NCBI RefSeq assembly: GCF_004210375.1
Contig: NC_134833.1
Coordinates: 145,382,127 to 145,446,126, forward strand
Length of the DNA stretch: 64,000 nucleotides
Source of the DNA: Tachypleus tridentatus
Taxonomy: Eukaryota > Arthropoda > Merostomata > Xiphosura > Limulidae
Direction: 5' to 3'
Shown: one piece after another, positions 1 through 64,000 of the stretch
Numbering within the stretch: the first letter of the stretch is position 1
Layout of the letters: each line of letters begins with the position of its first letter
Translations under genes and position numbers: made by a program
Notes under the pieces: model-generated
Told to the model about the DNA's origin: nothing
The model's input: the letters and a program-made list of their open reading frames with translations, nothing else
Databases searched by the model: none

Positions 1-184
1 ATACCTAACATACAAAATAATGTACTTAGTATCTACCCGAATCAAATACGAAAAATCACTAAATACAAAAGCTAGGTAGAACAAGCAAATAAACTTCAAA
101 AATGGAATCAAAGCAGACAGAGATATAAAAGGACATGCCACTTCACCGAATACTGAACACTTCAGAAGGAAAATTATTCATTTA

Positions 185-1330
185 TATCAGGTTATCCCAT
201 TAGTAATGTCCCAAAGTTTAATACAGAAGGGGGAATCACCATTTCTGTCTTTTTAGAAGGTTGTAATGACTACAGTATATACTAAGACATGTATACACCT
301 GTCCAGACAAATGGAAGAAACTAAACCAACTCCACTTTTTAAGATCATCAATAAAATAAACTATCATGAAGATGGATGTGTCTACAGCTTAAGTGATGCG
401 CCACGTTCAGGTTGTCCTGTTGAGTTTATTTCCTGATTTTCTGCTGGTGCACTTGATGAAGATTTTGCTGTTACAGTTGGAGAACTAGCACAAAAGCTTA
501 ATTCAACCCATTCAACAGTTCACCGTCATCTACAACAGCTTGGAAAGGTGTCAACTCTTGAAACGTAGGTTCCCCATTATTTGACAGAAGCCAACCTTAG
601 AACAAGAGTGGACATTTGTACGTATGTGTCTTCTTGTGAACGTAACTCACCATTTTTGGACATGTTAGTGACTGGAGATGAAAAATGGATATTTTATAGC
701 AGTTTTTAAGTGCCGCAGATAATGGATCAGTGCAGGTAAACTGGCTAAAGCACAGCCCAAAATGGAGTTAGACCATAGGAAAGTCTTGTAAAGCATTTGG
801 TGGGATATCGTTGGTGTGATCTACTTTGAGTTGATGCCACTCAATCTAAGGATTTCTTCAGACTTCTATTGTCAAAACAGTTCGTGCGCTTCAATGTTGC
901 ACTGAAAGATAAGAAGCCTGCTTTTGTCAATCTTAAAGGTGTTGTGTTACACCAGGATAATGCACGGCCCCATACAACAAGGATTACATCTGCAAAAATA
1001 GAAGAGATAGACTGGTTAAAACTTCCATCATTGTCCTTATTCTCCAGAATTTTCCACATCTGATTATCATCTCTTCTGAAGTTTGCAGAACTATCTTGAT
1101 GGAAAAGAGCTTGGAACACATGAACATCTCTAAATTACCCTCTCTACATTCTTTTCCTCCAAACCCCAACAATTTTATGGAAGTTTCATTCAGAAGCTTG
1201 TGAATCGTTGGCAGGGAGTAATTAATAATAATGGAACATACATTATTAATTAAATAACATTAATAGCGTTTGAAATCCTTTCTCCTTTACTGAATTTAAA
1301 ATCAGACATTATTTAAGTGAAGACTGATAT
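185..1330 (+). mobile_element. mariner element copy A1, decayed DD34D transposase
   Basis: A decayed Tc1/mariner-superfamily cut-and-paste transposon. The conceptual protein has a linker-like LSDAPRSG motif near 391-414, then VTGDEKWIFYS with the first catalytic Asp at 677-679. The second Asp (LHQDNARPH) is at 956-958, 93 codons later, and the third (TSDYHLF) is at 1062-1064. The 34-residue spacing holds if one inserted nucleotide is allowed, so this is a DD34D mariner. The C-terminus (NNNGTYIIN) ends with TAA at 1251-1253. Probable terminal inverted repeats begin near 187 (CAGGTTATCCCATTAGTAAT) and end near 1328, each next to TA. Several stops and frameshifts make it inactive. Three further long copies and one C-terminal fragment lie in the window. 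Confidence 0.88.
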
Positions 1331-1990
1331 TAGGAACTCACCTACTTTGTGTATAGCTATCTCGGAATTTCATCAGAATCATTATAGTTTTCAATCAGGC
1401 AACCTTAAAATATTTCTTTTATGAATAATTTACAATATTTTATGAATACAAAATCTGAGTCCCTATGTTTTGTCAGCTTCAATCCTTTTTGTTTTTCTTT
1501 TTAAGTTCAGTAGCCAGCTCTACTTGTCGACTGAATTATGATTTGGTTTTTCCTTGTATATGATTGTTTACTATTTTTGTAAGATGGTATAGGAGGGTTT
1601 GTTGGATGTAATATGTATTTTATAGATTCCAGACTTTAACATAGTATTATAATAAACATACTGGTCAAAGCTCATGTATACGATTTCGCTCTATAAGTTA
1701 ATAGAAAGTGTATCTTTCTTATAAAAGAGCGATTACAGTGGGTAAGACACTATATGTACCTTTTCATGACATGTGGATCAGAAAATCTAGATGAGTTTTT
1801 TATTACTTAAAACTAGTTTCCGTCCCATCAGTACATAGCGCAATTTACGATAGTTATAATACTGTTTGGAGAATATTCCCAATATGCTCATAGTAAGGAA
1901 CATATATACAGGAAAAGAGGCCGGCAATCAACTTTACCTCCCTCTATCATACAATGCATACCGACTGTTCATTCTACGTCATATTTATGA
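1331..1990. other. upstream flank of B1, no gene seen
   Basis: AT-rich noncoding stretch between the mariner terminus and the B1 promoter. It recurs almost unchanged upstream of the other B copies (about 35,060-35,715, 57,690-58,350 and, inverted, 18,910-19,560), so it is part of the duplicated block. No coding region was recognised. Confidence 0.6.
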
Positions 1991-2043
1991 GCATGCGCAA
2001 TTTCAGAGCTGTCAGAATTTATCAAAGACGAGTTGTATAAATA
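1991..2043 (+). promoter_or_regulatory. B1 core promoter: NRF1-like motif and TATA box
   Basis: GCATGCGCA at 1991-1999 resembles an NRF-1 (nuclear respiratory factor/erect wing) half site. TATAAATA lies at 2036-2043, 70 bp before the chosen ATG. The same pair, at nearly the same spacing, precedes all four B genes. A start site about 30 bp below the TATA box would give a 5' leader of roughly 40-45 nt. No expression data were available, and the block is also conserved simply because it is duplicated. Confidence 0.6.
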
Positions 2044-2112
2044 CCAGCAGATGAGAAGAAGGAGAGGTTTATGGTTTTAGTTATTCTATACGTATTTAAG
2101 AATTTCACAGAG

Positions 2113-2841
2113 ATGGAGTATAAGATTGTATTAGTAATTTTGTTTTTATATTTTAATCTCGCGACGTTGCATTTTTATCCTACAGACCCATCTATATCCA
2201 ATGTATTCGTTACGGATGATAATCAAATAACGAAGGATGTAGAACGTCGGCGTCGGGAGGCTAGCGATGGCGCAACAACGGTCCCTCCAACGGAAGGTGT
2301 AGAACGTCGTCGTCGGGAGGCTGGCGAAGGCGCTTCCACGGTCTTTCCAACGGAAGGTGTAGAACGTCGGCGTCGGGAGGCTGGCGAAGGCGCAACCACG
2401 ATCCTTCCAACGGAAGGTGTAGAACGTCGGCGTCGGGAGGCTGGCGAAGGCGCAACCACGATCCTTCCAACGGAAGGTGTAGAACGTCGGCGTCGGGAGG
2501 CTGGCGAAGGCGCAACCACGATCCTTCCAACGGAAGGTGTAGAACGTCGGCGTCGGGAGGCTGGCGAAGGCGCAACCACGATCCTTCCAACGGAAGGTGT
2601 AGAACGTCGGCGTCGGGAGGCTGGCGAAGGCGCAACCACGATCCTTCCAACGGAAGGTGTAGAACGTCGGCGTCGGGAGGCTGGCGAAGGCGCAACCACG
2701 ATCCTTCCAACGGAAGGTGTAGAACGTCGTCGTCGGGATGCTGGCGAAGGCGCTTCCACGGTCTTTCCAACGGAAGGTGTAGAACGTCGTCGTCGGGATG
2801 CTGGCGAAGGCGCTTCCACGGTCTCTCCAACAAAGGTGTAG
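2113..2841 (+). CDS. B1: putative secreted tandem-repeat peptide precursor
   Basis: Unrecognised 242-residue protein. Residues 1-20 (MEYKIVLVILFLYFNLATL) form a signal-peptide-like hydrophobic start. A linker of about 25 residues follows (YPTDPSISNVFVTDDNQITK), then ten 20-residue units of the form VERRRREAGEGATTILPTEG. Each unit holds an RRRR block, a candidate furin/prohormone-convertase site, and a 16-residue peptide with four Glu (EAGEGATTILPTEGVE). That layout suggests a multi-copy secreted peptide precursor; this is inference, with no known homologue recalled. I chose ATG 2113 over ATG 2071 because it starts the conserved MEYK/MECK leader and has purine at -3 and G at +4. A 1-nt loss near 2832 shifts the frame to a TAG, so seven more DNA repeat units lie beyond the stop. 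It could instead be a noncoding minisatellite locus. Confidence 0.5.
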   Translation: MEYKIVLVILFLYFNLATLHFYPTDPSISNVFVTDDNQITKDVERRRREASDGATTVPPTEGVERRRREAGEGASTVFPTEGVERRRREAGEGATTILPTEGVERRRREAGEGATTILPTEGVERRRREAGEGATTILPTEGVERRRREAGEGATTILPTEGVERRRREAGEGATTILPTEGVERRRREAGEGATTILPTEGVERRRRDAGEGASTVFPTEGVERRRRDAGEGASTVSPTKV

Positions 2842-3254
2842 AACGTCGGCGTCGGGAGGCTGGCGAAGGCGCTTCCACGGTCTCTTCAACGGAAGGTGTA
2901 GGACGTCGGCGTCGGGAGGCTGGCGAAGGCGCTTCCACGGTCTCTCCAACGGAAGGTGTAGAACGTCGGCGTCGGGAGGCTGGCGAAGGCGCTTCCACGG
3001 TCTCTCCAACGGAAGGTGTAGAACGTCGGCGTCGGGAGGCTGGCGAAGGCGCTTCCACGGTCTCCAACGGAAGGTGTAGAACGTCGGCGTCGGGAGGCTG
3101 GCGAAGGCGCTTCCACGGTCTCTCCAACGGAAGGTGTAGAACGTCGGCGTCGGGAGGCTGGCGAAGGCGCTTCCACGGTCTCACCAACGGAAGGTGTAGA
3201 ACGTCGGCGTCGGGAGGCTGGCGAAGGCGCTTCCACGGTCTCTCCAACGGAAGG
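2239..3254 (+). repeat. 60-bp tandem array in B1, about 17 units
   Basis: About 17 units of 60 bp, roughly 65% GC in AT-rich surroundings. Sub-variants are grouped: units near 2360-2700 carry an ATCCTTCC version, flanking units a GTCTTTCC or GTCTCTCC version. That points to local amplification. One unit near 2832 has lost a base and one near 3063 has lost three. Because 60 is a multiple of three, the frame is stable between indels. TAG in GTGTAGAACG is read in frame as V-E and is a stop in another frame. Confidence 0.95.
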
Positions 3255-3445
3255 TCATTAACTAGAACTACGAACTCCTTTTAGTGAAATATTGTGGTGT
3301 CGTTAGCTCGTATGTAACTTTTGTATCATGTGTATAAATTAAATTATACAGTTCTTTATCGCTGTTTACGAACTGGTATTTCGGAAGTTTTCCTTGTTTA
3401 ATGAAAGATCTTTCAACAGCACTATGTAAAAGCTTCTTCCATTGT

Positions 3446-3451
3446 AATAAA
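3446..3451 (+). terminator. B1 candidate poly(A) signal AATAAA
   Basis: AATAAA about 190 bp after the end of the array, in a 3' flank shared with B3 (39,390-39,395) and B4 (59,426-59,431). It fits the 3' end of a short intronless transcript. Confidence 0.45.
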
Positions 3452-4029
3452 GGAAAGATGCATCTACAGCTACTGTAATTCAGTGTCGATACCCGAAATG
3501 TACATACATAACGAAACAACTTTCCTTCGCACACTTTAATACGATTATTACAGCGCTTTTTTAAGCATTTATTCCAGAGATCTCCTTTTGCATTCTAACA
3601 TACTGCTTGACCTTCATATCCCTATTCTTTATCGTCTTGCTCTTTTATATTGTGTCTTACACCCTGAGGCCTTAATTTTTACTTGAGACATTTAACTGTG
3701 TGACTAGGAATCGGGAATGCATTGCTTGTGCTTTCTAGACTCTGCTGGACAGGTGATAGCTGAAATGAGCTTTCTCGATGTTCGCTGGTGTCCTAAACGC
3801 ACGCTTCAAACCTATAGTCGTAATACTTGTTTGTTTTGTGATAATTAATTGTTTTGTTACTGAATAGTATTACATGCAAAGTAAACCTAGCTTTGTATGT
3901 AGCATTTTTATCGCATAAATGATGACATGTTCGATTCAATGCTCATGTTCCTTTATTGAATCATTAACTGTCAGCAGAAATACTTATTACGTATACAGAG
4001 AGTTTGCGAAATTTCATAGATACACAAGT
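3452..4029. other. 3' flank of B1 and left flank of hAT G1
   Basis: Noncoding. The part from about 3590 to 3660 is a short stub of the pyrimidine-rich array that is long after B4. From about 3680 to 4029 it matches the flank before hAT copies G3 and G4 (about 42,500-42,870 and 63,100-63,460). About 3 kb present between B and G elsewhere is missing here. Confidence 0.55.
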
Positions 4030-4037
4030 CCCATGGA

Positions 4038-4977
4038 CATGGGCGTTTAGCATTACGTATGACATACTGATACGGAGGGGAACTTCCTACAGTTAACGAA
4101 GCTCTTGGAAGAGGAAGATCCTCAGATGACGGATTACGTGTCAAAGAAAACCACATTCATATCACCTCATAATGAAATAATGGAGATGCTCAGCCATCAA
4201 ATACTGAGGAACATAGCACACAAAGTGCAGCAAAGTGAAATCTTTGCATTAATGGTTGGTGGCACTCAAGGTGTTACTGGTGCCGAACAGTAAGCAATAT
4301 GTGTACGATACGTAGATGAGAACCTTGACGTCCATGAGATATTTCTAGGTTTGTACAGTGTTTCCAATACAACTGGTGAAACAATATCCTCGACTATACT
4401 TGATGTACTGACTAGACTCAATTTACCACTGTTAGGATTAAGAGCACAAACTTATGATGGAGCCGCTAACATGATTGGTGCGTACAGTGGATGTCAGGCA
4501 AATATAAAGGAGAAGCAACCGTCAGCTTTGTTTTTTCACTGCGGAACACACGAGGCTAATTTAATAACACAACGTGCAGTTGAAACTTGTGAATGTGTTC
4601 GAGATTCTATCCAGTGAGTACATGAACTTGGTGTCTTGCTTCAGAGGTCAGGGAAATAGAAGACAATCTTTGAAAATATTGTATCGTCAGACAGCCACAA
4701 TGGTCCAGTTAAATACATCCGCTCACTGTGTCCAATACGCTGGCTGTGCTGTCTATATGCAATTCTATTAACATTTTCAAAACTGTTCACAACACCTCAC
4801 TTATACAAACCTACATGGAAACCTTGAAGTATCGTGGCAACAAGATTACTCTGTGACTGCATGTTTACAGCTTTCAGGTTCACGTAATCAAAGATAACCA
4901 ATTTGCAAATTGAACAGATCATATAAATGGTTTCAAAAATCATCAACCCCATCGGGTGTAACAAATCTACGCTCCTG
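4038..4977 (+). mobile_element. hAT element G1, internal-deletion derivative
   Basis: Truncated copy of the hAT family whose fullest copy is at 42,875-46,828. The terminus at 4038 (CATGGGCG, a decayed CAGGGGCG) is followed directly by transposase sequence, so the first part of the element is missing. Flanking 8-bp direct repeats CCCATGGA (4030-4037) and CACATGGA (4978-4985) match at 7 of 8 bases, as expected for hAT target duplications. Readable transposase includes RYVDENLDVHE, YDGAANMIGAYSGCQ and FFHCGTHEANL, typical of the DUF4371/ZMYM1-like hAT group. The dimerisation end is missing, and stops such as TAA at 4291-4293 make it dead. Confidence 0.82.
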
Positions 4978-5112
4978 CACATGGATACAGTCATCTCTGG
5001 ATCCTCACTGCCTATGAATACAGTCATCTCTGGATCCTCACTGCCTATGAATACAGTCATCTCTGGATCCTCACTGCCTATGAATACAGTCATCTCTGGA
5101 TCTTCAGTACAC
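4978..5112 (+). repeat. 33-bp minisatellite beside hAT G1, four units
   Basis: Four near-identical 33-bp units (TATGAATACAGTCATCTCTG then GATCCTCACTGCC) start in the right target-site duplication of G1. The unit is single-copy at the related empty sites near 42,230 and 62,820 and beside G2. Confidence 0.9.
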
Positions 5113-5939
5113 TTTTGTTAATCTTTATCGACACTCTTTTAATATTTAGTGGATGAGTTTTTAATACTGATACGGAAAGTTATTGAACAAGTGCTAAAAG
5201 AAAACAGTTATTTTAGAACAAAAATAAGGGAAAACTACTGTCTGCAGTGCCGTGTATGGAAGAGTCTTAAGAAACAAGGTGTTCCACCCACTTTACATAA
5301 CCTAAACTAAGGATAAAGGCCGAACTTACACCCTGAACTACTTTCGAGATAGACCGTAATTTTGACTTGTAGCACTTAACTGTATGACTAAGCATCAGGA
5401 ATGCATTTTTTGTGCTTTCGAGACTTTGCTTGACAGGTCATAGCTCAAAGGTGCTTGATCGATGTTAACAGGTGTCCTACACACACGCTTCCAAAACTAT
5501 TGTCGTAATATTTATGTGTTTGTTTTGTAATTGTTAATTTGGTTTGCTACTTAATGGATTTACAAACAAAGTAAAACTTAATTTGTTATTCTTGTCTCCA
5601 GTACCACATCCTTCAGCCTAGATAGGAAGTTATTTCCTTGTTTGCCTATTTTATTCGTAACTCATTCCTCAGCAGCATTTGTTTTTTTATAACACTTTTA
5701 TGGCTCTCTTAAACTTTATTTCCAGTCCTTAACCTTCTTCGGTAAACACTTATTCAATACGATCATTCTTATGGGTCGTGTCGGTTGACAATCTCATAAG
5801 GCTGTTCGAAGGGGCTTGCGACACCATTAGAGGTGCTCTTCAGCCCCGCGCGCAGTATGAGGTGTGGCGTTGACGATGTGAAATTAGTTCAACTTTCGAC
5901 CGTTTATCGCTTTCCATGTGAAATATTATCTTGATAGCT
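5113..5939. other. Flank J1 and unique junction segment
   Basis: About 5113-5640 matches 46,965-47,515. About 5640-5926 is found nowhere else in the window and is followed by the truncated end of mariner A2. A perfect 11-bp hairpin (5927-5937/5945-5955, 7-nt loop) lies exactly at the junction. No gene was recognised. Confidence 0.6.
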
Positions 5940-6668
5940 CTTTTCTATCAAGATAGTTCTGCAAACTTCAGAAGAGATGATAATCAGATGGGGCAACTTC
6001 TGGAGAAAAAGGAGAATGATGGAATTTTTAACCAGTCTATCTCTTCTATTTTTGCAGATGTAATCCTTGTTGTATTGGGCCGTACATTATCCTGGTGTAA
6101 CACAACACCTTTACGATTGACCAAAGAAGGCTTCTTATCTTTCAGTGCAACATTGAAGCGCACGAACTGTTTTGACAATAGAAGTCTGAAGTAATCCTTA
6201 GATTGAGTGGCACCAACTCAAAGTAGATCACACCAACGATATCCCACCAAATGCTTTACAAGACTTTCCTAGGGTCTAACTCCATTTTGGGCTGTGCTTT
6301 AGCGAGTTTACCTGCACTGATCCATTATCTGCGGCACTTAAAAACTGTTATAAAACATCCATTTTTCATCTCCAGTCACTAACATGTCCAAAATCTTCAT
6401 TAAGTGCACCAACAGAAAATCAGGAAATAAACTCAACAGGACGACCTGAACGTGGTGCATCACTTAAGATGTAGACACATCCATCTTCATAAGAGTTTAT
6501 TTTATTAATGATCTGAAAAGTGGAGATGGTTTAGTTTCTTCCATTTGTCTGGACAGGTGTATACATGTCTTAGTATATACTGTAGTCATTACAAACTTCT
6601 AAAAAGACAGAAATGGTGATTCCCTTCTGTATTAAATTTTGGGGCATTACTATTGGGATAACCTGATA
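5940..6668 (-). mobile_element. mariner copy A2, 3' truncated
   Basis: Inverted copy of the same mariner, matching A3. On the minus strand it reads LHQDNVRPNTTRITSAKIEE (the second catalytic Asp is kept), and the first Asp motif GDEK is also present. The outer terminus (GGGATAACCTGATA) is at about 6655-6668. The transposase C-terminus is missing because the element stops at the inversion junction at 5940. Confidence 0.85.
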
Positions 6669-7229
6669 TAAATGAATTATTTTCCTTCTGAAGTGTTCAG
6701 TATTCGGTGAAGTGGCATGTCCTTTTATATCTCTGTCTGCTTTGATTCCATTTTTCAAGTTTATTTGCTAGTTCTACCTAGCTTTTGTGTTTAATGATTA
6801 ATGATTAATTGCATTATTTTGTATGTTAGGTATTTTAAACATAATTTACGGGACATAAAATGCAAGCTCACATTATTTAGAGCTGTAATTTTTATTCTAG
6901 AAAAATATAATACTGGACTTAAGTGTTGTAAGTCAAAAAATTTACTCACTTAATCAAGGGACAATTACACATTGGACAAATTCGTGTGATATATAAAATT
7001 GAATGGCACAAATTGTGTTATTCTAGTTTAGAACAAGCGTAAGACTCTACCAACATACATGTATTTGAAACTATAAATATAGTCATAATGAAAATATCTT
7101 TAATTCACTAAAGCAGTGAGGAAACCCAGGGGTTCGTTGAGTCAGTCTCAGATGTTCGGCGAAGGTCAAAACACGCACACTGTGTGTGTGTCCATTCCGT
7201 TCATTCAACTCGTATGATTCGTGACGCCA
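6669..7229. other. Flank between mariner A2 and SINE
   Basis: Noncoding. It matches, inverted, 33,356-33,924 and 56,060-56,636, and contains no recognisable gene. Confidence 0.55.
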
Positions 7230-7240
7230 TGCCCACTTGG

Positions 7241-7515
7241 TTTGTTTGTTTTCGAATTTCGCACAAAGCTACTCCAGGGCTATCTGTGCTAGCCGTCCCT
7301 AATTTAGCAGTGTATCACTAGAGGGAAGGCAACTAGTCTTCACCACCCACCGCCAACTCTTGGGCTACTCTTTTACCAACGAATAGTGGGATTGATCGTC
7401 ACATTATAACGCCCCCACGGCTGGGAGGGCGAGCATGTTTGGCGCGACCGAGATGCGAACCATCGACCCTCAGATTACGAGTCGCACGCCTTAACACGCT
7501 TGGCCATGCTGGGCC
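7241..7515 (-). mobile_element. tRNA-derived SINE, full length, with target duplication
   Basis: Minus-strand SINE with a tRNA-like head at 7440-7515, a central body and a CAAA-rich tail. It is flanked by the 11-bp target duplication TGCCCACTTGG (7230-7240 and 7516-7526). The orthologous insertion with the same duplication is at 30,399-33,344 and 55,768-56,048. Confidence 0.9.
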
Positions 7516-7599
7516 TGCCCACTTGGCCATCATTGGCTGCGGCTGATCACGTCACATCACTTGGCCTTAATATCTGTGCTGCAGAAAACTTCGTGCGCT

Positions 7600-8784
7600 T
7601 AGTACTCGACTTGTGACTGTAATAATCGTGCGTCAGTTTTTAATTTTTCCAAACCTTTCAATCTTGTGCGAAATACTGCCCTGAAGCACCGCATCTTCAA
7701 AGAGCTATGTAATGAAATGGGCTCTGAATTTGAGGTACTTCTGTGCCACTCTAACGATCGGTGGTTATCCCAGGGAAAGGTACTGAATCGTGTTTTTGCC
7801 ATGCGTGTGGAATTAGCCCTGCTTTTGCGAGAGCACCAACATTGTCATGTAGATTGCTTCGAAAATCTGAGTACACTCTAATTTGGCGTACATGACCGAT
7901 ATCTTCAATGCTTTCAGTCATCTCAATCAACAGATGCGGGGCGGTGGAGTCAACATCATCGAAGCGGAAGAACACCTGAAGGCTTTTAAAAAAAGCTACG
8001 AACAGAGAATGATAACTTTGCAAACTCTTCCCTGCTGGACGACTGTGTAAGTGAGATCGAAGATATGTCTGAAATCGGAGACTTTTCTGTACTCGGGGAA
8101 CTGAAGCAAACAATTGCCATGCACTTAGATGAGCTCGCAAAGTCTCTCGACGGATACTTCGTCACCAGAGAGTCATATCTAGCATGTGTAAGACAGCCGT
8201 TTACGTTTAGTGTTGCGACAGCAGATGTCAATGGTGAAAACCTCGACGAAATCATTGAACTTCAGCAGAGCCAGGTTCAACAACAACTTTTCAGAATAAC
8301 AACGCTCTCAACGTTTACGTGTCACCAAATCGTAGCGTACCCTCTTATTGCTAATAACGCCCTTGAGATAATCATACCGTTTGTTTTAACATATCTTTGC
8401 GAGCAATCCTTTTCGAGGATGGTAGACATAAAAACGAAGAAAAGGAACATACTTTGTTGCGAAAATGATATGAGTGTGGTACTTGCCAAGGTGAAGCCGC
8501 GCATTTTTGAACTTGTCTCTGAAATGCAACAGCAAAAGTCACATTGATTTGCATTAAATATTCATTGAGTTATGTTTTTGTTTGTGTGTGAAATTCATGT
8601 TTTGTTGGTTTTGTTCTTTGAACACAGTGATATTATGTGCAACTGATGCATGGCTCATTTTGTGCTCTAGTAAAATATCTACTTATATTTTGAATTTGAA
8701 AAAATCATATTTTATTTTTCCAATTACGAAGGGTTCAGTGAAACTTCCGGGGTTCAGTACCTCTAACAGGGTTAAGAACCACTG
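7600..8784 (+). pseudogene. hAT transposase fragment C1 (ZBED5/SCAND3-like)
   Basis: 5'-truncated hAT transposase. The first segment (7666-7881) reads ALKHRIFKELCNEMGSEFEV followed by NDRWLSQGKVLNRVF. After frameshifts it reads FNAFSHLNQQMRGGGVN. The last segment, an open 160 residues at 8065-8547, ends with the hAT C-terminal dimerisation signature LTYLCEQSFSRMVDIKTKKR and NDMSVVLAKVKPRIFELV. The right terminal repeat, GGTTAAGAACCACTG, ends at 8784. Two minus-strand relatives lie at 29,135 and 54,504. The N-terminal half with the BED finger and the first catalytic residues is absent, so this copy cannot move itself. Confidence 0.85.
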
Positions 8785-8954
8785 CACTAAAGTAAGTAGA
8801 CATTTATCTCTGAGGTTTAGGAAACGTTCGAATTAGGAAATATTATAGACCCTCAATTGTACCCTCCTAGTACTTAACCATTGACAGTCAACAATACTGA
8901 ATTTACGTGTCTCAGAAATAGTTTAGAAGATGTAATTAAATTAGGAACAATGAA

Positions 8955-9226
8955 ATGGTTTATTGTTTTAACAGTTTGTGTGTGGATATGGAAAATGTTA
9001 AATGCACAGTTTGTGAAGAAAATCTCATGTCAAATAATGAGCATATTTCATGTAAGTGTTTGTGTGAAGGCTGTTATATCATTGTCATCTTAAAACGTGC
9101 AGGAAGAAACAACTGAATAGAGATACAAACCAAATCAACTAGAAAAGTTGTGGAAGAAATCATGAGAGTATGGATACTGACAGCATTTAATAATCATTTT
9201 ATGGAATTCTTTATGAAAACTTTATA
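8955..9226 (+). pseudogene. Small Cys-rich ORF, interrupted copy
   Basis: Reads MVYCFNSLCVDMENVKCTVC followed by EENLMSNNEHISC, then TGA at 9114-9116, after which the same frame continues IEIQTKSTRKVVEEIMRVW to the end. It is the interrupted counterpart of the open copy at 28,691-28,963. CxxC and later Cys residues hint at a zinc-binding fold; the family is not recognised. Confidence 0.5.
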
Positions 9227-10094
9227 AAAATATAAATAAATTCACGTCTTACATATCGTAAATGTATATTTATCATACCAATACTTCATTATTACAGCTA
9301 CTTTAGAAGCTATCGATACCCAAGTTCACTGATTTAGTTGAATCTGATCTGGAACACTCTTATTCGCAAATATAACCTTGATACACGTGTTTTTCAAAGC
9401 TCAACGTCATAAAAACATGAAGATATGCCATTAACGTTCCTAAAAAAAAAAAAGAGAGTAACTTCTGTGTTTGTTTATTTTAAATTAAATGTTTTTGGAT
9501 CCAAAACTAATATTCCAGTTTTAAACATCAATTAGTTTGTAAACATTCTTCGACATACAGTGTAGCTTCAGTTGTTTCCTGGTACTTTAGTTTTGTTGAA
9601 CCGCAGAATAAAAAATGAAAACTTTCACATTTACAGCGTGTAACTATGTTATCAAATTTTACGATCCTTAAAAGGATATGCAGTCTAGATTTCGAAAAAC
9701 TTTATTTTATGAATCTGTCGATTTATTCCTTTCCAGGATGTTAAAATTGATAATTACGTTTATCTGCAATTACAAAGGAAGCTTCATGTACATATCAAAC
9801 ATTTACTCTTTTAAATGTCAGTTTATGAGTGTCTATTTGGTTATTTTTTATCATTATTTTGTATTGGTTAAAGATGCAGTTTGGTTTGATTCAGTAATGT
9901 TTAGAACAGTGATGGAATTCAAATATTTTAACAACCGGTTATATGTCGCGTTACCCACCACAATTTTGTGTGATTAAAAATAACAACAAAAATATCTTAC
10001 TCAAATAATTTATTCAGCATGCTTCAAATATTTCCAAATTACCACTTGATTACCATTAAAATCTTTATTCCTTCAACGCTTGAACCCGTTGTTA
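9227..10094. other. Noncoding flank, duplicated block
   Basis: AT-rich. Matches (inverted) 27,800-28,690 and (inverted) 53,175-54,070. Nothing gene-like was seen. Confidence 0.55.
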
Positions 10095-10764
10095 TTAGCT
10101 GTGTGTAATTTCATAGCCAAATTTGAACTGGAAAAGTGGGATTCTGTGAAACCAGTGGGAGGCCAATAAATCAATTGTCATTAGGTTTGCCACATTTTCA
10201 ACTGTAAGGCGGCTTCTTTCATCTGAATATATAATATTCATTATTGAAAACCCTTTTTCTGCTTCTGCGGAACTAAGAATATAACTATTGATAATATTTT
10301 TAGCCTTTTGTACAGTTCTTGAAATCTCATGATTATGGTGATTTCGAAGGACATTTTTCACATAGTCACAGAAATCATTAATTCTAATTTCGTGATGAAA
10401 GAACTTACTGAATTCATACAATTTGTCATCAGCGTCTTCCCAACGCAACAACTTTATCAGTACTCCAAAAATTTGGTTCAAGTATGTTTACCAGTTCATG
10501 AATTTTATTGTCATTTTCTTGTGCATTATTTGTTAATTTTAAGCGATCACAATTCATAATATTTCTCATCGCCTTTAGAGTTTGATGATACATAGATGGT
10601 ATCACCAGAGATACCGAGTGTATTTTCAACTTGTGTGTGTGTTGTTGCATAGACAGCCACACCAGGTTTTTCGTGTGTACAAACCCATGATTATAGGTTT
10701 CTAGTGCCTTATACTTATTTTTGTTCCAATGTGAATCATGTAGATTCAGATAATAAATAATCAT
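10095..10764 (-). pseudogene. hAT transposase C-terminal fragment E1
   Basis: Minus-strand remnant of a second hAT family. Two overlapping frames (10,429-10,764 and 10,095-10,481) join by a frameshift near 10,435. The C-terminal hAT dimerisation motif is clear: SSAEAEKGFSIMNIIYSDER followed by SRLTVENVANLMTI. A further frameshift garbles the final residues, where the sister copy at 52,800 reads GLPVVSQNPTFPVQIWL. All three copies share the first frameshift, so the element died before the duplications. Relatives I recall are KIAA1586-like hAT transposases. No termini were identified. Confidence 0.78.
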
Positions 10765-11639
10765 GTTGCTGGGGTTACAATTCCAATGTTGACCTGCAAG
10801 CTACCCAACTCTTTAATGAAATAAAATAGTGGTAGATGTTGATGTATAGGAGACAGTAAACTACATTTCCAATGACTGATAGTATGATGACAGATTCGAC
10901 ACCAACCAGCATTCATGACAGTCAGATGAATTTTAAAGCTATAAACTTAAGCTTCATGCTAAGAACTTATCTATTTGTTCTATTAAAAACGGATAATTAC
11001 TCAAAAAGAGAGTTATTTGTGAGTGGAGACAAAGAGAAGAAATTCCTCCAGGTTTCATAAAACTTCCATTGGTTCATTAAAGACGTAAAGTTAATAAAGA
11101 CTCAATGGAGCCATTTTAGAAAAAAAATTTGCACCAAATATTTATAATTTTATGATACAGGTTTCGTGCAGTTTTTTATAAAAAAATTCATTGGGAGTTA
11201 CAACCATCTGTATAAAATGCAATAGTGTTATATTCTACAATATTTTCCTACTTCGTTTATAAAATTATTTCTAGAATTGTCGAGATACGTTTCAAAAAAC
11301 TCTATAATATATATAGGTAATGAAAGTATCAAAAAGTTTTGAACAATATTAATCTTGACTTTATCACTTCGCGCGAAATTATTTTTTCAAACTTTTTAAA
11401 TCAAAACGTGTAAATTCTTTAGATCCTGAGTTTTGAAGAGTGAAACTCATTGTTTGGTATTATTTGTGTTGAATATCTCAACCCTGATTTTTACTTTTAA
11501 ATTGTATTTTATAATGTGGGTAATGACTGGAATTTATAAGTTAAACCTGGTAAAACTGATGCCGCAGAACCTTTATGTAGCAATTTATTTTATTGGACAT
11601 TTGGTGAAATTATTATTACCCTGTTTTCTATTTGGGAGT
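10765..11639. other. Noncoding flank, duplicated block
   Basis: Matches (inverted) 26,285-27,145 and 51,665-52,515. Only short, nonconserved ORFs; nothing recognised. Confidence 0.5.
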
Positions 11640-11858
11640 GGCCGGCATAGCCAGGAAGATAAGGCACTCGACTCGCCCTTTCATCCGAGGGGGCGTTATA
11701 ATGTGAAGGTCAGAACCACTGTTCGTTGGTAAAAGAGTAGCCCAAGAGTTGGTGGTGATGACTATTTGCCTTCCCTCTACTCTTACACTGCCAAATTAGA
11801 GATGGCTAACGCAGATAACCCTCGAGTAGCTTTGCGCGAAATTCCAAACAAACTAAAA
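11640..11858 (+). mobile_element. SINE, same family, degraded head
   Basis: Carries the GTTATAATGTGAAGGTCA, GGTAAAAGAGTAGCCCAAG and GCCTTCCCTCTACTCTTACA blocks and the 3' GCTTTGCGCGAAATTCCA end. Inverted partners are at 26,050-26,282 and 51,440-51,660. Confidence 0.8.
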
Positions 11859-12124
11859 TCTTCTGGGGTGATTGGGGATAGGGCATTTGTGAAAGTAACA
11901 TTTTTAGTTATAGTATGATTGCATCTTATTAAATAATCAAATGTTGACTTTTTGTTATATGTTTGCATCCTTGATTGATCACATTTGGACTGTATTAAGT
12001 GTTGTGTTACCTTCATATATCTTTTTCAATCAAAGTTACTATTTTGTAACGTTTTACTTTATATATCTTTTTTCTTGCAATAAAAAATTCACGTTTTCTA
12101 CTGGAAATGTTTATTTATTACTGA

Positions 12125-12325
12125 CGCCTGACATGACCTAGTGATTAAGGTGCTTGTCTCGAAGTTTGCACATCACTGTGAACGCGTTATATAATGTGAC
12201 GGTCAATCCCTTTTGCTGTGGAAGAAGAGCAATCAAAGAACCGGCGTTTAGTGACTGTTAACTGGTTATCTTTCCTTTAGTTTATCTCTTCATAAACAGA
12301 CTACAGGAGACAGCTTTGTAAGAAA
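12125..12325 (+). mobile_element. Diverged SINE
   Basis: tRNA-like head (GCCTGACATGACCTAGTGAT onward) and a diverged body with GACGGTCAATCCCTTTTGCTG. Inverted partners are at 23,000-23,260 and 48,740-49,000. More diverged than the other SINEs, so probably an older insertion. Confidence 0.65.
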
Positions 12326-12329
12326 TTCA

Positions 12330-13215
12330 GAAAACAAACAGCCTGTTAATAACACATGATGTACTCATGGTAGAAAATTTAAAAGTTTCTGGTTGTACTT
12401 TGCTTGGTATGGTAAATTTACAGCAAAGAAATAACAAATGTTAAAAATAATTCAGAGGTAAAAGATGATTTCGGAATCAATAAGGATGTGTTTAATATTA
12501 TTTATAACGTAACCACTTCGAAATTAATAAAACTACAACAGTAACCCTAACTACTGTTTAGGGTTTAAATTAGAATCAAGGTGACTAATGTGAGACTATT
12601 ATGAGGATCAGTGTAACTAAGGTTGATTATATTATGTTAATATAACCGACGTGAGACAATTTGGGTGTTAAAATGACTGTTGAGAAACTATTATAGGTGT
12701 CATTGTGACTGGTGTGACTATTTGTTTGAGTCTATATATAGGAGTCAGAGTAACGTGCACGAGACCGTTATAAAAGTTATGCACGTGACGTCATGTACCT
12801 GACAAGCTTTGTTTATTCCACCATACTAGACGAAATAGCAAATTAGTGAAATAACAATGACCCTATTTTCAGTTAAATATTTACAACTGAATCGTGTTAA
12901 TAATACCAATTGTTGTGATGATGTTGGTTCAACAAAAACAGAGCTGATGTAGTAATTGCGTAGTTACAAACAAGTTCGAAACATATTAAAAGTATTTTAT
13001 TTTGTAGAGTGAAAAAATCATGAATTGTGGACTAGCTGTTGTGTCTACCGAGGAGAATCAAACCCCTGACTTTCAGGATTTAGATCTGAAGATGTACCAC
13101 TGTCTGTCCAGAGGACATCATGAATATTAATAGTAGAATCATAAGAGCTTATAGAACAGGAAACATTTTGTGACACAGACCCAACCAAACCCCATCTATA
13201 ATAATACTCCATCCC
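12330..13215. other. Noncoding, degenerate short tandem pattern with CRE/E-box
   Basis: Between about 12,560 and 12,780 a loose 33-40-bp pattern recurs, built on GTGACTGGTGTGAC and GTGTCA-like words. It is followed by overlapping CACGTG (12,782-12,787) and TGACGTCA (12,786-12,793). It mirrors 22,300-22,860 and 48,070-48,600. About 12,985-13,215 has no partner in the right arm. No coding region. Confidence 0.45.
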
Positions 13216-13217
13216 AA

Positions 13218-13548
13218 CATGGCCGGGCATGGTCAGGTGGGTTAAGGCGCTCGATTCGTAATCGGAAGGTCGGGAGTTCGATTCCCTATCGCACCAAACA
13301 TGCTCGCACAATCAGCGTTATAATGTTACAGTCAATCTCACTATTCGTTGATAAAAGAGTAGCCCAAAAGTTGGCTGTGGGTTGTGACGTCTAATCAATC
13401 TCACTATTCGTTGGTAAAAGAGTAGCCCTAAAGTTGGCGGTGGGTGGTGATGACTAGCTACCTTCCCTCTAGTTCTACACTGCTAAATTAGAGACGGCTA
13501 GTGCAGATAGCCCTCGAGTAGTTTTGAGTGAAATTCAAAACAAATCAA
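13218..13548 (+). mobile_element. SINE with intact B box and internal duplication
   Basis: tRNA-like head with B box AGTTCGATTCC at 13,275-13,285, the best pol III box in the window. A segment of about 63 bp containing CACTATTCGTTG is present twice in the body. The inverted partner at 22,125-22,290 lacks the head. Confidence 0.82.
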
Positions 13549-13989
13549 ACCATCCCTCCACACAGTTAAGATTAATATGTATAGGCTAGTATGTGAAATA
13601 TAGCTTTGATACACAAACTTTTGTTAATGTGTGAACTGCTGGCAATTTAATAACTGTATTGGACCTAATATTTTTATACCAATTTGTTATCAAACAGGAT
13701 GAGTAGTTTACTAATATTAAAATATAACTTGTTATAAAATGTACGTTTTGAGTCATTTTAACAAATTAACTGCACATTTAGCATCAACACATTATATCAA
13801 AAACTGTATGTATATTTAGCAGCCTCAAGGTGGTGCTTGTTTCCTGATAAATGTGAATATTTGTATGGAATCATACATTAAAAACTTTACTAGTATATGG
13901 TCAATAAAATATTAATGTACATGTAGCGCAACGTTAAAATATAAGCGTTGTGTTGGGTAAGGAAATACATGTAAATTCCAGATCTGACG
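13549..13989. other. Noncoding flank
   Basis: Mirrors 21,690-22,125 and, in direct orientation to that, 47,530-47,890. No gene recognised. Confidence 0.5.
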
Positions 13990-14245
13990 TCCTGGCATAG
14001 CGTGGTGGGTAGAGTATTCGAATTGTAATATAAGTATTACGGGTTCAAATCCTAGTCACACCAAACATGCTCTCCCCTTTCGGTCGTGACGTAATAGGCA
14101 GTTAATTCAAGTACACATTGGTAATTTAGTATCCTATAATTTGTCGCTGGGTGGTGATGACTAGCTGATGTTAAATTACTAAATTTGAGACGGCTGGCAT
14201 GTATAACCCTGGTGTAGCTTTTAGCGAAATTAAAAAAGAAAAAAC
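13990..14245 (+). mobile_element. Diverged SINE
   Basis: tRNA-like head with a B-box-like GGGTTCAAATCCTAG, a body with GGGTGGTGATGACTAGCTG, and an A-rich tail. The inverted partner is at 21,430-21,690. Confidence 0.75.
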
Positions 14246-14389
14246 AACAAATAAACAAACAATCTAAACCTAATAATAATAAATTTGGTAAATGTTATAG
14301 GAAAACCAAATAAACAAGTCGATTCTTTTCAAGTTATAAAATAAAATAAATCGTTTACGCACATCAAATACTGCTGAGTAAGTTTTTTT

Positions 14390-14550
14390 GTTTATGAATT
14401 TCGGCCAATCTACACAAGGACTATTTGCGATAGCCGTCTTTAATATAGCAATGTAAGACTAGAAGAAAGGCAGCTATTCATAACCACCCACATCTAACTC
14501 TCAGATTGGTAGTCGAGTGTTCTGCTCTGGCCATGCCGTTCTAATATAGT
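14390..14550 (-). mobile_element. SINE fragment
   Basis: Minus-strand fragment with the 3' GAAATTCATAAAC-type end and GGTTATGAATAGCTGCCTTT. Mirrors 21,120-21,290. Confidence 0.65.
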
Positions 14551-15419
14551 GTTAATGAATGTATACCAGTGATATAGTGTTGTTGAAATTGTAAAGTAAC
14601 AAATAGCAACGATACATCTGAAAGTAATATCTGTTATGTAAAACAACAAGTGATAATTATTAACCGGAAGTCAGTGTAACAGTTGATATAGAAACAAGTT
14701 TACTTTATGTATGTTACATTGTATATATATAGTGTGTATTAGTTCCAAACAAAAGGCTGTTGTAGGTTGATTGTTTATTTATGAAAACTTAATACTTTCA
14801 TACACCTTAAATATTTGTTCCGATAGATACCTCTTCTCATATGATGACTTAATCACAGTAATGCTTTACATGAGCAAAAATGTTTTTTCTCGCCTCTAGT
14901 GTTGAAAATCCCACCTACCCCATGCTTCAAGAAGGCTTTGTCAACAGAAGCGTGACTAATTCTTATGTCGCAGCTGATTTTCATGTGAAAAAACGCTCAC
15001 GAACAAGGAAAAGTCTTCTCCCATCTTGAATGTATAAAACACTAAACTGGGTGTTAAAAAAAGAATAACATCCTTATTTGTAGATATGATGGTTGGTCCA
15101 CCTCCCCATTGTAGCGTGCGATATCCTAACCAAAACAGGACAACCAGAGTTGTCTCTCTCTCCTTGCCGTACCGGATCTCCCAGGATAAACCTGATGGAG
15201 AAGATATGACGGGGGTTTCTTAACCAACTAATATTACAAGGTTTGTCCAATACCTTTCTAAAGCCAGTTCTTTAACGAAGTAGCCAACAGTTATTGCGTT
15301 CTCTGGTATACCACAAAGGAACAAGTATGTATGGAAATGTAGAGGAAAGAACCAAAATATGCAGTTAATCCAAAAGCCACGTTTAAAACCAGAGGGTGCA
15401 ATTGTTGGATGATACATTT
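14551..15419. other. Noncoding, possibly upstream part of the LINE
   Basis: Mirrors 20,236-21,120. It sits directly 5' of the LINE reverse-transcriptase fragment on the same strand and may be its decayed upstream region. I could not read endonuclease motifs in it. Two opposite-strand ORFs (such as 15,220-15,417) have no recognisable domain. Confidence 0.4.
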
Positions 15420-16135
15420 GAAACAGACTGATTAATGAGTGATATTTAAAGAGGAAGTAGTAAGGAAGGTATTCTTATCTTTCATTCTTATTCAGATACT
15501 ACTCGAGATCCTGGAAGGTAGCTGTTATTAACATAGTACCTATAAAAGATAACGATCTCACTAACTCCAGTATTTATACAGGGATCAGTCAACTCAACAC
15601 CCCAGGTAAACTCTTGGGAAAAGCGATAACCAGCAGAATTAACTGCAATCTGGAATCCATTAACATAAGTAACAACCAAAATGCTGGAGAGAAAACAGGC
15701 AAACAAAAGACTATCTATAAACTTACTGAATCCGTTTACGGCGGCTTCAAACGCAAACAATCCACAGTAGCCACCCTCTTCGACAGGTTTCATTCTGGTA
15801 CAACGGTTACAGGTTTAAAACTCACACCATAGGTTTACAGATGGATGTCTAGTTTTATCACGAACAGTAGAGCTTAGGTCAAAATTTTCGAATCAAGTTC
15901 CACCCTATTAATTCAACTGACCCAAGTTTCAGTACTCAGTCCAGTCCTGTACAACATTTATCTCAACGATATACCATTCTCCCACTCAACTACACGTTAA
16001 AATCACAGTATGCTGACGATAGAGCCAGATGGAGCATCTACAGTGACCCACACACTGCTGCGGCCATATTCGAAACGACACTCAACACTATATCACTATG
16101 GTGTGACAAGTGGCGTGTCGCCTCTAGTTAACATG
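15420..16135 (+). mobile_element. LINE (non-LTR) reverse-transcriptase fragment
   Basis: Decayed non-LTR retrotransposon, read in three frames. WKVAVINIVPIKDNDLTNSS at 15,511-15,570 matches the entry of the RT domain. NTPGKLLGKAITSRINCNLE with NQNAGEKTGKQKTIYKLTES follows on to about 15,735. From 15,842 it reads WMSSFITNSRA, then SVLSPVLYNIYLNDIP. After a frameshift, QYADDRARWSIYSDPHTAA has the catalytic YADD at 16,009-16,020, and SLWCDKWRVASS ends at TAA near 16,133. Motif order matches Jockey/I-type RTs. The helix around the first catalytic Asp is garbled. Only 15,430-15,832 is mirrored, at 19,800-20,235. Confidence 0.82.
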
Positions 16136-16465
16136 TCCAGCTACTCATTCTCAAGGGTTAAGTGCTACAAGTCAAAGTTACGGTCTATCTCGAGATCAGT
16201 TCAGGGTGTAAGTTCGGCCTTTATCCTTAGTATAGGTTATCTAAAGTGGGTGGAACACCTTGTTTAAGACCTCCATACACGGCACTGGAGACAGCAGTTT
16301 TTCCCTTATTTGTGTACTAAAATAACTATTGTCTTTTAGCACTTGTTCAATAACTTTTCGTACCAGTTTCTGTATTTAATTAACTCATCCACTAAATATT
16401 AAAAGAGTATCGATAAAGGATTAACAAAAGTGTACTGAAGATCCAGAGATGACTGTATTCATAGG
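16136..16465. other. Flank J2, inverted
   Basis: About 16,165-16,440 is the reverse complement of the flank that follows hAT G1 and G3 (for example 46,960-47,230). It contains one unit of the 33-bp minisatellite motif beside the hAT end. No gene. Confidence 0.55.
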
Positions 16466-18480
16466 CAGGGGCGAAGATTTGTTACACCCGATGGGGTGAT
16501 GATTTTTGCAATCATTTATATGGTCTGTTCAATTTGCAAATTGGTAATCTCTAATTACGTGAACCTGAAAGCTGTAAACATGCAGTCACAGAGTAATCTT
16601 GTTGCCACGATACTTCAAGGTTTCCATGTAGGTTTGTATAAGGGAGTTGTTGTGAACAGTTTTCAAAATGTTAATAGAATGGCAGATAGGTGGCACAACC
16701 AGCGTGTTGGACAGAGTGAGCGGATGTATTTAACTGGACCATTGTGGCTGTCTGACGATACAATATTTTCAAAGATTGTCTTGTATTTCCCTGACCTCTG
16801 AAGCAAGACACCAAGTTCATGTTCCCACTGGATAGAATCTCGAACACATTCACAAGCTTCAACTGCATGTTGCATTATTAAATTAGCCTTGTGTGCTCTG
16901 CAGTGAAAAAACAAAGCTGACGGTTGTTTCTCTTTTATTTTTGCCTGGCATCCACTGTATGCACCAATCATGTTAGCAGCTCCATCATATGTTTGTGCTC
17001 TTAATCCTGACAGTGGTAAATTGAGTCTACTTTGTACATCAAGTAGAGTCGAGGATATTGTTTCACCAGTTGTATTTGAAACACTGTATAACCTAGAAAT
17101 ATCTCATGTACGTCAAGGTTCTCATCTACGTATCGTAGACATATTGCTTCCTGTTCGGCACCAGTAATACCTTGAGTGCCATCAACCATTAATGCAAAGA
17201 TTTCACTCAAGTGATATGAATGTGGTTTTCTTTGACAAGTAGGCCGTCAACTCAGGATCTTCCTCTTCCAGGAGCTTCATTAACTGCAGAAAGTTCCCCT
17301 CCGTATCAGTATGTCCACGTAATGCTAAACCTTGATGTAGTAAGAAACGTAAAATTCTGAATATTTTGGCTAGACTTTTGCATTCTTCCTGCTGCTTTAA
17401 TTTTCCATCATGTAGCTGGACAGTCACTGTAGTTACATCAAGTGAATCTTCTGGAGATATAGCGAATCTGTCCTGAGAAGAGGACTAGTGTTCGTTGGAT
17501 TTCTGTTTTGCCTTTTTCCAGTTGCAAAAATCGGTGGATATGAAAGTATACTCGACTGGCCTCTCCAATTTCCCTGGAAAAAGGCCTCTATTTTCCACCT
17601 TGGCACAATGAAAGCATATGACTTTGAGTCTGATTGTCGAAGTGCAGCCATGGGAACTCAAATCACTTACCCTGGAAGTTGATATATTGAGATTTTGCTT
17701 TCTGTCGTGGTGTTAGTTGTGCGTCTAGATAATATAGCTTTCCACGCTGTATCTGTTGTATGTCAGATTTTACATTTCGACACAAACTTTTTCACAACTA
17801 TCTGGTGGTTCATGATGTGCAATAGTTGCTCAAGAATTTTCAGACTCGTTCTCTGATAAACATGGTATTTCCTCTGTATGGAAAGTTTCTATTCCTTTGC
17901 TTGAGGTTGTTGGATTATCTACATTTGCATTGTCATTTGTTGTACTACTAACTGGCTTGAAGAACTGTCTAATATCGGAAAGTTTCAAACGCTTGCTTGT
18001 CATAATTGGAATCTGTTTCACAGATGACTCAACAGGCTAAAATACAGTCTTTATCGAAAAACTCTAACGAACAACGAACGAAGATATAATAGAATGGAAT
18101 TAGGACTGAACTGTACAATGTATTTAAGTCGAACGCGCTTACCTCACAGTGACTACCGAGCCGACAGACCACCTGGGCATCGCTGGGACAATAATGTGTG
18201 CCAGTTGCAACACCAGTAATTGCAAGTTTCTAGAAAAATTCTTAAACAATCACAAATATATTATATTCCTGTTAAAGCTCATCAAAAGGCAAATACGTTG
18301 TGATATAATGTCTATAAGCATGTCTATTAAATAAAAACACCTAAACAAAAACTAGCAATACAATTCGAGTAGAGGCTTCAGGCTGTTAAAATCACTCCTT
18401 TTGTGTTCAAATTATGCAAAAAAAATACAATATTTTTACCATTTATGATAAGAGAATATATTGTCCTTTTACCATAAATC
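16466..18480 (-). mobile_element. hAT element G2, inverted, 5' end lost into gene B2
   Basis: Minus-strand copy of hAT family G. Its right terminus is at 16,466 (CAGGGGCGAAGAT). Readable parts on the minus strand are LSDIRQFFKPVSSTTNDNAN (near 17,960), KTTFISLE and MSEIFALMVDGTQGITGAEQ (near 17,200), and MIGAYSGCQAKIKEKQPSAL (near 16,960). All are typical of ZMYM1-like hAT transposases with DUF4371. It carries the stop after FQGK seen in G3. At 18,480 its 5' noncoding region is joined directly to the repeat array of B2. The dimerisation domain is deleted. Confidence 0.82.
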
Positions 18481-18791
18481 ACCCGACGTTCTACACCTTC
18501 CCTTCGAGAGGCCGTGGTAGCGCCTTCGCCAGCATCCCGACGTTCTACACCTTCCCTTCGAGAGGCCGTGGTAGCGCCTTCGCCAGCATCCCGACGTTCT
18601 ACACCTTCCCTTCGAGAGGCCGTGGTAGCGCCTTCGCCAGCATCCCGACGCCGACGTTCTACATCCCTCGTCATTTGACTATCATCCGTAACGAATACAT
18701 TGGATATAAATAGGTCTGTATGATAAAAATGCAATGACTTGAAGTTAAAATATAAAAACAAAATTACTATTACAATCTTATACTCCATCAT
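18378..18791 (-). CDS. B2: truncated repeat-peptide gene fused to hAT DNA
   Basis: 137-residue ORF starting MMEYKIVIVILFLYFNF, with the B-family signal peptide and linker (FVTDDSQMTRDVERRRR). About three 18-residue units follow (RRDAGEGATTASRREGVE), shorter than the 20-residue units of B1 and B4 and with ASRRE in place of SPTE. After the array the frame runs without a stop into hAT G2 5' DNA, which supplies a foreign 36-residue tail ending KGVILTA. The normal B 3' end and poly(A) region are missing. ATG at 18,791 and 18,788 are both possible starts. The promoter TATA box is intact. It is probably a rearranged remnant, but the leader is conserved enough for expression to be possible. Confidence 0.42.
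   Translation of the reverse strand: MMEYKIVIVILFLYFNFKSLHFYHTDLFISNVFVTDDSQMTRDVERRRRDAGEGATTASRREGVERRDAGEGATTASRREGVERRDAGEGATTASRREGVERRVIYGKRTIYSLIINGKNIVFFLHNLNTKGVILTA
18481..18662 (-). repeat. 54-bp tandem array in B2
   Basis: About 3.3 identical units of 54 bp. Relative to the 60-bp unit it lacks six bases (one CGT repeat and part of the linker), so the frame is preserved. Confidence 0.9.
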
Positions 18792-18857
18792 TACCAAATT
18801 CTAAAATACGTATAAAATAACTAAAACCACAAACCTCTCCTTTTTCTCATCTGCTGG

Positions 18858-18910
18858 TATTTATACAACTCGTGTTTGATGAATTCTGAGAGCTCTGAAA
18901 TTGCGCATGC
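18858..18910 (-). promoter_or_regulatory. B2 core promoter: TATA box and NRF1-like motif
   Basis: TATAAATA on the minus strand (18,858-18,865) and GCATGCGCA (18,902-18,910), same arrangement as B1, B3 and B4. Confidence 0.55.
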
Positions 18911-19564
18911 TCATATGCCGTAGAGAGAACAGTCCGTATGCATTGTTTGATAGAGGGAGGTAAAGTTGATTGCCGGCCTCTTTCCCTATACATATGTTCC
19001 CTACTATGTGCATATTGGGAATATTCTCTAAACAGTATTATAACTATCGTTGTTTGCGCAATGTACGGATGGCATGGACACTAGTTTTAAATTAATACAA
19101 AACTCATCTAGATTTTCTGATCCACATGCCATGAAAAGGTATATATAGTGTCTTACCGTTATCGCTCTTTTATAAGAAAGATACACTTTCTATTAACTTA
19201 TAGAGCGAAATCGTATACATGAGCTTTGACCAGTATGTTTATTATAATACTGTCTTAAAGTTTGGAATCTATTAAATACATTTTACAACCAACTAACCCT
19301 CGTATACCATCATACAAAAATAGTAAACAAACATATACAAGGAAAAACCAAATCGTAGCTCAGTCGACAAGTAGAACTGGCTACTGAACTTAAAAAGAAA
19401 ACAAAAGGGATTGAAACTGACAAAACATAGGGACCCAGATTTTGTATTAATAAAATATTTTAAATTATTCATAAAAGAAATATTTTAAGGTTGCCTGATT
19501 GAAAACTACAATGATTCTAATGAAATTCCGAGATAGCTATACACAAAGTAGGTGAGTTCCTAAT
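18911..19564. other. Upstream flank of B2
   Basis: Reverse complement of the B1, B3 and B4 upstream flanks; no coding region seen. Confidence 0.5.
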
Positions 19565-19785
19565 ATCGGTCATCACTTAAATAATGTCTGATTTTAGATT
19601 CAGTAAAGGAGAAAGGATTTCAAACACTTTTAATGTTATTTAATTAATAATGTATGTTCAAGTATTATTAATTACTCCCTGCCAACGATTTACAAGCTTC
19701 TGAATGCAACTTCTATAAAATTGTTGGGGTTTAAAGGAAAATAATGTGGAGAGGGTAGTTTTGATATATTCATGTGTTCCATGAA
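19565..19785 (-). mobile_element. mariner fragment A5, C-terminal end only
   Basis: Holds the 3' terminus and the last part of the mariner transposase (NRW-like and NN-TY-IN region). It is cut at about 19,785, where the palindrome's right arm begins. Confidence 0.75.
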
Positions 19786-19799
19786 CACTAAAACTAGAT

Positions 19800-20235
19800 A
19801 TCCATCGGACAATCTGGGGTGGTAAACCTATGGTGTGTGTATTAAACCGGAAGCCGTTGTGCTAGAATGAAACTTGTCAAAGAGGGTGGCAACAGTGGAT
19901 TGTTTGCGTTTGAAGCCGCGGTAAACGGATTCAATAAGTTTAACAAGATAGTCTTTTGTTTGCCTGTTTTCTCTCTACCAACATTTTGGTTGTTACTTAT
20001 TATGTTAATGGCTTATAGATTGCAGTTAATTCTGCTGATTATCGCTTTTCCCAAGAGTTTACCTGGGGTGTTGAGTTGACTGATCCGTCTATAATTACCG
20101 GAGTTAGTGAGATCGTTATCTTTTATAGGTACTATGTTAATAACAGCAACCTTCCAGGATCTCTAGTAGTATCTGGATAAGAATGAGAGATAAGAATACC
20201 TTCCTTACTACTTTCTCTTTAAATATTACTCATTT
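19800..20235 (-). mobile_element. LINE reverse-transcriptase fragment, inverted copy
   Basis: Reverse complement of 15,430-15,832. It has the same region around the KQSTVATLF motif, with further stops. The YADD portion is absent, so the palindrome arm ends inside the RT. Confidence 0.7.
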
Positions 20236-21119
20236 ATCAGTCTCAGGTTCAAATGTATCATACCACTATTGCACCCTCTGGTTTTAATCGTGGCTTTTGG
20301 ATTAACTGCACATGTTGGTTCTTTCCTTCACATTTCCATACATACTTGTTCCTTTGTGGTATACCAGAGAACGTAATAACTGGTGGGTACTATCCAACCT
20401 ACAAAAAACTGTTGGCTACTTTGTTAAAGAACTGGCTTTAGAAAGGTATTGGACAAACCTTGTAATATTAGTTGGTTAAGAAACCTCCGTCATATCTTCT
20501 CCATCAAGTTTATCCTGGAGTCTAGATGTCCTGTTTTGGTTAGGATATCACACACTACAATGGGGAGGTGGACCAACCATCATATCTACAAATAAGGATG
20601 TTATTCTCTTTTTAACACCCAGTTTAGTGTTTCATACTTTCAAGATGGGAGAAGACTTTTCCTTGTTCATGAGCGTTTTTTCACATGAAAATCAGCTGCG
20701 ACATAAGAATTAGTCACGCTTCTGTTGACAAAGCCTTCTTGAAGCATGGGGTAGGTGGGATTTTCAACACTAGAGGCGAGAAAAAAACATTTTTGCTCAT
20801 GTAAAGCATTACTGAACGATAAAGTCATCATATGAGAAGAGGTATCTATCGGAACAAATATTTAAGGTGTATGAAAGTGTTAAGTTTTCATAAATAAACA
20901 ATCAACCTACAACAGCCTTTTGTTTGGAACTAATACACACTATATATACAATGTAACATACATAAAGTAAACTTGTTTCTATATCAACTGTTACACTGAC
21001 TTCCGGTTAATAATTATCACTTGTTGTTTTACATAACAGATATTACTTTCAGATGTATCGTTGCTATTTGTTACTTTACAATTTCAACAACACTATATCA
21101 CTGGTATACATTCATTAAC
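20236..21119. other. Noncoding flank, mirror of 14,551-15,419
   Basis: No recognisable coding region. The ORF at 20,253-20,441 is related to the one mirrored at 15,220-15,417, but it has an indel and no known domain. Confidence 0.4.
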
Positions 21120-21290
21120 ACTATATTAGAACGGCATGGCCAGAGCAGAACACTCGACTACCAATCTGAGAGTTGGAAGTGGGTGGTTATGAATAGCTGC
21201 CTTTCCTCTAGTGTTACATTGCTATATTAAAGACGGTTATCGTCTATATACCTTGTGTAGATTGGCCGAAATTCATAAACAAAACATCTT
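21120..21290 (+). mobile_element. SINE fragment
   Basis: Mirror of 14,390-14,550; head (ACGGCATGGCCAGAGCAGAA) and body are recognisable. Confidence 0.65.
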
Positions 21291-21429
21291 ACTTAGCATG
21301 TTCTTAGTATTTCATGTGCGTAAACGATTTATATTATTTTATAACTTGGAAAGAATCGACCTGTTTATTTGGTTTTCCTATAACATTTACCAAATGTATT
21401 ATTATTAGGTGTAGATTGTTTGCTGATTT

Positions 21430-21690
21430 TTTTTTTTTTAATTTCGCCAAAATCTACACCAGGGTTTTACATGCTAGCCGTCCCTAATTTAATAGTTTAA
21501 CATCAGATAGTCATCACCACCCAGCGACAAATTTTTGGATATTAATTTACCAACGTGTACTAGGATTAACCACACATTATAACATCTCCACAGTAGAAAG
21601 GGGCGAGCATGTTTGGTGTGACGAGAATTCAAACCCGTAATACTTAGATTACAATTCGAATACTCTACCCACCACGCTGTGTCAGGACGT
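21430..21690 (-). mobile_element. Diverged SINE
   Basis: Mirror of 13,990-14,245; minus-strand head with a B-box-like GGGTTTGAATTCTCG and a T-rich tail at 21,430. Confidence 0.75.
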
Positions 21691-22124
21691 TAGATCTGCA
21701 ATTTAGATGTAATTGCTTACCTAACACAACGCTTATATTTTAACGTTACGCTACATGTACATTTATATTTTATTGACCATATACTAGTAAAGTGTTTAAT
21801 GTATGATTCTAAACAAATATTCATATTTATCACGAAACAAGTACCACACAGACACTACTAACTATACTTACAGTTTCTGAGATAATGTGTTGATGATGTA
21901 TGTATAATTAATTTGTTAAAATAACTCAAAACTTTATAACAAAAGTTATATTTTAATATTAGTAAACTACTCATCCTGTTTCACAATAAAATGGTATAAA
22001 ATTATTAGGTCCAATACAGTTATTAAATTGCCAGTAGTTCACACATTAACAAAAGTTTGTGTATCAAAGCTATATTTCATATACTAGCCTATACATATAA
22101 TCTTAACTGTGTGGTGGGATGGTT

Positions 22125-22290
22125 TGTTTGTTTTATTAATTTCACTCAAAACTACTCGAGGGCTATCTGTGCTAACCGTCCCTAATTTAGCAGTGTAGAA
22201 CTAGAGGGAAGGCAGCTAGTCATCACCACCCATCGCCAACTTAGGCTACTCTTTTACCAACGAATAGTGAGATTGACCGTTACTTTATAA
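22125..22290 (-). mobile_element. Truncated SINE
   Basis: Headless minus-strand SINE. The paralogue at 47,890-48,065 ends at the same base, so the truncation predates the direct duplication. Confidence 0.78.
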
Positions 22291-22999
22291 CGAACTTGTT
22301 TGTAACTACGTTAATTACTACGTCAGCTCGGTTTTTTTTTAAACCAACATCATCACAGCCAATTGGTATTATTGACACGATTTAGTTGTAAGTATTTAAT
22401 TGAAAATAGGGTCATCGTTATTTCACTAATTTGTTATTACGTCCACAATGGTGAAATAAACAAAGCTTGTCAGGTGCAGTACGTCACCTGCATAACTTTT
22501 ATAACGGTCTCGTACACGTTACTCTGACACCTATATATAGATTCAAGCCAGTCACAGTGACATCTGTAAAAGTCTCATAACGGTCTCGCATCAGCCATTG
22601 ATACCCGTACAAATAGTCACACCAGTCACAATAACACCTGTAATAGTTTCTCAACAGTCATTTTAACACCCAAATTGTCTCACGCCGGTTATACTAACAT
22701 AATATAATGAACCGTAGTTGCACTGATGCTCATAATAGTCTCACATTAGTCACCTTGATTCTAATTTAAACACTAAACAGTAGTTAGGGTTACTGTTATA
22801 GTTTTATTAATTTTGAAGTGGTTACGTTATAAATAATATTAAACACATCCTTATTGATTCCGAAATCATTTTTCACCTCTGAATTATTTTTAACATTTGT
22901 TATTTCTTTGCTGTAAATTTACCATACCAAGCAAAGTGCAACTAGAAAGTTTTAAATTTTCTACCATGAGTACATCATGTGTTATTAACAGGCTGTTTG
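22291..22999. other. Noncoding with degenerate tandem pattern
   Basis: Mirror of 12,330-12,985. GTCACACCAGTCACAA-like words recur at 33-36-bp spacing. The CRE seen in the other two copies is altered here (GTACGTCACC). Confidence 0.45.
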
Positions 23000-23260
23000 T
23001 TTTCTGAATTTCTTACAAAGCTGTCTCCTGTAGTCTGTTTATGAAGAGATAGACTAAAGGGAAGGCAACCAGTCAACAATCACTAACCGTCAGTTCTTGG
23101 ATTGCTCTTATTCCACAGCAAAAGGGATTGACCGTCACATTATATAGCGCCTTCACAGTAGAAGTGGTAAACATGTATGACGATGGGTGTGGATCCAGTG
23201 ATGTGCAAACATCGAGACAAGCACCTTAATCACTAGGTCATGTCAGGCGTCAGTAATAAA
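23000..23260 (-). mobile_element. Diverged SINE
   Basis: Mirror of 12,125-12,325 and direct paralogue of 48,740-49,000. Confidence 0.65.
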
Positions 23261-24061
23261 TAAACATTTCCAGTAGAAAACGTGGATTTTTGATTGCAAG
23301 AAAAACGTTTAGCTTAGCATTTTGTGTCTTATGATTTGTTTGATGAAAAAAGGACATAAACAGAGACTTGTTTTAATACAATAAATATTATAATCAAACC
23401 ATACAATTAAATTGATTTCTTCTAACAAAGAAAATCAAAAATATTTTATGTTTTAAGAATTTTTTATGTTTTACTGGGTGTAGAATCTGTAACAAGTAAA
23501 TACAGTAAAATTTATCTCTACAAAACAAGTTAAATCACTCAAAGTAAGAGATGTCCGATTGTTCAGATGATATTCAATTTAAACAGGGTCCATAAGACTA
23601 CCAAATTAATTTATCTCGTCAGTAGATGAGAGTTTGAAACATGATCAAGCATGAAACATATGAATAACATTAAATGTTGAACATTTTTTGATGGCTGAGT
23701 AAAAGTCAGTTGCCAACTTGAAGGAATTAATATGCATAAGAATAACTGTTACAGAAGATTGAGATTAAAAACCAGTTTTCTTATAAATACAGTGGATGAT
23801 AAAACCAGTCAAACTAATGATCAAAACTGGGTTAAAAATTTCTATGTCAACTGACGTAAGCAATTTACTAAATTAGCATGTTAGATAGGGTTATGCATGT
23901 TTTATTTTTCGCTAAGTTGTAAGCGTGTCATGGATGGTTGGTAATATTCTAAAATACCTCTGACAAATAACTCAAATCTATTTATTTATTTGTCAAGTTG
24001 TTTAATTATGTCTCAAATATGATTTTCAGAAGTGGTATCATAATCAAATCCTTAAAGAATA
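23261..24061. other. Noncoding, absent from the left arm
   Basis: From about 23,305 this belongs to the roughly 2.5 kb missing from the left arm. Paralogous to 49,000-49,800. No gene seen. Confidence 0.5.
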
Positions 24062-24235
24062 ATGGGGGTGTTATAATGTACGGTAAATCCCACTTTTCGT
24101 TGGTAAAAGAGTAGTTCAAGTGTTGGCGGTGGGTGGTGATGACTAGCTGCCTTCCCTCTAGTGATACACTGCTAAATTAGGGACGGCTAGTACAGATAGC
24201 CCTCGAGTAGCTTTGTGCGAAATTCAAAAAAACAA
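24062..24235 (+). mobile_element. Headless SINE
   Basis: Starts at GGGGGTGTTATAATGT and ends with a CAAAA-rich tail at 24,235. Paralogue at 49,802-49,985. Confidence 0.82.
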
Positions 24236-25009
24236 AAAACAAAGAAACATTTATTTGTCAAGTTGTTTAATTATATCAATACTCAAATCCGTAAAGAATT
24301 TTCTAAACCAAATCCGGCAATTTCTATGTGATAGTACTGATATCATGACCAGAGCAACTTTCACATGGAATATTGTAAATATTGCACCAGTTTATAATGC
24401 TTTAAAGGGTAATCATCACCAGTTCAGTAGATGTTACAATGTTCCTCAATCCAGTCCATAGCAACTTTCATGTGAAATTCTTTAATACTCTTGAAATGAT
24501 AAATACAAGATTTATCACATGAACTGGTAACGTTTTTAGAGCTAAATTTGATTTTATCATCCACTATGTTCCTTATTACTTTTTAGTTGTTTCCAGATCT
24601 GATAATATTTTATACTTTATGTTTTAAATTTCACTCAGTTTCATATTTCTCTTCTTTAATATCAAATATCATTACATATAAAAATAGTTTTCTTATATAG
24701 AACATTGCTTGAGACTATACTTAAGTTTGAAGTTTTGGACGGTACTGTTTCTGATAAGTCAGTTGTTTGGAATTAATAGATCTTCGTCTCTTTGTGTCAA
24801 GAAAGTTAATTAATTATAATTAAGTTCTGTTGAGAAGCTCCTTTTGTTTCAAATGTGGCTATTATACTGATGTCATTTATCTTACCAGATGTGATGACTG
24901 ATACAGAGAATTTACAGATCTTAAACAAATGTCCAACCTCACTTAAACCAACCCAGTTTTACTGTCGTTTACCATAAACAGATTTTCCTTCCATTGCATG
25001 TCGCTCATT
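24236..25009. other. Noncoding
   Basis: Paralogous to 49,986-50,640. Only short ORFs without recognisable domains. Confidence 0.45.
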
Positions 25010-25300
25010 ATACATACCAACAACTCATATATTACTTGACGACTTTTATATTATAGAAAATACAATAATGTCAGTCACTTTCATTGTAAACCCATTAAAC
25101 ATACCAATAACTCAGGTATTACTTGACAACTTTTACATTATAGAAAATACAATAATGTCAGTCACTTTCATTGTAAACCCATTAAACATACCTATAACTC
25201 ATGTATTACTTGACAACTTTTACATTATAGAAAATACGATTATGTCAGTCACTTTCATTATAAACCCATTAACCTTACCAGTCGCTCGTACATTACTTGG
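25010..25300 (+). repeat. 87-bp tandem repeat, about 3.3 units
   Basis: An 87-bp unit (CATACCAATAACTCA, ATTACTTGAC, TTATAGAAAATACAATAATG blocks) occurs about 3.3 times. Its multiple-of-three length makes a short repetitive ORF (25,068-25,313) that I regard as incidental. At the paralogous place (50,640-50,695) the array is reduced to a fragment of one unit. Confidence 0.9.
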
Positions 25301-26049
25301 CAGTAAAAGATAGTTATGTTTCTCAAATCTGAGGTCAAAGACAGATCTAAACATTTCTTTAAAACGATGGACTTTCACACAGTTTTTAATAAACCAGGAG
25401 AAAGTGGAAACATGAATTTACATAATTCCTTTTCATTAGATAACGCTGCAGTTTGTTGATAATGGAATATTAGCCATTCCTTTGTGCAACAATATTTGCA
25501 AACAGATAACTGAAAATTAAGTGTTGGGGTCCAAAAACTCCCGGCAGCTGAGTAGACTTCAACTGTGAATTTTAAAAATCTCAACAGAAAAAGACATAGT
25601 GTTTTTTGTTGTTTTTTTCTTTCGAAAGGTGTGATTGTTTGTTCTAGAACGATACATACAACGAGAGAAAATTTTATTCCAAACTATTCAAATAAGGGAA
25701 ATAGTCAATTACTGATTCTCAAAGTATATAAGAAAGTTTAATCAAGAAACTTTACATTGAAAAAACTCCAAATTACGAAACAAAATGTTAACGTTTTAGG
25801 TATAGAGTAGAAGTGTGTAACGAAATGCAGAATTTTGATAGCAAATATAAAGTAAAACGTTACAAAATAGTAACTTTGATTGATAAAAAGATATATGAAG
25901 GTAACAAAACACTTAATACAGTCCAAATGTGATCAATCAAGGATGCAAACATGTAACAAAAAATCAACATTTGATTATTTAATAAGATGCAATCATACTA
26001 TAACTAAAAATGTTACTTTCACAAATGCCCTCTCCCCAATCACCCCAGA
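25301..26049. other. Noncoding
   Basis: Paralogous to 50,695-51,440; the part from about 25,845 onward also mirrors 11,860-12,070. No gene seen. Confidence 0.45.
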
Positions 26050-26282
26050 AGATTTTAGTTTGTTTGGAATTTCGCGCAAAGCTACTTGAGGGTTATCTGC
26101 GTTAGCCGTCACTAATTTGGCAGTGTAAGAGTAGAGGGAAGGCAAGTAGTCATCACAACCCATCACCAACTCTTGGGCTACTCTTTTACCAACGAACAAT
26201 GGTTTTGACCTTCACATTATAACGCCCCCACGGATGAAAGATCGAGTCGAGTGCCTTATCTTCCTGGCTATGCCGGCCCCTC
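26050..26282 (-). mobile_element. SINE, same family
   Basis: Mirror of 11,640-11,858. The 3' GAATTTCGCGCAAAGCTACT end is at 26,070-26,089. Confidence 0.82.
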
Positions 26283-27146
26283 CCAAAATGGAAAACAGGA
26301 TAATAATAATTTCACCAAATGTCCAATAAAATAAATTGCTACATAAAGGTTCTGCGGCATCAGTTTTACCAGGTTGAACTTATAAATTCCAGTGATTACC
26401 CACGTTTTAAAATACAATTTAAAAGTAAAAATCAGGGTTGAGAAATTCAACACAAATAATACCAAACAATGAGTTTCACTCGTCAACACTCAAGATCTAA
26501 AGAATTTACACGTTTTAATTAAGAAAGTTTGAAAAAATAATTTCGTGCGAAAGTGATATAGTCAAGATTAATATTGTTCAAAACTCTTTGATACTTTCAT
26601 TACCAATATGTATTATAGAGTTTTGAAACAAATCTCGACAATTCTAGAAATAATTTAATGAATGAAGTAGGACAATATTGTAGAACATAACACTATTACA
26701 TTTTATACAGATGGTTGTAATTCCAATGAATTTTTTTATAAAACTACACGAAACCTGTTTCATAAAATTATAAATATTTGGTACAAAATTTTTTTCTAAA
26801 ATAGATCTATCGAGTCTTTATTACATTTATCCCTTTCATGAAACAATGGAAGTTTTATGAAACCTAGAGGAATTTCTTCTCTTTGTCTCCACTCACAAAT
26901 AATTCTCTTTTTGTCATCTGTTTTTAATAGAACAAATACTTAAGTTCTTAGCATGTAGCTTAAGTTTATAGCTTTAAAATTCATCTGACTGTCATGAATG
27001 CTGGTTGGTGTCGAATCTGTCATCATGATGTTAATAATTGGAAATGTAGTTTACTGTCTCCTATACATCAACATCTGCCACTATTACATTTCATTAAAGA
27101 GTTGGGTAGCTTGCAGATCACCATTGGAATTGTAACTCCAGCAACA
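26283..27146. other. Noncoding
   Basis: Mirror of 10,765-11,640 and paralogue of 51,660-52,515. Confidence 0.45.
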
Positions 27147-27800
27147 TGAATATTTATTATCTGAATCTACATAATTCACATTGGAACAGAAGTAAGTATA
27201 AGGCACTAGAAACCCATAATCATGGGTTCGTACACACGAAAACCTAGTGTGGCTGTCTATGCAACAACACACACACACGTTGAAAATACACTCGGTATCT
27301 CTGGTGATACCATATATGTATGATCATACTCGAATGGCGATGAGAAATATTATGAATTATGATCGCTTAAAATTAACAAATAATGCACAAGAAAATGACA
27401 ATAAAATTCCTGAACTAGTAAATATACTTGAACCAGATTTTTGGAGTACTGATAAACTTGTTGCGTTGGGAAGACGCATATGACAAATTGTATGAATTCA
27501 GTAAGTTCTTTCATCACGAAATCAGCATTAATGATTTCTGTGACTATGTGAAAAATGTGCATCGAAATCACCATAATCATGAGATTTAAAGAACTGTACA
27601 AAAGGCTAAAAATATTATCAATAGTTATATTTTTAGTTCCGCAGAAGCAGAAAAAGGGTTTTTAATAATCAATATTATATATTCAGATCAAAGAAGCCGC
27701 CTTACAGTTGAAAATGTGGCAAACCTGATGACAATTGATTTGATTGGACTCCCACTGGTTTCACAGAATCCCACTTTTCCAGTTCAAATCTGGCTATGAA
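27147..27800 (+). pseudogene. hAT transposase C-terminal fragment E2
   Basis: Same fragment as E1 and E3. It has the shared frameshift near 27,470 and its own stop (TAA after NHHNHEI, near 27,586-27,588). SSAEAEKGF and SRLTVENVANLMTIDLIGLP are readable to the end. Confidence 0.76.
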
Positions 27801-28690
27801 AATATACACAGCTGATGACAACGGGTTCAAGCGTGGAAGGAATAAAATTTTAATGATAAGCAAGTGGCAATTTGGAAATATTTAAAGCATGCTGAATAAA
27901 TTATTTGAGTAAGATATTTTTGTTGTTATTTTTTAATCACACAAAATTGTGGTGTGTAACGCGACATATAACCGGTTGTTAGAATATTTGAATTCCATCA
28001 CTGTTCTAAACATTACTGAATCTAACGAAACTGCGTCGTTTAAACAATAGGAAATAATGATAAAAATTAAAAAAAATTAACCAAATAGACACTCATGAAC
28101 CGACATTAAAGGGAGTAAAAGTTTGAAATGTACATGAAGCTTTCTTTGTAATTGCAGATAAACGTAATTATCAATTTTAACATCCAGAAAAGGAATAAAC
28201 CGACAGATTCATAAAATAAAGTTTTTTGAAAGCTACGCTGCATATCCTTTTAGGGATCGAAAAATTTGATAACATAATTACACGCTGTAAATGTGAAAAT
28301 GTTTTCATTTTTGATTCTGCGATTCAAGAAAACTAAAATACCAGAAAACAACTGAAGCTACACTGTATGTTGAAGAATATTTACAAACTAATTGATGTTT
28401 AAAACTGAAATATTAGTTTTGGATCCAAAAACATTTAATTTAAAGTAAACAAATACAGAAGTTACTCTCTTTTTTTAGAAACGTTAATGACATATCCACA
28501 TGTTTTTATGACGTTGAGCTTTGAAAAACACGTTTATCAAGGTTCTATTTACGAATAAGAGTGTTCCAGATCAGATTCAACTAAATCAGTGAACTTGGGT
28601 ATCGATAGCTTCTAAAGTAGCTGTAATAATGAAGTATTGGTATGATAAATATACATTTACGATATGTAAGACGTGAGTTTATTTATATTT
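27801..28690. other. Noncoding flank
   Basis: Mirror of 9,227-10,094; no gene seen. Confidence 0.5.
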
Positions 28691-28963
28691 TTATAAAGTT
28701 TTCATAACGAATTCCATAAAATGATTATTAAATGCTGTCAGTATCCATACTCTCATGATTTCTTCCACAACTTTTCTAGTTGATTTGGTTTGTATCTCTA
28801 TTAAGTTGTTTCTTCCTGCACGTTTTAAGATGACATTGATATAACAGCCTTTACACAAACCCTTACATGAAATATGCTCATTATTTGACATGAGATTTTC
28901 TTCACAAACTATGCATTTAACATTTTCCTTATCCACACACAAACTGTTAAAACAATAAACCAT
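28691..28963 (-). CDS. Small Cys-rich protein, only open copy of three
   Basis: 90-residue ORF, not recognised. It has a Cys cluster, CIVCEENLMSNNEHISCKGL then CKGCY, in the pattern C-x2-C, about 12 residues, then C-x3-C-x2-C. This could bind zinc like a truncated RING-type or other small finger. A basic, Lys/Arg-rich middle (ILKRAGRNN, TKSTRKVVEEIM) follows. The sister copies at 8,955 and 54,333 (minus) share a TGA where this copy has TTA (after GRNN), so this copy may be a chance reversion rather than a working gene. It sits 170 bp beyond the right terminus of hAT C2 and could be part of an older mobile element. Function unknown. Confidence 0.35.
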   Translation of the reverse strand: MVYCFNSLCVDKENVKCIVCEENLMSNNEHISCKGLCKGCYINVILKRAGRNNLIEIQTKSTRKVVEEIMRVWILTAFNNHFMEFVMKTL

Positions 28964-29134
28964 TTCATTGTTCCTAATTTAATTACATCTTCTAAACTAT
29001 TTCTGAGACACGTAAATTCAGTATTGTTGACGGTCAATGGTTAAGTACTAGGAGGTTACAATTGAGAGTCTATAATATTTCGTGATTCGAACGTTTCCTA
29101 AACCTCAGAGATAAATGTCTACTTACTTTAGTGT

Positions 29135-30345
29135 AGTGGTTCTTAACCTTGTTAGAGGTACTGAGCCCCGGAAGTTTTAGTAAACCCTTCGTAATTGAAA
29201 AAATAAAATATGATTTTTTCAAATTCAAAACATAAGTAAATATTTTACTAGTGCACAAAATGAGCCATGCATCAGTTACACATAATATCACTGTGTTGAA
29301 AGAACAAAACCAACAAAACATGGATTTCACACAAAAACAAAATATAACTCAATGAATATTTACTGCAAATCAGTGTGACTTTTGCTGTTGCCTCTCAGAG
29401 ACAAGTTCAGAAATGCGCGGCTTCACCTTGGCAAGTGCCACTCTCATATCATTTTCGCAACAAAGTATGTTCCTTTTCTTGGTATTTATGTCTACCATCC
29501 TTGAAAAGGATTGCTCGCAAAGATACGTTGTAACAAACGGTATGATTATTTCAAGGGCTTTCTAAGCAATAAGAGGGTACCCTACGATTTGGTGACACCA
29601 GAACGTTGGGAGCGTTGTTGTTCTGAAATGTTTCTGTTGAACCTGGCTCTGCTGAAGTTCAATGATTTCATCGAGGTAAACACTAAACACTATTCGCAAC
29701 ATTAAACGTGAACGTCTGTCTCACACATGCTGGATATGACTCTCATGTAAGGAAATATCCGTCGAGAGACTTTGCCAGCTCATCTGAGTGCATGGAAATC
29801 GATTACTTCAGTTCCCCGAGAACAGAAACATCTTCTTCAGAGACATCTTCGATCTTACTTATGCAGTCGTCCAACAGGGGAAAGTTTGCAAAGATATCAT
29901 TCTCTGTTCGTCGTTTCCATAATGGTAGCTTTTTTTAAAAAACCTTCCGCTTCGATGATGTTGACCCCACCACCCCGCATCTGTTGATTGAGATGACTGA
30001 AAGCATTGAAGATATCGGTAATGTACGCCAAAATTAGAGTGTACTCAGATTTTCGAAGCAATCTACATGACAATGTTGGTGCTCGCGCTAAAACAGTGCT
30101 AATTCCACACGCATGGCAAAAACACGATTCAGTACCTTTTCCTGGGATAACCACCGATCGTTAGAAAGGCACAGAAGTACCTCAAATTCAGAGCCCATTT
30201 GATTACATAGCTCTTTGAAAATGCGGTGCTTCAGGGCACTATTACGCACAAGATCGAAAGTTTAGAAAAAATTAAAACTGACGCAGGATTACTGCAGTCA
30301 CAGATCGACTACTAAGTGCACGAAGTTTTCTGCAGCACAGATATT
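29135..30345 (-). pseudogene. hAT transposase fragment C2
   Basis: Minus-strand copy of the C1 fragment. Its right terminus (TAGTGGTTCTTAACC) is at 29,135. Readable: MVIPGKGTESCF, ILAYITDIFNAFSHLNQQMR and, in the last part, the LCEQSFSRMVDI region, with several frameshifts and stops. It is adjacent to the SINE that was later split by the younger hAT. Confidence 0.8.
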
Positions 30346-30398
30346 AAGGCCAAGTGATGTGACGTGATCAGCCTCAGCCAATGATGGCCAAGTGGACA

Positions 30399-30598
30399 GG
30401 CCCAGTATGGCCTAGTGTGTTAAGGCGTGCGACTCGTAATCTGAGGATCGAGGGTTCGCATCCCGGTCGCGCCAAACATGCTCGCCCTCCCAGCCGTGGG
30501 GGCGTTATAATGTTACGGTCAATCCCACTATTCGTTGGTAAAAGAGTAGCCCAAGAGTTGGCGGTGGGTGGTGATGACTAGTTGCCTTCCCTCCAGGC
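30399..30598 (+). mobile_element. SINE, 5' part, split by a hAT
   Basis: tRNA-like head with B box GGTTCGCATCC at 30,453-30,463 and target duplication CCAAGTGGACA at 30,388-30,398. The SINE stops at the hAT insertion and resumes at 33,263. Confidence 0.92.
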
Positions 30599-33254
30599 CA
30601 GTGGTTCTTAACCTTTTTCAGTGTTTGCACCCCTTTCAAATCAGTAATCATTTCTCGCACCCCCTGGAAACTTAAATATAAAAAAAGCTAAAAATACAAA
30701 GTTGATGTAATCAAAAAATTTTTTTTTAATCTTCATACATACAGCATACCTTTTTTCAGGACAAAAATTCAGGGTACATAATGAAAAATTAATTTCAATT
30801 TTGTTAATGATGTTTTTATTTAGCCTGTAATGCACAGTAAACTTAGTGACTTCGTTGCTGCTGTTTTTTCTCTATGATGGCATCAAATCTTGGCGTCTTG
30901 TACTGAGTGCCACTTGTATGTCATGTTCAGAATTCAGCCGATTTCTGCATTTTGTTTGGATGTGAAGTAGACAAGAAAATCCTTGTTCACACAAGTAAGT
31001 AGTTGCAAATGGTACCAGCACTTCAAGAGCTTTCTTCGCTAATGCAGGGTATGCTTCCAGCTGAGAAGCCCAGAAGTGTTCCAGTTGACTATTGGTGAAC
31101 TCCATTTGGTTTTCACGATTTTGTCTAAGGTCGATGAGATCTTCCTTGATGCCGCTGACATCTTCCAAATTCTGCATGAAAGGATTCAGGATCCAGTTGT
31201 CATAGGTTTGCAGCTCTCCACACGAGAAGTAACCCTCAAATGAAGTACGCAGCAACTGCATATGTTCAACAACTTTTGCAACAAAGTCTGGATGCAGGGT
31301 AGAATTTTCTGTGACTGTCTCTTCCAGGCAGGGGAAATTTGCCAAATTCCCCATCTTCACACGCTTTATCCACAAGACAAGTTTTTCTTTGAATGCAGCC
31401 AATTTCGCGCTTGCAGTCACAATGTTGAGTCCCCTTCCTTGCAGAGAGAGATTGAGTTCATTGAGAGCTAAAAACACATCAGCCAAATAGGCAAGCATCT
31501 GAACAAAACTAGGTTCTTTGAAATATATAGCCAGTTCTTGTACCCTTTCACGGAGAAACTGATGAATTTCTCCTCTCAGTTCAAACACGCGAAACAGCAC
31601 ACGACCACGTGACAATCACCTCACTTCAGTGTGGTACAAAAGAACAGTGTGTTCCTGACCCATTTCCTCACAAAGTGACTGAAACAATCGATGATTCAAA
31701 GCTCGGCTGCGAATAAAGTTTACAACCTTGACACAAATATCCAGAGTTTTCTTGAGATCTGGGGGCAATGTCTTTGCTGCAAGAGAGTGACGATGAAGAA
31801 AGCAGTGAGTGATTTTCAGATTAGGAACTTCTTTCCTCATTAATGCAGCAAACCCAGAACGATTGCCCAGCATTGCTGGTGCACCATCTGTACATATTGA
31901 ACCAATTTTGTCAAGGTGAAGTTCGTTTCTTGAGAAAAATTCTTGTATTTTGTTAAGCACATCTATAGCTTGTGCAGTTGTCTTTAAGGACTGACAGAAA
32001 AGGAAACTTTCTTCCACTTTTTCTCCTTCACGTAACGAACTACTGCCAATAGCTGACAACAGTTGGATACATCTGTTGATTCATCCACTTGTAGGCTAAT
32101 CTTAACTGGACTAGCCTTGATGTCAGCTACAACTTGTTCCAGGATGTCAACACTCATGTCGATGATTCGGTTATGGATTACATCATTTGACAAAGACACT
32201 TGTTGGAGTTTCTTCTCAGCTTCCTTGCGGAGAACAATCTTTGCCATTTCAAGGGCACATGGCTTGATCAGTTCCTCACCAATTGTATGGGGTTTCTTTG
32301 ATTTAGCAATCTGGTATGCAACTTCATAAGAAGCACGCAGTAAAGGTTTCTCTGTTGGCGAAAATCCATAAGTCGGCAATGTGCCAACCTGATCAAACCT
32401 AGCTCTTTTGACCCTTAATGTCACAATGTCATTTCCTGCATCCCTGCCACCATGTTTGTTCTGGAAATGTTCATCAAGCTTTGAGGGCTTCAAGTTCGCA
32501 TTGGAGAAGAGTGTGCTGCACAGGATACACTGTGGACGTTGTGTCCCATCCTTCTCTGTAGTACAGGTGAAACCAAACTTGACATATTCGTCATTCCACT
32601 TTCGTTTCTTCGACATACTGCAGACAAATCTGGAAAAGAAACACATTCATGTGTAGGTGTTTTCTTTTTTTTTTATGAATTATCTCTAAAATATGTGATG
32701 GAGAGACTGAAATACCTGGTTTAATCAGTAGATTTGTAGGCATGACAATACATTCTATGAAAATATTGTAACGGCTACACTGCTACAATGATAATGTATG
32801 TTATGTAAACAACCCATCGCTCATTTAAATAAATGTGTAGAAAGCAAAATCTGAAATAATACATAACCAATCTTCCACCCTACTGTTATGCATCAGAAAA
32901 AAACAACAACATTGAAACAGGGAAACCATAACTCACGTGTTGATGGCACGGATGGGTGGTGTGGACTGAGACGTGATGATAACCTCCCTCTCTCTCCGTG
33001 TTGCGCACGTGTCCTGTACGCGTCCCTTCCTCGTCTATCCAAATGACATACCCGTTTGTTTACCCTGTATTGGAATCTGATGCAACTTTACCACTTCATT
33101 AGGAAATCAGGTTTAGGTTTAACTTTATCTCGGAACACTGCTGAAGCAAAAATGTTTCTTCTTAGGAGAAATATAAAGCATACTCTTATGTAAAAGTATA
33201 GATTTGCTTTAATTATTCATGGGCATCCTCGCACCCCCTGGTTAAGAACCCCTG
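30599..33254 (-). mobile_element. Nearly intact hAT transposon, 2,656 bp
   Basis: Complete element. Terminal inverted repeats are CAGTGGTTCTTAACC at 30,599-30,613 and, inverted, CAGGGGTTCTTAACC ending at 33,254. It is flanked by 8-bp duplications CTCCAGGC (30,591-30,598) and CTCAAGGC (33,255-33,262), 7 of 8 identical. It lies inside the SINE; the paralogous SINE at 55,768-56,048 is the empty site. It encodes one transposase on the minus strand. Present in only one of three block copies, so it is younger than the duplications. Confidence 0.96.
30872..32616 (-). pseudogene. hAT transposase (ZBED5/SCAND3-like), two lesions
   Basis: Transposase of about 580 residues, near the usual length of this group. 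The start MSKKRKWNDEYVKFGFTC at 32,616 is the characteristic N-terminus. A BED-type finger follows (CILC, then HFQNKH). QVDESTDVSNCCQLLAVV carries the first catalytic Asp region, and ICTDGAPAMLGNRSG the second. The C-terminal dimerisation domain reads TTYLCEQGFSCLLHIQTKCR with HDIQVALSTRRQDLMPS before TAG at 30,872-30,874. There are only two lesions: a frameshift between about 32,020 and 32,040 (after VVRYVKE) and a TGA at 31,616-31,618 where relatives have Trp (HTEVR-W-LSRGRV). It is very recently dead, or the lesions are sequencing errors. Confidence 0.93.
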
Positions 33255-33262
33255 CTCAAGGC

Positions 33263-33344
33263 ATACACTGCTAAATTAGGGACGGCTAGCACAGATAGCC
33301 TCCCGTAGCTTTGAGTGAAATTCCAAAAGAAACAAACAAACAAA
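33263..33344 (+). mobile_element. SINE, 3' part, split by a hAT
   Basis: Continues the SINE from 30,598 and ends in a CAAA tail. Its right target duplication CCAAGTGGGCA is at 33,345-33,355. Confidence 0.9.
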
Positions 33345-33355
33345 CCAAGTGGGCA

Positions 33356-33924
33356 TGGCGTCACGAATCATACGAGCGGAATGAACGGAATGGACACACA
33401 CACAGTGTGCGTGTTTTGACCTTCGCCGAACACCTGAGACTGACTCAATGAACTCCACTGCTTTAGTGAATTAAAGATATTTTCATTATGACTATATTTA
33501 TAGTTTCAAATACATGTATGTTGGTAGTGTCTTACGCTTGTTCTCAACTAGAATAACACAATTTGTGCCATTCAATTTTATATATCACACGAATTTGTCC
33601 AATGTGTAATTGTCCCTCGGTTAGGTAAGTAAATTTTTGGACTTACAACACTTAAGTCCGGTATCATATTTTTCTAGAATAAAAATTACAGCTCTAAATA
33701 ATGTGAGCTTGCATTTTATGTCCCGTAAATTATGTTTAAAATACGTAACCTACAAAATATTGTACTCAGTATTTAACCTAAACAAATACGAAAAATCACT
33801 AAACACAAAAGCTAGGTAGAACTAGCTAATAAACTTGAAAAATGGAATCAAACCAGACAAAGATATAAAAGGATATGCCACTTCACCGAATACTGAACAC
33901 TTCAGAAGGAAAATAATTCATTTA
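33356..33924. other. Flank between SINE and mariner A3
   Basis: Paralogous to 56,060-56,636 and, from about 33,740, to 1-184. Noncoding. Confidence 0.5.
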
Positions 33925-35057
33925 TATCAGGTTAACCCATTAGTAATGTCCCAAAATTTAATACAGAAGGGAATCACCATTTCTTTCTTTTTAGAAGGTT
34001 GTAATGACTACAATATATACTAAGACGTGTATACACCTGTCCAGGCAAATGAAAGAAACTAAACCAACTCCACTTTTCAGATCATTAATAAAATAAACTC
34101 TTATGAAGATGGATGTGTCTACAGCTTAAGTGATGCGCCACGTTCAGGTCGTCCTGTTGAGTTTATTTCCTGACTTTCTGCTGGTGCACTTGATGAAGAT
34201 TGTGCTGTTACAGTTGGAGAACTAGACAGAAGCTTAATTCAACCCATTCAACAGTTCACCGTCATCTGCAACAACTTGGAAAAATGTCAACTCTTAAAAC
34301 GTAAGGTTCCCCATGATTTGACAGAAGCCAACCTTAGAACAAGAGTGGACATTTGTACTTATCTGTCTTCTCGTCAACGTAACTCACCGTTTTTGGACAT
34401 GTTAGTGACTGGATGTGAAAAAATTGATATTTTATAGCAGTTTCTAAGTGCCGGAGATAATGGATCAGTGGAGGTAAATTGGCTAAAGCACAGCCCAAAA
34501 TGGACTTAGACCCTAGGAAAGTCTTGTTAAGCATTTGGTGGGATATCGTTGGTGTGCTCTACTTTGAGTTGGTGCCACTCAATCTAAGGATTACTTCAGA
34601 CTTCTATTGTCAAAACAGTTAGTGCGCTTGAATGTTACACTAAAAGATAAGAAGCCTGTTTTGGTCAATCGTAAAGATGTTGTGTTACACCAGGATAATG
34701 CACGGCCCCATACAACAAGGATTACATCTGCAAAGATCGAAGAGCTAGACTGGTTAAAATTTCCATCATTCCTCTTATTCTCCAGAATTTGCTCCATCTG
34801 ATTCTCATCTCTTCTGAAGTTTCCAGAACTATCTTGATAGAAAAGAGCTTGGAACACATAAACATCTAAAAACTACCCTCTCTACATTCTTTTACTCCAA
34901 ACCCCAACAATTTTATGGAAGAAGCTTGTGAATCGTTGGCAAGGAATAATTAATAATAATGGAATATACATTATTAATTACATAACATTAAAAGTGTTTG
35001 AAATCCTTTCTCCTTTACTGAATCTCAAATCAGACATTATTTAAGTGATGACTGATA
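33925..35057 (+). mobile_element. mariner copy A3
   Basis: Same DD34D mariner as A1, bounded by ATATCAGGTTAACCCATTAG at 33,924 and ATTTAAGTGATGACTGATAT near 35,057. The second Asp motif LHQDNARPHTT is kept (near 34,695), but the first is Cys (ACTGGATGTGAA). Stops and indels are also present. Dead. Confidence 0.87.
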
Positions 35058-35716
35058 TAAAGAACTCACCTACTTTGTGTATAGCTATCTCGGAATTTCA
35101 TTAGAATCATTATAGTTTTAAATCAGGCAACCTTAAAATATTTTTTATGAATAATTTACAATATTTTATAAATACAAAATCTGGGTCCCTATGTTTGTCA
35201 GTTTCAATCTTTTTTGTTTTTCTTTTTAAGTTCAGTCGCCAGTTCTAGTTGTCGAAGGAGCTGTGATTTGGTTTTTCCTTGTATATGTTTGTTTACTATT
35301 TTGGTAAGATGGTATACGAGGGTTAGTTGGTTGTAAAATGTATTTAATAGATTCCAGACTTTAAGACAGTATTATAATAAACATAATCGTCACACCTCAT
35401 GTACACGATTTCGCTCTATAAGTTAATAGAAAGTGTATCTTTCTTATAAAAGAGCGATTACGGTAGGTAAGACACTATATGTACCTTTCCATGGCATGTG
35501 GAACAGAAAATCTAGATGAGTTTTGTGTTACTTTAAAACTAGTGTTCGTGCCATCCGTACATAGCGCATTCAACAATAATTATAATACTGTTTAGAGAAT
35601 ATTCCCAATATGCAAATAGTAAGGAACATTTGTATTGGGAAAGAGGCCGGAAATTAACTTTACCTCCCTCTATCATACAATGCATACGGACTGTTCTCTC
35701 TACGGGATATTTATGA
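35058..35716. other. Upstream flank of B3
   Basis: Paralogue of the other B upstream flanks; no gene seen. Confidence 0.5.
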
Positions 35717-35769
35717 GCATGCGCAATTTCAGAGCTCTTAGAATTTATCAAAAACGAGTTGTATAAATA
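35717..35769 (+). promoter_or_regulatory. B3 core promoter: NRF1-like motif and TATA box
   Basis: GCATGCGCA at 35,717-35,725 and TATAAATA at 35,762-35,769, 71 bp before the ATG. Confidence 0.58.
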
Positions 35770-35839
35770 CCAGCAGATGAGAGAAAGGAGAGGTTTATGG
35801 TTTTAGTTATTCTATTATATTGTATTTTAGAATTTCGTA

Positions 35840-38800
35840 ATGATGGAGTGTAAGATTGCTTTAGTAATTTTGTTTTTATATTTTAACCTCGCGTCATTAC
35901 ATTTTTACCCTAGAGACTCATCTATATCCAATGTATTCGTTACGGACGATAATCAAATGACGAAGTATACAGAACGCGGGCGTCGGGAGGCTGGCGAAGG
36001 CGCTACCACGGTCTCTCCACCGGACGGCGTCGGGAGGCTGGCGAAGGCGCTACCACGGTCTCTCCACCGGACGGCGTCGGGAGGCTGGCGAAGGCGCTAC
36101 CACGGTCTCTCCACCGGACGGCGTCGGGAGGCTGGCGAAGGCGCTACCACGGTCTCTCCACCGGACGGCGTCGGGAGGCTGGCGAAGGCGCTACCACGGT
36201 CTCTCCACCGGACGGCGTCGGGAGGCTGGCGAAGGCGCTACCACGGTCTCTCCACCGGACGGCGTCGGGAGGCTGGCGAAGGCGCTACCACGGTCTCTCC
36301 ACCGGACGGCGTCGGGAGGCTGGCGAAGGCGCTACCACGGTCTCTCCACCGGACGGCGTCGGAGGCTGGCGAAGGCGCTACCACGGTCTCTCCACCGGAC
36401 GGCGTCGGGAGGCTGGCGAAGGCGCTACCACGGTCTCTCCACCGGACGGCGTCGGGAGGCTGGCGAAGGCGCTACCACGGTCTCTCCACCGGACGGCGTC
36501 GGGAGGCTGGCGAAGGCGCTACCACGGTCTCTCCACCGGACGGCGTCGGGAGGCTGGCGAAGGCGCTACCACGGTCTCTCCACCGGACGGCGTCGGGAGG
36601 CTGGCGAAGGCGCTACCACGGTCTCTCCACCGGACGGCGTCGGGAGGCTGGCGAAGGCGCTACCACGGTCTCTCCACCGGACGGCGTCGGGAGGCTGGCG
36701 AAGGCGCTACCACGGTCTCTCCACCGGACGGCGTCGGGAGGCTGGCGAAGGCGCTACCACGGTCTCTCCACCGGACGGCGTCGGGAGGCTGGCGAAGGCG
36801 CTACCACGGTCTCTCCACCGGACGGCGTCGGGAGGCTGGCGAAGGCGCTACCACGGTCTCTCCACCGGACGGCGTCGGGAGGCTGGCGAAGGCGCTACCA
36901 CGGTCTCTCCACCGGACGGCGTCGGGAGGCTGGCGAAGGCGCTACCACGGTCTCTCCACCGGACGGCGTCGGGAGGCTGGCGAAGGCGCTACCACGGTCT
37001 CTCCACCGGACGGCGTCGGGAGGCTGGCGAAGGCGCTACCACGGTCTCTCCACCGGACGGCGTCGGGAGGCTGGCGAAGGCGCTACCACGGTCTCTCCAC
37101 CGGACGGCGTCGGGAGGCTGGCGAAGGCGCTACCACGGTCTCTCCACCGGACGGCGTCGGGAGGCTGGCGAAGGCGCTACCACGGTCTCTCCACCGGACG
37201 GCGTCGGGAGGCTGGCGAAGGCGCTACCACGGTCTCTCCACCGGACGGCGTCGGGAGGCTGGCGAAGGCGCTACCACGGTCTCTCCACCGGACGGCGTCG
37301 GGAGGCTGGCGAAGGCGCTACCACGGTCTCTCCACCGGACGGCGTCGGGAGGCTGGCGAAGGCGCTACCACGGTCTCTCCACCGGACGGCGTCGGGAGGC
37401 TGGCGAAGGCGCTACCACGGTCTCTCCACCGGACGGCGTCGGGAGGCTGGCGAAGGCGCTACCACGGTCTCTCCACCGGACGGCGTCGGGAGGCTGGCGA
37501 AGGCGCTACCACGGTCTCTCCACCGGACGGCGTCGGGAGGCTGGCGAAGGCGCTACCACGGTCTCTCCACCGGACGGCGTCGGGAGGCTGGCGAAGGCGC
37601 TACCACGGTCTCTCCACCGGACGGCGTCGGGAGGCTGGCGAAGGCGCTACCACGGTCTCTCCACCGGACGGCGTCGGGAGGCTGGCGAAGGCGCTACCAC
37701 GGTCTCTCCACCGGACGGCGTCGGGAGGCTGGCGAAGGCGCTACCACGGTCTCTCCACCGGACGGCGTCGGGAGGCTGGCGAAGGCGCTACCACGGTCTC
37801 TCCACCGGACGGCGTCGGGAGGCTGGCGAAGGCGCTACCACGGTCTCTCCACCGGACGGCGTCGGGAGGCTGGCGAAGGCGCTACCACGGTCTCTCCACC
37901 GGACGGCGTCGGGAGGCTGGCGAAGGCGCTACCACGGTCTCTCCACCGGACGGCGTCGGGAGGCTGGCGAAGGCGCTACCACGGTCTCTCCACCGGACGG
38001 CGTCGGGAGGCTGGCGAAGGCGCTACCACGGTCTCTCCACCGGACGGCGTCGGGAGGCTGGCGAAGGCGCTACCACGGTCTCTCCACCGGACGGCGTCGG
38101 GAGGCTGGCGAAGGCGCTACCACGGTCTCTCCACCGGACGGCGTCGGGAGGCTGGCGAAGGCGCTACCACGGTCTCTCCACCGGACGGCGTCGGGAGGCC
38201 ACCGGACGGCGTCGGGAGGCTGGCGAAGGCGCTACCACGGTCTCTCCACCGGACGGCGTCGGGAGGCTGGCGAAGGCGCTACCACGGTCTCTCCACCGGA
38301 CGGCGTCGGGAGGCTGGCGAAGGCGCTACCACGGTCTCTCCACCGGACGGCGTCGGGAGGCTGGCGAAGGCGCTACCACGGTCTCTCCACCGGACGGCGT
38401 CGGGAGGCTGGCGAAGGCGCTACCACGGTCTCTCCACCGGACGGCGTCGGGAGGCTGGCGAAGGCGCTACCACGGTCTCTCCACCGGACGGCGTCGGGAG
38501 GCTGGCGAAGGCGCTACCACGGTCTCTCCACCGGACGGCGTCGGGAGGCTGGCGCTACCACGGTCTCTCCACCGGACGGCGTCGGGAGGCTGGCGAAGGC
38601 GCTACCACGGTCTCTCCACCGGACGGCGTCGGGAGGCTGGCGAAGGCGCTACCACGGGTCTCTCCACCGGACGGCGTCGGGAGGCTGGCGAAGGCGCTAC
38701 CACGGTCTCTCCACCGGACGGCGTCGGGAGGCTGGCGAAGGCGCTACCACGGTCTCTCCACCGGACGGCGTCGGGAGGCTGGCGAAGGCGCTACCACGGT

Positions 38801-39202
38801 CTCTCCACCGGACGGCGTCGGGAGGCTGGCGAAGGCGCTACCACGGTCTCTCCACCGGACGGCGTCGGGAGGCTGGCGAAGGCGCTACCACGGTCTCTCC
38901 ACCGGACGGCGTCGGGAGGCTGGCGAAGGCGCTACCACGGTCTCTCCACCGGACGGCGTCGGGAGGCTGGCGAAGGCGCTACCACGGTCTCTCCACCGGA
39001 CGGCGTCGGGAGGCTGGCGAAGGCGCTACCACGGTCTCTCCACCGGACGGCGTCGGGAGGCTGGCGAAGGCGCTACCACGGTCTCTCCACCGGACGGCGT
39101 CGGGAGGCTGGCGAAGGCGCTACCACGGTCTCTCCACCGGACGGCGTCGGGAGGCTGGCGAAGGCGCTACCACGGTCTCTCCACCGGACGGTCATTAACT
39201 AG
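35840..39202 (+). CDS. B3: 1,120-residue ORF over a 47-bp array
   Basis: Starts MMECKIALVILFLYFNLASL with the same signal-like leader and linker (FYPRDSSISNVFVTDDNQMT) as B1, B2 and B4. The rest is a 47-residue period made by reading a 47-bp unit three times in successive frames: RRREAGEGATTVSPPDGV, then GRLAKALPRSLHRTAS, then GGWRRRYHGLSTG. The three segments differ in charge: one is mixed acidic/basic, the other two are basic. The array gives about 22 rounds of this cycle. The first segment matches the B1 peptide. The frame closes at TAG 39,200-39,202 just after the array. The unit has no stop in any forward frame, so length alone is weak evidence of coding. The promoter, leader and a poly(A) signal at 39,390 support a transcript. 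Function unknown. Confidence 0.45.
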   Translation: MMECKIALVILFLYFNLASLHFYPRDSSISNVFVTDDNQMTKYTERGRREAGEGATTVSPPDGVGRLAKALPRSLHRTASGGWRRRYHGLSTGRRREAGEGATTVSPPDGVGRLAKALPRSLHRTASGGWRRRYHGLSTGRRREAGEGATTVSPPDGVGRLAKALPRSLHRTASEAGEGATTVSPPDGVGRLAKALPRSLHRTASGGWRRRYHGLSTGRRREAGEGATTVSPPDGVGRLAKALPRSLHRTASGGWRRRYHGLSTGRRREAGEGATTVSPPDGVGRLAKALPRSLHRTASGGWRRRYHGLSTGRRREAGEGATTVSPPDGVGRLAKALPRSLHRTASGGWRRRYHGLSTGRRREAGEGATTVSPPDGVGRLAKALPRSLHRTASGGWRRRYHGLSTGRRREAGEGATTVSPPDGVGRLAKALPRSLHRTASGGWRRRYHGLSTGRRREAGEGATTVSPPDGVGRLAKALPRSLHRTASGGWRRRYHGLSTGRRREAGEGATTVSPPDGVGRLAKALPRSLHRTASGGWRRRYHGLSTGRRREAGEGATTVSPPDGVGRLAKALPRSLHRTASGGWRRRYHGLSTGRRREAGEGATTVSPPDGVGRLAKALPRSLHRTASGGWRRRYHGLSTGRRREAGEGATTVSPPDGVGRLAKALPRSLHRTASGGWRRRYHGLSTGRRREAGEGATTVSPPDGVGRLAKALPRSLHRTASGGWRRRYHGLSTGRRREAGEGATTVSPPDGVGRLAKALPRSLHRTASGGWRRRYHGLSTGRRREATGRRREAGEGATTVSPPDGVGRLAKALPRSLHRTASGGWRRRYHGLSTGRRREAGEGATTVSPPDGVGRLAKALPRSLHRTASGGWRRRYHGLSTGRRREAGEGATTVSPPDGVGRLALPRSLHRTASGGWRRRYHGLSTGRRREAGEGATTGLSTGRRREAGEGATTVSPPDGVGRLAKALPRSLHRTASGGWRRRYHGLSTGRRREAGEGATTVSPPDGVGRLAKALPRSLHRTASGGWRRRYHGLSTGRRREAGEGATTVSPPDGVGRLAKALPRSLHRTASGGWRRRYHGLSTGRRREAGEGATTVSPPDGVGRLAKALPRSLHRTVIN
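35985..39191 (+). repeat. 47-bp tandem array, about 68 units
   Basis: About 68 near-identical head-to-tail units of 47 bp, 34 of 47 bases G or C (72%), with about 7 CpG per unit. The unit equals the 60-bp unit of B1 and B4 minus 13 bp (AGGTGTAGAACGT), with C for A near its end. Exceptions are rare: a 46-bp unit near 36,360, a partial unit near 38,200, a 6-bp loss near 38,552 and an extra G near 38,657. Identity this high means recent amplification, and array length may be wrong in an assembly. Confidence 0.97.
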
Positions 39203-39389
39203 AACTATGAACTCCTTTTTAGTGAAATATTGTGGTGTCATTAGCACATGTAACTTTTGTATTTTGTATCATGTGTCTAAATTAAAATTGTACAGTTCTT
39301 TATCGCTGTTTACGTACTGGTATTTCGGAAGTTTTCCTTGGTTTATGAAACTTCATTTAACAGCACCTCGTAAAAGCTTCTTCCATTGT

Positions 39390-39395
39390 AATAAA
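39390..39395 (+). terminator. B3 candidate poly(A) signal AATAAA
   Basis: AATAAA about 190 bp after the stop codon; aligned with the signals of B1 and B4. Confidence 0.45.
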
Positions 39396-39439
39396 GGAAA
39401 GATGCATCTCCAGTTACTATAATTCAGTGTTTATACCCG

Positions 39440-42170
39440 TAATGTACATCCCATCTCTATTTTTAATCGTCTTGCTATCTGAACTTCATATATCTATTTT
39501 TTCTTAATTTTATATCTATCTAACATCCATATCGTTATTCTTAACAACTGAGACCAAACAATCTTTTATACTCAATTTGGAAAGAAATGGTATAGTCAAG
39601 GCTTCTAATTAAAAACAAAACGTTATAATGCTTACCAAACGTATAAAAATAACTCGCAAACCAAATATTCAAATAACTCGCAAACCAAATATTCGGTGTA
39701 CTGTTTTATATTAATTTCGACAATTTGGTACCTTTCCATGTTTTGTATTGTTTATAAAAGAAACAGGTTTGTATAAATAACGTTATTTTTCCAAGAAAGA
39801 GGCTCTACAACAATGTTTCTAAATCAGATTGATAATTACAAGATGTTTTAAAGCGATACAAAACGATGGCGTTAAATTTATCAGTAATCAAGTGCATTCT
39901 AAATTACGATTTTGTAACCTGCTTAACGCAATACCTTTAATTCAGTGATTAATAAAACAATATTGATTTTTTAAACAATAATACCAGTACCTGAATGGCG
40001 TTGACCATATTTGGTCCTTAAAACATATGAAAATGTGTCTGAATGTTTGTCTTTATGTACATCAACCGAACAATAGGTAATAATACTCCACATATGATTA
40101 CAAAGTTTCAACACATCCGTTTGTTTTTGTATAAGATATAAAACAAAAGTAGTCTACAAAATCGGACTCCATGGTAACAGTTACGATTATTTCTCGTGAA
40201 CTCGCTGTTACCTTTGACATCGGCCCTCCCAATATTAATCACTTTAAAGTTGGGTCATAGTCCAAGTGTATACTATCTTTCGTTCAAATCTACCAAACTG
40301 TTTTCGAAAAATATTGGTGATAGACACACGCACACACACACACGGATGAAAACAAAATGGTAATAATAATGATGTTGAAACTGCTTAAACAATAGTTGTA
40401 TGATGTTTAAGCTCCATGTAACAAGAGTTAAATTATGTAGTTTATATAGTACCAGTTAATTAAAGATGTCAAGTAGCTAAGGCTTAAAACTAAACCCATC
40501 ATAGCAACGTACAACAAATAAATAAAATAAGATTCGTATTATTCTCAAATACTTACCACAACGTATCAAGTAGTAAAGTCTGAACGGGGCATCCTTACTG
40601 AAAACAAACTGTGATTCTGGAATGTAGTTGGAGACATTTTATGAACATACAATTTATACTCGTACATTTTGAGGAATAATATAGTTTTACATAACCAGTC
40701 CTATAAAGAAAATAACTCGAGACTCAAAATGCTAACCAATTAGATACACTTTCAATAAATATGAAAATATTTTAGTAAGACACTGGAATTCAAAACGCAT
40801 CCTTCAAAACAGTGTTGTTCTTTGTGTATCTTAAGGTATTTTGAAATAACACTTCGAAGGCTTACATAAATGTGCTTTTTCAGAAAAAAGTCGCCCAAAA
40901 AGTGAAAATATTAATTATTGCGATTATAACAGCCGAAGCTAACTGTTATTAATGATACAAACAATATACAAATTACATTAATATTAACTTAAGATCAAAG
41001 CAAGCTACCTTCTTCGAATGAATCTAAAAAAACAAATAAACCTTTTAATAAGTATAGATAATTTTATGTCTTTTTCTAACGTTCGTTTTTATGAAAAGTA
41101 TCATTTTCGGCCTCAATCCCAATAACTTCTCATCAGGCTAGACCAGCTTAGGAGATTTAGGTTAGTCCCAAATACTTATATTAAGTTGATAATGCGAAAC
41201 AAAATCTATAACTAAAATTTACTAATAAATAAATATTTAAAAGTAATATAATTAGATACATTAGCTAATATTATTAACGAGACTACCAGTACAGAGACAA
41301 AAGTGGACACGTCATCTCTGGAACACGAAACGTACTAGCTGTTGTCTCTAGGCGCTCTCCGTTTCACAAAACTTTTACTACATGTTTAAAATATATTAAT
41401 AAAACCTCATATAATCCTAAACTCCAGGAAGGTGCAGTTCATAAAAACGTCAAATACAGTACATAACTTATATGACCAGAATTACCGTTAGGTAATATTT
41501 GAAAGTATACAGCCAGAATTACCGTTACGTAATATTTGAATGTTTATGGCCATAATTACTGTTTCGCAATATTTGAATTTATATGGCCCACAAAACCATT
41601 AAGTAACACTTAAATGTTCTGTTAGGTGTCATATTTACTTAAAATAACACACCCTTGTGCACGTGTAGTGCAGTAGATCAAAAACCACCAACTGGTTCTA
41701 CTTAGTCCGCGTTCGCTTATCACCGCAGAAGAATAAGGGTAAGGGTAGTAGTATTATCAAACAAATCTGTGGAACAAAGTAAAGATTAGAAGCATAAGTT
41801 TAGTGATTAAAAGATTTGTCGTTAACTATAATTAAGATTTAGAGAGATAATGGAGTTGTTACAACCCTCAACTCTCGTCAATTTGTTTTAACTTCAGAAT
41901 CAATATAGATTACTTTATAACGCTCTTTGTCATCAATTTGTTCTAATTTTAAACAAAAACCAGTAAAAAATTCCCACTTTGGTATCCTAAATCCAGACAG
42001 TTATCAATATCACTATAATAACATATAACAAACCTTTGTTAATCATACAGTAGAATTTTAAGTTCTCTCCTTGCAACAAGCACCCAACTTTCACGATTGC
42101 TAATTCTGAAGGTTGGATTATATCTTTGTTGATGTAATTTATAAATATAACTTTAAGAACTGTCAGCAGA
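39440..42170. other. Block H, noncoding
   Basis: AT-rich. It matches 60,480-62,765; about 280 bp near 41,000-41,380 are missing from the second copy. A short CA run lies at 40,325-40,344. I see no gene, RNA or element in it. Confidence 0.55.
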
Positions 42171-42830
42171 TATATTTGTAATGTATCCTAAGAAGTTGCG
42201 AAATTTCTCCCAGATACACAAGTCCTATGGATACAGTGCTCTCGGGATCTTCAAAGTAAGTATGCTTTTGTTTATCTTTTATCGACACACTTTTAATATT
42301 GACTGGATGAGATAATTAGCAACAGGAAGAAATATGGACAGTTATTGATGATTGGTGAAATAAAACATGCTTATTTTACTATACAAATAAGGGAAAACTG
42401 CTATTAGCAGTGCCGTATATTTAAGCGTCATAAATCATGAGAAAGTGTTACCCTACTTTCAGACAAGCTATACCAAGGAGAAAGGCCAAACTTACAAACT
42501 GAACTGCTCTTGAGGCAAACCGTAATTTTGATTTGGGGCACTTTACTGTGCTACTAGGCATTTGGAATGCATTGCTTGTTCTTTCTAGACTCTGCTGGAC
42601 AGGTGATAGCTGAAAGGAACTTGACCGATGTTCACTGGTGTCCTAAACACACGCTTCCAAAACTATAGTCGTAATACTTGTTTGTTTATTTTGTGATTGT
42701 TAATTGTTTTGTTACTGAATAGTATTACATGCAAAGTAAAACTAGCTTTGTATGTAGCATTTTGATCACAGAAATGATGACAACATGTACTGTCCAATGT
42801 TCATGTTTCTTTATTGAATCATTAACTGTC
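42171..42830 (+). repeat. Tandem flank unit Z: empty hAT target
   Basis: About 660 bp related to the flanks of hAT G1 and G3 (3,590-4,037 and 46,829-47,480). At 42,231-42,253 it carries the uninterrupted target CCTATGGATACAG that hAT G3 occupies about 640 bp further on. So the flank was tandemly duplicated and only the second copy holds the transposon. Confidence 0.65.
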
Positions 42831-42874
42831 AGCAGAAATACTTATCATGTATACAGAGAGTTTGCCAAATTGGA

Positions 42875-45800
42875 CAGGGGCGTAGATCCTGGTGGGATGG
42901 GGGTATACATCCCTCCTTTATTTTAGGTGGGGGTGAGGTGCATATAATGATCCCCCCTACAGTTTTGTCTGTTGAATTGTTTTATTGCATCATAGGCCTA
43001 CATATTGTGTGTTTGTTCTTGTGATTCTCGTGTTTTTACCAATCGAATTGCATAATTATGCCTAGATGTAGGCTTTTTCAGTAGCCAAAATTTACATCTT
43101 TAATATAGGCGTGCTTCTAAGCTTTTCGATCTAAGTGATAATTCGTAAGTATCAGTCAGTAGGCCTAAGTATACATGCAAGGCTTGCAATCACTATCACA
43201 GAATCTTACGTAGTGTAAGGTTAAATAAAATTTTCATCACAACAGATTGAACAGAGCATGAAATTCGAAAATATTACTCAAAAGCGTATACTCCTACGAG
43301 CTCGATCCGGCAGGCCATTGTAGCTTGTAGCTGCATGAATCTTATGTGTACATTGTGCGGTTTTCCTACGCCAATTGTTCTTATGCATGTCTAGCCGGTT
43401 TTATTGTCGAACGCCTTACTCGTCTTAGCTGCCGAAGGCGCTGACCGTAGGGTATGTTTAGTGTACAGGTAACGACAGTTTCGGGCCTTTCGGATTCAGA
43501 GGCGCCTTACATCACCCCCCCCCCTACGCTCCCTTTAGTCTGATTCTCAATTTTACAACAGGGCTCATCAGACCTGTGTTTGTAGCCCTCATTAATCCAT
43601 GAAATTTTAGATTATCACCGCCCTTCAATAAAGTGCTAGTGCTTTATGGTAAAAGAACAATATATTCTCTTATCATAGATAGTAAAAAATATTGTATTTT
43701 CTTGCATAATTAGAACACAAAAGGAGCGATTTCAACGGCCTGAAGCCTCTACTCTAATTGTATTGCTAGTTCTTGTTTAGGTGTTTTTATTTAATAGACA
43801 TGCTTATAAACATTATATCACAACGTGTTTGTCTTTAAATGAGCTTTAACAGGAATATAATATATATGTGATTGCTTAAGTATTTTTCGAGAAACTTGCA
43901 ATTACTTGTGTTGTAACTAGCACACATTATTGTCCCAGCGATACCCAGATGATCTGTCGGCTCGGTAATCACTATGAGGTTCGCGCATTCGACTTAAATA
44001 CATTGTACAGTTTAGTCCTAATTCCATTCTATTATATCTTCGTTCGTTGTACGTTAGAGTTTTCAGTAAAGACTGTATTTTAGCTTGTTGAGTCATTTGG
44101 GAAACATATTCCAATTATGACAAGCAAGGGTCTGAAACTTTCCGATATTAGACAGTTCTGCAAGCCAGTTACTGGTACTACAAGTGACAATGCAAATGTA
44201 GATAATCCAACATCCTCAAGCAAAGGAATAGAAACTTTCCATACAGAGGAAATACCATGTTTATCAGAGGACGAGTCTAAAAATTCTTGTGCAACTATTG
44301 CACATCATGAACCACCAGATAGTTGTGAAACAAGTTTGTGCAGAAATGAAAAATCTAACACTCCACAGATACAGCGTGGAAAGCTATATTATCTAGACGC
44401 ACAACTAACACCACGACAGAAAGCAAAATCTCAATATATCAACTTCCAGGGCAAGTGATTTGAGTTTCCATGGCTGCACTTCGACAATCAGACTTATAAA
44501 GTCATATGCTTTCATTGTGCCAAGGCGGAAAATAGAGGCCTTTTTACAAGATAATTGGAGAGGCCAGTCGAATATACCTTCATATCCACCGGTTTTTGCA
44601 ACTGGATAAAGGCAAAATAGAAAAATTCAACGAACACCAATCCTCCTCTCAGCACAGAATTGCTATATCTCCAGAAGGTTCACTTGATGTAACTCCAGTG
44701 CCTGTCCAGCTACATGATGGAAAATAGAAGCAGCAGGAAGAATGCAAAAGAAGTCTAGCCAAAATATTCAGAAGTTTACGTTTCTTACTACATTAAGGTT
44801 TAACATTACGTGGACATACTGATACGGAGGGGAACTTCCTGCAGGTAATGAAGCTCCCGCAATAGGAATATTCTGAGCTGACGGCCTACTTGTCAAAGAA
44901 AACCACATTCACATCACCCCAGGCTCAGAATAAAATAATGGAGATGTTCAACCATCAAATACTGAGGAACATAGCACGGAAAGTGCAGCAAAGTAAAATC
45001 TTTGCATTAATGGTTCATGGCACTCAAGGTGTTACTGGTGCCGAACAGGAAGCAATATGTGTACGATACGTAGATGAGAATCTTGACGTGCATGAGATAT
45101 TTCTAGATTTGTACAGTGTTTCCAATACAACTGGTGAAACCATATCCTCGACTCTACTTGATGTACAAAGTAGACTCAATTTACCACTGTCAGGACTAAG
45201 GGCACAAATTTGATGAGCCACTAACATGATTGGTGCGTAGAGTGGATGCCAGGCAAAAATAAAAAAGAAGCAACCTTCAGCTTTGTTTTTTCACTGCGGA
45301 GCACACAAGGCTAGTTTAACAATGCAACATGCAGTTGAAGCTTGTGAATGTCTTCGAGATTCTGTCCAGTGGGTACATGAACTTGGTGTCTTGCTTCAAA
45401 GGTCAGGGAAATACAAGACAATCTTTGAAAATATTGTATCGTCAGACAGCCACAATGGTCCAGGTAAATGCATCTGCCCACTCTTTTAAACACGCTGGTT
45501 GTGCCGTCTATCTGCAATTACTTGTGCTAATGATCACTACAGTGACATTGTTGATTCTTTGCCTGAATTAGCAAGTGAAAATTCAGATGTAGCATTTAAA
45601 GCACAAGGTCTGCTGGATAGATTTGAGAAAGAAAAGATAGTTTTAGAATTGTTGATGGCTCAGTTGAGGAAAATTTCAACAAGATATTTGATGAAGCTGA
45701 GAAAAAGGTAACTTTTCTAGATCTGGTGCCTATTGAACTACCACGCATTCGCAGACCCCCTAGAAGAATCACAGGTGATGGCTCAGCACACCATTCTACA

Positions 45801-46828
45801 ACAGCTAGAGATTACTACAGAAGCCAATATTTTGAATTTGTGAAAACAGCCATAGAACATCTGACCACTAGATTCAATGCGGAAAGCAATGACTTTAGGC
45901 AATATTATGGCACTTGAGAACATGATCACATGTGGCAAGATTGAGAACTCGGTTATAAACTTCTGTCCAGTTTCGGTTGCTTATGTTCAATGGGACAACA
46001 AAACTAGTATCTCTGATAGGTGCGAAGGATGCTTACTGTAAAATGCATGAAATAAGCCAGCAGATGTTTAGTGAAGTGTTTCTTCTCATGAAAATTTTGC
46101 TTGTATATCCAGTATCCAGCTGCGAATGTGAACGCAGCTTTTCTTCATTAAGACGGTTGAAAACGTGGTTAAGGTCAACTATGTCTCAGTGCCGCCTCAA
46201 CCATGTGGTAGTTTGTCACACTCAAAAAATGAGGTCGACAAGATAAATATAGAAGAGCTTATGAAAAAATTCATAAACAGATCATCACAAAGGAGGTCAA
46301 CGTTTGGAAACATGAGGACTAAATGAATCCTACAACAATGAAAAGTATGAAAAATCATGTGCTACATTGCATTGATGTGTAAGTTTCAAGAGTTCGCAAA
46401 GACATTTTAATTATTTTTATCAAACAACATGAACAGTTTTTCAGTAGATGTAAACTTATCTAGGTTAATTACTAATTTTATTAATATTTGAAAACGTAAT
46501 TCATGCAATGAAAGTTATTAGTAACCTGGCCAAGTATAATGGCCATCTTTTATACTGTGCAGTGTGCAGGAATAAATTAATGTGGCAGTTGATTTGTGAC
46601 ACATTTGTCTTTATTCTATTAACATTTTAAAAACTGTTCACAACACTTCACTTATACAAACCTACATGGAAACCTTGAAGTATTGTGGCAACAAGATTAC
46701 TCTGTGACTGCATGTTTACAGCTTTCAGGTTCACGTAATCAGAGATTACCAATTTGCAAATTGAACAGTCCACGCAAGTGGTTGCAAAAATCATCCACCC
46801 CATCGGGTGTCACTAATCTACGGCCCTG
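42875..46828 (+). mobile_element. hAT element G3, fullest copy, 3,954 bp
   Basis: Termini are CAGGGGCGTAGATC at 42,875 and, inverted at 46,828, CAGGGCCGTAGATT. The right target duplication is CCTATGGA (46,829-46,836). On the left only TGGA (42,871-42,874) is left, because flanking bases were lost. About 1.2 kb of noncoding 5' sequence precedes the transposase. Near 43,508 a C-tract followed by CTACGCTCCC resembles an inverted terminus, so a small nested element (42,875 to about 43,525) is possible. Confidence 0.82.
44117..46246 (+). pseudogene. ZMYM1-like hAT transposase, broken
   Basis: Starts MTSKGLKLSDIRQFCKPVTG. After FQGK there is a stop (TGA 44,456-44,458), then FEFPWLHFDN and VICFHCAK, a TTF-type zinc-finger-like segment. 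The DUF4371-type core follows at 44,890-45,213: KKTTFTSPQAQNKIMEMFNH, ALMVHGTQGVTGAEQ, RYVDENLDVHE. A deletion at about 45,210 spoils the YDGAANM motif that G1 keeps. Next come FFHCGAHKASL (near 45,290) and VHELGVLLQRSGKYKTIFEN. The C-terminal dimerisation domain at 45,977-46,246 reads SSCECERSFSSLRRLKTWL then MSQCRLNHVVVC. At least four frameshifts or stops. The stop after FQGK is shared with G2, so it was dead before duplication. Confidence 0.85.
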
Positions 46829-46962
46829 CCTATGGATACAGTCATCTCTGGATCTTCACTGCCTATGGATACAGTCATCTCTGGATCTTCACTGCTTATG
46901 AATACAGTCATCTCTGGATCTTTACTGCCTATGGATACAGTCATCTCTGGATCTTCAGAGTC
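46829..46962 (+). repeat. 33-bp minisatellite beside hAT G3, four units
   Basis: Four units of TATGGATACAGTCATCTCTG + GATCTTCACTGCC, same as beside G1 but with a T for C variant. Confidence 0.9.
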
Positions 46963-47527
46963 AGTACACTTTTGTTAATCTTTTATCGACACTCTTTTAA
47001 TATTTAGTGGATAAGTTAATTAAATACAGAAACTAATACGGAAAGTTATTGAACAAGTGCTAAAAGACAATATAGTTATTTTAGTACACAAATAAGGGAA
47101 AACTGCTGTCTGCAGTGCCGAGTATGGAAGAGTCTTAAACAACAAGAAAGTGTTAAACCCACTTTAGATAACTTATACCAAGGATAAAGGCCGAACTTAC
47201 ACCCTGAACTGCTTTCGAGATAGACCGTAATTTTGACTTGTAGCACGTAACTGTATGACTAAGCATCAGGAATGCATTTCTTGTGCTTTCTAGACTTTGC
47301 TTGACAGGTCATACATAGCTCAAAGGTGCTTGATCGATGTTAACAGGTGTCCTAGACACGCGCTTCCAAAGCTATTGTCGTAATATTTCTGTGTTTATTT
47401 AGTAATTGTTAATTTGGTTTGTTACTTAATGAATTTACATACAAAATAAAATTTAATTTGTTATGTTTGTCTTCAGTACCACATCCTTCAGCCTAGATAG
47501 GAAGTTATTTCCTTGTTTGCCTATTTT
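46963..47527. other. Flank J3 and duplication junction
   Basis: Matches 5,113-5,640. It ends in TTTTATTTATATTTTATTG, where the sequence jumps to the block that begins at 21,765. The short AT-rich overlap looks like a microhomology joint. Confidence 0.6.
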
Positions 47528-47889
47528 ATTTATATTTTATTGACCATATACTAGTAAAGTTTTTAATGTATGATTCTAAACAAATATTCACATTTATCAC
47601 GAAACAAGTACCACACAGAGGCCACTAACTATACTTACAGTTTCTGAGATAATGTGTTGATGATGTATGTGTAATTAATTTGTTAAAATAACTCAAAACT
47701 TACAATTTATAACAAAAGTTATATTTTAATATTAGTAAACTACTCATCCTGTTTCACAATAAAATGGTATAAAAATATTAATTCCAATACAGTTATTAAA
47801 TTGCCAGTAGTTCACACATTAACAAAAGATTGTGTATCAAAGCTATATTTCACATACTAGCCTATACATATAATCGTAACTGTGTGGTG

Positions 47890-48065
47890 GGATTGTTTGT
47901 TTGTTTTTCGAATTTCACTCAAAAGTACTCGAGGGCTATCTGTGCTAGCCGTCCCTAATTTAGCAGTGTAAAACTAGAGGGAAGGCAGCTTGTCATCACC
48001 ACCCATCGCCAACTCTTGGGCTACTCTTTTACCAACGAATAGTGAGATTGACCGTCACATTATAA
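47890..48065 (-). mobile_element. Truncated SINE
   Basis: Direct paralogue of 22,125-22,290. Confidence 0.78.
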
Positions 48066-48739
48066 CGAACTTGTTTGTAACTACGTTAATTACGACGTCA
48101 GCTCTGTTTTTTTTTTAAACCAACATCATCACAACCAATTGGTATTATTGACACGATTTAGTTGTAAGTATTTAATTGAAAATAAAGTCATCGTTATTTC
48201 ACTAATTTGTTATTACGTCCACTATGGTAAAATAAACAAACTTGTCAGGTGCATGACGTCACGTGCATAACTTTTATAACGGTCTCGTACACGTTACTCT
48301 GACACCTATATATAGATTCAAGCCAGTCACAGTGACATCTGTAACATAAAAATAGTCACACCAGTCACAATGACACCTGTAATAGTTTCTCAACAGTCAT
48401 TTTAACACCCAAATTGTCTCACGTCGGTTATACTAACATAATATAATGAACCTTAGTTACACGGATGCTCATAATAGTCTCACATTATTCACCTTGATTC
48501 TAATTTGAACACTAAACAGTGGTTAGGGTTACTCTTATAGTTTTATTAATTTCGAAGTGGTTACGTTATAAATAATATTAAACACATCCTTATTGATTCC
48601 GAAATCATCTTTTACCTCTGAATTATTTTTAACATTTGTTATTTCTTTGCTGTAAATTTACCATACCAAGCAAAGTACAACCAGAAACTTTTAAATTTTC
48701 TACCACGAGTACATCATGTGTTATTAACAGGCTGTTTGT
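48066..48739. other. Noncoding with CRE/E-box composite
   Basis: Paralogue of 22,291-22,999. TGACGTCA at 48,254-48,261 overlaps CACGTG at 48,260-48,265. Degenerate tandem words follow. Confidence 0.45.
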
Positions 48740-49000
48740 TTTCTGAATTTCTTACAAAGCTGTCTCCTGTAGTCTGTTTATGAAGAGATAGACTAAAGGG
48801 AAGGCAACCACTCAACAATCACTAATCGTCAGTTCCTGGATTGCTCTTATTCCACAGCAAAAAGGGATTGACCGTCACATTATATAGCGCCTTCACAGTA
48901 GAAGTGGTAAACATGTATGACGATAGGTGTCGATCCAGTGATGTGCAAACTTCGAGACAAGCACCTTAATCACTAGGTCGTGTAGGCGTCAGTAATAAAT
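48740..49000 (-). mobile_element. Diverged SINE
   Basis: Direct paralogue of 23,000-23,260. Confidence 0.65.
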
Positions 49001-49801
49001 AAACATTTCCAGTAGAAAACGTGGATTTTTGATTGCATGAAAAACGTTTAGCTTAGCATTTTGTGTCTTAGATTTGTTTGATGAAAAAAGGACATAAACA
49101 GAGACTTGTTTTAATAAAATAAATATTATAATCAAACCATACAATTAAATTGATTTCTCCTAACAAAGAAAATCAAAAATATTTTATGTTTTAAGAATTT
49201 TTTATGTTTTACTGGGTGTAGAATCTGTAACAAGTAAATACAGTAAAATTTATCTCTACAAAACAAGTTAAATCACTCAAAGTAAGAGATGTCCGATTGT
49301 TTAGATGATATTCAATTTAAACAGGGTCCAATTTGACTACCAAATTAATTTATCTCGTCAGTAGATGAGAGTTTGAAACATGATCAAGCATGAAACATAT
49401 GAATAACATTAAATGTTGAACATTTTTTGATGGCTGAGTAAAAGTCAGTTGCCAACTTGAAGGAATTAATATGCATAAGAATAACTGTTACAGAAGATTG
49501 AGATTAAAAAACCAGTTTTCTTATAAATACAGTGGATGATAAAACCAGTCAAACTAATGATCAAAACTGGGTTAAAAATTTCTATGTCAACTGACATAAG
49601 CAATTTACTAAATTAGCATGTTAGATAGGATTATGCATGCTTTATTTTTCGCTGAGTTGTAAGCGTGTCATGAATGGTTGGTAATATTCTAAAATACCTC
49701 TGACAAAATACTCAAATCTATTTATTTATTTGTCAAGTTGTTTAATTATGTCTCAAATATGATTTTCAGAAGTTGTATCATAATCAAATCCTTAAAGAAT
49801 A
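49001..49801. other. Noncoding
   Basis: Direct paralogue of 23,261-24,061; no gene seen. Confidence 0.45.
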
Positions 49802-49985
49802 ATGGGGGTGTTATAATGTGACGGTCAATCCCAGTTTTCGTTGGTAAAAGAGTAGTTCAAGAGTTGGCGGTGGGTCGTGATGACTAGCTGCCTTCCCTCT
49901 AGTCTTACACTGCTAAATTAGGGACGGCTAGAACAGATAGCCCTCGAGTAGCTTTGTGCGAAATTCAAAAAAACAAAAAACAAAC
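49802..49985 (+). mobile_element. Headless SINE
   Basis: Direct paralogue of 24,062-24,235. Confidence 0.82.
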
Positions 49986-51439
49986 AAACATTTATTTGTC
50001 AAGTTGTTTAATTATATCAATACTCAAATCCGTAAAGAATTTTCTAAACTAAATCCGACAGTTTCTATGTGATAGTACTGATATCATGTCCAGAGTAACT
50101 TTCACATGGAATATTGTAAATATTCCACCGGCTTATAATACTTTAAAGGGTAATCATCACCAGTTCAGTAGATGTTACAATGTTCCTCAAACCAGTCCAT
50201 AGCAACTTTTATGTGAAATTCTTTAATACTCTTGGAATGATAAATACAAGATTTATCACATGAACTGGTAACGTTTTTAGAGCTAAATTTGATTTTATCA
50301 TCCACTATGTTTCTTATTACTTTTTAGTTGTTTCCAGATCTGATAATATTTTATACTTTATGTTTTAACTTTCACTCAGTATCATACTTCTCTTTTTTAA
50401 TATCAAATATCATTACATATAAAAATAGTTTTATTATAAAAAGAACATTGCTTGAGACTATACTTAAGTTTGAAGTTTTGGACGGTACTGTTTCTGATAA
50501 GTCAGTTGTTTGGAATTAATAGATCTTCGTCTCTTTGTGTCAAGAAAGTTAATTAATTATAAGTTCTGTTGAGAAGCTCCTTTTGTTTCAAATGTGGCTA
50601 TTATACTGATGTCATTTATCTTACCAGATGTGATCACTGTTACAGTCGCTTGATACAGACTTACCAGTCGCTCGTACATTACTTGGCAGTAAAAGATAGT
50701 TATATTTCTCAAATCTGAGGTCAAAGACAGATCTAAACATTTCTTTGAAACGATGGACTTTCACACAGTTTTTAATAAATCAGGAGAAAGTGGAAACATG
50801 AATTTACATTATTCATTTTGCATTAGATAGCGCTTGAGTTTCTTGATAATGGAATATTAGCCATTCCTTTGTGCAACAACATTTGCAAACAGATAACTGA
50901 AGATTAAGTGTTGGGGTCCAAAAACTCCCTGCAGCTGAGTAGACTTCAACTGTGAATTTTAAAAATCTCAACAGAAAAAGACATCGTGTTTTTTGTTTTT
51001 GTTTTTTCTTTCGAAAGGTGTGACTGTTTGTTCTAGAACGATACATACAATTATAGAAACTTTTATTCCAAACTATTCAAATAAGGGAAATTGTCAATTA
51101 CTGATTATTAAAGTATATAAGAAAGTTTAATCAAGAAACTTTACATTGAAAAAACTCTAAATTACGAAACAGAAGGTTAACGTTTTAGGTATAGAGTAGA
51201 AGTGTGTAACGAAATGCAGAATTTTGATAGCAAATATAAAGTAAAACGTTACAAAATAGTAACTTTGATTGAAAAAGATATATGAAGGTAACAAAACACT
51301 TAATACAGTCCAAATGTGATCAATCTAGGATGCAAACATGTAACAAAAAGTCAACATTTGATTATTTAATAAGATGCAATCATACTATAACTAAAAATGT
51401 TACTTTCACAAATGCCCTCTCCCCAATCACCCCAGAAGA
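49986..51439. other. Noncoding; 87-bp array reduced
   Basis: Paralogue of 24,236-26,049. About 380 bp, including most of the 87-bp array, are missing near 50,645. No gene recognised. Confidence 0.45.
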
Positions 51440-51660
51440 TTTTGGTTTGTTTGGAATTTCGCGCAAAGCTACTTGAGGGTTATCTGCGTCAGCCATCTCT
51501 AATTTGGCAGTGTAAGAGTAGAGGGAAGGTAAGTAGTCATCACAACCCATCACCAACTCTTGGTCTACTCTTTTACCAACGAACAGTGGTTTTGACCTTC
51601 ACATTATAACGCCCCCACGGCTATGCCTTATCTTCCTGGCTATGCCGGCCCCTCCCAAAA
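51440..51660 (-). mobile_element. SINE, same family
   Basis: Direct paralogue of 26,050-26,282. Confidence 0.82.
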
Positions 51661-52516
51661 TGGAAAACAGGATAATAATAATTTCACCAAATGTCCAATA
51701 AAATAAATTGCTACATAAAGGTTCTGCGGCATCAGTTTTACCAGGTTGAACTTATAAATTCCAGTGATTACCCACGTTTTAAAATACAATTTAAAAGTAA
51801 AAATCAGGGTTGAGAAATTCAACACAAATAATACCAAACAATGAGTTTCACTCGTCAACACTCAAGATCTAAAGAATTTACAAATTTTAATTAAAAAGAT
51901 TGAAAAAATAATTTCGCGCGAAAGTGATATAGTCAAGATTAATATTGTTCAAAACTCTTTGATACTTTCATTACCAATATGTATTATAGAGTTTTGAAAC
52001 AAATCTCGACAATTCTAGAAATAATTTTATAAATGAAGTAGGAAAATATTGTAGAATATAACACTATTACATTTTATACAGATGGTTGTAATTCAAATGA
52101 ATTTTTTTTATAAAACTACACGAAACCTGTTTCATAAAATTATAAATATTTGGTGCAAAATTTTTTTCTAAAATAGATCTATCGAGTCTATTACATTTAT
52201 GCCTTTAATGAACCAATGGAAGTTTTATGAAACCTGGAGGAATTTCTTCTCTTTGTTTCCACTCACAAATAATTCTCTTTTTGTCATCTGTTTTTAATAG
52301 AACAAATAGATAAGTTCTTAGCATGTAGCTTAAGTTTATAGCTTTAAAATTCATCTGACTGTGATGAATGCTGGTTGGTGTCGAATCTGTCATCATACTG
52401 TTAATCATTGGAAATGTAGTTTACTGTTTCCTTTTACATCAACATCTGCCACTATTACATTTCATTAAAGAGTTGGGTAGCTTGCAGATCACCATTGGAA
52501 TTGTAGCCCCAGCAAC
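51661..52516. other. Noncoding
   Basis: Paralogue of 26,283-27,146. Confidence 0.45.
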
Positions 52517-53171
52517 ATGAATATTTATTATCTGAATCTACATGATTCACATTGGAACAGAAGTAAGTATAAGGCACTAGAAACCTATAATCATGAGTTT
52601 GTACACACGAAAAACCTAGTGTGGCGGTCTATGCAACAACATACACACACGTTGAAAATACACTCGGTATCTCTGTTGATACCATCTATGTATCATCAAA
52701 CTCGAATGGCGATGTGAAATATTATGAATTATGATCGCTTAAAATTAACAAATAATGCACAAGAAAATGACAATAAAATTCCTGAACTGGTAAACATACT
52801 TGAACCAGATTTTTGGAGTACTGATAAAGTTGTTGCGTTGGGAAGACGCATATGACAAATTGTATGAATTCAGTAAGTTCTTTCATCACGAAATCAGCAT
52901 TAATGATTTCTGTGACTATGTGAAAAATGTGCATCGAAATCACCATAATCATGAGATTTCAAGAACTGTACAAAAGGCTAAAAATATTATCAATAGTTAT
53001 ATTTTTAGTTCCGCAGAAGCAGAAAAAGGGTTTTTAATAATGAATATTATATATTCAGATGAAAGAAGCCGCCTTACAGTTGAAAATGTGGCAAACCTGA
53101 TGACAATTGATTTGATTGGCCTCCCAGTGGTTTCACAGAATCCCACTTTTCCAGTTCAAATCTGGCTATGA
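52517..53171 (+). pseudogene. hAT transposase C-terminal fragment E3, best copy
   Basis: After the shared frameshift near 52,840, one frame (52,800-53,171) reads LRWEDAYDKLYEFSKFFHHE, then SSAEAEKGFLIMNIIYSDER, SRLTVENVANLMTIDLIGLP and NPTFPVQIWL without a break. This is a complete hAT C-terminal dimerisation region. The N-terminal half of the transposase is absent. Confidence 0.8.
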
Positions 53172-54071
53172 AAATAAACACAGCTGATCACAACGGGTTC
53201 AAGCGTGGAAGGAATAAAAATTTTAATGATAATCGAGTTGCAATTTGGAAATATTTAAAGCGTGCTGAATAAATTAATTGAGTAAGATATTTTTGTTGTT
53301 ATTTTAATCACACAAACATGTGGTGTGTAACGCGACGTATAACCGGTTATTAGAATATTTGAATTCCATCACTGTTCTAAACTTTACTGAATCAAACCAA
53401 ACTGCGTCTCTAACCAATACGAAATAATGATAAAATAATGATAAAAAATAACCAAATAGACACTCATGAACTGACATTTAAAAGAGTAAATGTTTGATAT
53501 GTACATGAAGCTTCCTTTGTAATTGCAGATAAACGTAATTATCAATATTAACATCCAGGAAAGGAATAAATCGACAGATTCATAAAATAAAGATTTTAGA
53601 AATCTAGACTGCATATCCTTTTAAGGATCGTAAAATTTGATAACATAGTTACACGCTATAAATGTGAAAGTTTTCATTTTTGATTCTGCAGTTCAACAAA
53701 ACTAAAGTACCATCAAACAACTGAAGCTACACTGTATGTTGAAGAATGTTTACAAACTAATTGATGTTTAAAACTGGGATATTAGTTTTGGATCCAAAAA
53801 CATTTAATATAAAATAAACAAATACAGAAGTTACTCTCTTTTTTTAGAAACGTTAATGGCATATCTACATGTTTTTATGACGTTGAGCTTTGAAAAACAC
53901 GTCTATCAAGGTTCTATTTACGAATAAGAGTGTTTCAGATCAGATTCAACTAAATTAGTGAACTTGGGTATCGATAGCTTCTAAAGTAGCTGTAATAATA
54001 AAGTATTGGTATGATAAATTTACATTTACGATATGTAAGATGTGAGTTTATTTATATTTTTTATAAATTTT
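53172..54071. other. Noncoding flank
   Basis: Paralogue of 27,801-28,690 and mirror of 9,227-10,094. Confidence 0.5.
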
Positions 54072-54333
54072 TCATAACGAATTCCATAAAATGATTATTA
54101 AATGCTCTCAGTATCCATACTCTCATGATTTCTTCCACAACTTTTCTAGTTGATTTGGTTTGTATCTCTATTCAGTTGTTTCTTCCTGCACGTTTTAAGA
54201 TGACATTGATATAACAGCCTTTACACAAACCCTTACATGAAATATGCTCATTATTTGACATGAGATTTTCTTCACAAACTATGCATTTAACATTTTCCAT
54301 ATCCACACACAAACTACTAAAACAATATACCAT
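54072..54333 (-). pseudogene. Small Cys-rich ORF, interrupted copy
   Basis: Reads MVYCFSSLCVDMENVKCIVC, then TGA at 54,172-54,174 (same place as in the copy at 8,955), then IEIQTKSTRKVVEEIMRVW. Confidence 0.5.
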
Positions 54334-54503
54334 TTTATTCTTCCTAATTTAATAGCATCTTCTAAAGTACTTCTGAGACACGTAAATTCAGTATTGTTGA
54401 CAGTCAATGGTTAAGTACTAGCAGGTTACAATTGAGGGTCTATAATATTTCGTGATTCGAACGTTTCCTAAACCTCAGAGATAAATGTCTACTTACTTTA
54501 GTG

Positions 54504-55690
54504 CAGTGGTTCCTAACCTTGTTAGAGGTACTGAACCCCAGAAGTTTCACTAAACCCTTCGTAATTTGAAAAATAAAATATGATTTTTTCAAATTCAAAA
54601 CATAAGTAAATATTTTACTAGTGCACAAAATGAGCCATGCTTCAGTTGCACACAATATGACTTTGTTCAAAGAACAAAACCAACAAAACATGAATTTCAC
54701 ACAAAAACAAAAACATAACTCAATGAATATTTACTGCAAATCAATGTGACTTTTGCTGTTGCCTCTCAGAGACAAGTTCAGAAATGAGCGGCTTCACCTT
54801 GGCAAGTGCCACTCTCATATCATATTCGCAACAAAGTATGTTCCTTTTCTTGGTATTTATGTCTACCATCCTCGAAAAGGATTGCTCGCAAAGATACGTT
54901 GTAACAAACGGTATGATTATCTCAAGGGCTTTCTAAGCAATAAGAGGGTACGCTACGATTTGGTGACACCAGAACGTTGGGAGCGTTGTTGTTCTAAAAA
55001 GTTGTTGTTGAACCTGGCTCTGCTGAAGTTCAACGATTTCGTCGAGGTATTCATCATTGACATCTGCTGTCGCTTTCTCACACATGCTGGATATGACTCT
55101 CTGGTGAGGAAGTATCCGTCGAGAGACTTTGCGAGCTCATCTAAGTGCATGGCAATTGCTTGCTTCAGTTCCCCGAGTACAGAAATGTCTCCGATTTCAG
55201 ACATATCTTCGATCTCACTTACACAGTCGTCCAGCAGGGGAGAGTTTGCAAAGTTATCATTCTCTGTTCGTCGTTTCTATAAAGGTAGCTTTTTAAAAGC
55301 CTTTAGGTGTTCTACCGCTTCGATGATGTTGACACCACCGCCCCGCATCTGTTGATTGAGATGACTGAAAGCATTTAAGATATCGGTCATGTACGCCAAA
55401 ATTAGAGTGTATTCAGATTTTCGAAGCAATCTACATGATAATGTTGGTGCTCTCGCAAAAACAGGGCTAATTCCACACGCATGGCTAAACCGCGATTCAG
55501 TACCTTTCCCTGGGATAACCACCGATTTTTAGAATGGTACAGAAGTACCTCAAATTCAGAACCCATTTTATTACATAGCTCTTTGAAGATGCGGTGCTTC
55601 AGGGCACTATTTCGCTCAAGATTGAAAGTTTAGGAAAAAATAAAAACTGATGCAGGATTACTACAGTCACAAGTCGACTACTAAGCGCAC
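54504..55690 (-). pseudogene. hAT transposase fragment C3
   Basis: Minus-strand counterpart of C1 and C2. The right terminus is CAGTGGTTCCTAACC at 54,504-54,518. Readable: SEIGDISVLGELKQAIAMHL, LDELAKSLDGYF, ILAYMTDILNAFSHLNQQMR. Frameshifts and stops throughout; the N-terminal half is missing, as in the others. Confidence 0.8.
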
Positions 55691-55767
55691 GAAGTTTTCT
55701 GCAGCACAGATATTAAAACCAAGTGATGTGACGTGATCAGCCGCAGCCAATGATGGCCAAGTGGGCA

Positions 55768-56048
55768 GGCCCAGCATGGCCTAGCGTGTTAAGGCGTGCG
55801 ACTCGTAATCTGATGTCGAGGGTTCGCATCCCGGTCGCGCCAAACATGCTCGCCCTCCCAGCCGTGGGGCGTTATAATGTGACGGTCAATCCCACTATTC
55901 GTTGGTAAAAGAGTAGCCCAAGAGTTGGCGGTGGGTGGTGATGACTTGTTGCCTTCCCTCTAGTCATACACTGCTAAATTAGGGACGGCTAGCACAGATA
56001 GCCCTCGAGTAGCTTTGTGCGAAATTCCAAAACAAACAAACAAACAAA
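55768..56048 (+). mobile_element. Full-length tRNA-derived SINE, 281 bp
   Basis: Best reference copy. tRNA-like head with A-box-like TGGCCTAGCGTGTTAAGG and B box GGTTCGCATCC, body, and (CAAA)n tail. Flanked by the 11-bp target duplication CCAAGTGGGCA (55,757-55,767 and 56,049-56,059). It is the uninterrupted equivalent of the SINE split at 30,598/33,263. Confidence 0.94.
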
Positions 56049-56059
56049 CCAAGTGGGCA

Positions 56060-56636
56060 TGGCGTCACGAATCATACAAGGGAAATGAACGGAATGGACA
56101 CACACACAGTGTGCGTGTTTTGACCTTCGCCGAACACCTGAGACTGACTCAACGAACTCCACTGCTTTAGTGAATTAAAGATATTTTCATTATCACTATA
56201 TTTATAGTTTCAAGTACATGTATGTTGGTAGAGTCTTACTCTTGTTCTAAACTAGAATTACACAATTTGTGCCATTCAATTTTATATATCACACAAATTT
56301 GTCCAATGTGTAATTGTCCCTCGGTTAAGTGAGTAACTTTTTGGACTTACAACACTTAAGTCCGGTATTATATTTTCTACAACAAAAAATACAGCTCTAA
56401 ATAATGTGAGCTTGCACTTTATGTCCAGTAATTATGTTTAAAATTACAAACATACAAGATAATGTACTTAGTAATTAACCTAAACAAATACGAAAAATCA
56501 CTAAACACAAAAGCTAGGTAGAACTAGCTAATAAACTTGAAAAATGGAATCAACCCAGACAAAGATATAAAAGGATATGCCACTTCACCGAATACTGAAC
56601 ACTTCAGAAAGAAAATAATTCATTTATATCAGGTTA
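56060..56636. other. Flank between SINE and mariner A4
   Basis: Paralogue of 33,356-33,924; noncoding. Confidence 0.5.
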
Positions 56637-57692
56637 TCCCATTAGTAATGTCCCAAAATTAAATACAGAAGAATAATTCTGTCTTTTTAAAAGGTTGTAA
56701 TGACTACAATATATACTAAGAGGTCTTTACACCTGTTCAGACAAATGAAAGAAACTAAATCAGCTCCACTTTTTAAGATCATCAATAAAATAAACTCTTA
56801 TGAAGATGGATGTGTCTACAGCTTAAGTGATGCACCACGTTCAGGTCGTCCTGTTGAGTTTATTTCCTGATTTTCTGCTGGTGCACTTGATGAAGATTTT
56901 GCTGTTACAGTTGGAGAACTAGCACAGAAGCTTAATTCAACCAATTCAACAGTTCACCGTCATCTACAACAGCTTGGAAAGGTGTCAACTCTTGAAACGT
57001 AGGTTCCCCATGATTTGACAGAAGGCAACCTTAGAACAAGAGTGGGCATTTGTACCTATCTGTCTTCTCGTGAACGTAATTCAACGTTTTTGGACATGTT
57101 AGTGACTGGAGGTAAAAAAATTGATATTTTATAGCAGTTTTTAAGTGCCGCAGATAATGGATCAGTGCAGGTAAATTGGCTAAAGCACAGCCCAAGATGG
57201 ACTTAGACCCTAGGAAAGTCTTGTTAAGCATTTGGTGGGATATCGTTGGTGTGATCTACTTTGAGTTGGTGCCACTCAATCTAAGGATTACTTCAGACTT
57301 CTATTGTCAAAACAGTTCGTGCGCTTGAATGTTGCACTGAAAGATAAGATGCCTGCTTTTGTCAATCTTAAAGGTGTTGTGTTACACCAGGATTGCCCCA
57401 TCACATCTTGAAAGGTGGTTAAAACTTCCATCATTCCCCTTATTCTTGTGATTATGACAAGTTTGCAGCACTATCTTGATGGAAAAGATGAACACATGAA
57501 GATCTCAAAACTACCCTCTCTCATTCTTTTCCTCCAAACCCCAACAATTTTATGGAAATTCAGAAGTGAATCGTTGGGAGTAATTAATAATAATGGAACA
57601 TACATTATTAATTAAATAACATTAAAAGTGTTTGAAATCCTTTCTCCTTTACTGAATCTAAAATCAGACATTATTTAAGTGATGACTGATAT
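56637..57692 (+). mobile_element. mariner copy A4, most decayed
   Basis: Same element, with further internal losses. The first Asp is Gly (ACTGGAGGTAAA). The second Asp motif survives only as LHQD before a deletion near 57,394, and the third-Asp region is reduced. Both termini are still present. Confidence 0.84.
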
Positions 57693-58349
57693 TAGGAACT
57701 CACCTACTTTGTGTATAGCTATCTCGGAATTTCATTAGAATCATTATAGTTTTAAATCAGGCAACCTTAAAATATTTCTTTTATGAATAATTTACAATAT
57801 TTTATGAATACAAAATTTAGGTCCCAATGTTTTGTCAGTTTCAATCCTTTTTGTTTTTCTTTTTAAGTTCAGTAGCGAGTTCTACTTGTCGACTGAGCTA
57901 ATATTTGGTTTTTTCTTGTATATGTTTGTTAACTATTTTTGTAAGATGGTATACGAGGATTAGTTGGTTGTAAAATGTATTTAATAGATTCCAGACTTTA
58001 AGATAGTATTATAATAAACATAATGGTCAAAGCTCAGGTATACGATTTCGCTCTATAAGTTAATAGAAAGTGTATCTTTTTTATAAAAGAGCGATTACGG
58101 TAAGTAAGACAATATATGTACCTTTTCATGACATGTGGATCAGAAAATCTAGATGAGTTTTGTATTAATTTAAAACTAGTGTCCGTGCCATCCTTACGTA
58201 GCGCAATCAACGATAATTATAATACTGTTTAGAGAATATTCCCAATAAGCACATAGTAAGGAACCTATGTATAGGGAAAGAGGCCGGCAATCAACTTTAC
58301 ATCCCTCTATCAAGCAATGCATACGGACTGTTCTATCTACGGCATGTGA
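57693..58349. other. Upstream flank of B4
   Basis: Paralogue of the other B upstream flanks. Confidence 0.5.
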
Positions 58350-58402
58350 GCATGCGCAATTTCAGAGCTCTCAGAATTTATCAAAGACGAGTTGTATAAA
58401 TA
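58350..58402 (+). promoter_or_regulatory. B4 core promoter: NRF1-like motif and TATA box
   Basis: GCATGCGCA at 58,350-58,358 and TATAAATA at 58,395-58,402, 70 bp before the ATG. Confidence 0.58.
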
Positions 58403-58471
58403 CCAGCAGATGAGAAGAAGGAGGGTTTTATGGTTTTAGTTATTCTATACGTATTTTAGAATTGCGAGGTG

Positions 58472-59233
58472 ATGGAGTGTAAGATTGTTTTTGTAATTTT
58501 AATTTTACATTTAAACCTCACGTTATTGCATTTTTATCCTACAGACTCATCTATATCCAATGTATTCATTACGGACCATAATCAAATGACGAAGGATATA
58601 GAACGTCGACGTCGGGAGGCTGGCGAAGGCGCAACCACGGTCTCCACGGAAGGTCTCCAACGGACCAGGTGTCTCCAACGGAAGGTTAGAACGTCGACGT
58701 CGGGAGGCTGGCGAAGGCGCAACCACGGTCTCTCCAACGGAAGGTGTAGAACGTCGGCGTCGGGAGGCTGGCGAAGGCGCAACCACGGTCTCTCCAACGG
58801 AAGGTGTAGAACGTCGGCGTCGGGAGGCTGGCGAAGGCGCAACCACGGTCTCTCCAACGGAAGGTGTAGAACGTCGGCGTCGGGAGGCTGGCGAAGGCGC
58901 GCAACCACTGTCTCTCCAACGGAAGGTGTAGAACGTCGGCGTCGGGAGGCTGGCGAAGGCGGAACCACTGTCTCTCCGACGGAAGGTGTAGAACGTCGGC
59001 GTCGGGAGGCTGGCGAAGGCGCAACCACTGTCTCTCCAACGGAAGGTGTAGAACGTCGGCGTCGGGAGGCTGGCGAAGGCGCAACCACTGTCTCTCCAAC
59101 GGAAGGTGTAGAACGTCGGCGTCGGGAGGCTGGCGAAGGCGCAACCACTGTCTCTCCGACGGAAGGTGTAGAACGTCGGCGTCGGGAGGCTGGCGAAGGC
59201 GCAACCACTGTCTCTCCGACGGAAGGATATTAA
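58472..59233 (+). CDS. B4: repeat-peptide precursor with two frame switches
   Basis: 253-residue ORF. Leader MECKIVFVILILHLNLTLL (signal-like), then the linker FITDHNQMTKDIERRRR. The first unit is EAGEGATTVSTEG. After a rearranged stretch (58,640-58,690) and a 1-nt loss, four units are read in another frame as SGGWRRRNHGLSNGRCRTSA. An extra GC at about 58,900 returns the frame, giving about six units of RRRREAGEGATTVSPTEGVE. It ends at TAA 59,231-59,233. The last units match the B1 pattern with SPT in place of LPT. The TATA box and poly(A) signal at 59,426 are intact. The two indels that cancel leave the ORF open; this may be luck, since both frames of the unit lack stops. Function unknown. 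Confidence 0.48.
   Translation: MECKIVFVILILHLNLTLLHFYPTDSSISNVFITDHNQMTKDIERRRREAGEGATTVSTEGLQRTRCLQRKVRTSTSGGWRRRNHGLSNGRCRTSASGGWRRRNHGLSNGRCRTSASGGWRRRNHGLSNGRCRTSASGGWRRRATTVSPTEGVERRRREAGEGGTTVSPTEGVERRRREAGEGATTVSPTEGVERRRREAGEGATTVSPTEGVERRRREAGEGATTVSPTEGVERRRREAGEGATTVSPTEGY
58599..59226 (+). repeat. 60-bp tandem array in B4, about 10 units
   Basis: About ten 60-bp units, the first rearranged. Two indels change the frame. Confidence 0.94.
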
Positions 59234-59425
59234 CTAGAACTATGAACTCTTTTTTTTTTTTAGTGAAATATTGTGGTGTCATTAGCACATATGTAACTTT
59301 TGTATCATGTGTATAAATTAAAATTGTACAGTTCTTTATCGCTGTTTACGAACTGGTATTTCGGAAGTTTTCCTTGGTTTATGAAACTTCATTTAACAGC
59401 ACCAAGTAAAAGCTTCCTCCATTGT

Positions 59426-59431
59426 AATAAA
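59426..59431 (+). terminator. B4 candidate poly(A) signal AATAAA
   Basis: AATAAA about 190 bp after the B4 stop; aligned with B1 and B3. Confidence 0.45.
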
Positions 59432-59639
59432 GGAAAGATTCATCTACAGCTACTGTAATTCAGTGTTGATACCCGTAATGTACAAACATATCCAAACGTG
59501 TATCGGTCTGTATTTCTATTCCTTCTCAAACAAACTATTAAACTTCGCTTTAAAATAAAAAAAAACTTTCTTTCACACACTCTGATACAATTAATTCGGA
59601 TTTTTCTAAGCATTTGTTCCTCATATTTCAATTTTGTAT

Positions 59640-60560
59640 TATATAATGGAAAGTAGACCTCGAAGTCTACATTCTTGAACGTCTTTCTAACTATCTAACA
59701 CCCAAAGTCTACATTCTTGAACGTCTTTCTAACTATCTAACACCCAAATCTGTATTCTTCGTTGTATTACTCGCCACTTTCCACTAACATCTCTATTCTT
59801 TTTCGTCTTGCTATTTGAAATTCATCTATCTATTTTTCATATTTTTATAACCATCTGGCTTCCACATCTTTATTGTTCATCTACTTTTTAACTGTTTTAC
59901 ATCCATATTTTTATTCTCATTGCTTTGTTAAGTATATGACATCCGAATCTCTATTCATACGTTTTTTCTGAATATTTTTCTCGGTTCTCCATTTTGCATT
60001 TTCTAACAGACCTTTTAACATCCACGTCTCTGTCTTTCATCGTCTTGCTAGCTATTTGACACTCAAATCTCTATTCTTGTCCTTTTATATATTAAACTCC
60101 CAAATATACATTCTTTGTTCTATTACACACCACTTTCCAGCCGAATCTCCATTCTTCATCGTGTTACTATTTGCAATTCTTATTAATTATTTTACATCCA
60201 AACATTTGTTCTTTACCTATTTTCTAACTATTTATTCCTCACATCTCCATTTTGCATTATCTTGCCGACTGTTTGACATCCACATCTATTTTTAATCGTC
60301 TTCCTAACTATTTGACATCCAAGTATTTATTCTTCGCCTATTTTCTAACTATCCCTTACATATCCATTTTGCATTATCTTGCCGACTGCTTGACATCCAT
60401 ATCTATTTTTAATCGTCTTCCTAACTATTTCACACCCAATTTCCTATTCTACCTTGTACTACCGACCACTTCTCACCTAGATCTATATTCTTCATCGTAT
60501 TATTATCTGAACTTCATATATCAATTTTCTGATAATTTTATACCTATCTAACATCCATAT
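59640..60560 (+). repeat. Pyrimidine-rich degenerate tandem array
   Basis: About 0.9 kb of C/T-rich DNA with recurring words (AACTATTTGACATCCAAATC-like, ATTCTTCATCGTCTTGCTA-like) at 40-60-bp spacing. An exact 42-bp direct repeat lies at about 59,664-59,747, and a 117-bp higher-order repeat (TTGCATTATCTTGCCGACTG) near 60,255 and 60,372. After B3 (39,440-39,540) and B1 (3,590-3,660) only a stub exists. The ORF at 60,252-60,551 is a product of this composition. Confidence 0.75.
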
Positions 60561-62765
60561 CGTTATTCTTAACATCTGAGACTAAACAATCTTTTATTCT
60601 CAATTTGGAAAGAAATGGTATAGTCAAGGCTTGTTATTATAAACAAAACATAATGTTAACCAAACGTATAAAAATAACTCGCAAACCAAATATTCAGTGT
60701 AATGTTTTATATTAATCCCGACAAGTTGGTACGTTTCCATGTTTTGTATTGTTTATAAAAGAAACAGGTTTGTTTAAATAATGTTATTTTTCCAAAAACA
60801 GGCCTCACTCAACCAAGTGCTGATCTACAACAATGTTTCTAAATCAGATTCATAATTACACGATGTTTTAAAGCGAAACAAAAGGATGGCGTTAAATTTA
60901 TCAGTAACTAAGTGCATTCTAAATTATGATTTTGTAACCTGCTCAACGCAATACCTTTAACTCAGTCAATAATAAAACAATATTGATTTTTTTAAACAAT
61001 AATACCAGTACCTGAATGGCGTTGACCATATTTGGTCCTTAAAACATATGAAAATGTGTCTGAATGTTTGTCGTTATGAACATCAACGAACAATAGGTAA
61101 TAATATTTCACATATGATTACAAAGTTTTAACAAATCCGTTCGTTTTTGTATAAGATATAAAACAAAAGTAGTGTACAAAATCGGTCTCCATGGTAACAA
61201 ATATGATTTTTTTTCGTGAACTCGCTGTTACCTCTGACATCGGCCTTCAAATATTAATCACTTCTAAGTTGGGTCATAGTCCAAGTGTATACTAACTTTC
61301 GTTCAAATCTACCCAACTGTTTTCGAGAAATATTGGTGATAAACACACACACACATGGATGATAACAAAACGGTAATAATAATGATGTTGAAACTGCTTA
61401 AACAATAGTTGTATGATGTTTAAGCTCCATGTAACAAGAGTTAAATTAAGTAGTTAATATAGTACCAGTTAATTAAAGATGTCAAGTAGCTAAGGCTTAA
61501 AACTAAACCCATCATAGCAAGGTACAACAAATAAATAAAATATGATTCGTATTATTCTCAAATACTTACCACAACCTGTCAAGTAGTAACGTTTGAAAAG
61601 GGCATCCATACTGAAAACAGAGACTGTGATCCTGGAATGTAGTAGGAGACATTTTATGAACATACAATTTATACTCGTACATTTTGAGGAATAATATAGT
61701 TTAACATAACCATGCCTGTAAATAAAATAACTCGAGACTCAAAATGCTAACGAATTAGATACACTTTCAATAAAGATGAAAATATTTTAGTAAGACATTG
61801 GAAATCAAAACGCATCTTTCAAAACTGTGTTGTTCTTTGTGTATCTTAAAGTATTTTAAAATAACACTTTGAAGGCTTACATAAATGTGCTTTTTCAGAA
61901 AAAGTCGCCCAAAAAGTGAATATATTAATTATTGCGATTATAACAGCCGAAGCTAACTGTGATTAATGATACATACAATATGTTTAAAATATATTAATAA
62001 AACCTCATATAATCCTAAACTCCAGGAAGGTGCAGTTCATAAAAACGTTAAATACAGTACATAACTTATATGACCAGAATTACCGTTACGTAATATTTGA
62101 ATGTATATAGCCAGAATTACCGTTACGTAATATTTGAATGTTTATGGCCATAATTACTGTTTCGCAATATTTGCATTTATATGGCCCACAAAACCATTAA
62201 GTAACACTTATATATTCTGTTAGGTGTCATATTTACTTAAAATAACACACCCTTGTGCACGTGTAGTGAGGTAGATCAAAAACCACCAACTGGTTCTACT
62301 TAATCCGCGTTCGCTTATCACCGCAGAAGAATAAGGGTAAGGGTAGTAGTATTATCAAACAAATCTGTGGAACAAAGTAAAGATTAGAAGCACAAGTTTA
62401 CTGATAAAAGATTTGTCGTTAACTATAATTAAGGTTTAGAGAGATAATGGAGTTGTTACAACCCTCAACTCTCGTCAATTTGTTTTAACTTCAGAGTCAA
62501 TATAGATTACTTTATAACGCTCTTTGTCATCAATTTGTTCTAATTTTAAACAAAAACCAATAAAAAATTCCCACTTTGGTATCCTAAATCAAGACAGTTA
62601 TCAAAATCACTATAACATACAACAAACCTTTGTTAATCATACAGTAGAATTTTAAGTTCTCTCCTTGCAACAAGCACCCAACTTTCACGATTGCTAATTC
62701 TGAAGGTTGGATTATATCTTTGTTGATGTAATTTATAAATATAACTTTAAGAACTGTCAGCAGAT
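60561..62765. other. Block H, second copy, noncoding
   Basis: Paralogue of 39,545-42,170, lacking about 280 bp at 61,980. Nothing gene-like seen. Confidence 0.55.
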
Positions 62766-63468
62766 ATATTTGTAATGTATCCTAAGAAGTTGCGAAATTT
62801 CTCCGAGATACACAAGTCCTATGGATACAGTGCTCTCGGGATCTTCAAAGTAAGTATGCTTTTGTTTATCTTTTATCGACACACTTTTAATATTGACTGG
62901 ATGAGATAATTAGCAACAGGAAGAAATATGGACAGTTATTGATGATTGGTGAAATAAAACGTGCTTATTTTACTATACAAATAAGGGAAAACTGCTATTA
63001 CCAGTGCCGTATATTTAAGCGTCATAAACCATGAGAAAGTGTTCCCCTACTTTTAGACAAGCTATACCAAGGAGAAAGGCCAATCTTACACCCTGAACTG
63101 CTCTTGAGGCAAACCGTAATTTTGATTTGGGGCAGTTTACTGTGCTACTAGGCATTTGGAATGCATTACTTGTTCTTTCTAGACTCTGCTGGACAGGTAA
63201 TAGCTGAAAGGAACTTGACCGATGTTCACTGGTGTCCTAAACACACGCTTCCAAAACTATAGTCGTAATACTTGTTTGTTTATTTTGTGATTGTTAATTG
63301 TTTTGTTACTGAATAGTATTACATGCAAAGTAAAACTAGCTTTGTATGTAGCATTTTGATCACAGAAATGATGACAACATGTACTGTCCAATGTTCATGT
63401 TTCTTTATTGAATCATTAACTGTCAGCAGAAATACTTATCATGTATACAGAGAGTTTGCCAAATTGGA
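62766..63468 (+). repeat. Tandem flank unit Z, second direct copy
   Basis: Paralogue of 42,171-42,874, with the empty target at about 62,819-62,841 and the hAT G4 insertion following. Confidence 0.6.
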
Positions 63469-64000
63469 CAGGGGCGTAGATCCTGGGGGGATGGGGGTAT
63501 ACATCCCCGTTTATTTTAGGTGGGGGTGAGGTGCATATAATGATCCCCCCTACAGTTTTGTCTGTTGAATTGTTTTATTGCATCATAGGCCTACATATTG
63601 TGTGTTTGTTCTTGTGATTCTCGTGTTCTTACCAATCGAATTACATAATTATGCCTAGATGTAGGCTTTTTCAGTAGCCGAAATTTACATCTTTAATATA
63701 GGCGTGCTTCTAAGCTTTTCGATCTAAGTGATAATTCGTAAGTATCAGTCAGTAGGCCTAAGTATACATGCAAGGCTTGCAATCACTATCACAGAATCTA
63801 CCTACGTCTTGTACGTAGTGTAAGGTTAAATAAAATTTTCATCACAACAGATTGAACAGAGCATGAAATTCGAAAATATTACTCCAAAGCGTATACTCCT
63901 ATGAGCTCGATCCGGCAGGCCATTGTAGCTTGTAGCTGCATGAATCTTATGTGTACATTGTGCGGTTTTCCTACGCCAATTGTTCTTATGCATGTCTAGC
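63469..64000 (+). mobile_element. hAT element G4, left end, cut by window
   Basis: Left terminus CAGGGGCGTAGATC at 63,469 with the same reduced left flank (TGGA) as G3. Only 532 bp of the noncoding 5' region lie inside the window. The transposase would start about 700 bp beyond the end. Confidence 0.82.

What the first reader, a model, noticed from the sequence alone, without database searches (positions are those of the whole stretch)
2113..2841. Unrecognised family of secreted multi-copy peptide precursors (four copies)
Four loci (2113, 18,791 minus, 35,840, 58,472) share a TATA box, a signal-like leader, a linker (FVTDDNQ), and then tandem peptide units. In B1 and B4 a 16-residue peptide with four Glu is bracketed by RRRR, the layout of a furin or convertase-processed precursor. 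Alternating +4 and -4 blocks are unusual. The leader is conserved, while the repeat unit has changed length independently in each copy.
Basis: partly seen in the sequence, partly recalled or inferred. Interest (0 to 1): 0.82.

Follow-up and report, generated by a model that had tools for sequence, protein, structure and literature searches.

The report
Expanded horseshoe-crab family of secreted peptides
A horseshoe-crab genome carries close to a hundred copies of a small gene, without a match in the protein-family libraries searched, that looks built to export a short peptide; the eye-catching repeats behind it seem to be drifting freely, so the conserved front part is the likelier product.

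Summary
Four loci share an exact TATA element, a signal-like leader, a linker and a GC-rich array. They belong to a far larger family: by my count of two listings, 80 leader-bearing loci on one chromosome at 141.9-149.0 Mb, 11 at 108.8-111.5 Mb, 2 at 165.6-165.7 Mb, and one each on two other chromosomes. Coagulogen and hemocyanin genes point to a horseshoe crab. Leader codons look constrained: omega 0.43-0.57 in frame, 1.4-1.8 in shifted frames; 0 of 24 upstream control windows is as low with 33 copies, 1 of 5 with 65. I propose that the product is the N-terminal segment of about 23 residues, released at a furin-type site kept in 62 of 69 copies, with the array a tolerated minisatellite tail. 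Expression, secretion and processing are untested.

The parts
2033..2054 (+). B1 core promoter (TATAAATA at 2036-2043)
   Evidence: 4 in window, 0 expected; element conserved in C6 and C9:108-111 Mb copies
2113..2244 (+). B1 leader and linker, codons 1-44 (signal-like start, then YPTDPSISNVFVTDDNQITKDVE)
   Evidence: constraint measured on the family, not on B1 alone
2113..2841 (+). B1 open frame, 242 aa, 10 in-frame units
2232..3255 (+). B1 minisatellite array, 17.1 units of 60 bp; units of 59 and 58 bp break the frame
18378..18791 (-). B2 copy: ATGATG start, leader, three 54-bp units, diverged 3' end
18847..18868 (-). B2 core promoter
35759..35780 (+). B3 core promoter
35840..39202 (+). B3 copy: leader plus about 67 units of 47 bp read in rotating frames; 1120-aa open frame
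58392..58413 (+). B4 core promoter
58472..59233 (+). B4 copy: leader, array of mostly 60-bp units with compensating frame changes, ancestral-type stop

Best explanation
A lineage-restricted, heavily duplicated gene family encoding a small secreted peptide precursor. Each copy is a compact gene: conserved TATA promoter, ATG 77-81 bp further on, one open frame, stop; in the distant copies a poly(A) signal AATAAA lies 62-74 bases after the end of the array or last unit. The basic product is about 62 aa: a hydrophobic export signal (residues 1 to about 21), a Thr/Ser/Asp-rich segment of about 23 residues (consensus YPTDPSTSTVFVTDDNQMTGDLE), a furin-type R-X-[KR]-R site and one short acidic tail (EAGEGATTVSPTEG). 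Inferred mechanism: signal peptidase and a furin-like convertase free the N-terminal segment, which is the selected product. The DNA of the last 20 codons forms minisatellites in at least three lineages (main cluster, C9:108-111 Mb, C9:165 Mb); because it lies downstream of the functional part, length and frame changes there are tolerated. Shown: family, copy number, conserved promoter, in-frame constraint on the leader (moderate evidence), neutral array. Inferred: transcription, absence of introns, secretion, cleavage, identity of the product, whether the arrays arose separately or were lost in array-less copies; any role (immunity, reproduction) would be a guess.
For: 95 leader-bearing loci by my count of two capped listings, some partial or broken. 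65 of 74 fetched cluster copies keep ATG and an open leader; 69 of 74 are not frameshifted. Leader omega 0.50 in the main clade (55 distinct sequences, 2dlnL 17.4 against omega = 1), 0.58 and 0.51 in two overlapping sets with distant copies (2dlnL 6.9 each); with 33 copies 0.43 in frame, 1.68 and 1.81 in shifted frames, 24 upstream windows 0.65-1.22, 0 at or below 0.43. Distinct leader alleles over 74 copies: 84 missense, 36 synonymous, 1 nonsense, against 102, 28 and 6 expected from the upstream spectrum. Furin motif in 62 of 69. TATA element in distant copies; AATAAA in 7 of 7 distant copies. Hydrophobic start: best 14-residue Kyte-Doolittle mean 2.16 averaged over 69 leaders; 4.4% of 180 window ORFs reach that, and these 180 include the window's own copies. 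C6 (63 aa) and C9:108.868 (62 aa) are complete single-unit genes; in C7 the leader is intact and the tail frameshifted. Array neutrality.
Against: No transcript, peptide or second species was examined. The window's four copies have pairwise dN/dS 0.75, four-to-C6 0.97; C6 against C7 is near neutral on 8 changes. With 65 sequences the leader (0.57) is not below all five upstream control frames (0.53-0.93), although that stretch is itself the promoter. Across deep clades the leader differs more per base than most of the 1.2 kb upstream. One tree is assumed although flanks look mosaic, and the omega = 1 fits used a kappa grid whose edge was best in the main-clade set, so 2dlnL is somewhat inflated. 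The canonical AATAAA is within 140 bases of the array end in 14 of 28 cluster copies and not in B1, B3 or B4; the site mostly reads TATAAATT there (22 of 28). C6 carries about 100 bp of diverged unit-like DNA 1.86 kb downstream, so its single unit may be derived. The main-clade consensus lacks an obvious small-residue signal cleavage site (by eye). L036/L037 at C9:165 Mb lack the ATG.
Confidence: 0.5

Rival explanations
1. One reading: a multi-copy peptide precursor whose tandem 16-20-mers, cut out at RRRR, are the bioactive product.
For: Layout in B1, B4 and copies with long in-frame arrays, e.g. L015 483 aa, L008 and L017 383 aa; furin-type sites between units.
Against: Unit omega 1.42 (main, 39 sequences) and 1.0 (deep, 12 sequences), neither different from 1; unit variants neutral; 37 of 39 off-length units break the frame, and the 59-bp class is clustered in certain arrays, so not random base-calling error; B3 reads three different peptides; C6, C7 and C9:108.868 copies have no array directly behind the leader.
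Confidence: 0.12
2. The whole secreted protein works as a hypervariable, probably disordered effector whose repeat number and frame diversify it, comparable in layout to sea-urchin SpTransformer proteins.
For: Large clustered family with conserved hydrophobic leader, variable repeated tail, segmental duplications; several frames of the unit stay open.
Against: No selection detected on the repeats; shifted frames often end at the GTGTAG stop, giving truncation rather than new sequence; some copies have no array.
Confidence: 0.2
3. A decaying or passenger gene family: duplicated along with large segmental duplications, once coding, now largely non-functional or acting only as DNA or RNA.
For: Whole segments, transposon remains included, are co-duplicated; broken copies exist: L009, L010, L032, L038, L065, L088-L090, and 6 of 11 at C9:108-111 Mb have stops; dN/dS 0.75 among the window's four.
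Against: In-frame constraint and 65 of 74 open leaders; one nonsense allele against 6 expected.
Confidence: 0.15
4. The leader is cargo of a mobile element rather than a host gene.
For: hAT-type and mariner-like remains lie within the duplicated segment; copies on three chromosomes.
Against: 93 of the 95 counted loci lie on one chromosome, in clusters; the transposase pieces seen are fragmentary; no viral relative found in IMG/VR.
Confidence: 0.03

Closest known systems
SpTransformer (Sp185/333) family of the purple sea urchin
   Same: Clustered small genes, conserved hydrophobic leader, repeat-bearing variable mature part, segmental duplications, about half of cDNAs not encoding full-length proteins (passages of PMC5491942)
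   Different: No sequence comparison was made. SpTrf genes have two exons, are flanked by GA/GAT repeats and are immune genes; here one exon is apparent, the repeats look neutral and nothing is known of expression
Rlec lectins of Macrobrachium nipponense
   Same: Arthropod multigene family with variable 30/33-bp coding repeats attributed to slippage (abstract of PMC7536079)
   Different: Rlecs are C-type lectins, and 30- and 33-bp units keep frame; this family has no Pfam domain above cut-off and has frame-breaking units
Carcinolectin-5b cluster of Carcinoscorpius rotundicauda
   Same: Horseshoe-crab tandem cluster of similar size, 79 genes (section 11 of PMC7210998)
   Different: Relatives of a named lectin across about 850 kb; this family has no named relative found and its main group spans about 7 Mb
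Tatritin, Tachypleus tridentatus antimicrobial peptide
   Same: Small secreted peptide of a horseshoe crab, 68-aa preprotein, unannotated in the genome (passages of PMC8984021)
   Different: Cysteine-rich, pI 9.99, three exons; here no cysteine in the predicted mature part of the consensus and one apparent exon

Membership tests
Multi-copy neuropeptide/convertase-processed precursor | Export signal at the N terminus | tested here: inconclusive
   Hydrophobic start in 69 leaders, upper 4-8% of 180 window ORFs, which include the window's own copies; no signal-peptide predictor available
Multi-copy neuropeptide/convertase-processed precursor | Basic cleavage sites conserved | tested here: met
   R-X-[KR]-R in 62 of 69, R-X-X-R in 66 of 69, residues 41-50
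Multi-copy neuropeptide/convertase-processed precursor | Repeated peptide sequence conserved by selection and kept in frame | tested here: not met
Multi-copy neuropeptide/convertase-processed precursor | Peptide released and active | not testable with these tools
   no peptidome or assay
SpTransformer-type hypervariable secreted immune family | Clustered copies in segmental duplications with conserved leader and variable repeated tail | tested here: met
SpTransformer-type hypervariable secreted immune family | Sequence homology to SpTrf | not tested
   SpTrf sequences were not compared; Pfam, NCBIfam and PDB gave no relative
SpTransformer-type hypervariable secreted immune family | Induction by immune challenge | not testable with these tools
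   no expression data
Transposon or viral cargo | Dispersed copies with element ends | tested here: inconclusive
   copies concentrated on one chromosome; element ends not looked for; DNA search for the flank unanswered (last tried); no viral relative

The most novel reading that the evidence does not exclude
A secreted-peptide family expanded to about 95 loci, of a size comparable with the largest tandem cluster in the one horseshoe-crab paper read (79 genes), without a match in the family libraries searched, in which selection acts on a 23-residue N-terminal peptide while the same 60-bp coding tail forms minisatellites in at least three lineages, drifts freely through reading frames and perhaps contributes to the instability that multiplies the locus.
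Probability: 0.3. Interest if true: 0.68.

Novelty: new variant of a known kind. Interest (0 to 1): 0.5.

Why it matters
If expressed, this would be a large unrecognised secreted gene family in an animal whose blood is used for endotoxin testing. It would show how a coding minisatellite can persist behind a selected peptide, and it gives a concrete list of peptides to look for in horseshoe-crab peptidomes. It also warns that arresting repeat peptides read from DNA can be the neutral part of a gene.

Tried and rejected
Open reading frame of the array as evidence: rejected, antisense frames are open too. RNA gene: no Rfam family at gathering score, no tRNA. Viral origin: 99 pattern hits in IMG/VR, none confirmed. 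Known domain: three leader proteins scanned against Pfam gave one match, below its cut-off (Spore_YhcN_YlaJ, E 0.036, taken as chance); 11 leaders gave no NCBIfam match and their profile no PDB sequence up to E = 1. Other genes in the window: 17 window ORFs were scanned (7, 10); one, 44890-45210 (DUF4371), exceeds its Pfam cut-off, two have hAT-dimerisation matches below cut-off; I did not scan every ORF. Base-calling error as cause of 59-bp units: disfavoured by clustering in certain arrays (unit lengths typed). Leader as plain nucleotide conservation: tested with shifted frames and upstream windows. The deep comparison of leader against flank came out against a simple 'conserved leader' picture. 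Whole-genome duplication as source of the C6/C7 pair: unlikely, the two differ at 20 of 241 upstream bases. My earlier wording that a canonical poly(A) signal persists everywhere was wrong. Rows dropped before counts: L001 (same as B1) and L039-L050 (longer versions of L002-L013, used only to read arrays); 5 frameshifted cluster copies from the codon analyses; those plus stop-bearing and identical sequences from the ML fits; B2, B3 and spacings over 75 bp from the unit counts, which also miss units whose anchor was not found. One search hit its time limit after 3 of 6 sets; 3 sets, partly redefined, were run.

Full report
What is there. The window is G000:C9:145382127-145446126 of a 2.17-Gb genome. 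Each has the 22-base promoter element once (4 matches, 0 expected), an ATG 77-81 bp after the start of TATAAATA, a 44-codon leader and linker, and a GC-rich array. Units are 60 bp (B1, B4), 54 bp (B2) and 47 bp (B3). B1's frame ends at 2841 after 10 units because a unit has lost a base, while the DNA array continues to 3255.

What it sits in. Nearly the whole window is made of segmental duplications in both orientations, e.g. 21761-24906 against 47528-50645 at 95% and 6389-12064 against 51234-56901 inverted at 92%. The four copies are parts of these. Transposon remains are duplicated with them: one ORF scores above the Pfam cut-off for DUF4371, two below it for the hAT dimerisation domain, and a mariner-like fragment, recognised by eye, lies 0.9-1.4 kb upstream of the gene in several copies.

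Which animal. The hemocyanin middle-domain family matches at 25 places. Six of these exons were compared with PDB sequences; the best match was in each case the Limulus type II subunit or the chain called Hemocyanin AA6 (the species of these entries are recalled), with no near-identical Limulus match. The Coagulin family matches at 19 places, with four exons in one place on C11 covering nearly the whole model. That coagulogen is a horseshoe-crab clotting protein is recalled. So: a horseshoe crab, species not determined. The 1.67-Gb assembly of Carcinoscorpius rotundicauda (abstract) is smaller than this genome.

How large the family is. With an 82-aa query 205 places match; only 150 of 955 candidates were scored and the list was cut, so this is a lower bound. 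By my count of that listing 80 leader-bearing loci (match starting at query residue 21 or earlier) lie on C9 at 141.9-149.0 Mb; 74 of these were read, the window's four included. A second query lists 11 at C9:108.8-111.5 Mb (6 of them with stops), C6:13.44, C7:146.75 and two at C9:165.6-165.7 Mb. In the tree the window copies group with some others at 145.5 and 147.3 Mb, apart from the main group.

Is the leader coding? Of 74 cluster copies, 5 are frameshifted, and 65 have an ATG and no stop in codons 1-44. Pooled pairwise dN/dS is 0.37 (69 copies). Maximum-likelihood omega is 0.50 in the main clade, 0.58 and 0.51 in two overlapping sets with distant copies. Controls: with 33 copies the leader gives 0.43, its shifted frames 1.68 and 1.81, and 24 upstream windows 0.65-1.22, none as low. 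With 65 copies the leader gives 0.57, its shifted frames 1.37 and 1.36, but five control frames in the promoter stretch give 0.53-0.93, one of them lower. Distinct alleles over 74 copies show an excess of synonymous changes and 1 nonsense change against 6.1 expected. Together this is good but not overwhelming evidence of translation. Against it, the four window copies alone give 0.75 and four-to-C6 0.97, C6 against C7 is near neutral on few changes, and across deep clades the leader differs more per base (66-71% identical) than most of the 1.2 kb upstream (73-88%), the 42 bases before the ATG most of all (53%). Within the cluster, by contrast, promoter and leader vary less than the flank. I cannot explain both with one constant rate; gene conversion among cluster copies is a possibility.

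Is the array the product? Among 186 full-length 60-bp units, 44 distinct variants are 30 missense and 14 synonymous, a ratio of 2.14 against 2.15-2.26 expected without selection. Of 39 units of other length, 37 are not a multiple of three, and the 59-bp units (27 of 203 in the arrays compared) are concentrated in certain arrays. Of 34 cluster copies with downstream sequence held, 12 reach the ancestral stop in frame, about the one third expected if frame did not matter; in 2 of the 34 the array end was not found, and 2 stop at codon 3. The first unit has omega 1.42 (39 sequences; not different from 1) and 1.0 in a deep set (12 sequences). The copies on C6 and at C9:108.868 Mb are complete at 63 and 62 aa with a single unit, and on C7 the leader is intact while the tail is frameshifted. 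C6 does carry about 100 bp of diverged unit-like DNA 1.86 kb further downstream, so it may once have had more. On this evidence the repeats are not what selection maintains.

How it most likely works. The simplest gene is the C6 copy: TATA, ATG, 63 codons, TAA, AATAAA about 70 bases on. AATAAA stands at 62-74 bases in 7 of 7 distant copies; in the cluster 14 of 28 copies have one within 140 bases, and B1, B3 and B4 have none there. The predicted protein has a lysine near the N terminus, a hydrophobic run, then a Thr/Ser/Asp-rich segment that in most copies ends at E-R-X-[KR]-R. The furin-type motif is present in 62 of 69 copies and a pair of arginines in the distant ones aligned. I infer export, cleavage and release of the N-terminal segment of about 23 residues. 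Codon 26 in it carries six different residues among 69 copies, so part of it varies freely or is diversified. The array is then a by-product. Expression, splicing, secretion and cleavage are all untested.

Compared with what is known. No relative was found in Pfam, NCBIfam, PDB sequences or IMG/VR. The published list of tandem clusters in the mangrove horseshoe crab names carcinolectin-5b, 79 genes, as the largest; it was built from genes sharing a description (passages and section 11 of PMC7210998), so an unannotated short gene would be missed. I saw no report of this family in the listings of my paper searches, which cover only open-licence papers and cannot search by sequence. In layout, not in tested homology, the sea-urchin SpTransformer family is the nearest.

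Noticed in passing
window 1-64000: Nearly the whole window is segmental duplication in both orientations, most long matches 85-97% identical; neighbouring copies of the gene lie about 17-23 kb apart.
   Followed up: partly
window 44890-45213, 30872-32646, 10095-10481, 52800-53171: Remains of hAT-type transposases: DUF4371 above cut-off at the first, hAT dimerisation below cut-off within the second and third; the fourth resembles the third but gave no Pfam match up to E 0.01.
   Followed up: partly
window 57158-57409: Mariner-like transposase remnant upstream of B4, seen in the same place in distant copies; recognised by eye only.
   Followed up: no
window 4981-5106 and 46826-46957: Related 33-bp tandem arrays in both duplicates; the first is open as repeated EDPEMTVFIGS on the minus strand.
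   Followed up: no
window 60184-60439: 117-bp tandem repeat in a stretch (60001-62000) with strong negative GC skew of -0.20.
   Followed up: no
G000 C7:19.2-20.5 Mb: Several coagulogen-like matches in a row besides the fuller match on C11.
   Followed up: no
L036, L037 (C9:165.6-165.7 Mb): Two nearly identical copies lack the ATG (AAG in its place) yet keep an open leader and a long array of a slightly different unit.
   Followed up: partly
L035, 1.86 kb downstream of the C6 leader: About 100 bp of diverged unit-like DNA away from the gene: a remnant of an array or of a second copy.
   Followed up: partly
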